Positions 1 to 64,000 of a stretch of 64,000 nt of DNA are shown one piece after another (within the stretch, counting starts at the first letter, position 1; each line of letters starts with the position of its first letter). The notes below the pieces were generated by a model, which did not search any database, was not told the origin of the DNA, and saw only the letters and a list, made by a program, of their open reading frames with translations. Source of the stretch: Paracyclopina nana (Eukaryota > Arthropoda > Copepoda > Cyclopoida > Cyclopettidae); assembly GCA_019096065.1 (NCBI GenBank), contig JAGUCH010000003.1, positions 9,548,001 to 9,612,000 on the forward strand, read 5' to 3'. Made by a program: the position numbers and the translations under genes.

Positions 1-2295
1 AGCAACGCTATACTCACAAATTATCTGTTGAGTGCTCAACACAAGCATTTTCTCAGCTTTATCCTGTTTTCAGCATTTTTTGGTACTTTGTGTTTATTTT
101 GCATTTCAAGGCCCTCTTTTAGGCCTTGCTTGCTTAATAAAAAAAGCTGTGTAACCTTGGCAGGAAATTAAAGCTATTGTAATCGACATTGGAAAAGACA
201 GCCCAGTTCCTGAATGCATACCTACTAAGTGAGTGATCGGGTTTCATTCCGATCTATTTTCATGCATCAACTGCCAGAATAGCCCCTGCCGTCGAGGGTA
301 AATAGCGCCCCCTATTGTGAAAATAGAGCTAGTATCAACGCAGCGGCGTAGCAAAGGGAAATAAGGATTTTTGAGTTTTTCTTGAGACCTATGGAGTAGT
401 TTCGAAAATGATGAAAGTAAACTCATTAGTATTTTTTTCAACAACAATTTTGGTAAAAAATCTCTGTTTGTGCATGGCATATTCACCCAAGAACTCAATA
501 TCAATTGGAACTATGCTTTTGGCAAAAAGAAAATTCTTTGAAAACACTAACATTTTGCAAATGTCTTCAAATGACTGCTCATGTTTTGGTTTTATGCTAC
601 AATATCATCAGTTTTTATATGAAAGCAAATGGAAAAGGTGCTGCATTCAGAGGCCTAAGATCAGCGGAGGAATTTTCAGAAACGCAGGAAATGAGCTCCC
701 TCTATATTTTCTTACGCTCAAATGCAAGGCTTATTGTTTTTAAGCTACGGTGAAAAATCCGGGTGACGGATCAACTGTTTATTTTTTCAATTTTTTGAGT
801 TATGACGCTTTTAGCTCGTTATTGGCCTTTATGTGGTTTCCAGGGCATGTCCATTAGTATAACCTTAATACCCTCCTAATTTTGCACTAATGCCTCAAAG
901 TCTTTTAAGTTGGTCCAGGTTAGGGTCTACAACAAAAGTAGGTCCAGGCTAGGGCCTACATCAACAGTTGGCCTATTTGTTGTAGAACTCAAGTTTTTCA
1001 CACATCTTTAAAGATATTCCTTTATAAGAATGCGCTTTAATTTGAGGTATTTCAATTTTTATGCCAGATTTCTTTCAATTCTATCAGGTTAAACCCAAAA
1101 AGAGCTGCAAATATGGAGAACAGAGAGCTGGCAGTTTGTAATTTACAAATGTTGCCATTGAAGTTCTATTGTCCAATTTCTCAGCTTTTAGCAGAAAAGC
1201 TACAGAGCTCTTTTGCTTAGAAGATGTGAGCAAATATCAAGAGAAGAGAAGATGCAACAATGGTCGTCGTTGCAGCTTTGCTGCTCCAAAAGGGAAGAGA
1301 AGAGCGGCCTCGAAAAAAAGGCCTCGAAGATTTCGAGGCCTCTCATCAGAACCGAATCATCCTTCAGGCTTGAGACTCCGAAAGTAATACTGCTTATAAC
1401 ACAAAGGTGAGGCGCAAATTACAATACATATTGAAAGTAAACAATACACACATCAGATTGGGTTATAGTATATGTGTAATGAAGCCTTATTTATTTTAAC
1501 CTTATTCGGGTCAGTGGAAGTGTTATAATGTGTGAATTACGAAAAATTGAGGTTGCAGAAGTTGCTACATTTTTAATGGGAAGATATGTTATTATTGTGA
1601 AAACAACACTACATAGTATTCAAGGTATTAGATTATTAGTTAGGTTTACTATCTTGGTGCCAGATGAGACAAATTATAACAAGGGAAAAATGTAGGTGTA
1701 ACATTTCCCTATCCTTGTCAAGATATGAGGGATTGGATAACACATGCTCCAAAACCCAATAGAAAACCTATAATTTTATCTAGGGGATAAGCATACAACC
1801 CAATCTTGAAGATACAAGAATATTCTATGAAATAAGGGTCTGTTTATTCCAGACCAAACAAAGGCTCAACAAGTCATTAACGAGGCCTTCTTTCAAGGAC
1901 TTGGTCAACAGAAGCTTTGCATTGATTGACTTTAGCAAATATTGGATCAAGCTACCTGTGGAAAATCTAGCCAAAAAGTTAAAAGTACATTGCAAATGTT
2001 CTCAAATCTTTAAGTCCACAGTTTCATAGCAACTCATAGATTTTCAGAATTTATCTCTCCCAAACTGAAAAAAGGGAGAAATGTATGAAAAGTCTCGAAT
2101 TTGAGATAGCAAAGCATATTGTTAGCTAAATGTGTCGCAAAGGGCATGTTATAGAACGACTTGGGTAAATAAGAAAGCAACCACAATGAAGTAGCTTTTT
2201 ATGAAATAAGCTGTTTAGAATCTAAGTAGGTTATGTGCTATGCTGTTAATTAGAAAATCACAAAATACCCAGCTTTCAATTCTTCTCATTTTCAG
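1..2295. other. Gene-poor 5' flank of the GPCR gene
   Basis: I recognise no coding exon here; the open frames are short and have no family signature. The stretch ends in a polypyrimidine tract and an AG immediately before the GPCR start codon. At least one untranslated leader exon of that gene should therefore lie in or upstream of this stretch, but I cannot place it. Confidence 0.5.
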
Positions 2296-5200
2296 ATGGC
2301 TCCAACTGACACAGAATATTACATTGATGGCATTGCTTTGACTGCAGTCTCCATCTTTGGCATCACTGGCACCCTCATGTCGATGAGGGTTCTGCTAAGG
2401 CCCCAGCTCAGAAACTCGTTCTCCACCTTGCTCCTTGGCTTGGCAGGTGCAGATGCCAATTTCCTCTTCTTTGCAATGCTTGTCATAGGATTGCCCAAGT
2501 CATGGGAATGGTAAGTTTCTATAATTTCAACTTGAGCATAAAAAACAACAAATACACTGTGAACCATAATGCATTTTGAGGAAAACTTGCAAAAATGGCT
2601 ATTTCTGGATTTGACATTTTTAACCTCTGCTCTCAAAGTTCATGATGATCCAAACTTTTCAATTTAATGTGAGATCAAGTACGCACAATTACTGTTATAG
2701 TTGGAAAAAACCTAGTTTAGACACTTTGGTTGGAAACTTGTGGTAATTTTCCGTAGGTCTTTGGGGCAGCTGAATTCTTTTCACACTTGGACATCTACCC
2801 CAACAAAGTTTGTGAGTTGTTGTAAAGCATGTCAAAATTGAGCGTTCAATTTTTTTCACATATGCGTTGCTGGTGTAGTAATTTCTTGCTACACTTTTTA
2901 CCAACTATTTTTGCCAATATTTGCTGGGCAAAATTGACAATTATCTGAACTTTTGGAATATCAACTGAGGCTTACTTTTAATTTAACATAGCTGAGAAAA
3001 GGAAGTTTTTTCCTAAAAAATGTGTACTAATACTCAATACAAATCGTGATGAGGCTGTTGATTGAAGCAAAAGTGCCTTTATTCGTGGTACACACGTTGC
3101 AGTATTTGATTAACGTACCCTGAGAAAGTATACCAAACTGGTTATACTGCAATGATAATTCAATATCAGATACCATATAGGCATACATAATGTAAGTTGA
3201 TTAAGTGCTATTAGTACATTGACAATAAACATGAAAAAAGTTAGCTTACCAACATTTGACATATTTTATACAAGTCACCAACTTTGCCATGAAATATATG
3301 TCCAAAAGTAAGGCAAATGATGCTGCCACAAAGTCGTAACGGAAATTCCCAGAAGATTACAATAAAAGTGACGAGACTAGTTTGCAAAGTTATTTCATTT
3401 GTACGTAAGTATGATATATGTGGACTAAATAACAAGGCTATTAATATACAAAAATGCTTACACAACCATGTCTAAAAATTGCTAGATGTTGTTTTGTGCC
3501 TTGGAAAAATATGATAATGTAGTTGTGCATATAAGCACAATCAATAGCTCATTCTCCATGTTTAAGGTAAAAAGCCCTGAGCTTACTTTTTCTGTTTCAT
3601 TTTGCATTATACTTCAAAAAGTTATGCTGCTGACACTCGAGTGACTCAAGCTTGTTTTAAAAAGTTGGCTCACTTTTTTCATGGCCATTTTGAAGTAACT
3701 TTTGCCATTTTAATTCAATAATCATAAATGATATTTTAGAAAATTGTTACCTAGTATTTAATTTAAGCTTTGGTTGCAATGCTTTGGCTGCAAATTGTTC
3801 CTGATGAAAACATTGAAGTTGGAAAACCAAATCTGCTTAGTTTATTTAATATTCTATATTGAATACTCTGAAAACGAAATCGAGTTTTCCATTACTGTAC
3901 ATTCAGTAGCTTCTTATAACATGAAATGAAAGCAATTAAGATGTACTCAATGTTTTGTATTCTAGGTATCATGTGAATGCCTCTGCATACATCATTCCAT
4001 TGGCATATGGTTTTATGGGAGTTGCCAGAACCTCATCAGTCTATCTAACCATGGCAGTGACATTGGAAAGATACTATGCGATTGTCAAGCCTTTCACCTT
4101 CATTGGATGGATCAAAAGAAAGCTGTTGCTTTTTTCCATCCTTTTTGCCACTTTCTACAACATTCCAAAGTAAGTAAAAGTACTTACTCTCATCATCATC
4201 ATCCTTTATTTTTAATAGTTCTTGGTGAGGAATTTTTTTCTGAGCAGGATACATAGTATACTTCTGTTTCTTGCTTAATTACTCTGCTTACGTCAATCAT
4301 TCATATTCCATAACAATTACATTCTATTAATGTGGTCAAAGACAAGATTTTGTACATTTTAGGCTCTTACAATTTATATGACTACTATAGGAAAATTGCT
4401 GTTGTCAGATACAGGATATGTATTGTCATAAAATGTGTCTTTTTCCAGGTTCTTCGAGTACAAGAGAGACATTTTTGTCTGGACCAATGAAACGATCATT
4501 GTGGCCACAGATTTGAGGCACTCTGAGTTGTACATTTCCATATACTTGACATGGATGAAGCTCATTTTCATTGAGGGCATACCCTACCTGACCATTTTGA
4601 CACTCAACATAGCCATCATCAAGAAAATCATCAAGTCCTCTGAATTTAGAGAGACATTCAGGCCAACCAGATCAGCATCCCAAAGACAAGCCAAGGTAAA
4701 GCAAATTTAACATGCTCAAAAAAGTCATTCATGTTTATATACAACTTTTTTGCTAAAGGAAATAGCATCATTTCATCTAAGAATTGAGAATCATCAAAAA
4801 TAGTACTTCACTTTTTTTAATGCTGGGAAAATCAAGCTTTATAGGAACCCACAATTGTATCTAAGTTTCAATTAAGTTTTAGAGTAAAAGGCCACTTTTT
4901 TGGGCCTGTTCCAAATTAAAGTATTGTTCCTGTAAGCCCTTGACACCATTTCGAACCAATACTGCATTGAATAATATTGAAAGCTCATAATTTCTTGTGA
5001 GGCTTGCATACATTCATATGCTGCAATTACATATCAAGATGATGAAGGTACCTATCATAAATTCAGCTCATGGGCTAAATTCAATATCAATGTAGACCCA
5101 ATGCATTACATTCCATCATTTTGAGAGATGACTTCATCTTCATCTCACTTATTTTCATAGGCTATATACATCAGGATTATCCTGAATACATAGGCAATTT

Positions 5201-8053
5201 TCTCCTTCACCCTGTATTTTGCCTCCAATTAAATGCATTGAAGCTCATACCATGGAGCCTATAATGAATTCAGTCGTTTAAAGAACTTCAATGAAGAAAA
5301 AAATTCTTTTTTTAATTTGGGGTTGTAGTACAAATTCAGCAACTATCGTTCAGGAAACAGTAATAAAACATTAAATAGCTAAAATTGCTTCGAAAGGTTT
5401 GAAAATTACCTGCACGATTTGAACTTGATCATTTGTACTTCTTTAAATACAAAAATGTTTGAAACTTCAATTTTAATGAGGAGCCATGGCATTGTTAAAA
5501 TTGGACGTCAAAGCTGGTCGCCAAAAATAAAGCTTTTCCATCTTCTATGTTATGTGGGTAATTTTCAAAAAATGTCTTCTCCATCGTTGTAATGTGTGTT
5601 CAGTCATTAACCAAGTTGAGTGATTTTTGCACATTTATGCAATTACCTCTACTTGTATAAGTTGGTAATTTTCCATAACTTAGTGATGATAGGATGTAAC
5701 ACATTAATGAGCTCAAAAAGTACAATGTTATAATTTGTCTTCCCTGATTAGCCTTTGCTGTTCATTGTTTATATTAAGCTAGAGCCAATGCATAATTGTA
5801 TTCTGGGCGATGATTTTTAGTCAGGTTGCACCAAACTTCTGGCAGCAAAGTGAAAAGCTATAAGGGGCTGCTTTTATAAGAAAGTCTAGGAAGTTTCTCC
5901 TCCTTCTGCCCTTTCTTTGACAGAGTTCATACAAAAGCCTTCAATCACATATCATGTTTTATTTTTCAGCCTCACTGGACATCTCCCAGTTCTGGCACGA
6001 AGGCACTGAGCAAAACCCACTCCATACACAGACAAATCCTACGAATTGGGAGCAAATTGAAGCTGAAAAACAAAGACCAGGAGGCTCAGCTGGAACAACA
6101 TCAACAATCTGGGGTAATTAAATTCAGTTTGTACCAACAGTGACCTTGCATGACTTACTGGAGGAAAATAGGATGGCATGCATTGAAAACAATAACTAAT
6201 ACACTTTTGTCTTTTTCTCTTCAGACAATGGAGATGGACACTATAAACAACACAAGCTCAGCTGAGGAGCTACCAGATGTCGTACAAGGTAATTAATTAG
6301 GCTATTGTCATAAGTGAACCAGGAAAAGTTAGCTTGCATGTGTGACTCGTTTGAGAACATGGTTAGAAAACCTATTAGAAAGGATGATTAGGACGTTGAT
6401 TTGTTGGCTCTTATTACAGCACTTAGCTAGCAGCTGTGCATAATGTTAGGCCTAAAGGAAAAGTTCTCAATATTCCACAGATGGCCAGAAACAAAAAGCC
6501 ATTATTTCCTTAAGTCTGAAAAAAGTTGCTTCAGTGCTTCCTTTCATCAATTAAAAAAAATTGTACCCTATGACATGGAAGTCAAGTTTATAAAAGACCT
6601 ACCTTTTTAAGCAAGGGCAGCCTTGGAAACAATTTGTAGTAGCTGTGGAAATTAAGCTTTTATCACAATCCAGACTTTTCTAGCTATCAAGCCCTTTTTT
6701 CTGCCCAAATAAACAAGTTCATGACCTCAAATCTAAGGCTTCATTAGATCTCAAAAGAGAGCAATTTGAGAGTAAATTGAAGAGTCCCAGTTTTGTTATT
6801 TGAATGAAAAGCTGTGTTTTGACCTAATTTCATTCTTTCTTTACCTTAGTTCAAGCACCTGAAACGGAACCTGGTTCCAATGATGTGGAAGCAGGCTTGC
6901 TTCACCAGCAACCAGCTCAAATGGAAAATTCAAATGGAAATCAGCAAGAAATAAGCCTTGGACTCACCCTGGTAATTTCACATATCCTGATTGCTTCAAT
7001 GCAGCAATTATTTACTATTTTTAAATTTCAGGTTTTCATATCTCTTCTCTTCATTGTCTGCCAATCTGTGAAAATCATACCTGACATCTATGAAATGGTG
7101 TGTACCAAGGTGGAAGATATGTGCCCCTCTTCTCCACTCATAGACACAATTATCAGGTAATTAATTGGTCTCAATGAATCATCATCAAGAAGTGACCTCA
7201 CAAGAAACAAAGTGAGAGGAGCTAAGTTGAGACCTTGAAAAGTCAATTTAGTCAATGCTTGTTGACATTTTGAGGAAGGATGCCATGTGGTCATTACTTA
7301 CATCTTCACTTTATTTTTAGTCATAGCAAAGGAAATTAGAGATAGTTCTTAAGTGAATACTGTCCAATTAAAAAAGTACATGAATGCTCCTCAAAGCTAA
7401 TTGATATGTACCCTCTTTTATGCCAAGAACGTCAACAGTTCTGTCCACCCTAGCCTATGTATAGGCGCAAAAGCAATAACAATTCCCAACCAGAAATTCT
7501 GGGCCCTCATACGGCAAAAAAACCCTCAGTGAAACTTATACGTTTTATCAACATTGAGTTCAAATCGTTATGTAACATTAACTGCCTTGACACCTAGGTA
7601 AAATCGAAAATACCAATTTTCCGTGTCACATTCGATTTTTCTCAATTTTTTTTCATAGGTGGTACGGAAGTTAATGTTACATAACGACATAAACTCAACC
7701 TGGGTTAAACGAAGGAGTGATAACACGTTACAATACCTTTCAGAAAACTTGAGAAAATTTCTGGTTGGGTTGAAAACAAAGCTAATTGATGTTTGTCTTG
7801 TTTCAGCTTTGCTAACCTGCTCACCTGCATCAACTCAGCTGTCAACTATTTGGTGTACATGCTTAGAGGGAAGAAATTCAGGGATGCTTTCCTTACTACC
7901 TACAAATGCCAGAAATTCTGCTGCCCTTGGCTGAAAGAGGTCCAATCTCCAGGCAGACTACCAAGCCAATCAGCCAGAAGTCAACTGTCCCGAGTCACTG
8001 TCCAATCACCCCAATCATCCATGCCACAACTACCAAGACAAACAACTGTCTAA
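2296..8053 (+). CDS. FMRFamide-type neuropeptide receptor, class A GPCR
   Basis: Eight coding exons join in frame: 2296-2510, 3966-4169, 4449-4695, 5970-6113, 6225-6288, 6850-6971, 7032-7156 and 7807-8053, giving 455 residues. All junctions are GT-AG. The product should be a seven-pass plasma-membrane receptor coupling a peptide ligand to G proteins. TM2 has the conserved Asp (residue 53, LAGADANF). TM3 ends in ERY (106-108), a DRY variant, followed by YAIVKPF. TM6 has the FIVCQSVKIIP pattern, and TM7 reads CINSAVNYLVY (NSxxNY in place of NPxxY), as in FMRFamide/myosuppressin-like receptors. The third cytoplasmic loop is long (about residues 200-325), rich in Gln, Ser and Glu, and built from the small exons 4-6. 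In TM1 the usual Gly-Asn is Gly-Thr (GITGTLMS). The start codon sits directly on a splice acceptor, so a noncoding 5' exon is expected. The class is secure; the ligand is inferred. Confidence 0.88.
7480..7790. mobile_element. MITE-like inverted repeat in the last GPCR intron
   Basis: The sequence CCCAACCAGAAATT near 7487 returns in reverse complement near 7765 (AATTTCTGGTTGGG). Further in, the 20-base arm TCGTTATGTAACATTAACTG at about 7565-7585 matches the complement at about 7670-7690. Together they make an imperfect hairpin about 300 bp long with arms of about 120 bp, and no protein in it. The downstream arm ends a few dozen bases before the last coding exon. Confidence 0.75.
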
Positions 8054-8452
8054 AGCTGTAATAATTACCTCCTTAAATGTTACTGTAATCAATTTTCATG
8101 CGTTAAGAGGAAAGCTTTATATTTTTTGTCATGATCACCAGTTTTTTGGCAAAACTACTTTTTCTAAAGAAATGTCAAAATAATGATACTCGATTGTTAC
8201 TCTGTAAATGCGATTTCAGTTTTCAAAGCTGAAATGACATTTTTAATTGTCTCGTCTTAAATCCCATTGGCTTTGTCGACATGAAAAATGTGAAATTGTC
8301 ATATCAGGTGGAACTCAAGATCTGCCAGCATTTTTGCAGCCTCAACTCAGCACTTTCTCAGCTCAGCTAGAGGTGAGAACTGCTCAGGAAATAAGCTGAA
8401 TGTGAAATGCTCCTCATGTGGTGTATTGTGATTGTATGTTCTTAAATGTGGA

Positions 8453-8458
8453 AATAAA
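8453..8458 (+). terminator. Polyadenylation signal of the GPCR gene
   Basis: AATAAA lies 400 bp after the GPCR stop codon, on the same strand. It is followed by a TG/T-rich stretch (near 8470) of the kind found downstream of cleavage sites. Confidence 0.6.
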
Positions 8459-8479
8459 CTATGTCAACACACTTTGTTC

Positions 8480-9870
8480 TACTGCATTACTCTGGTTAGA
8501 TGAAAATAGTCAACCTTTGTCACGAGAGATGAAGTCGTAATTGATAAGGAGCTGGTAATAATAAACCACAAAAGTTGTCATGGTTATCAAGGAAATGGGT
8601 GAAGAGAGGCGGAAATCTGGTCAAAACTAGATTTTCTGGGCGTCAATTACTGTAACAGATTACTTACACTCACATTAATAAAAGTACTAGAACATCTTAT
8701 CGAGTCTCAGCTTTTTTCAATTTCAGTACCATGAACTGAAAACAAAGTGGAAGCTATGAAACCGAATCTCCTTATTTTGATATTTGTTTTGAAAAAGTTG
8801 TTGAGTCAAAAAAAAACAATGACTGACGGCAAAAAAGTACATTTGATTTTAAAAATCAAGCTTCTTTTCTTATACTTTGTCAGTGTACTTTCCACATTTT
8901 TTATTCACATATTTGTTATTCAGTGAGCAGCTGAGCCAAAGCTGAGGAGATGCGTGTCACCATGAACATGTTCAAAGGTTACTGTGCATGTGGGATCAAA
9001 TGATGGAGAATCCTTTCCAGAATATGGTATAATTATAGAACTCATTACATCCTCTCCTTATTGCAGATCTCAAAGCCATTTAGGATAAAAGACGAATACT
9101 TAAATCAAGTGGCCATCCAAGGCCGAAAATGGCTGGCATAATTAACTAGGGTACCAAGCCTCTGACAAATGAGAAAAGTTTGACTCTCAATGTAGGCGCT
9201 AGAAAAGAACAAACCACAGGAAAATCGTCAATATCCTATTTTACTTTGAGACTTTTTAATTTTTCCCGGTTTTTGGAGATTTCCATTAATTAGAAAGAGC
9301 CTTACAAAGCCTTGTGACCTTAGTTATAGTTATCATACCACATGAGCTTTATTAGGCCCTAATTAATTTTTAATGATGTTGTGAGCCAAAAATTGGGCAG
9401 CTTTTTTGAAAAGAAGCAAAAAGGCGAAGAGAGCCTAAACTAAAGCATGATTGGACCCATCATCTTACTGGTATCCTTTGATTTGGAAGATTCCTGAGGA
9501 AGAAGCATCCAGAGCTTGGTTACGCAATCTTGAAAAAGGCTGTATTTTTCCTGCTTCTCATTATAAAAGGATTACTGCGATCAAGATTGCCCAAGGTATA
9601 TCTTTCCTAAAGGAGCATTTTCCTTGGCAGTTATTAAAAGTTGGTTTTCCAATTTAAATTCATAGAAGCAAGCTCTATGAGATTATTGCTCTCATTATTC
9701 CTGGGATGATTTCATTAACAATATAGTGTCAAGCATAACTTTTTCCAGATTACCTTGGAATTTAGTGTACTTGTGATATTTTCGTAAATAAGCTGTTTTA
9801 GCTACCATTTTTAGCTTCAGAAATGGAGAAAAATGTCCACAAAATTAAGGTATATTTTTTAAGAAGCTTT
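8480..9870. other. Intergenic, no recognised gene
   Basis: This AT-rich stretch lies between the GPCR gene and the 3' end of the single-Ig gene. One open frame at 9451-9657 resembles no family I know and has no splice or initiation context that persuades me. Confidence 0.5.
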
Positions 9871-9874
9871 TTGC

Positions 9875-10381
9875 TTAAATATAAAAGGCAATTATCACAC
9901 TGGCCAGGAAAAGCCAGGTTGGAATCAAAAGTTTGGCACATTGGCTGACAATAAATAATTTGTAGACCACAACGGGCTCTTCACTACCTTGCACTGCCAA
10001 TTGGCATGTGTATAGTCCCATATCACTCGACGATATGTTGTTCAGCTGGATCCTAAGGCCATCTTGGTCCTCCAACTCTTCAACAGTGAACTGGCCTTTC
10101 ATGATGGGCTTTTTGCCTATGGCCAACACTTGGTAATTGGCCTTGTCAAAATCAGTGTGGAACACAATAATGTCCACATTTTGGCTGGCTTGATTGAGCT
10201 GGCAGACCACTTCGAAATCTTCTCCAATCACTTTGGTCACTGTGGTATTCGAGGTTATAAAAGCTGGCAAATCCCCGATATTGAGTTCGTCAGATTCCTC
10301 TGCTTCATCTTGTTGGCCTTCAACCAGCCCAGTGTGCCATAGAAGGCAACAAAGGAAAATCAGGTTGCACTTCCTCATCAT
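9875..10381 (-). CDS. Single-Ig-domain secreted or GPI-anchored protein
   Basis: This is one uninterrupted frame of 168 residues. Residues 1-22 form a signal peptide (CNLIFLCCLLWHTGLVEG core), followed by an acidic linker. One V/I-set immunoglobulin domain spans about 38-146. Its B-strand Cys is Cys60 (EVVCQL) and its F-strand Cys is Cys126 in the signature DMGLYTC. The C-strand Trp normally packed against that disulfide is absent (IIVFHTD instead). NTT at 45 and NIS at 115 are N-glycosylation sequons. The last 19 residues are hydrophobic and end at the stop, as in GPI-anchor signals. The nearest relatives I can suggest are lachesin-like adhesion proteins, but with one Ig domain instead of three. 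A splice acceptor (TTTTTTTGCAG) lies about 65 bases before the start codon, so a 5' untranslated exon is likely. The first of two adjacent ATGs was taken. Confidence 0.8.
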   Translation of the reverse strand: MMRKCNLIFLCCLLWHTGLVEGQQDEAEESDELNIGDLPAFITSNTTVTKVIGEDFEVVCQLNQASQNVDIIVFHTDFDKANYQVLAIGKKPIMKGQFTVEELEDQDGLRIQLNNISSSDMGLYTCQLAVQGSEEPVVVYKLFIVSQCAKLLIPTWLFLASVIIAFYI

Positions 10382-10449
10382 GGCTCTTTCATTTTACCCT
10401 TGACCAAATTGAATATGGCTGGATGTTCTCTTGCGATGTGTTTTTCTGC

Positions 10450-12850
10450 AAAAAAAGCAAATCCTTGATTTAGTCTGAAGAAAACAACACACAGATATAG
10501 GTGATGTTTTTGCCAGGGGAAACACCTGCGTTTTTGGGAAAAAAGGCTGTCATGCTATATTGATGTTTGACGTATGTATGTGCAAGCAAGCATTTTTTAT
10601 GAAAGCTAGGATTTTACTTCTCGATTGAACTTTTAAGGCTAGCAATCAAAGTGACTCTTGGTGAAAGTCAACTGCTTCTTTCTGCATAACATGAGCATGT
10701 GATTTGCACTATTACGACATTTCCCATTGATTGGAGCAATTGTAAAAGCGCTTGTAAAAATGGGTACATCATGCTTCATTTTTTTATTTGAATGATATAT
10801 TTGGCCATTACTCAAAAGTATGAAACAAGCCAAATCAGTGAGGCTCAAGCCAAGTTATGTGTTCGTGACTGACTTGGCCAATCAGAATAAGTGACGAACG
10901 CTTAACGAATTGCTTCAATTTGTGAATGCGTAGATGTATTCATGTGTTACAGTACAAGTGAAAAAAATAATGAGCCTAATTGCTCTTCCGCCAAAGTGCA
11001 TTACATATTTTTCAGTTTTGAGCAGTTGACTCTCACTCAACCTCACCGCGATTGCTTGCCTCAAATGTACAATCTTAAAGTAATTTCCTAGTTTTCGCTA
11101 TGGAAGCTGTTAGGCTCACCTGATCAAACGTTCAGTGGGGCTTTGTTGCACCCATCAGTCTTCGAGGAATTAAAGTTTTGCAGCTTGGCTTGCCGCACAA
11201 AAATCTACTGTGTAGCAGCTATCGATGCTGCTGCTGTTGCTGAAGGTGCACAAAAGCTCTCCTCCACTTGGCTTTTATTTCAAGCTCGATTTCACATCAT
11301 CCTTTGTCGAAGCAAAGTTAGATTAGCTATCTTAACTTTCCTTTTCCTCATCAAACTTGTCCTATTAAAAGATCTCAAAATGGCAGAAATGCTCAAGTTA
11401 AATGAGCGTTTTTCCTTGCCAAATTCAGTTTGAGTTGGCTAAAACTAGCATAAAATGTGAAAACTTAAAATTTTCCAAAATAGATGAACTTTTCTTTGTT
11501 AAAAAGCTTGGCTAATATGGAACCATGTATGATCTGGATGGATCAAGTTGTCTCCCTTCCAAGAAAAGTTAACAAGGTGATCCAAGAATTTTTCACGCCT
11601 CACTTATGTGTTACCCAATTTTTTGTTTCTGCTAGCTAAACGAGCCAGCAGAATTCGACCCTTGTTGTTGTTTTTGCTAAGCTTACACACGTCATTTTAG
11701 CCTAATTAATATGGATGCATACTATGTAATGGTGAAGTACATTTTGAAACAAAAAAATAAAGGGTTGAGTTTTTGGAAAGAGAAATCTTTTTGCATTGAA
11801 ATCGACCTTTGTAAAAGTTGATGAAGTGAGCACATTCTATGTTAATAATGCACAAATCGTAATCAGATCTCTTTTTCGTATCAGCATTTACACGCCCCTC
11901 TAAATTTCACCTTATATTATTCATATGTGCAAGCTTTGGGCGGGTTGCATTTGCTAAATTTTTTTGGCAACATTTAGCACACATATGACCTTCGCGTGCA
12001 AAATGTCAATGCACCTTTCTCAAAGCTCACACAAGTTCACAAAAGCTGTTGTGCTATTTTGAGCAAAAATGTCATCGATCTCTATTTTTTGGGGGGAACA
12101 ACTGAGATGATTTTCCCCCTCCATTCAAGCCATATAAAAGAAGTTTGACAGAACAAAAGAAACCATGCTTGCTTTTAATGAAAAAACTGGCCAAATCTGC
12201 CTCTCTTGCGATTTGTAACTGATGGCTTTCTCTTTTCAGCATTATACCCATCGTTTGGTACTGTTTACCTAATTTAAAAAAAGTGAAGCTCAAATGCACT
12301 AAAAATTGGAGGTTGGTGATTGAGTCTTATATTAGCTGTATGAATTTTAAAACATACAGACTATCCCACAATTTTTGGGGTAATTAGAGTTGCTAAGCAA
12401 GGCACTCAAAGATCGAATTGAGAGTCGAGCTGATTGCATCATTTACAAATAGGCCAAAAATTGTATGCTCGGTTTTACTGAAGTAGGAAAGAAAAATGTC
12501 ATGGGACAGTCTGTATGAAATTCCGTCAAAATCTGATATCAACTTTTGAAATGTCACCAAAATGCAAGTTGAAAAAATACCTACTTGAAATCATTCATTT
12601 TTGGGGGCCAATTAGCTGCTTTCTAATTCTCACGCAGTAAAAATCAGTTGACAACTTGCCTAAGAATAATTTTCGTAAATATTTGCTTTAGGCGAGTAAT
12701 TTGACCATAAAGAACGCAAGCATCAGGGGGGTCTCGTAAGTGAGTTCTTGACGCAAGTTTTGCATTCTACAATCACCAAATCTGTTTGCCTTAGCCTAGG
12801 TGGCGCTAGTAGTTCTTACTACATAGCGCGTGAGCTCAAGTGACGTGACA
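10450..12850. other. Intergenic, no recognised gene
   Basis: This is AT-rich sequence upstream of the single-Ig gene, which reads leftward. The leader exon of that gene probably lies here but cannot be located. The longest open frame (11143-11433, +) shows no domain, signal or splice logic. Confidence 0.45.
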
Positions 12851-12856
12851 GTTATT

Positions 12857-13023
12857 GGCTTAGTCTTTCGCAAGTTTTGCTTAGTCACGCTATTTAAATA
12901 GCTCATAACATAAAACGTATTTAAATAGCAGCTATTTAAATACATCCAGAGGCTATTTAAATACATTTTATGCTATGAGCTATTTAAATAGCGTGACTAT
13001 GCAAAACTTGCGAAAGACTAAGC
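12857..13023. mobile_element. Palindromic MITE, family P (copy 1)
   Basis: This is a 167-bp near-perfect palindrome. It starts GGCTTAGTCTTTCGCAAG and ends with the complement CTTGCGAAAGACTAAGC. The interior carries repeated TATTTAAATA blocks and a GTGACTA motif on both sides. It matches the element at 40009-40176 almost base for base. It has no coding capacity. Confidence 0.85.
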
Positions 13024-13213
13024 TCTAGAAGCAAGCGGGCTAATCTCAATCGTTTTCAACAGAGCTCCCAGTTAAGTTCTGTCTTTTTAAAGAAAAGTAT
13101 GCGATTGGGCATTTATTGCTAATTTAAGGTGGGATATGCAAATTTTTGGAAGTGAAATCCACAGATTTCTATCAAAATGTCTTGATGCCTACCACATCTC
13201 AGTCAGACTGTGT

Positions 13214-13325
13214 GGCTTAGTCTTTCGCAAGGTTTGCATAGTCACGCTATTTAAATAGCTTATAACATAAAACGTATTTAAATAGCTTTTATGTTATGAG
13301 CTATTTAAATACCGTGACAATGTGT
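13214..13325. mobile_element. Palindromic MITE, family P (truncated copy 2)
   Basis: It opens with the same GGCTTAGTCTTTCGCAAG end as its neighbour and has the same TATTTAAATA core. The middle is shorter, and the far terminus is lost after the GTGAC motif near 13310. Confidence 0.75.
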
Positions 13326-13555
13326 GCTATAGTAAAGCAGCGACAAGAACTCACCTATTAGTATAGATCATCTTGGCACGCATAAGTTGCACATTAATGA
13401 AGCGTTAACCAACGTCAGGAAAACACATTTTTGTCAACTTGGCGGTGGGTTCACTACATACGGCAGTGAAGCGAAAATCCTTGTATTTTGCTGAGATTTG
13501 GCGTGCGCTCGCATCTACCGTACAATAATGACCTTTTTTCATCACATGTGAAAAT

Positions 13556-13684
13556 AAATATAGGATTATACACCTCTAGGCTGGAGGATAACACGAATTA
13601 TTTTTTAGTACGTGTCAATTGTCACGCGACACTAAAAAATAATGAGTGTTATCCTCCAGCCTAGAGGTGTATAATCCTATATTT
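13556..13684. mobile_element. Long perfect hairpin, MITE-like
   Basis: Two 54-base arms (13556-13609 and 13631-13684) differ at only two positions and flank a 21-base spacer. The arms begin AAATATAGGATTATACACC. No other copy of this element is visible in the window. Confidence 0.8.
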
Positions 13685-13979
13685 CATTGCGTTTTAAGAA
13701 AGTCTTCGAAACCAATTCTACTGAAGAACATAAAAACACATGAAGCATTCTCAATCAATTTCAAGCCAAACTCGTTATTTTGGTGCTTTTGGGAAAAATT
13801 CTGGCTAAAAATCACCCAAAATATCTGGTTACCCTGCAAGTACTGAGCTCTAGCTGAAGATGCGCGTGCGCGATTGACCGCAAAGTTTTACCTGCAAACG
13901 AGCTGTCTTTTTTAAGGCTAATTTCTTTATTAAATTGATAATTTTTTAGCATTCAAAAGTAGTGTTGAGACTTTTAACC

Positions 13980-14060
13980 ATCACGAGGCTGACAAAAATG
14001 TCAATACTGTCCTGATGACTCTTCCATAAAGGGCTCAGTCATCAGGACAGTACTGTTACA
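13980..14060. repeat. Short inverted repeat
   Basis: The arm TACTGTCCTGATGACT near 13992 is matched by the complement AGTCATCAGGACAGTA near 14037, leaving a loop of about 25 bases. Its function is unknown. Confidence 0.55.
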
Positions 14061-14694
14061 TTTTTTTGGGGAATAATTTTGTTTTGAGCTTGAAATCCAA
14101 TTTGCTTGGTTACATCGAAAATCAAATCATTTATGCCTTATTATTGGCCAATTAACTGAAGTGTACTTTCAATTTTAGTTGGAAAGTGAACTTTAAAAGT
14201 TAGGTAGAATTAGGATGTATCCCACACAAAATACATAAGTACAAAAACTAATAGTAGTAATACTTTTATGAGTAAATTTGCTAATAGCCAAGAAAGATGA
14301 CGCACATGAACGCGACATTAAAACCAAATGTCAACTTTTGATTTCGGGCTTATTTTATGAAATTGCGCACTGATTTTTCATATAATGATCCTTTATTATT
14401 TCCTTATGGGTGTGGTGAAAATAGATAGACAACTTGATGATTTAATGCTTTAAAATAGGGTCATTTAAAATACATTGAAACGCAAAACCTAGAGCTTATG
14501 TAGTATTTTAACCAGAATTTAGGTTCGTTTTGCGCTACTTTTTTGAGTCCAAATCTCTATAGATAATGACAATTGATTCGATTAAGCTTTCAGTTCTCAA
14601 ACATGAAATTGAGTTGCAAAAAGCATCGAGTTTCCATGCGTCAAGAATTTTCCCCCACTAAGTGTTTTCGCTCCAGGCGCCAAACTGATTTTTG

Positions 14695-16290
14695 GCTTAC
14701 CTAAAAATTATAGTAAGTTACGGCAGATAATTTGTATATCATGCCTTATTAAAGTTTGATTTTCAACTTATTTGCCAATCGAATAAGTTGGCTGTAACTT
14801 ACACAAATTATTTTCAAATTATGATAAGTCGTTGAAATAATTTGGTGATAAATGCAATTATCACAACTTACAATAATTTGACCAATGGGCAACTTACAAA
14901 ACCAATTGCAATTGAAATTTTCAGTTGCTTATAAGGAATGGTTTTAAGGTGACCAATAATTTAAACCACCTTGCCATGTGACGTCAACCTTTCACCTTAA
15001 CTCTGTACCAATTTGATTCTAAGTTAAAATAATGAGATCTTTGTATGTGATTAGATGATATTTATTATCACATGAAAATCAGCTTGATTGACATAAAAAC
15101 TTGTGATACTTTTGGCTTATTTGTCATTATTTTTCAAAAACATGACTGCTACATTTGAAAACCTGTAATAAGTTGAACAACCAAAAAGCAACTTACAATA
15201 AGTTGACAGCTGAATAAATAATAAATATTCAGCTGAAGCATCATTAAAAAAGTCGTCAAATCAAAGGTGGATAAAACCAAAGTTCAAAAAACAGCCTACA
15301 AAGATAAAATCATTAAAAATCACTGCAATCCTGCGTTCAAGATGCAAAAAAGCTCATCTCCAGAGACTCCAGAGCAGAATGCGATCAGGTAATCGTATTT
15401 TATTTGAAAAATCATTCACAGTTCGTGAAAAACAAGAACAGCAACAGGCCAACAGCTGATTTTCTGCCCAACAGAAAAAAGAGGAAGCAAAAAAGGTAGA
15501 TGAAACAAGGCATTCACAGCCAAAAAGCCTCGGATTCGGCCGTAGAAAAGTCTCGAATTCGGCCGTCAAAGCAGCCTCGGATTCGGCCGTAGAAAAGTCT
15601 CGAATTCGGCCGTCAAAGCAGCCTCAGATTCGGCCGTCAAAAAGCCTCGGATTCGGCCGTCAAAAAGCCTAGGATTCGGCCGTCAAAAAGCCTCGGATTC
15701 GGCCGTCAAAAAGCCTAGGATTCGGCCGTCAAAAAGCCTAGGATTCGGCCGTCAAAACGCCTCGGATTCGGCCGTAGAAAAGTCTCGAATTCGGCCGTCA
15801 AAGCAGCCTCGGATTCGGCCATTAATCAGCCTCAACATTCACAGTCAAAAAGCCTCGGATGCGGCCGCCATAAAGGACAATTGAATGAAGAATCAAAATT
15901 ATGAAAAATTACATTATTAATGCGTTGAAAGCAATTCTCATTACAAAAAGCCAATATGAAATAACAAAAGATTAATAAACCTTTAAAAATGAACTTTTCA
16001 CCAAATGACTATTTTTTTCGGCCGACTTATTTGAGACTGATAAGAGCTAATGCGCAAATGATTCACACATTTGTAAATTGACCATCAATAATTCTCGTTT
16101 ATTTTCACCGACTTATTGTGCTACTGATCAACAACTTATAATTGAATTATCAAGTTGCTGTAAATAATCACAACAAAGACTGTAGTAAAATTATCTCCAA
16201 CTTATGAAGCCAACTTATACGTCACATATCACTATATAAAAAACTTGGCTTTAAGGCTTACCTAAACCAACTTAGATCCAACTTAGATCC
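14695..16290. repeat. Region dense in AACTTA/TAAGTT motifs flanking a minisatellite
   Basis: Both outer parts (about 14720-15240 and 16015-16290) hold many copies of AACTTA or TAAGTT, often next to AATTAT. Each outer edge carries GGCTTACCTAAA, in the same orientation. The pattern resembles the subterminal repeats of a transposon, but I see no terminal inverted repeat and no coding frame. Confidence 0.4.
15525..15875. repeat. 24-25-bp minisatellite
   Basis: There are about 14 tandem units built on GCCTCGGATTCGGCCGTC, with two main variants (CCTCGGATTC and TCTCGAATTC). It is GC- and CpG-rich against an AT-rich background. Confidence 0.85.
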
Positions 16291-16479
16291 AACTGAAGGT
16301 AAGGCACAACACTTTGTGGGGTCCTGACAAGTGGAAACCTAGCTACGATTTCATAACTGAAGCGATTTTATTTCTACTCCTAAGTCATTTGATCCTAAAG
16401 CGTTATAAAAAGCACGTTTTCGTCAAAAATGTGAAACGCTAGAAAGAAATTAGCTTAAATAGGCTTTCTTGCGTGATAT

Positions 16480-16873
16480 TAGGTGGATCCCACAACATAG
16501 CCAGCTAAGCTTAAGCAAAAGCAAGGTAACTTTGATTACATATTTCTCAGCAACTTCTCAGCTGATTCGAACCAAAATTGGTAGGATTCATCAGAGTTGC
16601 CTTATAATTGTTGTTGTCAAATTTAGTGCAAATCCGAGGCTGCTAAGTGGTACCCAATTTCCCTTTGCTTAACCCACCTTTGCTTTGCTTAAAACCAATC
16701 TTTTGAATGGGACCTCGGATTTGGACTGAATTAGGCATGAACAATTATAAGGCAACTCTGATGAATCCTACCAATTTTGGTTCGTATCAGTTGAGAAGTT
16801 GCTGAAAAATTCGCAATCAAAGTTACTTTGCTTTTGCTTAAGCTTAGCTGCCTAATGTTGTGGGATCCACCTA
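16480..16873. mobile_element. 394-bp inverted-repeat element, family G (copy 1)
   Basis: The element begins TAGGTGGATCCCACAACAT and ends with its complement ATGTTGTGGGATCCACCTA. The whole element is close to palindromic: AGCTTAAGCAAAAGCAA and ACCAAAATTGGTAGGATT recur inverted on the far side. The central part is asymmetric and fixes its orientation. It ends in TA at both borders, consistent with TA target duplication. Confidence 0.88.
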
Positions 16874-17319
16874 TTTGCTCAAAATTATATTCTACGCGCC
16901 TTGGCCCAGGACACCTAAGTCAATTAATGGCAATAAAACTTAAAATTGGCCAATTTACGCATTTTATCGTTATTTTTCCAGTTTTGTTAAGCCACAATCG
17001 GCCTTATATTAGGCAATTCTTGATGAGGCCATTTTTTTTACCTTTTTTAGCTGTTGTATTGCCTTATAATGTTTGCATGATAAGTAGGTGAACAGGCCCC
17101 TGAATTAAATAGAGCTTTTTTATAGCATACCATACAAAATTGGCTATTCAAATACAAAAATGGATTATAAGATGAAGTCTTTTGTAAGCTTGTAATCTGA
17201 TGCAAAATTGCCGGGCAATTTTGCAAATTAGCCAATCAGGCTGATTACAACGAAAAAGTATCTTATTTCATTGGATTCGGAGAGCATAAACATTCTACAG
17301 AACAGTAAAATTATGTTAT

Positions 17320-17325
17320 TTTATT
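17320..17325 (-). terminator. AATAAA overlapping the exchanger stop codon
   Basis: On the minus strand the last codon and stop read AAA TAA A, so the TAA lies inside AATAAA. If this signal is used, the 3' UTR would be only about 20 bases long. Confidence 0.4.
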
Positions 17326-20300
17326 TGTCCAATTTCGATTTTTCGTAGGCTTGCCTTATTTTCGCTTGGATTTCCATTTCGCCTTTATTGTCCGTCTCTT
17401 CATCATTTTGCGTTGCTTCCAGAGCGATATTCCACAATAATTTGGTCCGATTCTCTACCATTTTCTCCAGCTCCAGTTTAACATTTTCGTCCGAGTCCTG
17501 GTCAAAATGGTGGCAAGTGAACCGGTTAAATGAGTTGCCGGAAAAGGCCTGCGTCAAGGCTTGCCGCTCGAGGTCAACCGGTTCAGTTTCAGCTGATGCA
17601 TTCAAGCTTGCGCCGCGGATGTATTTGGACAATTTCCGCGAACTACTTTTTCTTGAGGGCTGCTGCTGCTGGTCTTCACATGAGTTCTCCCTCAAAGCTG
17701 CAACCTTTGCTGGCATTATTGGCCTTTCCTCAATCTCCTCAACGACAAGCATGTCATGAACTGGAGGAAAAATACATTTTTATCAAAAGCATTGTAGGAG
17801 ATGTACTATTTTTGAAAGTAGTGTATTCAGCTGTTTTTTAAGGCTTTTATTCAGCTGTATTTAATAAAAAGATTGTTGGAAGCTGCAATCTTTTAAAAAA
17901 ATGATTGTATTCAACTGTATTTCTTTAAAATTACTGCTTTCAGCTAAAAGGATAGTTTGAAGCTGTAATTTTGAAAAAAAACCTGTATTACACTGTCTTC
18001 AGCTGTATTTTAAAGATAAGTATTAGCTCAGCTGTTTGTAAACAGTGTTCTCTTTAGCTATATTTTAAGTGATGTATTCTGAGTTTGTTTCAAGAAACTT
18101 GAAATTTAACGCACATTTTGCCACAATCTGTGACAGCATTGGAAAATATCCTAAAAATAGCAAGATTTAATCTTATTTCCTGTGATAGCCACGGAAAATA
18201 TTAGGGAAAATCGGAGTATTTGGCAAAGTCATTTGACTGTATTCTGTATGTATTGCCCACACGCTATCCAATTCGCACCCTAAATCGCAACACTGGTTTT
18301 CGAAAGTAGGCTGTATTCTCCTTTAGGGAAAACTAAATGCATACAAAAGCCAGTTTGCAAATTCTCTTTAGCTCAGAACTGTTTTTTTTTTTTAAATTCC
18401 ATTTGCACTCTTCTTATTTATTATTAAAGAATGAATACCTTTGTTTTGCTTGACCATCATGGTGGGGCCATAAAGTCTGGCGTAATGTTCAGCAATGGAA
18501 ATTTTCTGCAATTTCAATGTAAGTGGATCTTCCGCATTTGCTCGTATGAGGAATTTTTTGAAGTAGGCTTCATCCCAGTTGGTAATTGAATTCCACATTT
18601 GGTAACGAGACATTTTACGACCCACCACTGACTCCATTCCTACCCGAAAAAATGAAAAACTGACATTTTCATATTAATTAGGCAATTGTCTATAATGTCA
18701 TTGATGCAGGATATGAAAGTACCACATCACTAATGAACTTTGGTTTGAAATATTAAAGCAACATTAACAAAGTTTACCCTAGGAACAGTGTGAGATGAGA
18801 AGGTCATTTATTATTATCTCGAGATAGGATGGCTTAAACAAAGCTTCATTGACCTTCTTTTAAGAGGATCTTTCTAGCTCAAAATCAGTATTTACCAGTT
18901 CAAGAAAGGAGCTTTCTAAATTGCTTTTTTAGATTATCCTATGAAGGTACAACGAAATACGCTACATGATTTTCATGAAGGTTTTAGTGAATCAACTCTC
19001 AGCAGTTTTTTTTTCTGGTTGCATTTAAAAATTGCAAAATCCAAAAATTTGTAAAGTCAAGAATATTCCTTTTACTGATTAAAGCCAGAGAGCTCATCAA
19101 GAAGAATTGAGAGTGAAATTGGTATGAGGTGATCAAAAGATTGGGTTTATAATTTGCTTTTTTGTCTTCTCTAATTAATCTTCTGGTGCAACTTTGATTA
19201 GATGTCACTTTGTTAGTTTTAGCAGCAAGTCATGTCCTATTAGAGCAGAGCTGATTTTCTCACTCAAGCAGCTTTTACTTAGTTGAAGGCATTCATCATG
19301 TTCAACAAAGTTGCACTTTAATAGAGATAAGGCCTCTTTTATGAAGTAGGTTTCCTTGGTTTCATTAAGCCATGAATTTTGCTTCTTTTTCGATTGTTTC
19401 AAAAGTAGGCCAGCAGATTTTTCCTGCCAACTTTAACAGACATTAGGATCCTCATACTGTACATTAGCACTTCATCCAGCAAGAAAGTGGCGCAGATATA
19501 AAGTCTTATATCCAATTTATGAGTGAGATTATATGCCTACCTTCAAAGGAAAACGTTTTACTTTTATCGCTGTACCTATCTTTTGGCTGATCAGCTTTCC
19601 ATCTATACACTGTTATAAGCTGCTCTTTGTGCGCAAGATGATAAAAAGCTGTCAATGCAAATCACATGTATAACAAATTCGTTTAGGAAAAAAAAATGTG
19701 CGTTATTTGAAAATGTTCGAGTTTGCTTACAAAGCAGCCACGTGGGTTTTGTTTACAAACAAACAAGAATCTTCCAGGAGTTTAGTATGTGGCTTTCAAG
19801 TAAAATCAGTCAAGCTTGAATATTAAAACACGCATTGCTTTTTTGTTTACAACATTTGCTGTCAAATGAATGAGCATCCCTTGGAAAGTTCATTTAGTGA
19901 AAAAATTGCATAAATTAACAAATAAAAACATTTTTTTCTTCTATATTTCCCTAGAAAGACAATTGGACCAAAGAGTTTCTGTTTACTAGTTTGAGCACGT
20001 TTTGGCCTATTACTATGAATGTCTAAGCAGGCGCGATTTTAACTGAAAGCCAAAACCTAAACATGGCAAGGATTGCCATTTGTTTGTCAACAAAACCCAC
20101 GTGGGCGGTTTGTAAACAAATTACCGGCCATAATGTGATCGATCAACTTCTCGTTGACGTCCTTGCTGATCATGGCTTTGGTGCCTTTCTCCTCGGCATC
20201 CTCCTTCTGGATGTTGAGAATGTCCACCAGGGGCTTGACGGTGCTGCCAAGGATGAAGACAGTGAAGAAGATCATGAGCAGAGTGGTTGTCTGAAAGATG

Positions 20301-22436
20301 ACTTTGAATGGGTTCTCATCCTCGAGAATGGTGACCAAAGAGAAGCCCACTCCACCCCGAAGGCCACCATAGGCCATAATGAATTGTTCTCGTTTGGAGA
20401 TGGCCTTGATCCTCCGCTTGTTGATGCGAGCTGACAACAAGTAGATGCCCAAGAAACGCACCAAAATACAGACAATTACGGTCCAAAAGGAGAACTCGTA
20501 ATGATACTCGTGCTTCTTGCTGATTGTCACGATTCCCAAAAACAGGAAAATGATCACGTCTGACAGAGCCGACATGGTTTTCAGCCCACATTGCACAGTG
20601 GTCAGGCTCTTGCTCGAGATGTTCGGGAAAGCATACCTCTTCTGAGCAATTCCACACCTCAAAAAATCATAATCATTAACGTCCACATATTTTTGACATT
20701 TACAACTTTTTGGCGCAAATAGAGATTTACATTAATTAATGAGGCTTGATTGAAATCCTTCTCATTAGCTCTCAGTTTCAGAAACTGAAATCCAAAATGC
20801 AAAATCTACAAGATTTTCTATAGCTTTCTAGAAGAATACATATATAACGTAGTATCTTCATCATGATCTGATTCTTTGGTCAATGGAACAAGTGAAGCGC
20901 GAACTTTCTCGAATTTACCTTGATTGGCTATTTATGTAACCATTATTATTACACAAATTGCGTCTTCTACAAGACCAATCAAACGAGTCTAAAGAAAGAA
21001 AGCTCGAAATCAAAGGAAGAAAATTCCAGTTACCCTATAAGGCTGATAATGCCCGACCAGTGAAGTGTCTCAGCAAAAATAAAGCTGAAAAAGGCCGTGG
21101 TGAAGACCACTAAAGGCTCCACGACTCGAATGTGCTGAGTGAACCGACACATGAAGGCTGACAAGGCTCCCACGAAAAGGCCAATGAAAAGGCCGCCAAA
21201 GACGACGAAGAAGAAGCTGGCAAAGGCCAAAAAGTAGTCATGGCTCGTGGCACTGGCCCCCATGTGACTCAAGGCCACCATTGTGTTGTACAAGACCACT
21301 GTGACGCCATCGTTGAACAGAGACTCTCCAAAGACCAGAAAATACAGACTCTTGTTCACGCCAACCTCGTCAAAAATGGCCAACACTGCCACTGGATCCA
21401 CAGCTGAAATCAGCGAGCTGAAAAGTAAAGTATCGAGATGTAAGCATAGGTGAATACATTCAGCTGTCTTTGGAAATTGAGCTTTAACTACAAATCAGAG
21501 TAGACTTGATTGACGAAAATCCCGAGAAGATTCCAGAAGGAAAATACAAATTAGCATAAAGAATTGACGCAAGTAAGCAATTTCCATAGAAGTTCAATGT
21601 CAGTTTTGGGGAAAAGGACGACAACCTAGTGTCATTATATAGTACTAATTTGATTTGAATTGCAATAAAAATTGGGTATTGCGTCAAACGTGTACTTGAA
21701 CAACCGATACTTGACAAAACTGAGGTAGACAAGCTGAATACGTGATAAGATTGAAGGAAAAGTCACACCTGAAAATCAAGCATTGGATGAGAGTGAGTTC
21801 GTGCTGGAAAACGCCCATGACTCCAGATGCATAGAGGGCATACAGGATGTAGCCCACAGCGAAAACGTTGAATATGGTGCCCACTACAGCAAATTGCACA
21901 ATGGCCATTAAATTGTTGAGAAAATCTCGGTCGTACAATGAATAAGCAGAGTCCAAAATAATCGGAGGCAGAAGCACATTGAAAAACAGCCCACTGGTGA
22001 ACCTATTAGCATAATTTGTTTTTTTAGGACACTATTAGACAAAAATGTAATTTAGGCTTTATCTTTTGTTAAAGCCTAATTTTTTTGCCAAATCTTACTC
22101 TGGAAAATGATGGGAATGAGATTCAACTCCAATGTAAACGACAAATCCGACAAAAATCCCCAGCATGATGAGCATGCAAGATTCCGGGAAATGCGTGGAG
22201 AAAAAGGGGATTTCGTGGAAAATCACTTTAACAATGGCGGCCATGATGATCATGACACAAATGGCGAAATAATCGCTGTATTCGTCCCATCTCCACGTGG
22301 CCAAATAAATGCCATGTTGGCCATTTGTTTTGGTTGCGTGCGACGAGGTTGCGTTGCTGTGGCCGTTTGACGAACTTCCGCACGCGCACAGCTGCAACAG
22401 CCATAAAAATGTAAACAAAAACAAAGACGTCTTCAT
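17321..22436 (-). CDS. Nhe: Sodium/proton exchanger, SLC9 plasma-membrane type
   Basis: Six coding exons on the minus strand join in frame: 22436-22099, 22002-21769, 21417-21034, 20657-20125, 18639-18439 and 17760-17321, giving 709 residues. The protein should exchange Na+ for H+ across the plasma membrane. Residues 1-19 look like a cleavable signal peptide, followed by a Ser/His-rich stretch with an NAT sequon. The transport core includes LLPPIILDSAY, SAVDPVAVLAIFDE (Asp198-Pro199), the signature FGESLFNDGVTVVLY (Asn226-Asp227) and YGGLRGGVGFSL (Arg419). Where many relatives have Glu in the TM9-like segment, this one has Asp352 (SALSDVIIFLFLG). After the core comes HIMAGMESVVG and a regulatory region with an amphipathic stretch (KKFLIRANAED). 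A polar, acidic tail follows, short compared with NHE1. It fits the NHE2/NHE3-like group best. Intron 4 (about 1.5 kb) holds no other gene. Confidence 0.93.
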
Positions 22437-22677
22437 TTTTTCGCTGCTTTTTCAACACACTCTTTTATGTTTCATCACTTGTTCTAACAACACATCCAAC
22501 TACTCTCACAATTGTCAATTGGGCAAAATTGCTCCTTCTAACTATATAAACGCACTATGAGGGAAAATGGGGGGCAAAAATGGAACTGGAAATATCTAAA
22601 ATAATTTTTTTCAAATATCTATAGTTTAACAATTTTTTAAATGGCAGGCTCGCTTAGGGTAGAAATTCAAATGTTAA

Positions 22678-23071
22678 TAGGTGGATCCCACAACATTAGG
22701 CAGCTAAGCTTAAGCAAAAGCAAAGTAACTTTGATTGCGAATTTCTCAGCAACCTCTCAACTGATTCGAACCAAAATTGGTAGGATTAATCAGAGTTGCC
22801 TTATAATTGTTCATGCCTAATTCAGTCCAAATCCGAGGTCACATTCAAAAGATTGGTTTTAAGCAAAGCAAAGCTGGGTTAAGCAAAGGGAAATTGGGTA
22901 CCACTTAGCAGCCTCGGATTTGCACTAAATTTGACAACAACAATTATAAGGCAACTCTGATGAATCCTACCAATTTTGGTTCGAATCAGCTGAGAAGTTG
23001 CTGAGAAATATGCAATCAAAGTTACCTTGCTTTGCTTAAGCTTAGCTGCCTAATGTTGTGGGATCCACCTA
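22678..23071. mobile_element. 394-bp inverted-repeat element, family G (copy 2)
   Basis: It has the same termini and the same 394-bp length as the copy at 16480-16873. The asymmetric centre is reverse-complemented, so the copies point in opposite directions. It lies about 240 bp upstream of the exchanger start codon, so it may sit in or near that promoter. Confidence 0.88.
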
Positions 23072-23524
23072 ATCTCCAGATTTTTCACTGTTAAAGCGTT
23101 TGACATCACAAAGGATGACTTTTGAAGAACTAGATTTTAGAGGTTTTCCAGAATTAGTGCCCTACTGTGGAAGCAGCAGCTGAAAAAACCTTGTCCAATT
23201 TGACAAGAGAAGTATAGTATTGCAGCCTTTGTTACGAAAACTAAAAATGTTTCTTTCTATAAGAAGGGTTTTTTGAAAAATAATTGTAAGTTTGTCCAGT
23301 AGATTTTGAGACAGTTTCCATTATTGGTGAAAAAGTGCCACAAATATTTTGAAAAAACCAAACCAAAACACAATGTTTGGCTCAATTTATGTAGCGGAAG
23401 TTTTCGAAAGCCAATCACGAAACCTCAGTGAAAATGTGCATTTTTTAAATTGGAGATAAAGATCCAGTTTCTGAGACCAGAATTTTAGCTGTTGAGCAAC
23501 AGCTGATTCCATGTCAACATAACG

Positions 23525-24323
23525 ATGCCATTTATTCGAGTGTTTACGAATTTGCCTCAATCTCAACTCCCATTGAAATGCATGGCAATCTTGTGCAAGA
23601 ATTTGGCCCAGATTCTCAACAAAGATCCGCAAGCCTTTCAGTGGATTCTTGAGACTGACAAGTTGATGTCAAAAGTGAGTGTTTATTTTGACCACCCAGC
23701 CATCAACAGCTCATCAAAAAAAAAAAATCGCAAAAAAGCTTTTTTTTGGCAAATTCAATTTTTGGCAAATAATATTTTCTACATCAATTCGAATTCAGAA
23801 TCTACTATTTTTTTTAGAAAACTGAGAGTGACAGTTATTAGTGAACTGGGTTTGTCTTTCACAAAGTTTGTAAAAAAAACAAAATATCAAAAACATGCAA
23901 TTGAGATTTTCTTTTCTCGTATCATTGCCAAAAGACATAAATAATTTGCAAAGCTGAAAGCGTGACAAATTCGGCTGACATCATGCTGAAAAAAGGTCTT
24001 GACCTTTTTATGTGCACGGGCTCTTTATTTCCGAGCCAATTTTTGCGGGACACACACTGCGCATTATTTTCTACTATTCCAAATATCCTAATCAACATCT
24101 GTTTATTTTTCTGCAAAAGGGACCTGATGCTGAAGGTGTTCCTTATGTACAAGTGGAGATTCAGGCATTGTCTGTCTTTGACAACAAAGAAAGTTGCCAA
24201 AAGTACGTTGGGCCCATTTTCGATGCATTGGTGGAGTCAACTGGTCAATCCAGGGACCGAATTCACGTTCTAATGAAGCCTCTTGAACCACATCAAATCG
24301 GAGTCAACGGCGTGACCAAATAG
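23525..24323 (+). CDS. MIF: Macrophage migration inhibitory factor (MIF) homologue
   Basis: Two exons, 23525-23674 and 24120-24323, join in phase 0 to give 117 residues, the usual MIF length. MIF proteins are trimeric tautomerase-fold cytokines. Pro2, which becomes the catalytic N-terminal proline after Met removal, is present (MPFIRVF). The tail HQIGVNGVTK matches the conserved family ending (N-V-G-x-N-G). ETDKLMSKG and the DRIHV strand also fit. The CxxC oxidoreductase motif of vertebrate MIF is absent. The start is fixed by the need for Met-Pro. The intron acceptor reads TTTTTCTGCAAAAG, an AAG acceptor. The product lacks a signal peptide, as is normal for MIF. Confidence 0.85.
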
Positions 24324-24389
24324 CTTGCATTTTAAGCGCAGTTCGGCTTGACTTGATTCGGATTAACCGTTAACGGGATCGGAGCCGCA

Positions 24390-25170
24390 AAATCTGAGGC
24401 CAATTCATTTCCTAATGATTCTGAAATAAAACATGTCTTGCAGAATTGGAGCAGAGGAAATCTTGCTCTTTGTCAGGGTTTTCATGCTTGTAAAAGTATT
24501 TAGTAAACACGATTTTAACAAGTGTTATTTTTTCTCTTTTAAATCTTAAATAAGTCAACTTTCATTAGCCTTCGAAAAATCTGTAACACTCACGATATAT
24601 AGAGTTCTTTATTTAAACTGCACCTTCAAAATGCAAACACGCTTATTGATAATTAGAAGCGAGCTGAAAAATCTAGGGCCACACTTTAGTCGGTGAGCAT
24701 GGGAATGAAAATCGGTTCAGTGCAACTTGAATTTACTGTTAACATGAATTGAGCAACAAAATTTGAGGCCAATTGCCCTCATTTCCTAGTGATTCTGAAA
24801 TAAAACTTTTGCTGCAGAATTGGAGCAGAGGAAATCTTGCTCTTTGTCAGTGTTTTCATGCTTGTAAAAGTATTCAGCAAACACGATTTGAACAAGTGTT
24901 TCAATTTCATTTATTTTTTCCTTTTACGACATCTTTCATAAGTGTTGGAAAAATCTGTAACACTCACTAATTAGCATACTTAAAATCTAAGCTTTTGTCC
25001 ATGAAGATAGGAATTAAAATTGGTTCAGGCTGGCTTGGATCAACTGCTGCCGTGAATTGAGCAACAAAATCTGAGGCCAATTGGTCTCACTTCCTAATGG
25101 GCCAGAGATAAATCTTTTGCTAAAAAATTGGAGCAGGGAAAATCTTGCATTTCGACATGGTTTTCATCTT
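24390..25170 (+). repeat. Tandem triplication of the MIF 3' flank
   Basis: A segment containing CTGAGGCCAATT, a polyadenylation-like AATAAA and AATTGGAGCAGAGGAAATCT occurs around 24395-24600. It recurs around 24755-24960 and, more diverged, around 25060-25170. The first two copies remain similar over about 200 bases. Confidence 0.8.
24425..24430 (+). terminator. Polyadenylation signal of the MIF gene
   Basis: AATAAA lies about 100 bases after the MIF stop codon. A second copy, within the duplicated 3' segment, is at 24799-24804. Confidence 0.6.
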
Positions 25171-25179
25171 TGAAGAAGG

Positions 25180-27385
25180 GTATTTTCAACCATTTGTGCA
25201 CACGTACTTCACGGTGAAATAATCATGATTGTTTCCACGACCTGCCGTAAATTTCCAATTTTTTCGGGAAATCCTCCGACCTTGCTACAAAGCGCGTGAG
25301 TTTACTGCCATAATTATGCTGCTGCTGATGGTGACAAAGTTAATTGAGCTGTGCAACCTTGCATGTCTAATAAATTGGATGTCTTGATATCACATGTCTG
25401 CACATTTGCATTTTGACATAACAAAGTCTCTGAGAATCTTGACGTAGAGATTGTATAACCTTTGTGGTTTAATTTCAGTTTTGTAAACTAAAAACCAAAT
25501 TGAAAAGAAGTGTCATGAAATTGAGATTTCAATTTTTTTTTTGCCAAAAAATGCTCTTTATTAATTCCGCCAAAATAGCGTGAAATTTAACTACTTCATG
25601 TAAAAACTGAAATGCATCATTTTATACAAACCTAATATGATCTTGGAAATTTGTAAATTGAGTGAAAGTAATAATAGATGAACACCGCATTAGATGATGC
25701 GCCCAGATTTTCGACACATTTTCTAGATGAACAAAAGTGTGCTGATAAATGAGAAATGTTTTGCCCCAGAAGCCATTCTTCTTATTAAATAATTCTAATT
25801 CTTTTTCCTTGGGGCAAAAATAAAATTCTTCTACTGCAGCCAGCCCAAAAATTAGTTGGCTTCTTTTGTGAAAATGGATCGATTTGGCACGTGAGTCACG
25901 ACCGGAATTTGCCTAGGAAAACACCCAACAACATCTTCATGCGAAGAATTAACCAATTTCTGGAGCCGAGCCTGAATTTCTCAGGCGCCAAATTCTACCG
26001 GATGATCAATGCAAATGCACTTTTCTGTTGCTTGCATTTTTCTCTATTGATCAGACAAAAGCATTCATTTCTCTTGAATTTGAAAGTGCGGTGTCAGAAC
26101 TTCGTTTGCCGGTAATAATACTGTATAGGAAAAGTGCATTTTCAAACGCTACACAAAAATTGCCTCAATGGCACAATGGATTTTTCGGCCTTTTTGAAAT
26201 CATCACAATCCACTTTTGCTCTCCTAAATAAATTCCATTTTTTGCAATGGCTTACTTTTTTTAAATATTTGATTTTAGTCAAATTATCATACAATGTACT
26301 AGTTTTTTTAAAAGTGTCTATTGAGTTTCAAGCAATGAATATGCCATTTTCGTTATGCGAGCCATAGCTGCAGAATAATCCACTGTGCATGGGCTATGAT
26401 GACAGCCACAAACTCACACAATTGCACTGCAAAAAAGGGTCTGATAATGAGTTTGCATTGTGTGGTGTTGAGCACTTGAAAGTGAGGCAATTATTTTGGA
26501 TTGGCGCTATTTGCTAAATGATTGTAAAAGATATTTAACTTTAAAAAAGGGCCTATTAGTAATATGCACTAAGATTTATTGCATGTTTGTTTTTGGCAAA
26601 ATGAGCACACACTTTGTAGCCCTTTTTAATTTATCAAACTGCCTATAAAAATACTTAAAAAAGGAAAATTATAGTGTTCGGCTTGAGAATTGGTGCTTTT
26701 ATGAAAAGTTGCTGAAGCAGCAGAGATCTTTTGTGATTTATTGATCAATTCCAATTTCATTCCAAATGAAAATAAATCAGAAATCTGTAAGGCCCGCCCA
26801 TGGCCAGTTTTCTTAATCTGCTCATTAAAAGTGGAGCAGAATTTCAAAGCCTCTGTGCATATATTTACAAAATGTAGCCAATTAGCCCTGAAAAGAGTCT
26901 TTTCCAGTCTATTAGTCCATTCATGAGATTGGGGTTACGGCTCGGGTCAATAACCGATCAACCGTTTCGTTATGAATTCAAAATTCGCATTATTGGCAAG
27001 CATCAAATTCTCAATCCTAGAATATATTTTAAAATTAGTTGCATGGCATTTTTTTCGGGAAATGCAAAGTTTCACTTTTACATTTCTGTTTTTATTTGTG
27101 GCTTGATTGCTCAATTTTAAGGCACATAAATCAAATTATTACGTGAGGTAGCCATTGAAAAACCAGTCGATAAATCAAAGCATTTAATTGCTTCATGAGA
27201 TGGAAAAAATTAACAGATCCATTACAGCAAGTTGGCAAATGGAAAAATACAATTCAAGCCTTTCGGGCACGCTTTTTGCAGCAATGCATAGCCCCAATTT
27301 GGCTTTTTTGTGGCCTGGATTATGGCATTCCTTTCAATCATAACCTGAGCTTAGCCATAAACCCAGCTTAAAAAGCAGTGATAGC
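25180..27385. other. Intergenic, no recognised gene
   Basis: The scattered short frames share no family features, and I see no splice-linked set. The stretch runs up to the left inverted repeat of the satellite-bearing block. Confidence 0.45.
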
Positions 27386-27984
27386 GGCCCGATCCGTGGC
27401 AGGTTTTTTCATAGGCACTTAGTGACTATGTAAACGTGACTATATACCAGCCTACTTAAGTAGCTACTATTTAAGTAGCTTTACTGCAAGTATTTAAATA
27501 GCATACCATGGCATTTAAATAGCATGTCAATGTGCTTAAATACTTGGTGACTATCAACAATAATAAGTAGTGTCAACAACAACTGTTTCTTCCAAAAAAA
27601 TCCATTTTGATCCGAGATTGGCTTATTTTATTTAAGCAATTGCTTTACAAATGTCAAAAATAACTAATCTTTGAGCAGCTCTCTTTAGATATTATCATAG
27701 ATCTTACTCCTCAGAAAGCACAACATTTAGAGAAACCAAGCCATAATTTATTTTCACAATTCTAAGAAATGTCTGAAACAATATACAAAGTTCAATTTGC
27801 AGTCATGAATGGCCAGAATTAGTGGTCGTGGAAGCCAGAGATTGCAGTCTTTCATGGCCTGAATTTGATGTCTTGAAAGCCTGAGAATATTAGTTTTGAA
27901 CTTATCGCTCTGTCATTGGCCACAAAATACCAATAAAGCCCCAATTGGCGGATTGACCTTCTCCTCAAGCATCTTTTCTGGTAC

Positions 27985-28330
27985 ATCTGCTTAAATCCGA
28001 GACCACAAAAATCCGCTCTGTTAAAATCTGCTCAGCAAAAATCGGTTAATTGCACATTAGATGAAAAAATTTGCTTAATCACTGTAACTTGACTTTACAG
28101 AAAATGCAAGGGATCCCAATCTTGATCCTGGGTCATATATGTACTCGTACAAGTTGCCAAATATTTTGGGTGATGAATCCTGATGAATATCTTTAAAATA
28201 TAATAATTTTTTTTGGGACAAAGATTTTCCCAGACATAAGTTTTTCGGAGTAGATAATCACGGAGCTGATTTTAACGGAATTGTTTTTAACAGTACGGAT
28301 TTTTGCAGATACGGATTTGAACAGAAATTT
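27985..28330. mobile_element. Imperfect inverted repeat of ~340 bp
   Basis: The left arm has TTAAATCCGAGACC, CAAAAATCCG and CTGTTAAAATCTG. The right arm carries the complements (CGGATTTTTGCAGATACGG, AACAGTACGG, CTGATTTTAACGG) in reverse order. It is noncoding and nested inside the large TIR block. Confidence 0.55.
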
Positions 28331-28750
28331 TTTTGGCCTCATTCCAGTGTGGTAGAGTGGCATGGATAAGGTGCAATGGAGGTGACTGGTAGAGTAAAGG
28401 CCGGTGTATTAAAGGACGGTCAGCTCACCAATTTTTCTTGAGGTTATATACTTTTTTTGGGGCCTAACTTACTAGATCACGAAGAAGGAATCAAGAATGA
28501 CTCAGTAAATGTCTACCTACCTATCCTGATGATTTAATAAAGGATCCTGCTTCTATCCTGCCTAGATTAGTTTATCACATTCATTTATGACATCAAAAAG
28601 ACCAATGATACAAAAATTCAACATCAAAAAGATACAGATAATTCATTAGCTCTTCAATTCTTGGATAGCACTTCATCATTGAAGCCATTTTAACATAGTT
28701 GACCAAACGTACATATTACTAGAAATAGAAAGCCTTCTTTATTGCACATG

Positions 28751-29208
28751 CACAGTGGTTCAAAAAGCCGTTTTCACGCTCAAGTAAAATTCCGCCAAAT
28801 CGCCAAATTCTCATTTTGACACTGATTATCAGATTCTTTTTGGGAGAACTTCTTAGCCACGAAAATAGCTCAAATTAGTGAAAAATGACAGAAAAAGGTT
28901 GAAATTCATCTTTACAATGAAAATTTGTTAGAAATAGTTTCCATGAGGGAAAACAGTAGAACAGCCAATTTTGCCCACTTTCAGGATTCTATAACTTTTG
29001 TTTGACATCGAATGACATTTAGCTATTATGGTTATGATGAAAATCAGACCCCATTCAATGATTATTCATCAAAATTGGCTGCGGAAATGTGCGGCATTGT
29101 GAGCTCTGAAAGTCAATTTTTAGCTTAGAGCCCTATGAAAATTGACTCCGACGATTTCGCGAGTTTTTTCCCCGTGCGCGTCTAGAAGGGATTTTGAACC
29201 ACTGTGAC
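28751..29208. mobile_element. ~460-bp element with CACAGTGGTTCAAAA ends
   Basis: CACAGTGGTTCAAAA at the left is matched by TTTTGAACCACTGTG at the right. ACATG flanks both ends and may be a target-site duplication. Its right end abuts, and is duplicated with, the start of the 87-bp satellite. Confidence 0.55.
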
Positions 29209-29234
29209 ATGATGTTTTAATTCAAATCATCCTC

Positions 29235-31405
29235 ACCTTCCACCAAACTCAGAGGCCACAGCTAACATATGCCTTGACATTAGTTCATGTGCCTCAATAT
29301 AGAGCAATCAAAGCTGCTCACCTTCCACTTGCGCGTCTAGAAGGGATTTTGAACCACTGTGACATGATGTTTTAATTCAAATCATCCTCACCTTCCACCA
29401 AAGTCAGAGGCCACAGCTAACATATGCATTGACATAAGTTCATGTGCCTCATACAGCTGGAAAAGCTGCTGCTCACCTTCCGCCAAACTCAGAGGCCACA
29501 GCTATCTCAAGCCTTGACATCATAAGTTCATGTGCCTCAAAAAAGAGCTACCAAAGCTGCTCACCATCCACCTAAGTCTGAGGCCACAGCTAGCATATGC
29601 CTTGACATATGACCACGTGCCTCAAAATAGAGCAATCAAAGCTCCTCCTTCCACCAAAGTCAGAGGCCACAGCCAACATATGCCTTGACATAAGTTCATG
29701 TGACTCAAAATAGAGCAACCAAAGCTGCTCACCTTCCACCTAAGTCCGAGGCCACAGCTTAATCATGCCTTGACATCATAAGTACATGTGCCTCAAAATA
29801 GAGCAGCCAAAGCTACTGCTCACCTTCCACCAAACTCAGAGGCCACAGCTATCTCAAGCCTTGACATCATAAGTTCATGTGCCTCAAAAAAGAGCTACCA
29901 AAGCTGCTCACCATCCACCTAAGTCTGAGGCCACAGCTAGCATATGCCTTGACATATGACCACGTGCCTCAAAATAGAGCAATCAAAGCTCCTCCTTCCA
30001 CCAAAGTCAGAGGCCACAGCCAACATATGCCTTGACATAAGTTCATGTGACTCAAAATAGAGCAACCAAAGCTGCTCACCTTCCACCTAAGTCCGAGGCC
30101 ACAGCTTAATCATGCCTTGACATCATAAGTACATGTGCCTCAAAATAGAGCAGCCAAAGCTACTGCTCACCTTCCACCAAACTCAGAGGCCACAGCTATC
30201 TCAAGCCTTGACATCATGAGTTCATGTGCCGCAAAATAGAGCAACCAAAGCTGCTCACCATCCACCTAATTCTGAGGCCACAGCTAGCATATGCCTTGAC
30301 ATATGACCACATGCCTCAAAATAAAGCAATCAAAGCTCCTACTTCCACCAAACTCAGAGGCCACAGCTAACTCATGCATTGACACAAGTTCATGTGCCTC
30401 AAAATAGAGCAGCCAAAGCTACTGCTCACCTTCCACCAAACTCAGAGGCCACAGCTATCTCAAGCCTTGACATCATGAGTTCATGTGCCGCAAAATAGAG
30501 CAACCAAAGCTGCTCACCATCCACCTAAGTCTGAGGCCACAGCTAGCATATGCCTTGACATATGACCACATGCCTCAAAATAAAGCAATCAAAGCTCCTA
30601 CTTCCACCAAACTCAGAGGCCACAGCTAACTCATGCATTGACACAAGTTCATGTGCCTCAAAATAGAGCAGCCAAAGCTGCTGCTCACCATCCACCAAAC
30701 TCAAGAGGCCACAGCTATCTCATGCCTTGACATCATAAGTTCATGTGCCTCAAAATAGAGGCTCACCATTAACTGCAATAATAAGTCCAAGGCCACAGCT
30801 AGCATATGCCTCAAAATATTGCAATCAAAGCTGCCCTCCTTCCACCAAACTCAGAGGCTACAGCTAACATACGCCTCAAAATAGAGCATTCAAAGATGCT
30901 CACCTTCCACCAAACTCAGAGGCCACAGCTAGCATATGCATTGACATAAGTTCATGTGCCTCAAACACAGCTGCAAAAGCTGCTGCTCACCTTCTGCCAA
31001 ACTAAGAGGCCACAGCTAGCATATGCATTGACATAAGTTCATGTGCCTCAAAATAGAGCAGCCAAAGCTGCTGCTCACTTTCCACCAAACTCAGAGACCA
31101 CAGCTAGCATATGCCTTGACATATGACCAAGTGCCTCAAAATATAGCAATCAAAGCTGCCCTCCTTCCACCAAACTCAGAGACCACAGCTAGCATATGCC
31201 TTGACATATGACCATATGCCTCAAAATATAGCAATCAAAGCTGCCCTCCTTCCACCAAACTCATAGGCCAAAGCTAACATATGCCTTGACATAAGTTCAT
31301 GTGCCTCAAAATAGAGCAACCAAAGCTGCTCACCTTCCACCTAAGTCCGAGGCCACAGCTAGCATATGCCTTGACATAAGATCAATTGCCTCAAAAAAGA
31401 GCATT
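29235..31405. repeat. Satellite A: ~87-bp monomers with higher-order repeats
   Basis: About 25 tandem monomers are built on GAGGCCACAGCTAGCATATG, CTTGACATAAGTTCATGTGC and CAAAGCTGCTCACCTTCCAC. A variant marker (GCTATCTCAA) recurs every 347 bp at 29501, 29848 and 30195, showing four-monomer higher-order units. Markers at 30454 and 30714 (GCTATCTCAA, then GCTATCTCAT) are about 260 bp apart, showing three-monomer units. The monomers are AT/GC mixed and noncoding. Confidence 0.92.
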
Positions 31406-34400
31406 TCTAGCACAACACTAGGCATCACTGATGAGAATCTGGCCGTTAAACCTTGAAAGAGAGAACTCCCCCAATTATTATCGACGTACCCCACCAGCTC
31501 ATCCATAGAGCAACACTTACTCTAACATTCTAAAGTGATCATAAATATCATTGCCATTCTAAGGCATGTAAGGTTGGACAGCTAGGCATCACTGATGAGA
31601 ATCTGGCCATTAAACCTTGAAAGAGTGAACTCTCCCAATTATTATCGACGTACCCCACCAGCTTATCCATAGAGCAACACTTACTCTAACATTCTGATGT
31701 GACCACTGATATGATTGCCATTCTAAGGCATGTAAGGTTGGACAGCTAGGCATCACTAATGAGAATCTGGCCGTTAAACCTTGGAAGAGAGAACTCTCCC
31801 AATATTATTCGACGTACCCCACCAGCTTATCCATAGAGCAACTCTTACACTAATTTGCTAACCCTCTAAAGTGACCACTGATATGATTGCCATTCTAGGG
31901 CAAGTAAGGTTGGACAGCTAGGCATCACTGATGAGAATCTGGCCGTTAAACCTTGAAAGAGTGAACTCTCACAATATTATTCGACGTACCCCACCAGCTT
32001 ATCCATAGAGCAACTCTTACACTAATTTGCTAACCCTCTAAAGTGACCACTGATATGATTGCCATTCTAGGGCAAGTAAGGTTGGACAGCTAGGCATCAC
32101 TGATGAGAATCTGGCCGTTAAACCTTGGAAGAGAGAACTCTCCCAATATTATTCGACGTACCCCACCAGCTTATCCATACAGCAACTCTTACACTAATTT
32201 GCTAACCCTCTAAAGTGACCACTGATATGATTGCCATTCTAGGGCAAGTAAGGTTGGACAGCTAGGCATCACTGATGAGAATCTGGCCGTTAAACCTTGA
32301 AAGAGTGAACTCTCCCAATATTATTTGACGTACCCCACCAGCTTATCCATAGAGCAACTCTTACACTAATTTGCTAACCCTCTAAAGTGACCACTGATAT
32401 GATTGCCATTCTAGGGCAAGTAAGGTTGGACAGCTAGGCATCACTGATGAGAATCTGGCCGTTAAACCTTGGAAGAGAGAACTCTCCCAATATTATTCGA
32501 CGTACCCCACCAGCTTATCCATAGAGCAACTCTTACACTAATTTGCTAACCCTCTAAAGTGACCACTGATATGATTGCCAATCTAGGGCAAGTAAGGTTG
32601 GACAGCTAGGCATCACTGATGAGAATCTGGCCGTTAAACCTTGAAAGAGTGAACTCTCCCAATATTATTCGACGTACCCCACCAGCTTATCCATAGAGCA
32701 ACTCTTACACTAATTTGCTAACATTCTAATGTGATCACTGATATGATTGCCATTCTAGGGCAAGTAAGGTTGGACAGCTAGGCATCACTGATGAGAATCT
32801 GGCCGTTAAACCTTGGAAGAGAGAACTCTCCCAATATTATTCGACGTACCCCACCAGCTTATCCATAGAGCAACTCTTACACTAATTTGCTAACCCTCTA
32901 AAGTGACCACTGATATGATTGCCATTCTAGGGCAAGTAAGGTTGGACAGCTAGGCATCACTGATGAGAATCTGGCCGTTAAACCTTGAAAGAGTGAACTC
33001 TCCCAATATTATTCGACGTACCCCACCAGCTTATCCATAGAGCAACTCTTACACTAATTTGCTAACATTCTAATGTGATCACTGATATGATTGCCATTCT
33101 AAGGCAAGTAAGGTTGGACAGCTAGGCATCACTGATGAGAATCTGGCCGTTAAACCTTGGAAGAGAGAACTCTCCCAATATTATTCGACGTACCCCACCA
33201 GCTTATCCATAGAGCAACTCTTACACTAATTTGCTAACCCTCTAAAGTGACCACTGATATGATTGCCATTCTAGGGCAAGTAAGGTTGGACAGCTAGGCA
33301 TCACTGATGAGAATCTGGCCGTTAAACCTTGGAAGAGAGAACTCTCCCAATATTATTCGACGTACCCCACCAGCTTATCCATAGAGCAACTCTTACACTA
33401 ATTTGCTAACCCTCTAAAGTGACCACTGATATGATTGCCATTCTAGGGCAAGTAAGGTTGGACAGCTAGGCATCACTGATGAGAATCTGGCCGTTAAACC
33501 TTGAAAGAGTGAACTCTCCCAATATTATTCGACGTACCCCACCAGCTTATCCATAGAGCAACTCTTACACTAATTTGCTAACATTCTAATGTGATCACTG
33601 ATATGATTGCCATTCTAGGGCAAGTAAGGTTGGACAGCTAGGCATCACTGATGAGAATCTGGCCGTTAAACCTTGGAAGAGAGAACTCTCCCAATATTAT
33701 TCGACGTACCCCACCAGCTTATCCATAGAGCAACTCTTACACTAATTTGCTAACCCTCTAAAGTGACCACTGATATGATTGCCATTCTAGGGCAAGTAAG
33801 GTTGGACAGCTAGGCATCACTGATGAGAATCTGGCCGTTAAACCTTGAAAGAGTGAACTCTCCCAATATTATTCGACGTACCCCACCAGCTTATCCATAG
33901 AGCAACTCTTACACTAATTTGCTAACCCTCTAAAGTGACCACTGATATGATTGCCATTCTAGGGCAAGTAAGGTTGGACAGCTAGGCATCACTGATGAGA
34001 ATCTGGCCGTTAAACCTTGGAAGAGAGAACTCTCCCAATATTATTCGACGTACCCCACCAGCTTATCCATAGAGCAACTCTTACACTAATTTGCTAACCC
34101 TCTAAAGTGACCACTGATATGATTGCCATTCTAGGGCAAGTAAGGTTGGACAGCTAGGCATCACTGATGAGAATCTGGCCGTTAAACCTTGAAAGAGTGA
34201 ACTCTCCCAATATTATTCGACGTACCCCACCAGCTTATCCATAGAGCAACTCTTACACTAATTTGCTAACATTCTAATGTGATCACTGATATGATTGCCA
34301 TTCTAAGGCAAGTAAGGTTGGACAGCTAGGCATCACTGATGAGAATCTGGCCGTTAAACCTTGGAAGAGAGAACTCTCCCAATATTATTCGACGTACCCC

Positions 34401-35940
34401 ACCAGCTTATCCATAGAGCAACTCTTACACTAATTTGCTAACCCTCTAAAGTGACCACTGATATGATTGCCATTCTAGGGCAAGTAAGGTTGGACAGCTA
34501 GGCATCACTGATGAGAATCTGGCCGTTAAACCTTGGAAGAGAGAACTCTCCCAATATTATTCGACGTACCCCACCAGCTTATCCATAGAGCAACTCTTAC
34601 ACTAATTTGCTAACCCTCTAAAGTGACCACTGATATGATTGCCATTCTAGGGCAAGTAAGGTTGGACAGCTAGGCATCACTGATGAGAATCTGGCCGTTA
34701 AACCTTGAAAGAGTGAACTCTCCCAATATTATTCGACGTACCCCACCAGCTTATCCATAGAGCAACTCTTACACTAATTTGCTAACATTCTAATGTGATC
34801 ACTGATATGATTGCCATTCTAGGGCAAGTAAGGTTGGACAGCTAGGCATCACTGATGAGAATCTGGCCGTTAAACCTTGGAAGAGAGAACTCTCCCAATA
34901 TTATTCGACGTACCCCACCAGCTTATCCATAGAGCAACTCTTACACTAATTTGCTAACCCTCTAAAGTGACCACTGATATGATTGCCATTCTAGGGCAAG
35001 TAAGGTTGGACAGCTAGGCATCACTGATGAGAATCTGGCCGTTAAACCTTGAAAGAGTGAACTCTCACAATATTATTCGACGTACCCCACCAGCTTATCC
35101 ATAGAGCAACTCTTACACTAATTTGCTAACCCTCTAAAGTGACCACTGATATGATTGCCATTCTAGGGCAAGTAAGGTTGGACAGCTAGGCATCACTGAT
35201 GAGAATCTGGCCGTTAAACCTTGGAAGAGAGAACTCTCCCAATATTATTCGACGTACCCCACCAGCTTATCCATACAGCAACTCTTACACTAATTTGCTA
35301 ACCCTCTAAAGTGACCACTGATATGATTGCCATTCTAGGGCAAGTAAGGTTGGACAGCTAGGCATCACTGATGAGAATCTGGCCGTTAAACCTTGAAAGA
35401 GTGAACTCTCACAATATTATTCGACGTACCCCACCAGCTTATCCATAGAGCAACTCTTACACTAATTTGCTAACCCTCTAAAGTGACCACTGATATGATT
35501 GCCATTCTAGGGCAAGTAAGGTTGGACAGCTAGGCATCACTGATGAGAATCTGGCCGTTAAACCTTGAAAGAGTGAACTCTCCCAATATTATTCGACGTA
35601 CCCCACCAGCTTATCCATACAGCAACTCTTACACTAATTTGCTAACCCTCTAAAGTGACCACTGATATGATTGCCATTCTAGGGCAAGTAAGGTTGGACA
35701 GCCAGGCATCACTGATGAGAATCTGGCCGTTAAACCTTGAAAGAGAGAACTCCCCCAATTATTATCGACGTACCCCACCAGCTTATCCATAGAGCAACAC
35801 TTACTCCTAACATTCTAAAGTGATCATAAATATCATTGCCATTCTACGGCAAGTAAGGTTGGACAGCTAGGCTTCACTGATGAGAATCTGGCTACTCTGA
35901 TGTAATTACTGATATGATTGCCATTCTAAGCCATGTAAGG
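31406..35940. repeat. Satellite B: 172-bp monomers with a 1,204-bp higher-order repeat
   Basis: About 26 monomers share GGTTGGACAGCTAGGCATCA, GAATCTGGCCGTTAAACC and CGACGTACCCCACCAGC, spaced 172 bp apart (for example at 31907, 32079 and 32251). Two main monomer types alternate (GGAAGAGAGAACTC and GAAAGAGTGAACTC). A further variant (ATTCTAATGTGATC) recurs at 33067/34271 and 33583/34787, each pair exactly 1,204 bp apart, which is seven monomers. The outermost monomers at the two ends resemble each other (CTCCCCCAATTATTATCG) more than they resemble the homogenised middle. Confidence 0.95.
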
Positions 35941-36159
35941 TTATTTTTAGGCCAAAATCGTTGGTTTATAGGTACCAATTTTTGGCGCCAAAAATCAGCT
36001 TTTATCTAGGCTAATTTCTCCACTTTCAAATGCGCCATTTTTCAAGTCCAAATTCGGCAGCTTTTGCACTCATAAAAAAGACCTGCAAAAAGATTTCATT
36101 ATTTAATTGATTCTAAACTATTAAGTACATTGATCCGTACCGTTTTTCAGCTTTTAAGT

Positions 36160-36935
36160 CATCTGTCGGTGATTTTTGAGGTTGAATCAGCGATTTTTGA
36201 GGTTGAATCGGCGATTTTGGATGCCTTCTTGGCGACTTTTGAGGCCGATTAGGTGATTTCCGAGGCCAAATCGGCGATTTTCGAGGTCGAATTGGCTATT
36301 TTCGAGGTCAAATCGGCGATTTTCGAGGCCGAATCGGCGATTTCCGAGGTCAAAATTGGCGATTTCCTAGGCAGAATCGGCGATTTTCGAGGCCGAATCG
36401 GCAATTTTCGAGGCCAGATTCGGCGATTTTCGAGGTCAAATCAGCGACTTTCGAGGTCAATTCGGCGATTTTCAAGGTCAAATTGGCGATATTTGAGGTT
36501 GAATCGGCGATTTTCTTGACTTAAGTCCGATTTCCGAGGTCGAATCGGCAATTTTCGAGGTCAAATCGGCGATTTCCGAGGCCGAATCGGCGATTTCCGA
36601 GGTCGAATCGGCGATTTCCAAGGCCGAATCGGCGATTTCCGAGGCCAAATCGACGATTTCCGAGGTCGAATTGGCTATTTTCGAGGTCAAATCGGCAATT
36701 TCCGAGGCCGAATCGGCGATTTCCGAGGTCAAAATCGGCGATTTCCGAGGTCAAAATCGGCGATTTCCGAGGTCAAAATCAGAGATTTCCGAGGCCGAAT
36801 CGGCGATTTTCGAGGCCAGACTCGGCGATTTTCGAGGTCGAATCGGCAACTTTTGAGGTCAAATCGGCGATTTTCGAGGTCAAATTGGCAATATTTGAGG
36901 TTGAATCGGCGATTTTCTTGACTTGAGTCTCACAT
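36160..36935. repeat. 21-bp heptad-coding minisatellite
   Basis: About 35 units are built on AATCGGCGATTTCCGAGGTC. Because the unit is 21 bp, open frames on both strands read seven-residue repeats (SAIFEVK-like on plus, STSEIAD-like on minus). A marker TCTTGACTTAAGTCC (near 36513) or TCTTGACTTGAGTCT (near 36915) recurs 402 bp apart, indicating a higher-order duplication. A few one-base length changes break each frame. Confidence 0.9.
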
Positions 36936-37006
36936 GCCGTTTTCCTTTGCAACGTCGGCGGTCGGCCCAGCAATAGTAAAATGTAAACAAAAGCAAACGT
37001 GCACAT
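36779..37006 (-). CDS. Possible signal-peptide and heptad-repeat reading frame
   Basis: The minus-strand frame starts MCTFAFVYILLLLGRPP, which looks like a signal peptide. It continues through TACETQVKK into IADSTSNIANLTSKIAD heptads with hydrophobic residues at regular spacing, as in coiled coils. It leaves the heptad phase at AESGLENRRFGLG because one unit has gained a base, and it stops soon after. The heptads resume in another frame further along (36732-36478). This may be a decayed or chance frame in a minisatellite. No promoter, intron or polyadenylation evidence supports it. Confidence 0.2.
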   Translation of the reverse strand: MCTFAFVYILLLLGRPPTLQRKTACETQVKKIADSTSNIANLTSKIADLTSKVADSTSKIAESGLENRRFGLGNL

Positions 37007-37320
37007 TTTGGGTGGTTATTTTTGGATTCTTCAAATAAGACGGCTGATTTTGGCTTTTTTGGGAAGTATTGGCATCATTTCTCAGCTCACAAGATGTCAG
37101 ACATAGTCAGCATGTATTTAAATACTATAAGGAAAAACTGGCTCAAAGACTGATCAAAAGCACATAGTCAGCCATGAGTTGCTTTTTATGTAGTGCAGCT
37201 CGCAATAGTCAGCCATTTTACTTCAATGAAATAAAAGACTCAAGCTGACTATCGCAGCTACTTAAGCACGTTTACATAGTCACATAGTGCCTATGAAAAA
37301 ACACGCCACGGATCGGGCCA

Positions 37321-40008
37321 GCATCTAGAATTAGAGCACAGTCCAAAAATTGCAAATCTGTCAAAATGTGGCGCTACTTGTATTTTCGGCCTGCTTAAAA
37401 TTAGCTAATAAGAGTATAATTAAAAAACAATCCACTAATTTGCCAAAAAGGAAAGCTAAAGTTGATGGGATTTTAACAGGTATGGAACCAATTTGAAGAA
37501 TGTCAAAAAGAGCAAGACAATGGCGCTACTTTGATTTTGCGAGCTTCAGCTGTCATCTTTTGAGTTCTTTGAACCTCTTTTTGTGCTCTTTGTAATCAGA
37601 TGATCATGGCCCACAAGTGATCCTTTTACAGCCCATACAACATTTGTGCCAAGCCCTTTATCTCAAATGCAGTGCAAGCAAAAAGTGAAACTTGGCCAAA
37701 TTATCACCGCAACTTATTTAATTATGAAATTATTTAGCTTGCTTTCACACTTCCATTTTTTGCCCCATTTTTAATGACTCACCTGGGTGGAAATTGCCCA
37801 CTTATACAATAATTAGGTGAGAAATTGCCCAGGTTTTTTTGGGGGAAACTAATAACTGACAACTTGGCGTGACTCTGCCGACGAGGAGGAAAATCGCATT
37901 TTTTAGCCATAAAAAGCCACAAGCAAACTGGAAAGCAGCACAATGTATGCAATAGGTAGGCATGTGGACTAAAAAAGAGTTCAATGCTTCCTAAATTCAA
38001 TTTTAAAATTAGGCCTGCTATTTAATGATCAAAAAGAACAAACTAGGCCCGATATGACTTGTTACTGCACTTGCAGCTATTTATGAGGCAATTATAAGCC
38101 AAAATTTGACGTTAATTACTCTAAGGTCTAGACTTGAAAACTAAAATGGCTTCATTTTCTAAAATTAGTTTTTGGGCCTTTTTTATGATGGCAATTGTCA
38201 CATTTTTGAGTCACAATTAATTTTTTTAAAGCAAGTTCAAAATTGGCCTTTTCTGGCAAGTTATGGCGACCATCACAAAACTATGAAAAATGTAAAATAA
38301 ACATAAAGCACTGTTTGATAAGTATTTTTTTTTTGCTATTCACTCAATGCAATCTAAAATAGCAAGGGAGAAGAATGAGACATTCACTCCTTTTTAAGGC
38401 ATGCACAGTGGGTAAATTGCATTTTTTCTGAGCCTTTAAAAGGAACTAGTCAACATATAGAAAATTGATTATTTTATTTTTGACTTGTCCAGCGAGAAAA
38501 GGGGCCAATTTATCCACTGTGGGATGAAGGAAGTGAAACTTGAATTTGCATGCCTCAGCTTGACTCTGTGTCAACTTTATGTGGAATATAAAAAAAGGAG
38601 TGATGTTACGTACCCGTTGTTTTAACTGGGTGGGCCGCATCACATAAAGTGTTCTCAGTTTAATTCTGAGCATCCAAGCCAGCTTTTTAATTATATTACA
38701 TAGCCTCTTTCTTCAAGCTCCTACACCAAAAAAATGCTGCATAGAAATGTTAATTAAAGCGCCGTTCATGTACTGCGTAATTCATCATTTTTGGACAGCC
38801 TTTCAATCAGTGTAAAAATCACATTTTGAGACTGATTCCAGTGCCAGATAAGTTTGCTAAAATGTGGAGCAGGTGAACCAGGCCTTATTATTCAACTATA
38901 TACTTAAGTTTGAAGAAGCTACTATGTTTAGCAGACCAGAGGGATGGTCAAAACTGAGGTAGCTCAAAAATCACCCATTATGCAGTAAAAAGGGTCTAAT
39001 AAAGTGGTAGGAACAGAGCATGCGCAATAAAACAAAAAAGAGCAAAAGCATTAACCAGTAGCCACACATTTTTTATGGCCCAGCATGAGCTGTAAATTTT
39101 CCCGAACTCGCCACATTTGAAAAGTGAAAAATGCCATGATTTATTTTTTGGCAACAGTTGCTCCCTAAAAATTGGCTATAAAATCGAGTTTTTAAATCCA
39201 ATTTAATGTGATTTAGGTGGCAAATATGGAGGCAATCGTAAAAAACTGCACCAAAAAAGGCCCTCGTCAGCTGATAGCTAACAAGAAGAGAGTGAAATAG
39301 CAATAATTGGACAAAATTGCAGCCTTGCAAAAATTTTCAATTTATTGCCAAAAATGACATCTGTGTGAGAAGTTGATGCAAAAAAGGGCTTCTCCATTAA
39401 TCATACGCGTTTCTGGGAAGGGAAAACATCTCTGTAAGTTATGGTGGTCAATTTGCGCATTTTTGCGCACTTAACTGTTTTCTAGCAATTTGTTTAGAGC
39501 TGGATATTTTGTGAGGTAAGTGAAGCAGCGCCTTTCCTTATGATGTGCGCGTGGAGCTTTACGCGCCGCTGCTCTTTACACGCACCGTAGAAATTTCTCA
39601 GTTGCTTCTCCACAGCCAATGTTGTGGCCAAACCCTTGGCTAAAACAGCTACATTTTATGCTACACTGAAAAAAAAACATGCACAGTGAATTGTTCTGCT
39701 TCTCTAGGCAACCGGACAAACTTGGTAAGCTGTTATGCTTGAAAACGTATTTCAATGGTCTGAAAGAAACTTATGGAAAACAACTTAAAAAAGTGTGACA
39801 AGAAGCTTATTTGAAATCAAATCGGGTTTTTATAGAATTAAGAGCGGTCTTCGCGCAAAAATAACTTTTTACAAAAAAGTGTGTTCATTACGCGAAAATG
39901 TGGCTTTTTGTGAAAATTGTATTGAAAATTATACTTTTTATGAAAATAGCATTAAAAAGTGCTTTTCATGAAATACAATAAAAAGTATTTTTTAACAATG
40001 TAGACTAA
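37321..40008. other. Intergenic, no recognised gene
   Basis: This is AT-rich and has only short frames. GCAGGTGAACCAGGCCTTA near 38870 matches one end of the inverted-repeat element at 43443-43672, so it may be a solitary or truncated copy end. Confidence 0.45.
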
Positions 40009-40176
40009 GGCTTAGTCTTTCGCAAGTTTTGTTAAGTCACGCTATTTAAATAGCTCATAACATAAAACGTATTTAAATGGCAGCTATTTAAATACATTCA
40101 GAGGCTATTTAAATACATTTTATGCTATGAGCTATTTAAATAGCGTGACTATACAAAACTTGCGAAAGACTAAGCC
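40009..40176. mobile_element. Palindromic MITE, family P (intact copy)
   Basis: This 168-bp palindrome has perfect GGCTTAGTCTTTCGCAAG termini and the TATTTAAATA interior. TAA sits on both outer sides, a likely 3-bp target duplication. It is nearly identical to the copy at 12857-13023. Confidence 0.88.
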
Positions 40177-40390
40177 TAAGGCCCTGTTCCCTAGTGACGA
40201 AAGGGCGATCCCATATTCGAATTTTCAGTCAAGTTACCATGCTAAAACAGCAACATTACTTGATCAGTAAAGTTCAGCTTGTTCTAGGCAAGTACGGTTC
40301 GTTTTAGCCATATTCAGTTGACCGCTGAAACGCCAACGCGTTGTACATCAGCAGCTGATGAGCAAAGTTAGCTTTTCTCTTGGCTCAATT

Positions 40391-40890
40391 AAGGCCTGGA
40401 TCAGCTGGTCCTGATTGCAGCGCATTTTCGGTCATAATTTCAGCTGCTGTTTGTAATTGCGCTGCAATTTAATGCTGTGTTCATCTATAAAGGAAATTTT
40501 TTTCCTTCCGTTAAATTGCGTTTTACTTAAGCCTCCTATTTTAGTATTGATCTTTTTTACTCACTTTTGATAGCTTTAAGTAAACCACTTTTCCCACCTC
40601 TTATGGTCACATGAGTTTGAAGTGTTTTAATTAATCAGGAGTACGAAAACTTAGGCATTTCATTTAAGGCTGTCGTAAGATTTTAAGGAAACGAGGCATA
40701 GGTGAACACCCCATAAGTGGATCAGCTACTACAGATAATTGCGTTGCAAATTCGGCGAGCAAAGCAGCGGCGGAACATTAAGAGTCAAATCAACCAAACC
40801 TTTGCTATTTAAGTTGGCCGAATTTTTGGCCTTATTTTTTCATAACAGAGGCCCTCAAAATTGCGGTGAAATAACCAGCTGATCCAGGCC
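40391..40890. mobile_element. ~500-bp element with GGCCTGGATCAGCTGGT ends
   Basis: The 17-base terminus GGCCTGGATCAGCTGGT is matched exactly by ACCAGCTGATCCAGGCC at the other end. The interior has no open frame of note. It sits about 230 bp upstream of the glycosyltransferase start codon. Confidence 0.65.
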
Positions 40891-41118
40891 AAAGAAAGCA
40901 TATGAGAACACTTTTTGTAGCTAAGTTCAGTCTGGCAACTAAACTTAAACAAGCAAGTTAGTATTTGAAATAAAATTAAACTAAGTTAGTCTACCGACAT
41001 AAATATCTGGGAACTGAAGTAAACTTAGCTATTTTCCACACTCAACTTGACAGGTCCATTTTCGACAAAATTGGTTTGGATTATGATTTAATTGCATTAT
41101 TTGGATTTCAGGCTAAAG

Positions 41119-44100
41119 ATGAGAGTCAACAAGCAGACGTTCAACATCTTGGCTTTCAGCCTCTTTTTGGCCACCTTTTGCATCCTCACTGTCTACCATC
41201 AGCAGCAGAGTGAATTTCAGTCCAATGGCAACAATGGAGCCAACTCAGTTGTGGAGCTCACAATGGCCTCGGCCTACAGAAGGGCTCGGCCTCAGGATGA
41301 TGATGATTTCTCCAGCCTCTTGTCGCAAGCCACATCTGGTCGGGAATTCACAGGGGTGCCCTACCGCACATTTCCTCCCCACGAGGCCAAATTCGACAAG
41401 CCCTTCAGAGTACAGAGGCTGAATTTGCCCGAGGCAGAAAAGTGGGGCAAAAAGTGCCAATTTTGGGCAGTGGTCACCACTATTTTTTCTCCACCTCAAG
41501 AATCCGTGAGAAGGCTGCTATATAGGCCTAATTGGTGCATTGTCGTGGTTGGAGACAAAGGCAAGCCCAAGGTAAGACAATTGATGTGTAATTGTGCTAT
41601 TTTTAAGGCCTACCTCAAAATTCGATTGTACTCTTAGAATTGTTTTCCTCTGGTGACATTTGTTTACATCTTGGACGCGCGCGAGTATGCGGGCACGCCT
41701 CCCAAAAATAATGTAAACAAATGTGAAAATCCTTAAGAAAGGAGCCTTCACGTGTCACTACCATGAATAGAATATTTGGCAGCGATTTTACTCACGTTTC
41801 CTGACTTGTATGGCATTCAATTTGACATCAAAATTGAATAGAAAAGCTAATACTATTAGACGTCCAAGGCGGAGGAGAACGGTGCTTCACCGCCTTGGAT
41901 TATTTGAGTGAAGAGATTTAGATGTTTTTCCAGCTGAACTTTAATGGCAACAGCTTTTATTTGCAGCTTTTACAGCTTTGGATCACTCGAGCAGGACTCT
42001 GAGGCAAATTAAAAAAGCCAAAATTACAGTTGTTAACAGAATTTAATGACTTAAGAAAAGACTAACCAGACATCAGAAAAAAAATGTTCCAGACATGTGG
42101 TCAAGCTGAAAATTACTGACGATTACTTTTGTCTTTTTGTCATTGTGCATTAGACTCTGCTGGCACTTTCACCATATCAGAATTATGGTGAGAATCACAT
42201 TAATCAGCCAGAATTGCCTTAAATCACTCCTAAGGCAAATAATAGCTTGACAGTTATAGGCCATAATTCAGGCCAGATGCTCGCAGGTTTCTGCACTAAA
42301 TAGTCGGCTCTTTTTACCCCATAAAATTGCTAATTTTGTGTCTAGAGCTGTGGGTGGCACAAGGCTATTATAATTAAACCCATCCAAAAATTATGGCTTT
42401 TTAAGAGGCATCATTAGCTCTTTTTGCCTCCTGCTGACCTACTTGCAAAGAATGGCTTTATTTGCTTAATGAAGAGTGAGGAAAAGTCCTAAATCATCTT
42501 TCAAGGGAAAATCAGGCCTGAATTGGATTTTAAGAGGCAAGGTGTCAAAATGGCATTTAAAAAGCCATTAACATTCATAAAGCATCTGTGCTGATTGATT
42601 TTGAAACAATAGTGTCCAATCCATTAGCAGATTGAACAGGTGTTTTAAAGCTGGAGAGTGACGCAATTTTAATGGGAACTCATCTGAAAAATTCCATATG
42701 ACCAGGAAAAAAAAGTAATTGTTTATTTTATGGTGAATCAGTGACATAGAATTCAATCCCTAGACTTGGGTGCAGTTGTTAGCACTGATGCTAATCACAG
42801 CTCAATAATTTCATCAGGAAAGATAAATAATGAGACGTTCATCTACATTTCATTTTTCTGATCTGCGTCAAAACTTCCCATGCTTCCCAATTCAGTTTCA
42901 ACTCCAAACACTGAAATCAAGCAGAAATATTTCTTCACATTGAGATTAACTTAGATTCTGCAGATGGCCGTTTCAATGACATATCGTAAAAAGAACCGGT
43001 TGTTTGGGTCAATCTCCACTTTAGCAATTTCAAGCACTGCCAAAGGCACCCAAAGATTATTTTTGATAGCTAGGGATAATTTCATTGATGAGGCTCTGAG
43101 AAAAAGTTGCTCTAGTAATAATAACAGAGAAGTGAGCAGCCATCATCTGTTGTGAAAAATCCTCTGCTACATATCATGGCAGGTCTCATTTTAGACCAAT
43201 TGCTGCTGCACCAACTGATGATTTCCAAAGCCACAACAGCTGGCCACAGGGGACAAAGTGAGAGAGAAAAAAAGAGTTGAATCCTACTTTAAAAATTCTT
43301 TTAAACTTTTTGTTTTGCTACATTGATTTCAGTTTAGGATGCTGAAAATAAAATTGAAAGTGTCAATCAAGTCTCATTGATTGACACTTCAATCACCTCA
43401 GTTATTTTGACAAAATAAACTAATTTTGTGATGTAATCAATTAAGGCCTGGTTCACCTGCGATATTATGATCAAAATATCGAGCGATATTATGCTGATAT
43501 TTGCAAATATCTGGTACTTCCAAAATTATTTTTTAATTTTTTTCTTCGGATTCGGTCTTTTGGTACCAAAAGCCATCCTACAGCAGCATCTAAATTCTCA
43601 GTTTCTCAGTATTTCGCTCCGATATTTTGACAAAATATCAGATATTATAAGCAGGTGAACCATGCCTAAATTAGATTGTCATCAAAACAAAAGTTTTTCT
43701 TAGGAGATGCAATGAGTGTGCCATAGGCCAAAAGGAAAAATGAAGTAGGCAAAATGGTTAGCATTTTCCCAATCAATCATGACTTTAGAACTGTCCAACT
43801 GTGTTGCCTGGCTACCTTAAATTTCACCTTGAATTTCACACTGCATGTTACAGTTAGATGGCATAGGAAATGAGGCCATCTTCCTTTCAATTTTTTAAGC
43901 ATTACCATTCATTTTGTGCTAGTGCAAATATTATGCTAATGTAAATGCACTTATAGCAAGTGCACACAGTGTGTAATGTGCTTCTTTAAATCAAAATTAA
44001 TCAGATGAGGTGGGCCTCCTTATGCCAAGTCTTCTTGCATACAAAATGTGCATAAATAGAATAAATCTTGTGGAAAAAAGGTTACATGGTGTGCAGAGTG

Positions 44101-47100
44101 TGTGTATAATTTGTGAAAGTGACTCTCCTTTGTTCAGAGAAGTTCCCAACTAAACTCTGCCTTCTCATCATTACAATTAATTCAGCAACAACTTTTATGA
44201 ACCCCTTAAAATTACCAGGCCAATTTTCTGACTTCTGAAATAAGCACTGTCATTACAAGAAGCAGAGCTCAAAAAAGCTTTGTGTTGGCTTCCAACATCA
44301 CTATAGCAACCAGTTAACTATTCATGACGGAATTTGCTAGCATTATTGATCTCCAATGTCAAGCTAGCCACACAAAAAATAGAAAATATCACTTAGCTTA
44401 ACATAACATTTTCTTGTGCAGTAGTAGTACATGACAAAAAGTCATGATTCAAATGAAACTTACCTTGATGTCCTTTAGCTTTTCTAAAAGTAGTACAGTG
44501 AAACTTTGTAGGTAAATTAATAGATTCCAATCAAATGAGTCAGAAGTGAGACCCAATTTTAACTTTTCAGTTTACTTTCAGAGTCCACAAAATTAAAATT
44601 GACCACAAAGTGAAATTATTTGTTTGTGTCAAAAATTCAAGCACATATTGTTGCTGATCACGCAACTTAAAGTTGTAAATAATGCATCTGCAAAATGCTC
44701 ACCAGCCTTCAGGTTAAACTACCAAATAAAAGACAATGGCAGCAGAAGATGCTAGTCATTTGAATTAGCAAACCCCCTACAAATGCTTCTAAACATGAAA
44801 CATTTCACCATAGGTCAAGAAGATTGCTAAAAAAAATTTTCCTTTCAGAATTACCATTTTGACAGTAGCCTTGGTGAGAATGTGATTTTCTTGTCAGAAG
44901 ATGCCCAATTAGGGCTTGGCATCCAGCTGAAAATGCCATGGAATTCATTTGGGAGGAAGAACATTTGTTACATCTTTGCCATAGCCCATGGTGCAAAAAT
45001 GATATGGGATTTTGATGATGACAACATCCTCAAGTTTTGGATCAAGGGAGCAGCTCCAGAGCACAGCCAATTGGATATTGAAGATTTCCTCAATGAAAAA
45101 GGTTGATTTCCTGCCACTGCACTCAAAATGTTCCAAAATGTTAACAAACATATTTACTTTTAAGACTTTCAGGTTGTGGAGCCCCAAATTGTGAACCCAA
45201 AGCTTCAAGCCTACAATCCCTACCCTTATTTAGGTGCTCCCTCCACGCCTTGTTGGCCACGTGGCTTCCCCATTGATTTGGTGCAAAATATTGAGACCTG
45301 GGAGACCAAAGTTGAGCCAATTTCAACTGAGCAGCCTAATCTGGGTGTCTTACAATCCTTGGCTGATATTCAGCCTGATGTGGATGCCATGTATCGTTTG
45401 ACACACAAAACGCCCTTTGTCTTTCAAAAAAGCCTCAAGGTAATTCCTACTCAATCATCTTGCTGATTGGCACTAAACCCCGATCTGTCATTCCTTGACA
45501 CGTGCCTCTGCTAGACCATTGTGATTTGAAGGCTTGAATTTCATTCCAAGAGTTTAAAGCTAATGAGCCTTTTTTGAAAATTGCTTGTGAATCAACCAGA
45601 GAAAACTTCTGATTTTTTGCAGCAATTTGTCATGTAATTTCTTATTATACCTTCTTGATTTTCTATTCAAAATTCCCTGCTGAGTTCAAAGTTGTGGGAT
45701 TTTTTGCTCATCTCACCAGGCAATTTATCTGATTGTCACTAAAAAAAAGGAGGAGCTTATTTCACATCAAGATAAGCTCATCTAACACACAATGGCATGC
45801 ATTCTCACCAAAAAAGGATTTTTGAGGCATAATCTGTGAATTTCTAATTTGAGCCACAAGAAAACTAATTTTAAGGCTAGAAAGTTTCTCTGCTAGGCAT
45901 TTTTTAAATTATGGAGATGGGGCAATTGAGCCATACACATTGCCACACTCATAATTGCAATTATGTTTGCTCATGGATGAGCTGCTCATCTACAATTATT
46001 TTCATTTTAACGATGCTCATGCCTTAGCCAAGTGGAATAACTTATTATTGGCTAAGAAACCTATCCAAATCAAATATGAAGCACTTGTTTTCTCATGTTT
46101 TGAGGCTCACTTTTCAATTTGCTGTGTAAAGTATAGCCATAATTTCTTTGATTTCTTTAAAAAAGCAAATTATGACGATTTCAGGACCAGTTTTGAGGAT
46201 TCCTAGCAAAGTGGCCACACCTTATAATGCCCAGGCTACATTGCACTTTTACAAGGCTTTCTGGGCCCTATATTTACCCATAAGTGTACCAGGCAGAGTG
46301 AGCGACATATGGAGAGCATATTTTGCCCAAATCCTGTTCCCAAGGTTGGGAATCCATGTTGGATTCATGCCTAGGCCTATTGTGGTGCAAGATAGAAATC
46401 CACACTCTTACACAGCAGATTTTGAAGCTGAATTACCACTTTACCTAAAAAGCTCAGCCCTGGTCAAACTTATCAGTGAAAAGATTAACCAGCCTGGCAA
46501 AAAGCAACATTTGGCTGTTGCCATGGAACAATTGTGGATAGACTTGTATGAAAGAGGCTACATTGAGCAGGACGATGTGTATAACCTACAAGATTGGCTG
46601 GTAACTCTACTCCAAGTTGGGTATACTTTTCCAGGTGAACAGCAGGAAGAATTACCCATGCAATGGGATGATGCCAATGGAAGTATACCCTTCTCAACCA
46701 AGCATTTTTCTAAGATGAGTGATCTTCAGCAAAATTATGACTTTGAGTGCAACTTGCCACCAAATGAAATAACCTTTGGCAATTCTGACCTTCATGAGGG
46801 CTGCAGGTCAGGACTAGCCAGCATTGTGAGTCACATGAGGCAGAAAATGACTCTTCTGGGAGTCAAGGGAAAACTGGTGAATTACCCTGAAATCAACAAG
46901 ATGCCAGGAGTGCTCACTTATACCAAAAAGTCCAGAGTTCTGAGTAGCTATGTGTCGCACACCAGCAACTTAACCAGTAACATGATAGTGGAGAATTACC
47001 GCTATTACAGAGATGATGTGATCATGGGCAAAATTGATGCCTACATTTGCACCTTTCCTGCTGCCATGTGCCAACTGTGGATGGCCTTTGAAGACAAGGC

Positions 47101-47950
47101 CATTGTTTTCATACCAGCCCATAGGTATAACCTGGGCAGGTGTACAGTCAAAGAGTGGACATTACTAGACAAACAGCTAAAAATACTGAGCAAATACCAA
47201 CAGAATACGATAGGAGCCATGTCCAGGTATGACATGGAATACCTCAGGTATTACACAGGGTTAAAGCCCTTACTGGTGCCCAGCTATGCAGGGTATTATC
47301 TTGACAAAGCTGAATACCAACAACCAGTTAAATCAGAGTACCTGATCTTCACTGTGAGGGACACTGTGCCAGCCTTTATCAATGGGGTCAAACAGGCCTT
47401 ACTGCCAGAATTCAAGGCTGAGTTTGTGCATGACATTTACAAGTTTTACAGCCAGGAGGATTTAACCAGTCACCCTGCCATCATCAGCCTACCCTATTCA
47501 GTCATGTCAAACCGGTTAACAGAGTGGTATAGCCTGGCTATACCCCTATTCATGCCCAGCCCAAAGTTTTTCCTGCACTACTTTGATGGGGCTTACACTG
47601 GCTTGGGCCATGACCGAACCAGCACCTCAAAGCCCTATTGTGCCAATGACCCTGACTTGGAGGCCAAAATGAGGCCCAAATTCGAGGATGGGCTGAGTTA
47701 CCATCCATACAGTCCAAATGTGGACATGGCTGAAGATCCAGAGGCTGAAATGTACTGGATGCAATATGCTGACTTTTATGACTGGCCTCACATTGTGCTG
47801 TTCGATTCATACGCCCATTTGAAGGAATTGGTGCAAGTCACTGACTTGCAGAGTGTCCATTTGAAAATGAAAGAAGAGATGAAAGTGAGGAAGTTTTTAG
47901 TGGACAAAGCCTGGTGTGATATAGCTGCAAGAGCCAGCAACTTTTCCTAG
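41119..47950 (+). CDS. DUF288 (STELLO-type) Golgi glycosyltransferase
   Basis: Four coding exons, 41119-41571, 44849-45101, 45165-45439 and 46166-47950, give 921 residues. This is a type II membrane protein, with a short basic N-terminus and one TM helix at about residues 8-26 (FNILAFSLFLATFCILTVY). The lumenal DUF288 region begins near KKCQFWAVVTTIF. It includes NWCIVVVGDKGKPK, FGRKNICYIFAIAHGAK and the acidic WDFDDDN motif (residues 204-210), a likely metal/nucleotide-sugar site. It also has AYNPYPYLGAPSTPCWPRGFP and later SVPGRVSDIWRAYFAQ. Plant STELLO proteins act in the Golgi on cellulose synthase; animal roles are little known. Exons 3 and 4 must start at AAG acceptors (45164 and 46165). 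The nearby CAG sites at 45172 and 46184 would shift the frame. An acceptor 7 bases before the ATG implies a 5' noncoding exon. Confidence 0.87.
41860..41905. other. Short strong hairpin in intron 1 of the glycosyltransferase gene
   Basis: TCCAAGGCGG and CCGCCTTGGA form a perfect 10-bp stem around a 17-base loop. It is too short for a standard microRNA precursor. Its role is unknown. Confidence 0.4.
43358..43389. other. Perfect 13-bp hairpin in intron 1 of the glycosyltransferase gene
   Basis: AAGTGTCAATCAA and TTGATTGACACTT enclose a six-base loop. It is a cruciform or RNA hairpin of unknown role. Confidence 0.45.
43443..43672. mobile_element. ~230-bp MITE in intron 1 of the glycosyltransferase gene
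   Basis: The terminus AGGCCTGGTTCACCTGC is matched by GCAGGTGAACCATGCCT at the other end. Inside each end are GATATTAT and ATATTTTG-type inverted arms. It is noncoding and transposon-like. A possible stray end lies near 38870. Confidence 0.75.
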
Positions 47951-48081
47951 GAGTTTACCATTACTATTTAGTGCCATTTCTCATTTCTTTTGATGTATTC
48001 AATGATTATATTCTTCTAGCTGTGATGTTAATTATCTAAGTCAGAATCAGTTTTTTGATACTTTTAGCAATATTACAAAAC

Positions 48082-48087
48082 AATAAA
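48082..48087 (+). terminator. Polyadenylation signal of the glycosyltransferase gene
   Basis: AATAAA lies 130 bases after the stop codon on the coding strand and is followed by a TTG-rich stretch. Confidence 0.65.
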
Positions 48088-48099
48088 ATTGTTGCTGAA

Positions 48100-49185
48100 A
48101 AACCACCCAAATGTTGGACTTATCAATTTCAGGTATCATTTGAAGGATAAATATTCTTCAGGCCTCCAAAGAGGAGCATTTGAATGCTGTGCTTTGGTAA
48201 AATGTGCTAATGTCACGTGGAATGTGCCCAAGTTTGCAATTTTTTTGCAAAGACTCAGAGGAATTTACGACTGTCACGTTTGTTTTACTGCAACTTTTCT
48301 CGAGACTTTATAGCCTGAAAATGCATTGGTAACTATTCAAGCAATAAGCCCAAAAAAGGGCCAAATTGCAAATCATTCAGAGCACAAAAAGGTTGTTTTT
48401 AGCAAAGGCGACGATGATGTGGGAAAGTGTGATAAAAGCAATTTCACGCCGACAGATGTGTGAGAAGCACCAAGCTAGCCAGGTCTTTAATTAAACTTTT
48501 GCGCCATTAAAAAAGTGCATTCAAAGGGTGAAAAAAGAGTGACTCTGCAAATGCAGTGTTGTTGAGCTGGAACCGTGACAAAATTGGCATGGCATGCCAC
48601 ATTAAGCCAAGATCTTTTGAAAGAAAGGCATGCAGGGTGTCCCGCTAAAATTAGAACTCCTTTAGTGCCCAAAGGTTGCGTGAGTAGCATCATAAATGTT
48701 GCGTTAGCAATTGTAATGTCAAAAGATATTTTCAGTTTTTATCTAAAACATGCCGAATCTAAGATAAAATATTGAAGATACATTGAAACATTTTTTATTT
48801 GACCAATCACATTCATTTTTTACTTTACAGTAGTAGTTGAATCAAAACACATATAGAATATTGGTATCAATCTTAATTTTTTTAAGGAAAAGGAAAAACC
48901 ATTCTAAATAATTATCTCCTTTCGGAGGCTCCATAATACCATTAACATGCAACCACACGATCAAATTGTGAAGAAGGTCTCGTAATTTACGAGCTTTTCT
49001 AAGTTTGAAACACAGTTCATTCGCAAAACTCTCATCATGCACAATTATAAAGTTTTTATGTAACCTAAAATGGTGGTGGGAGACCAAGAAAGGTATTCAT
49101 GGTTTTTTTAATGAGTTTGGATACAAATTACCGCTGTACATTTTTTAAGTCCAAATTACCATTGAGTATGAATTCTTGGACTTGA
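48100..49185. other. Convergent intergenic region
   Basis: This lies between the 3' ends of the glycosyltransferase gene (+) and the first 7TM gene (-). CAGGGTGTCCCGCTAAAATT near 48632 looks like one end of a mariner-type element. I cannot find a matching partner nearby. Confidence 0.4.
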
Positions 49186-49188
49186 TAT

Positions 49189-50052
49189 CTACTGAATACC
49201 TACTTGAGATCTTCTTGATATATGTAGTTTTCTGAAAAAATTGTGAAAAACTCCATTGACAAAGGCTGACAAATTTTGGTTGCGATGAATCATCATCATT
49301 GGCAAGAAGTTCATTATGAGGACAACAAAAAAGGCGTGAAACCTGAGCTTCTGCATTCTTGCACTCTTCACCTGATTTATGTAGAGCAATGTTGAAAATC
49401 CACCAAGCAGTATGACTAAGCAAATGGTTCTCAGTGTTGTTAACGAGTACCCAAATCCTTCCAGTACATTCACCTTGAATTGTCTCTTCCATGCTTCAAT
49501 CTTCACAAACATGATGATGATGATTACTACCCCAATCACCACAACAAATTGTACTGAACGCAGGACAATTTTTGTCCTTGGCTCATTGCGAATACCAGTC
49601 AAAAACTCATATGTTTCCGAATTGGTAAAGTTGCATGCAAAACTTTCATAAATTGTTCCAATGCCAGTTAAGAACATGACTGTTAGGCGGACACACAAGA
49701 TGTAGGAATCATCGTTGACTTGATCAACCAAGGAGGAGTTAAAGATAAGTATGTACCTTGTACTCATGGTAGCTAGTGCCTGAAGAAAGTACATGTGGCC
49801 AACAATGATTTGACCTACTATGACAATGATGGCAAAGTTAGGATATTGAGAGTATGGTCCGTAGCCCAAGTTATGCAAGTCACCAATGAGTGTGGCAGCT
49901 GTACTGATGACCATGTAATCCTTCAGAGTGGCATCAAATATAGTTTGCATACCCAAAGGTTTACGGCTTAGGTAGGTCCAAACCAGAGCAAAGAGGCAGA
50001 CCATCATTGCTGTGGCACCATATAATAGCAGTTCAACCAACAATTCAGACAT
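49189..50052 (-). CDS. Orphan seven-pass membrane protein, tandem copy A
   Basis: This is a single-exon frame of 287 residues with about seven hydrophobic segments and a short N-terminus (TM1 about residues 7-27). Between TM1 and TM2 is a polar loop, SRKPLGMQTIFDATLKDY. Later come ATMSTRYILIF, the basic segment KIEAWKRQFK, and a conserved MNFLPMMMI near the end. It lacks the DRY and NPxxY motifs of rhodopsin-class GPCRs, and I do not recognise the family. An NFT sequon lies in a predicted loop. It lies 268 bp downstream of a close paralogue of equal length on the same strand, so the pair is a tandem duplication. TATAAAG lies 25 bases before the ATG, which would leave almost no leader. Confidence 0.75.
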   Translation of the reverse strand: MSELLVELLLYGATAMMVCLFALVWTYLSRKPLGMQTIFDATLKDYMVISTAATLIGDLHNLGYGPYSQYPNFAIIVIVGQIIVGHMYFLQALATMSTRYILIFNSSLVDQVNDDSYILCVRLTVMFLTGIGTIYESFACNFTNSETYEFLTGIRNEPRTKIVLRSVQFVVVIGVVIIIIMFVKIEAWKRQFKVNVLEGFGYSLTTLRTICLVILLGGFSTLLYINQVKSARMQKLRFHAFFVVLIMNFLPMMMIHRNQNLSAFVNGVFHNFFRKLHISRRSQVGIQ

Positions 50053-50320
50053 AGTTGCTAACCTGGTCTAAGTACTCTTTATACTTTAAGTGACCACCAA
50101 GGTTTGCCTTGTCTTGGTTAAGCAGGAAAGATGACTAAAGGCTATGCAAGTAAAATAAGAGCATATTTGGACCAAATATAGAGATATTTTAGCAATTAGC
50201 AAATGTACATTACAAAATGAGTTGAATGCCAAAATTTTAACAGGCAAACTGGGCTGAGCATCTTCACTGCTTCACTAACATCTGCTATTTTGTTACTTTC
50301 TCCCCAAAAATACTTGAACA

Positions 50321-51184
50321 TCACTGAACTCCAACTTGAAATCTTCTAGTGAGCGTTACTTTGCTCGTGATGTAGCTAAAAATTCCAATAACATAGTTTG
50401 ACAGATTTTGGTTGCGAAGAATCATCATCATTGGCAAGAAGTTCATTATGAGGACAACAAAAAAGGCGTGAAACCTGAGCTTCTCCATTCTTGCATTCTT
50501 CACTTGCTCCATGTAGAGCAATGTTGAACCTCCACCAAGCAACACAACTGACCCAATAGCTCTCAGTGTTGATAATGAGTAGCCTAATCCTTCTACAACA
50601 TTGCCTTTGGATTGTCGCTTCCATGCTTCTATCTTCACAAACATAAAGGTAATGATGACTACTCCAATCACCACAACAATTTTTAGCGAATTTAGGGTGA
50701 TGCGTGTAACCGGTTCATTATGAATTCCAGTTAAGTACTCAAAGCTTTCGGAATTGGCGAAGTTACTAGTCAGGGTTTCATAGGCCATTCCAATGGCAGT
50801 TATCAGCATGACTGAGATGCGGATACATATTATGTAGGTATGATCATTTACTTGATTAATCCAGGCGGAGTGAAAGATAAGGATGTATCTTGTGCTCATT
50901 GTTGCCAATGCTTGGAGGAAGAACATCATGCCCAGCGAAATTTGGCAGGCAATGAGAAAGACCGCTAAGTTAGGATATTCAGTAAATTGGCCATATCCAA
51001 GATTAAAGATATCACCAATGAGAGCAGATAACGTACTGATGACCATGTAGTCCTTCAGTGTGGCATCAAAGTGAGTTTGCATACCTAAAGGTTTTCGGCC
51101 AAGGTAGGTCCAAACCACGGCAAACAGGAATATCATCAATGCTGTGGCAGCATACACAATCCCTTCTATGAATTGCACAGACAT
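50321..51184 (-). CDS. Orphan seven-pass membrane protein, tandem copy B
   Basis: This 287-residue intronless protein aligns with copy A end to end with no apparent gap, and most residues are the same. The shared signatures are RKPLGMQTHFDATLKDY, ATMSTRYILIF, FVKIEAWKRQ and LRFHAFFVVLIMNFLPMMMI. The nucleotide match is strongest over the last third. The product should be a multipass plasma-membrane protein, possibly a lineage-specific chemosensory or peptide receptor. That role is inferred from topology and tandem arrangement only. A TATA box is well placed upstream (51253-51258). The next gene starts about 1 kb away on the opposite strand, giving a divergent arrangement. Confidence 0.75.
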   Translation of the reverse strand: MSVQFIEGIVYAATALMIFLFAVVWTYLGRKPLGMQTHFDATLKDYMVISTLSALIGDIFNLGYGQFTEYPNLAVFLIACQISLGMMFFLQALATMSTRYILIFHSAWINQVNDHTYIICIRISVMLITAIGMAYETLTSNFANSESFEYLTGIHNEPVTRITLNSLKIVVVIGVVIITFMFVKIEAWKRQSKGNVVEGLGYSLSTLRAIGSVVLLGGGSTLLYMEQVKNARMEKLRFHAFFVVLIMNFLPMMMILRNQNLSNYVIGIFSYITSKVTLTRRFQVGVQ

Positions 51185-51252
51185 GCTTACCCAAATGCGA
51201 TGACTAGATGCTATTCCGTCAACAACCGAACTAACACTAATAAGTTCATGGG

Positions 51253-51258
51253 TTTATA
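51253..51258 (-). promoter_or_regulatory. TATA box of 7TM copy B
   Basis: TATAAA on the minus strand lies about 70 bases upstream of the copy B start codon. Transcription would begin about 30 bases downstream and leave a leader of about 40 bases. Confidence 0.45.
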
Positions 51259-52075
51259 TCCATGTCTAAATAAATACCACAGCAATTTAAGCTAATTTGT
51301 GCTTGTAAAATACTGCTTGCTTACCAAACAAAATTAGTTACTTATTAGTCAGGAGTAAATGGCTCTTTTATGTAGAAACATTTGAAAATTATTTATCATA
51401 TCTGCACTTAAACGGACAAAAAAATTATTGAACACCACAGTAATTCATGAAGATATGAAATCTTAAACTTTTTTATCGAACTTATTCTCCACTCAGGCTC
51501 AAATTATCCGAGACGCAAATGCGCAGCTCCTGCCTTGGACACCAAGCTAGTGACACTTTTAGCTAGTTACTTCATAAGTGAGTCTTCTTATTTTCAATTG
51601 TTTGATGGGGTTTGCTATGAAAATGCTATGCATAATTGGGTAGGAAATTAGGAAAGAAAGTTGTGAATAAAGCACCTGCCTTTGCCTTTTTTCATTGTTA
51701 GCTTACGAACCCAATTAATTTTGACTTAGGAAGACGATGCTTCAACTTACGTATTAAAATGACGTTTAGGCTTTAATTGACAGCAAAATGCTGAACGTAC
51801 CCACTTCTACAAAATTGACTCACGTGTTTTTCTAAGAATCTAAATGTAGGTCTACCACATGCTATTATAATCAGGTATCAGAAGCTGTAAGACGAAAAAA
51901 GAGCTTTTCTCATGGAATTTCATTAGCTTTGTTCTAGGTTCATTTCATGTAACATATGTTCATTGTTGGGTTTCTGATGTGATTGATATAGAGTTCTTTA
52001 TGGCCATGCTTAGCTGCATTTCAGCTTTAATTGCAAAGTTGCATCCCAAGACAAGTCCCATTAACAGATCATTTG

Positions 52076-52152
52076 TACAGGGTGTCTCATATTGCAAATA
52101 TAAAAAAGTGACAGTGCAATTTTGGCTTCCAACTTCAGCTTGAAACACTGTA
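52076..52152. mobile_element. Possible tiny MITE
   Basis: TACAGGGTGTCTCA at the left and TGAAACACTGTA at the right are imperfect inverted ends about 75 bp apart, bordered by TA. CAGGGTGTC also occurs at 48632. The assignment rests on these ends alone. Confidence 0.3.
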
Positions 52153-52208
52153 TTGTTGCATGCACCTTGGTTGCATCAACCAGTTGCATTTTCTCCCCAG
52201 CTCCAGTC

Positions 52209-53670
52209 ATGAAAAATCTAAGCCTCAAATTTGGCATATGGGTAAGAACATCCTCAATTAGGACAGCTGAAGTAGTGAATTATCCGAAATAATTGGATGA
52301 GTCAAACATGGATTTACATAGCAACTAAAACTGAGAACTTCCATAAATGGGATTTTTACTGCAAACTTTTGCTTTATTTTTAATAGGAGTTTTCCTCAAA
52401 AAATGAACACGTTTTAAACTTCTTCTAAAATGAATAGGTGACCAAGAATGCTTCGAGGTCTGAGATTGTTTGAGTGAGCTCCTTCAATGAAAAACCTTTT
52501 CCTTTGGATTATATTGCCTCTCAAATAAAAATAAAAATTGGCCAACGTTATACACAAAGTACAATTTTGAGTCTTTGAATATAAACAATTTTTTTGAACA
52601 ATTAGGCACAAAATAGTGACAACAGAAAAGAAGGAATTTCTCAGCTATTCCAATAAATTTCTCAGCTATTCTAATGTCCAAACAAAAAAGTGCAACTGTC
52701 AAAACCAGTTTTTTCTGGGAATGCATTCAACTCACTTTCTATTTTCAGGTGGGTTTTGTATGCTCATCTCTTTTCTTCTGCCAACCCACTGTGGCCCAAA
52801 GGACATGCAGGACATGTGAGCAGACAATTTCAGGCAGAAATATGCCCTATTCCAGAGCCCTGGAAATCATGCAAAATGAAGAGTATCTGGATGCAGCTGA
52901 TTTGAATGTGATCAGAAGGAGGTAAAAGCTGGTTCAAAAGTAAACAAATCTTTTAGCACTCTTTCAACTGCAGGCAAAAGAGGAATGCACTCAAACTGCC
53001 TGCATTTGCCATAAGCAAATCTGGCTCATTCATGGCAGACTTGATTCCAGCCACTGGCCTCATTATTGGCCTTTTTGCAGCCTTGGCCTATGCTGTAAGA
53101 GACCAAGGGAGGTTCATAGGTGTAGTTCCCCCAGATCAGCCTCAACCAGGCACTTTTGGAGGTGGCAGATCTCCCTTGGGATCAGATGACATTTTGAAAG
53201 CTGCCAGAAAGCTTCTGCCAAGAAGCCGGGCTCCTGTGGCTGTTTTCCCACCTTTTGTGCAAAACAGGACCTTTCCAGCCATTGGAATCATTTGGGAAGA
53301 AACTCCATTGAAAGCTGACAAGAAGAAATACAATAAGCTTCAAATTGCCCTGAGAAAGTTCAAGAGAAATTTACTCAGAGGCAAACTGGTGCCATTTCAA
53401 ATTAGATCAATTGAAGAAGAAGCAAAAAATGATGGATATGGCAATCAAAGGGAGAGGCTCTATGGATACAGGGTCATGGTTACTCTGGTCAAAGAGTTTT
53501 GCCAAATTGGGAAAACTTGCAAGAGGAATGGAGACAAGTTGAGGCCATATGGGCAAAGCAAGCCACATTTGATTTATGCCAGTGAAAGGCAAACTGGAGA
53601 GCTCATAAGGAGTGATGCTCAGCCGGAGTGTCGAACATCCAGAAGCAGAACTTGCAGCAGCAATTCTTAG
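52209..53670 (+). CDS. Unrecognised secretory-pathway protein with a furin-like site
   Basis: Three exons, 52209-52241, 52749-52921 and 52974-53670, join in frame to give 300 residues. Both introns are GT-AG, and the second is only 52 bases. The first two exons together make a good signal peptide (KFGIWVGFVCSSLFFC core, cleavage near VAQ-RT). Next comes a short Cys-containing segment (RTCRTCEQ), then the basic run RRRQKR (67-72), a candidate furin site. A hydrophobic segment at about 91-110 (DLIPATGLIIGLFAALAYAV) could anchor the rest. The C-terminal part is basic and ends in a Ser/Arg/Cys-rich tail with few predicted strands. I recognise no domain. It might be a processed precursor or a one-pass membrane protein. 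AATAAA lies at 53846. The tiny first exon is the least certain part. Confidence 0.6.
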
Positions 53671-53845
53671 CTAAAATCTTCTTTGTGTCTTATTTAGGCT
53701 TATTGGTTATCACTACATCATATTACTTTTTGGTGTTATTTTTATGGTTGCTTTTAAAATTTGAGTCGAAGTATCAAGTTCAATTGTCCAACTAATGATA
53801 TCTTTGTATTTACTTTCAAGCTTGTTTTCAGTTCTCCAAACTGAA

Positions 53846-53851
53846 AATAAA
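53846..53851 (+). terminator. Polyadenylation signal of the 52.2-53.7 kb gene
   Basis: Overlapping AATAAA motifs occur at 53846 and 53850, about 175 bases after the stop and just before the promoter of the next gene on the same strand. Confidence 0.6.
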
Positions 53852-53979
53852 TAAATAGTGATGATTCTTTGCATCAAAAAGTATTTTTGGTTTGTCGAAG
53901 AGCAACAATTTCATAACTTGGAGACGGATGATAGACATCACTATTTCTCTCTCTGTAATTGAGCAGAGCATTTTCTCCT

Positions 53980-53988
53980 TATATTTAA
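53980..53988 (+). promoter_or_regulatory. TATA-like box of the 54.0-kb 7TM gene
   Basis: TATATTTAA lies 57-65 bases before the ATG at 54045. Initiation about 30 bases downstream would make 54045 the first ATG and exclude the upstream in-frame ATG at 53928. Confidence 0.4.
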
Positions 53989-54044
53989 GCTTTGCTCTAT
54001 ATGCAATATTTCTTCAGTTCACAAAAGAACACACCAACTTAAAC

Positions 54045-55078
54045 ATGACATCCAACAAAACATTCATAGTAGATTGTTTCGACTCCTATGAGCCCTCCCC
54101 AAGATTCTGGATCAAATCAGCAATCATAGCTTCTTGCCTGGTGATTCAAGTCTTTGGCAATGCCCTATCTGCCTGCATAGTTGGCTATGAAAAATTTGGA
54201 GGTGACCCCCAAAAGAGGACCATCTTGAACCAGCTCTTCTCAATGCTCACCTTGAATGTGGTCATCCTGAATTTGGTTCCACTGAATGCCCTGATTTTCA
54301 GGGTGCTTCTAAAGCCTTTTCACCCCATGGTGGCCAAGTTGGTATTTTTCATACCAAAGGTCACCATTGGGTTTGCCTCACTCTTCATCTTGAATGAAAT
54401 GCTCATTTTGAGGGTATTCTCGGTCTACTATTGGAAGAGAATCCCTCCAATCAATGACAACCTGTTTTTCACAACACTCAACATGGCCAATGGTCTTGTC
54501 TCACTACTTTTGGCCTTTTGGGTAAACATGGGCTATAACATAGAGCATGAAATGAACTATGCACTAACTGGTATCAGAACAGCTGACTTAGTGGATGAAA
54601 TCCCAACTTTCAGGTAAAATGAGCATTTGTATTTATTAGTGTAGCATTACATTCAATATATTGAATACATTTCAGGCTGTACTTTCAAATGCTGGTCTTC
54701 ACTGTGGTTTTCCACTTGGTGGCTGGGATCCCTTTGGCACTGAAGAAGATGTCAAATAATTCAATTTCCCCAACTGGTCAAATTGGCATCTCAATCATTG
54801 ACCCAGAAGGGCAAGCTTATTATAATAACCAGTCCTCTAATAAGGACATGTTCAGTGCAATCACTCACTTTCTTGTCATTACATGCTTGCTGTTTGTATT
54901 CGCTCAGTATTTCATCCCTCCAATACATAATGAAATTTTGGCCCTTATTTCAGGATTTGTGGCGCCACAAATCATGCTTTCCATAGTTATACCTTATGTG
55001 TTCATTCTAACTCATGCACATGTAAAAAACTATGGTCTTAAGATCTGCTCTGAAGTATATGAATATGTATTTGAATAA
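54045..55078 (+). CDS. Orphan seven-pass receptor-like protein
   Basis: Two exons, 54045-54613 and 54676-55078, are separated by a 62-base intron and give 323 residues. The short N-terminus carries an NKT sequon. TM1 contains FGNALSACIVG (a Gly-Asn as in GPCR TM1). It is followed by YEKFGGDPQKRTILNQLFSM, a compact loop that looks like a family signature, and then five or six more hydrophobic segments. A polar extracellular loop in exon 2 has Asn-rich sequence. There is no DRY or NPxxY, so the protein is a divergent 7TM and not a typical rhodopsin-class receptor. It is unlike the 49-51 kb pair in sequence. The start was chosen at 54045 because of the TATA-like box; an in-frame ATG at 53928 would add 39 residues. 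AATAAA overlaps the stop codon (55074-55079). Confidence 0.72.
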
Positions 55079-55089
55079 ATTCCGGTTTC

Positions 55090-56985
55090 TTAAGAGTAGT
55101 TTATAACTAGGCAAAGTAGCTAACATTGTTATTGATAAGCATTTAAAACAACTTGAGAAATACGATTGTGAAAGTTGAAAAACAATTCATTTGATGGATT
55201 TATTAATTATGATTTATAAAAAGAAAAAGTGCAAGAAGGAGAAAGCTGTGAAAGTCACGCAACCTCTCGCTTCCGAGTTCTCGCCCTACAAAAATGGGGA
55301 GCTTTCTTGTAAATTCAGAAGCTTTGTTGTCCAGAGCAAAAAATGCTTACTAATGGAATGTCATTTGGATGACAAAATGCTCAAATTTTCTCTCCCCGCA
55401 TGCTTGTTTTATTCCAGCCATACCAACAATATTTTTAACATTAACAAAGTGGGAAAAACCAGTTTGGACCAGTTATATTTTGGTCAGGTTTGACGAACTG
55501 AAAATTGTTGGCAATATCGTGAAAGGATTACACTTACTTTAAGTGAGATCTAATTTGAGACAAAATGACGCATTACATTTTATAAGTGGTAAGATTTTGT
55601 GCTTAGTTTATATTATTTTATATTCACCAGGCCAGAAAGTAACCTTTTCTGATTTATTTTTACCAAAAAAATCATAATATGTTGCACAAGCCTTAAAATA
55701 GCTTTCTAAGGCTTTTCAATAATATAAGTACTTTAAAGATGGAAATTACATGAGCGTAGCATTATTGTGGAGGATTTTGGCAAATTGCTTGATAATGCCC
55801 AATTCCCCTGAATCTTGTCAACGCGCGGCAATTTGTTGCGTCCCTTGGGACTTACGCGAAAGCTGTTGCACGCAAGCGCAACGGGGAATTGCGGCGCGAT
55901 TCGCCGTTCGTAAGCAACGCCCCGATACATCATCGCAAGTATCGCGGATGCTGCCAAATCTTAAGGGCCCCACATTTACCACCATAAGTGATCCCGAAGA
56001 AGACATTGCTGTTACCATTCCAGCATAACAGCCACAAAGGTGAACAGTTTTGACATTAGGAAATTATCCAAAGATTTGAATCTGATTAGCAAGTTGCGCT
56101 ATAAATATTTTAACCGTACAAAAAGTCTGAATTCAATAAGCAAATGGGTCTTTTTAACTTTTGTCATTTTTTGAGTGGCTTCATGTAAAAATAGCAGTTG
56201 AATTTGCATCTATTGCAAATTAGCTTATTGAAGTACTCACAACTTCTCTTCAAAAGCTGCAAAAAAAGGTATTTTTTAATGCTCTTCTCCCCTTTTTTTA
56301 AGGAAGAAACTGTAAACCAGAAGAGGTGAGTCAAGAATTGACGTTAAGAGCTGAAGTGAAAAAATCGAATTACACGATTTGCATATCATGGTATAATAGA
56401 AGAGCAAGTTGAGAGATCCTCATCGAGTTGTAAATCAGGTAATCCTGAAGCACTTTAAGGACTTGTCCAATGATCCCCAAGAAAGCTTTCAACAAAGTGT
56501 TTGTTATCCCATCTAAAATGATCAAGAAAGCTGCTCCCTTTTTTACGTGAAAATACACACACATACAGCCCCAAATTTGTTGTGATTTTCATATATTAAT
56601 TATGAACTAGTTAACCTCAGTCCTTGTTTAAGGCTGAAAGTACTGGAAGCTGAAAGTAGTTTTTGCAAGAAATTCATGCGCAGTTATGACTGCATAGCAA
56701 AACAGTGCAAAGAGGGGAAATTACAAAATGTCTAATGTGAGGCGAGACAAGGCTTAAAAAATGCTTGATTAAAAGAGCCTCAAAGGCAAACGGAAGTAGC
56801 GGAAGTGGAGCCTTCATCTAGAGATTCACTGATAGCTATAAAAATATTTTAATAGTGTAAGCAAGCATATTATTCAATAATTAATGCCCATCATATGTAA
56901 AGAGTGAAACCTAAGTATCTTTCATGCATCAAGTGAAAACTATCTTTTAGTAAGGAAATCATAAGCTGGCCATTTCCTTTTTCAG
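55090..56985. other. Intergenic, with a CpG-rich patch at 55816-55975
   Basis: No gene is recognised. From 55816 to about 55975 the sequence turns GC- and CpG-rich. It contains an inverted pair (GCGCGGCAATT and AATTGCGGCGC) and is open in frames on both strands, none of them familiar. The rest is AT-rich like the surroundings. Confidence 0.4.
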
Positions 56986-56999
56986 GCCAGAAGGAAATA

Positions 57000-58391
57000 A
57001 TGAAGTTGTTCATTCAAGTGGAGCTTTTTATCTCAGTTTTGCTCATTCTCATCAGCAGAGGTAAGTTGGAAAGTTTTCTTAGCTGTACATGAGCATAATA
57101 TGCAGCCATCTAGTGGAGCTTTTTAATTTCTTTTTATTATGAGACAAGTCTCTGCCAACTATTTTCATCATGCTCATGAATTATCACGCTCGGCTAAGCT
57201 CTCGAGACAAAGCTACTGCCATAGAAGTATATGGCACAAATGCCCCAGAAGGGCACACTGTGTCAAATCACACTGGGCTACCAGTCACATTTTATAATGA
57301 TAAACTTAGTAATTGTAAAATGCAGTAATCATGACATATAGGGCCTAAACCTGGCTAGTTAGAACTTTTGACTTGTGAGCACTATTGACCTGTGTTTGCA
57401 CTATTGACTTGTGAGCACAACTGTCTTGTGAGCACTACTGACTAATGAGCACTATTGGCTAGTGAGCGCTATATTGACTAGTTAGCAATTATCATAACTA
57501 TTGAGCACTATGATTAACTTTTGAGCACTCATCTGAACTAGTAAATACTTATTTGAACTAGTGAGCACTTATCTGAACTAGAGAACACTGGTCTAAACAA
57601 GTGAGCACTGGTCTAAACAAGTGAGCACTGGTCTAAACAAGTGAGCACTGGTCTGAACAAGTGAGCACTAGTCTAAACAAGTGAGCACTGGTCTAAACAA
57701 GTGAGCACTGGTCTAAACAAGTGAGCACTGGTCTTAACAAGTGACCACTTGTCTAAACAAGTGAGCACCTTTGACTAATGAGCAAAAATATTTACCGTTG
57801 AGCTCTATTGACTAATGGGCACTTATTTTAACTAGTGAGCGCCTTTGACTAATGAGCAATAAACTGGTTTTGCTCTATTGACTAATGAGCAACATTGTTG
57901 ACTAGTGAGCACAAACATAAAATATTCAGCACACATCCTGACATGTACAGATTTGTGGGCTTGTCACAATAAATTAAGGCTAGCTAGGTCACGATGTGGC
58001 AGATCGAATCATCCCAGTGTGCACCTTCTTGAGTATTGCAAAAGTTTTATTCTCCTCAAGATTTTCGCTGTGTAGTGGAGTAGTAGCAAGAGTTGTATAG
58101 CTCTCAATAATGGTGTATCCTCATATTTTCTCATAAAAGTAGCAGAAGACTGAACATCTGTTGGCAGAAGTGTCTAATATATACCCAATTTTTTCATAAT
58201 AGCACTCTTTACTGCATCATTGCCACCGCACTTACTTGTTTTATATGCCTCCAGTTTTTTTCTCTTCCCCAGGTTCCTGCCAAAAGTTGAGCCACCAGCC
58301 AGATTTTGTCACCCCTCTTAGAAACCTCACTGTGGAGGTTGGACGCAATGCCACTTTTGAGTGCTTCGTCACTGGAATTGAAAAATATAGG
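57000..58391 (+). CDS. First two coding exons of a DIP/lachesin-like Ig adhesion protein (partial)
   Basis: Exon 1 (coding 57000-57060, acceptor-bounded at 56986) encodes a signal peptide MKLFIQVELFISVLLILISR. Exon 2 (58273-58391) continues GSCQKLSHQPDF and then the start of a first Ig domain, VTPLRNLTVEVGRNATFEC with its B-strand Cys, ending FVTGIEKYR at a GTAAGA donor. The match is to Dpr-interacting proteins and lachesins, neuronal surface proteins with three Ig domains and often a GPI anchor. An NLT and an NAT sequon are present, the latter just before the Cys. The rest of Ig1, Ig2 and Ig3 must lie beyond the window. Intron 1 is 1,212 bases and intron 2 is at least 5.6 kb. The family is clear; the exact orthologue is not. 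Confidence 0.82.
57355..57930. repeat. 20-bp minisatellite in intron 1 of the DIP-like gene
   Basis: About 27 units are built on AACAAGTGAGCACTGGTCT. The centre (57600-57760) is nearly uniform, and both edges are diverged (ACTAGTGAGCACT, ACTAATGAGCA). Confidence 0.88.
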
Positions 58392-61140
58392 GTAAGATGA
58401 ATGGCTTTACTAGCCGATACATAAACAAGTCAAGCTTAAGCAAATCAGTCACAAAAGATGGCTGCTTCCCTTGGTTCAAAAGAATACCATTCAGTGGGGG
58501 GTGCCCAATTTTTTTCTTAGTGAGAGCTTGAATTCATAAGGCATTTTCATTACAAAATCAAGCACAGCAAAGATATGGCTAGCCTCCCAAATGAGAAATC
58601 GTTTTAAGCTTTCTAAAGCTTCAAAAAAGCTTTGCTTATTATTCTAGAAAAACAGCTACTTTAATCTAGAAAAACAGCTAATTTAATCGCAAAAATCATA
58701 ATTTCCAGAATAGCTGCTTAATTGAGCAAAATGCTCCCTTTGTAATCATTTTTTGAAAAGTAGCATTTAGAAAAGGCAGGCTTTTGTCTTAAGCAAACAA
58801 AAGCTGTCTCTCCTATTATGTAACTTTTAGCATTGCTCACACTTTGCTGTGAAATGATTAGTGCATGATTTGCAAGAGTTTGCAACGAAGTTTCCTATAC
58901 TTGCTCAGCTTTGGAAAAACCCAAAATGATTCAACAATCTTTGCCTTGATAAAACATGTTCATAAATAGTAACATGGTGTTATCAGCTTCAGTGTTGAAT
59001 GATGCTAGTAGTTTCGAAGCAATGTTGGTTTTAAGTATGAATGTATAACTATTTTGATGATAAAGAAAAGTACTTTAATTGAATCACGTAAGAGTTTTCC
59101 AAGGATGAACAATTGAGGAGGACATCTTTACAAGCCCAAACAAATCTTGGCATAATCATTTTCAGCAAAAATGGCCCCCCGCTAAAAAGTTTATAGTGGG
59201 GGAGATTTGAAGCCTTTCACCATCTTGCAGAATGAGAAGTGTGTTGGATGTTGGTGGGCTTCTCTTCATGACACAGAAAGTGACTAATAGTCACTCGCAC
59301 ATGTTGGTGAATAAAAAGAAGTGAAGCGAGCTTTTTATTCAAGGCTTGCGAAAGCATAGCAAGAGTTTTCATTTGCCAGAGCAGCCAAATCCTAGCTTTG
59401 CTCAATTAAGAAATGAGAATGACTTATGAGCACAAGCTTTTCAAAAGATCGAAAGCTAGCTACGCTTAGCTCAATAACAAGGTTGGGATCACACCATACT
59501 ACCAAAGCGAGAAGCTTTCAAAAAATCTGGTTCAGTCAACTCTTTTTGTGTCCATGTAAAATTGAAAAAGGAGGAAAAGCCAGGATTTATTTGGGATAAT
59601 CCTTGTGAAAGGGGGAAGAAGAGCAGATCTCAATTGTTCAAGAGAAGCTAGAAAAAAGTATTTTGCCCTTTTTTGCTGTGGAATGTATCTGAGGGATCAA
59701 GGCTGCCACAACTTTGAGCTACTTTCACCCGGGGCGTTGATATGGCAATTTTAAGGCTTTTGGGGTTATGGATTACTGCAGCTAGTAGTTGTGACAAAGC
59801 TCTGACAAATTCAGTTATTGCCCCGGGGACTTTAGCCAATATATGGCCCCTTTGATGGCAAAAGCCCGCGAAAAACCAGATAAAATCCAATTAGGCAAAG
59901 AAGGAATTGGGAAGAAGCAAATTCATTGAACTAATGGACCAGCAAATAAAGAAACTCATTGCCTACAGAATGTGCATATAAAAAGGGGGGCCCACAGTGG
60001 GGAGAAAAAGGTATTTTACCTCCCTGTTATAGTGGCAAAAATAGATTTAATCACTTACATAAGCTCGTAAGATTGAGGAAAAACAGAGGTAAAACTGATT
60101 TGCGTTATTTCCTAAATGTGAAGGTACCCACTGTGTGGGTGTGTTGACAACAACAGAGATTTTTTGTACTTCCACAGCAAGTAGCATCCATTCCTAGCTT
60201 TAGTGGGTAATATGGTGTAGAGATTGCTTGCAATTTGTCGACCCCACAGCTTTCACTCTCATGGGACAGTCTCTTAAAAATGGCCTCAAAAGCAAAACAT
60301 AATTAATTCCATGGCAAAATCAGCTGTTTCAAGGCTTATTTAGCATTAAACTAAGAAATTAGAGGGAGAAATATTTTCTATGTGGGACTTTCAGCTGTTT
60401 GTATTGAAATCTGTAATTCTGTAATCACCACGTGGTTTTGTTTACATTTTTGAGCAGTAGGCTAGATTTGGCTCATATAGGGAAAATATTAGAAATGTCC
60501 CAGGAGCTGGCACCTTCTTCCTTTTCCCCTCACAGTGGGCAGCTTTTCATGCAGTAATAATATGCTATTATTATGAATTGGTCAGCAATTGTCCATGTCA
60601 GCCAAATTAAGTCCATTTATCACATTACCAGATCATATGCAGCACAGCAAGACATTATTAGCTGCAATGCTAGCAAGAGCCCCTTTTTCTCCATTAAGAA
60701 GCATATTGTAGATGCTTTCTCCTTACTCACAGTCATGATTACATAATTAGGCATCTGATTGGAAAACTTTCGTACTTAGAAAAACACTAATTACACTAGT
60801 TTTTATAAGGCCTTGATACTCATGGCTGGTTTGCTCAAAAATTGGGGCACATTTTCTATATATCATGAAACATAAAAAAAATTTTGGAAAAAATTACCAA
60901 GTGTTGTTCATTTGTAGCACTGATAAGACTCGAGTCCCATCAGTGACTAAATAAATGAGGACGGCCTGCACTGATGGGACGTACTGATGGGACCTCAAGG
61001 CAAAGTTGGGTCAAATGAGTTCCTGAGGTCAGTAGAATTCATTTGATACCAAATACTTGAAAATGGGTGGTTTGTCCCATCAATGCCATTAGCCATCGGA
61101 ATGATGACCACTCCCTAATTTCATTTTTTGAATTATCTCG
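58392..61140. other. Proximal part of intron 2 of the DIP-like gene
   Basis: No further Ig exon is visible. The sequence is AT-rich with short frames only. Repeats of CTGATGGGAC and its complement GTCCCATCAG occur around 60930-61000. Confidence 0.45.
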
Positions 61141-61262
61141 CAACCTTTCCCAATTAGGAGTGGTTATTTCTTGGCCATCAGTGAGTGGTCATTTTTTGGC
61201 CACCAGTGAGTGGTCATTTTTTGGCCATCAGTGAGTGGTCAATGTCCTTCAAGGAGTGATCA
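61141..61262. repeat. ~32-bp short tandem repeat
   Basis: Three to four units of GGCCATCAGTGAGTGGTCA with TTTTTT spacers. The GAGTGGTCA core returns in the 244-bp repeats near the right edge. Confidence 0.75.
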
Positions 61263-61384
61263 GTTATTTCTGCTCATTTTATATGCAGATCCACCGCCTA
61301 CATTATTCAAAGCTTATATTATATAATTTACATTATTCTTTTACAATTAGAAAATAGAATTTCGCATTTTTATAGCACTTATCT

Positions 61385-63200
61385 TGTAGCAAAGCGCGAT
61401 GCGCAAGTTTTGGCATTTGCGAATTCAAAAAGTGTCAAAAGTTTGACTTTGCCACACATTTTGAGTCAAGTTGACTCAAACTTTCAGCTGCAACTGACAT
61501 TTTGACTGAAATTTGACTAAGTCAAGAATTTCGAGTTTTCATAGCAGTCACCTAGTAGCATAACGCGATGCGCAAGTTTTGGCATTTGCGAATTCAAAAA
61601 GTGTCATAAGTTTGACTTTGGCTCACATTAATTTTGAGTGAAGTTGACTCAGACTTTCAGCTGCAACTGTCCTTTTGACTGAAATTTGACTAAGCCAAGA
61701 ATTTCGAGTTTTCATAGCAGTCATCTAGTAGTATAACGCGATGCGCAAGTTTTGGCATTTGCGAATTCAAAAAGTGTCATAAGTTTGACTTTGGCTCACA
61801 TTAATTTTGAGTCAAGTTGACTCAAACTTTCAACTGCAACTGTCCTATTGACTGAAATTTGACTAAGTCAAGAATTTCGAGTTTTCATAGCAGTCACCTA
61901 GTAGCATAACGCGATGCGCAAGTTTCGGCATTTGCAAATTCAAAAAGTGTCATAAGTTTGCCTTTGCCTCACATTTTGAGTCAAGTTGACTCAAACTTTC
62001 AGCTGCAACTGACATTTTGACTGAAATTTGACTAAGTCAAGATTTTCTAGTTTTCATAGCAGTCATCTAGTAGTATAACGCGATGCGCAAGTTTTGGCAT
62101 TTGCGAATTCAAAAAGTGTCATAAGTTTGACTTTGGCTCATATTAGTTTTGAGTCAAGTTGACTCAAACTTTCAGCTGCAACTGTCCTTTTGACTGAAAT
62201 TTGACTAAGCCAAGAATTTCGAGTTTTCATAGCAGTCATCTAGTAGTATAACGCGATGCGCAAGTTTTGGCATTTGCGAATTCAAAAAGTGTCATAAGTT
62301 TGACTTTGGCTCACATTAGTTTTGAGTCAAGTTGACTCAAACTTTCAGCTGCAACTGTCCTATTGACTGAAATTTGACTAAGTCAAGAATTTCGAGTTTT
62401 CATAGCAGTCACCTAGTAGCATAACGCGATGCGCAAGTTTCGGCATTTGCGAATTCAAAAAGTGTCATAAGTTTGCCTTTGCCTCACATTTTGAGTCAAG
62501 TTGACTCAAACTTTCAGCTGCAACTGACATTTTGACTGAAATTTGACTAAGTCAAGAATTTCGAGTTTTCATAGCTGTCATCTAGTAGCAAAACGCGATG
62601 CGCAAGTTTTGGCATGTCCTTGTAAGAAATGGTCAAGGTTCTATCAAAGAGTGGTTAATGTTCCATTTGGAAGAGGTCAATGTCACATTAGCAAGTGGTC
62701 ACTCTGTTTTGTCTTATTTAGTAACCACGTTTTCAGTCAAGACTGATTTAGTATAACGCGATGTGCAAGTTTCAGCATTTGCGAATTCAAAAAGTGTCAT
62801 AAGTTTGACTTTGCCACACATTTTGAGTCAAATTGACTCAAACTTTCAGCTGCAACTGACATTTTGACTGAAATTTGACGAAGTCAAGAATTTCGATTTT
62901 TCAAAGCTGTCATTTAGTAGTAAAACGCGATGCGCAAGTTTCGGCATTAGCAAATTCAAAAAGTGTCAAAAATTTGACTTTGCCTCACATTTTGAGTCAA
63001 GTTGGCTCAAACTATCAGCTGGAACTGACATTTTGACTGAAACTTGACTCAGTCAAGAATCTTGAGCCTTTATAGCAGTTATGTTGTGTCAAAACGCGAT
63101 GCGCAATTTTTGGCATTAGTGAATTCAAAAAGTTTGACTTTGCCTCACATTTTAAGTCAAGTTGACCCAAACTATCAACTGCAACTTACATTTTGACTCA
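61385..63200. repeat. Satellite C: ~172-bp monomers with a 515-bp trimeric unit
   Basis: GCGATGCGCAAGTTT recurs at 61396, 61565, 61738, 61911, 62080, 62253, 62426 and 62595. The spacings run 169, 173, 173, 169, 173, 173, 169 bases, a three-monomer period of 515. Other shared blocks are TTGCGAATTCAAAAAGTGTC, GAGTCAAGTTGACTCAAAC and GACTGAAATTTGACTAAGTC. About 130 unrelated bases interrupt the array at about 62615-62750. Diverged monomers then continue to about 63190. It is unrelated in sequence to satellite B. Confidence 0.93.
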
Positions 63201-63229
63201 AAATTCACAAGTCCAGTTCTTAAGAAAGC

Positions 63230-64000
63230 TTTTGTAAGTCTAGTCCAAACTTAAGTCATGCAAGTCTAGGCTATAAAACTTGACTTAGCTTTCAGGGATG
63301 AAGTCTCATCAAGGAGTGGTCATTTTTTCACTTCAAGCTTGGAAATCTGGCTGGCTAGGAATAAATCTAATTAAAAGTCCCATCAAGGAGTGGTCTTTTG
63401 CAAAAGTCAAGTCCAGTTCTTAGTAACTTAAGAAAGCTTAGCGAAATAAGTTTTTGTGCACTCTTACTTAAAGCAATGCTATCTAGTCCAAACTTAAGTC
63501 ATGCAAGTCTAGGCTAAAAGAACTTGACTTAGCTTTCATTGATGAAGTCTCATCAAGGAGTGGTCATTTTTTCACTTCAAGCTTGGAAATCTGGCTGGCT
63601 TGGAATAAATCTAATTAAAAGTCCCATCAAGGAGTGGTCATTTGCAAAAGTCAAGTCCGGTTCTTAGTAAATACAGAAAGCTTAGCCAAATAAGTTTTTG
63701 TGCACTCTTACTTAAAGCAATGCTGCCTAGTCCAAACTTAAGTCATGCAAGTCTAGGCTAAAAGAACTTGACTTAGCTTTCAGAGATGAAGTCTCATCAA
63801 GGAGTGGTCATTTTCTCACTTCAAGCTTGGAAATCTGGCTGGCTAGGAATAAATCTAATTAAAAGTCCCATCAAGGAGTGGTCATTTGCAAAAGTCAAGT
63901 CCGGTTCTTAGTAACTACAGAAAGCTTAGCCAAATAAGTTTTTGTGCACTCTTACTTGAAGCAATGCTGCCTAGTCCAAACTTAAGTCATGCAAGTCTAG
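63230..64000. repeat. 244-bp tandem repeat running off the right edge
   Basis: AAGTCTCATCAAGGAGTGG occurs at 63301, 63545 and 63789, exactly 244 bases apart. Each unit also has CTTGGAAATCTGGCTGGCT and CAAACTTAAGTCATGCAAG. The array is still running at the end of the window. Confidence 0.92.

Follow-up and report, generated by a model that had tools for sequence, protein, structure and literature searches.

Results

The window, a 64,000-nucleotide stretch of Paracyclopina nana contig JAGUCH010000003.1, holds genes for a Na/H exchanger, an Ig V-set protein and STELLO. It also holds, at 27386..37319 on the plus strand, a 9,934-bp satellite-rich element bounded by terminal inverted repeats (TIRs), which we call W. 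The left TIR (27386..27438, plus strand) starts with GGCCCGATCCGTGGC and is 92% identical over 53 bp to the right TIR (37267..37319, minus strand); the inverted-repeat listing also gives the pair as 66 nt at 85% complementarity. Directly outside the element, the trinucleotide AGC stands on both sides (27383..27385 and 37320..37322) as a target-site duplication. The left subterminal region (27439..27885, plus strand), with its TGACTAT and TATTTAAATA motifs, is 79–84% identical to that of three related elements (C5, C1 and C8), and the right one (37099..37253, plus strand) is 75–80% identical to the same position in two further elements, X and Y. TGACTAT or its complement ATAGTCA occurs eight times in the two 450-bp ends of W versus zero times in the 9,034-bp interior. 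The 53-bp inverted ends with AGC outside both, the matching subterminal motifs, the three tandem arrays and the lack of a visible transposase had all been proposed in a sequence-only reading of this DNA, and each was borne out; on reading the frames of at least 70 aa, we saw nothing transposase-like in W or its four sister copies.

Three tandem arrays, all called on the plus strand, fill much of the interior. Array A (29387..31403, called in pieces) consists of units of ~85–88 bp within a 347-bp higher-order unit, array B (31418..35892) of 26.2 copies of a 172-bp satellite, and array C (36166..36917) of 35.6 copies of a 21-bp minisatellite. To their left lie part of another dispersed repeat (27976..28324), which is also found in the sister copy C3b and in tens of other places, and a nested MITE (28751..29206) with CACAGTGGTTCAAAA ends and ACATG on both sides. 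This MITE is abundant in the genome and absent from C3b, which has a single ACATG at the site. The small inverted repeats reported earlier for the block are thus present, but are in part this nested MITE. W also has a 155-bp tandem duplication (29168..29481) that includes a copied end of the MITE; the duplication is therefore later than the insertion and is a case of local array growth. Array B of element C5 likewise points to local growth, with all 19 of its 19 units having their nearest neighbour within C5 itself.

W is one of five related copies

Across the 92-Mb genome, the outer 15-mer of the W TIR occurs without mismatch at exactly 10 sites, which form five facing pairs; with up to two mismatches, there are 161 sites versus 22 for a reversed control. 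The pairs delimit W, C3b on the same contig, and C1, C5 and C8 on three other contigs, so that the ends are neither confined to this locus nor unpaired elsewhere. All five copies carry arrays A, B and C in one order. The arrays make up 49–76% of element length, with the period of array A being 71 bp in C8, C1 and C5 and the copy number of array B ranging from 2 in C8 to 26. Perfect 3-bp target duplications flank three of the five: AGC in W, with AAA and GTT as the other two, in C8 and C5. Around C3b and C1, the flanking triplets (CAT/CAA and AGT/ACT among the two) agree at two of three bases each. When the 10 flanks of 400 bp were compared, those of different elements did not match. The W block is a transposon, as the claim of a single mobile unit had it.

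The location of W and C3b on one contig, with 99.4% identity over the left 1,365 bp, could in principle reflect segmental duplication in place of transposition. For the five copies as a whole, this explanation is refuted for practical purposes by homology that ends at the TIR, non-matching flanks, the 3-bp duplications and the presence of copies on three other contigs.

The larger array units match only inside the elements

All 68 genome matches to the 172-bp unit, and all 23 to a 347-bp stretch of array A, fall inside the five copies; in the assembly, these two larger repeat units of W are found nowhere else. The array C query gave a single additional match, a weak one (C1:3605212, E 1e-6), and the 186-bp unit of X matches only X and Y. 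In the assembly, the 172-bp, array-A and 186-bp units thus do not occur as arrays independent of mobile elements, as a classical satellite would. We also looked for a CENP-B box in the satellite unit and set the candidate aside, since the likeness by eye to the core of that box was weak.

These results bear on the proposal that the transposon acquires unrelated satellites as cargo and delivers them to new locations, where they could expand into heterochromatin or centromere-like DNA. With the arrays present in each copy, transposition does spread them, and array B has reached 26 copies in one member and 20 in another; escape of internal repeats also has a precedent in the Tetris element of Drosophila virilis, as far as the part of that account available to us goes (PMC4079207). 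However, the tested units have no match outside the elements, and hence nothing in the assembly suggests that heterochromatin or centromere-like DNA has been seeded. The fixed set and order of arrays in all five members also speaks against repeated capture and, together with satellites in X and Y, makes the arrays look intrinsic. The W block moves together with its arrays, there is no evidence of seeding satellites elsewhere, and we consider the seeding model very improbable.

Two relatives and a transposase

Beyond the family of five, the 150–155 bp of the right subterminal region of W match at C6:5488303 (80%) and C6:4996060 (75%), in each case beside the TIR of a further element. The second belongs to element X (C6:4980457-4996279), 15.8 kb long and flanked by TAA/TAA, with a PIF/Harbinger transposase and a 186-bp satellite. 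The first belongs to element Y, 6.3 kb long with a 149-bp satellite, in which we saw no transposase by reading and whose flanks, CAT/ATT, share one of three bases and form no matching duplication. A TIR pattern common to X and Y has exactly four genome sites, the ends of these two elements, and none in the reversed control. The outer ~15 bp differ between the groups, being GGCCCGATCCGTGGC in W and GGCTTAGTCTTTCG in X and Y.

The transposase gene of X has four exons with GT-AG junctions, colinear with aa 11–392 of a 394-aa Harbinger frame; the exons are stop-free as aligned and match DDE_Tnp_4 in Pfam (PF13359, E 6e-25). Minisatellites occupy two introns of the gene and spare the exons. A two-piece frame on the minus strand (element positions 9630–10794) is suggestive of a possible second, Myb/SANT-type ORF, but has no Pfam match. 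The earlier question of whether an autonomous copy encodes a transposase is thus answered in part: none was seen among the five, while the relative X encodes one behind a differing outer TIR.

The satellites of these elements can themselves be compared. Scores as high as that between the 186-bp unit of X and the 149-bp unit of Y arose in 0 of 2000 shuffles, and on this alignment the two are homologous. The 172-bp unit of W is probably homologous to the 186-bp unit: its score was equalled in 0 of 1000 shuffles in one test and in 1 of 2000 in another. Direct comparison of the 172-bp and 149-bp units was not significant (1496 of 2000), so that the three are apparently related, with 172 joined to 149 only through 186. 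For the short arrays, no significant homology was found between the 21-bp unit and those of 29, 18 and 23 bp (123, 107 and 83 of 1000 shuffles as high).

Arrays are present in all seven elements, at 32–76% of length. This raises the question of whether selection retains them as functional transposon parts (a spacer, or a platform for chromatin or factor binding) or whether they are passive by-products. The units of W and X have in common a GACGTACCCCAMCAGCT box and a second motif at nearly equal spacing, and the arrays of the X transposase gene are intronic; but conservation of the box is poor in Y, array B is down to two copies in C8, and 14 of 19 other Harbinger loci lack a tandem array of score at least 150. 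We rate selection on the arrays as unlikely.

Probable assignment to PIF/Harbinger

In the part of a survey of the PHIS superfamily available to us, PIF/Harbinger TIRs are mostly shorter than 60 bp and start with A or G (PMC4482050), and the 53-bp TIR of W, with its GGCC start, conforms. Target duplications are 3 bp long and perfect in four of the seven elements (W, C8, C5 and X; P about 4e-6), a DDE_Tnp_4-type transposase lies within the lineage, in X, and the 155-bp subterminal homology and the unit homology with X connect W to it.

The canonical target of PIF/Harbinger is TWA (TTA or TAA). X has TAA, whereas AGC, AAA and GTT in the W subfamily are not TWA. Elsewhere in this genome, six PIF/Harbinger elements that bear a transposase have AGA, TAT, TAT, AAT, AAT and ATT, none of them TWA, in a scan that required a 3-bp match and left 14 of 20 loci without a convincing pair. 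These loci come from a genome search with DDE_Tnp_4, the sole superfamily searched, which gave 25 hits and, after merging, 21 loci, 20 of which were examined (C1:1906866 was left out). Harbinger elements with other TIRs were rejected as the immediate parent of W: across the 20 loci, a GGCCCGATCC-type motif never surrounds a transposase, occurring as MITE ends (L042 and L050) and as a lone 10-mer (L044), and locus L047 is part of X, with the other TIR type.

The W subfamily might instead owe its movement to a different superfamily that makes 3-bp duplications, such as a CACTA-like or Zator-like one, its likeness to X being limited to acquired end sequence. The dissimilar outer TIR, the non-TWA duplications and the GGCCCGATCC result fit this alternative; the subterminal homology at the same position beside the TIR, the probable homology of the W and X satellites and the non-TWA duplications of the six transposase-bearing elements tell against it, and we think it quite unlikely.

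Two other candidates were set aside. A long element with GGCCCGATCCTTRGCAGGTTTT ends gave way to mostly short-range pairs: at up to two mismatches there are 70 genome sites versus 0 in the reversed control, and 19 of 28 forward sites face a partner within 1 kb. Among the matches listed, 9 of the 28 have no partner, two of these being in W and C3b, and the site at C9:4873069 is alone in having further partners, about 2 kb away. A 7-kb unit at C3:3441615-3455835 has no tandem arrays and, by eye, two gag-like frames and no transposase.

Discussion

Our reading is of a PIF/Harbinger lineage whose satellites are built in and vertically inherited, and we put at roughly 0.8 the probability that W belongs, as a non-autonomous member, to such a PIF/Harbinger-derived lineage, with tandem arrays as part of the transposon body. 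Elements of the W family would have moved by cut and paste, with a PIF/Harbinger transposase supplied in trans and recognising both the TIR and the TGACTAT clusters; the outer TIR of W differs from that of X, so the X transposase may not act on W. Between moves, slippage, unequal exchange or gap repair may lengthen and shorten the arrays where they lie, and array length would then be the main difference between sister copies. W, Y and X would have inherited the mid-size satellite as part of the transposon of their common ancestor, without escape. Against this view stand the unmatched flanks of Y, the non-significant comparisons of the 172-bp and 149-bp units and of the short arrays, the non-TWA duplications of the W subfamily and the lack of a Pfam match for the possible second ORF of X.

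Several known systems resemble W in part. Helitrons have neither TIRs nor target duplications, and non-autonomous Helentron elements of oyster reportedly carry satellite-like repeats. The latter resemble W in having such arrays on a mobile element, but the TIRs and 3-bp target duplications of the W family exclude a Helitron; these are not rolling-circle elements. Nematode satellites share with ours a short conserved box in otherwise diverged units, but are set apart by their description as satellites, not transposon parts. Donax trunculus is said to offer a further case of a tandem-repeat MITE.

In the accessible part of its description, the Tetris foldback element of D. virilis is an apparently non-autonomous DNA transposon, as W is, with ~220-bp internal tandem repeats and outer ends that relate it to a MITE (PMC4079207). 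Its repeats lie inside the TIRs and became satellite arrays, whereas those of W lie between short 53-bp TIRs with no escape seen, and we therefore rejected a Tetris-type foldback structure. Among the tandem-repeat MITEs of Xenopus (miDNA4 and Xstir), miDNA4 resembles the W family in its variable-copy arrays within TIR elements; according to the portion of the report at hand, these are miniature elements, whereas here several arrays fill elements of 4–16 kb and the transposase-bearing relative has arrays too (PMC12628747).

X and its kin agree with PIF/Harbinger elements in the DDE_Tnp_4 domain, in TIRs below about 60 bp that start with G, and in 3-bp duplications, TAA in X. They depart from them in the length of X (15.8 kb, where candidate autonomous families average about 4.1 kb in the part of PMC4482050 available), its two minisatellite-bearing introns, the high array content of all seven elements, the non-TWA duplications of the five and a possible Myb/SANT ORF that Pfam does not recognise. 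Among the matches listed in the open-licence literature, we found no satellite-filled PIF/Harbinger elements.

It has long been asked how satellites arise from transposons and transposons from satellites. The W family appears, on sequence comparison, to share its satellite make-up by descent with a larger transposase-bearing relative, and a single genome, assembled nearly to chromosome scale, seems to contain a ladder from X, with transposase, intronic minisatellites and satellite, through the mid-size Y to the five non-autonomous elements. The ladder allows one to ask whether internal arrays help a transposon to move or survive and what keeps them from escaping, and the W/C3b pair with its nested MITE offers relative dates for array growth between moves. 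A bolder idea, which we regard as unlikely, is that selection has retained the satellites as a transmitted "organ" of the lineage, a box-bearing platform inherited by autonomous and non-autonomous members that aids the element through chromatin, factor binding or repair and stays within it. If this were true, a satellite family would be evolving as part of a transposon's anatomy instead of as heterochromatin of the host.

A family of five satellite-rich elements

Within the 91.95-Mb, 10-contig assembly, the window spans C3:9548001-9612000. Element W occupies window 27386-37319 (9,934 bp) and is bounded by 53-bp terminal inverted repeats (TIRs) that are 92% identical, with AGC directly beyond each end. 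Tandem arrays of score at least 100 make up 7,524 of its 9,934 bp (76%) and 3,607 of the 54,066 bp of window outside it. The sequence-only reading had suggested that the block may be a transposon with a possible AGC duplication and had asked whether its ends are paired elsewhere. They are: the genome contains 10 matches to W's 121-bp left end, 10 to a 63-bp TIR query and exactly 10 exact copies of the 15-mer GGCCCGATCCGTGGC, in every case forming five facing pairs. Besides W, these bound four sister copies, C3b (C3:6273792-6279436; 5,645 bp), C8 (C8:4201413-4205671; 4,259 bp), C1 (C1:15260021-15266004; 5,984 bp) and C5 (C5:5818980-5827171; 8,192 bp), each name giving its contig.

The AGC duplication is likewise borne out. 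The 3-bp sequences to the left and right are AGC/AGC for W, CAT/CAA for C3b, AAA/AAA for C8, AGT/ACT for C1 and GTT/GTT for C5, and, given the base composition of the window, the chance of three perfect duplications in five elements is ~6e-5. No match joins the 400-bp flanks of one family element to those of another; the sole match between flanks, of 22 bp, lies between the left and right of C1. A 143-bp repeat in the right flank of C5 is shared with L040, a Harbinger transposase locus.

Each of the five elements carries three arrays in the identical order A-B-C. Array A has a period of 88/85 bp in W and C3b and 71 bp in C8, C1 and C5; array B has a 172- or 164-bp unit (26.2 copies in W, 7.0 in C3b, 2.0 in C8, 8.3 in C1 and 19.8 in C5); and array C has a 21-bp unit. 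Genome-wide, all 68 matches of the 172-bp unit fall within the five elements, and all 23 matches of a 347-bp array-A stretch fall within W, C3b, C8 and C1, with none in C5, where array A takes the 71-bp form. Array C plus the right end found the five elements, two subterminal matches and one weak array match outside them (C1:3605212; 72%, E 1e-6). Because the search ignores highly frequent words and large arrays may be absent from the assembly, such confinement refers to this assembly at that sensitivity. The suggestion that the element seeds satellites at new sites finds no evidence here, since the larger satellites tested remain within elements.

Array change in place

We compared 60 full-length B units (26 from W, 6 from C3b, 1 from C8, 8 from C1 and 19 from C5). 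All 19 C5 units have their nearest neighbour within C5, at a mean difference of 1.2%; only 4 of the 8 C1 units have theirs within C1, and units of W and C3b often find theirs in the opposite element. Over the 1,365 bases of their left part, W and C3b show 8 differences. W contains a nested MITE at window 28751-29206 with ACATG on each side, while C3b has a single ACATG and no MITE at the matching place, and a 155-bp tandem duplication in W copied the MITE's end, indicating that array growth continued after W and C3b split. The MITE is of an abundant kind with CACAGTGGTTCAAAA ends; a genome query holding it gave 477 first-look candidates, of which 40 were scored.

Related ends and two elements on C6

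The pattern GGCCCGATCCTTRGCAGGTTTT occurs at 70 genome sites (28 forward, 42 reverse; at most 2 mismatches), and its reversed control at none. A manual count places 38 of these sites in 19 facing pairs, spaced 70-799 bp, which are MITEs. Among the seven fetched loci readable at both ends, manual reading found matching 3-bp flanks in five (plus strand: AAA, TTG, TTT, ATT and ATA) and no match in L013 and L024.

The right 150-155 bp of W inside the TIR matches C6:5488303-5488452 (80%) and C6:4996060-4996214 (75%), both adjoining a TIR, as in W. The match at C6:4996060 extends to a TIR beginning GGCTTAGTCTTTCGTCA, with an inverted partner at 4980457, defining element X (C6:4980457-4996279; 15,823 bp; TAA on each side). 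The other lies in element Y (C6:5482251-5488517; 6,267 bp), which has a TIR of the X kind, a satellite with 7.6 copies of a 149-bp unit, and arrays of 14 and 18 bp; its two ends show no matching duplication, and no transposase was seen by eye among frames of at least 90 aa. At up to 3 mismatches the inner TIR pattern has exactly four genome sites, the four ends of X and Y. Taken over all seven elements, the fourteen 450-bp ends contain 44 copies of TGACTAT/ATAGTCA and the interiors together 3, a clustering that would fit subterminal transposase sites.

Palindromic MITEs with GGCTTAGTCTTTCGCAAG ends, the outer TIR of X and Y, lie at window 12857-13028, 13214-13322 (one end not clear) and 40005-40180. 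Elsewhere in the window, two 358-nt inverted repeats separated by 5.8 kb (16518-16875 and 22676-23033; 98% complementary) flank Na/H-exchanger frames, and each overlaps a 90% inverted repeat of its own. Short TGAGC-based arrays (periods 17, 20, 37, 60 and 70) occupy 57364-57912, and 61356-64000 holds a 173-bp satellite (~11 copies) with a 244-bp satellite close behind that continues past the window end.

The transposase gene of X

Part of X was already among the fetched Harbinger loci, as L047. At the protein level X shows four stretches colinear with single-frame Harbinger proteins of other loci, corresponding to aa 11-84, 76-128, 126-178 and 178-392 of the 394-aa L040 protein. Aligned to the L041 protein, none of the four contains a stop and the first opens with an in-frame methionine. 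By eye, the exon junctions (slashes) read GATG/GTAAGC and TTCATAG/GATTCC, CAG/GTAGTG and TTACAG/TCGAGC, and TTG/GTGCGC and TTTGAG/GGATT. The last exon matches DDE_Tnp_4 (E 6e-25), and we found by eye IDGT, AHDS and IERTFG, which we take to be the motifs of the DDE residues. Intron 1 holds 15-bp arrays and intron 3 a 17-bp array; farther right lie a 186-bp satellite of 10.3 copies, arrays of 15 bp and one of 29 bp, and arrays total 32% of X.

Among 20 fetched Harbinger loci of ~8-10 kb each, six contain arrays of score at least 150, with most array sequence in X (L047; 1,540 of 8,501 bp) and then L045 (1,040). L046, which holds the transposase nearest that of X (75% over a 214-aa alignment), carries none at this score. 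In the PIF/Harbinger elements L040, L041, L042, L044, L050 and L051, the TIRs are AGGGCGTTCTCATATT, AGCCCGATTTCATATCACG and AGCTTGTTCTCATAAAC; their duplications are AGA, TAT, TAT, AAT, AAT and ATT, a 3-bp match being a requirement of the scan. The locus at C3:3441615-3455835, partly covered by L053, shows two TIR-like ends repeated three times at 7-kb spacing and, by eye, two gag-like frames between the ends.

Relatedness of the satellites

A search with the 186-bp unit located 17 places; X accounts for 12 of them, and the 5 in Y are diverged (77-86%). Consensus units of X and Y align with a score of 94 (reached by 0 of 2,000 dinucleotide shuffles) and those of W and X with 45 (1 of 2,000), colinearly through AGGYATCACTGAT and GACGTACCCCAMCAGCT; single W and X units under other scoring gave 31 (0 of 1,000 shuffles). 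W and Y are not significant directly (score 20; 1,496 of 2,000). When three further tandem units from the window were set against the W unit as controls, 220, 90 and 194 of 500 shuffles scored as high. Between the short arrays no homology reached significance. All seven elements have the order mid-size satellite, short minisatellite, right end.

Proposed mechanism

Published reports already describe internal satellites in Tetris (PMC4079207), tandem-repeat MITEs (PMC12628747) and Helentrons (PMC7492417), and PIF/Harbinger elements as a known superfamily (PMC4482050). Among the matches listed from the open-licence literature, we found no PIF/Harbinger lineage whose transposase-bearing and non-autonomous members both carry satellites and whose transposase introns hold minisatellites. 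The evidence for transposition with a 3-bp duplication is strong. A PIF/Harbinger transposase would cut at the TIRs and insert with this duplication, and W-type elements would borrow such an enzyme, probably of the X type, in trans. The arrays would be carried inside the element and copied along with it, and may expand and contract through slippage, unequal exchange or excision-gap repair.
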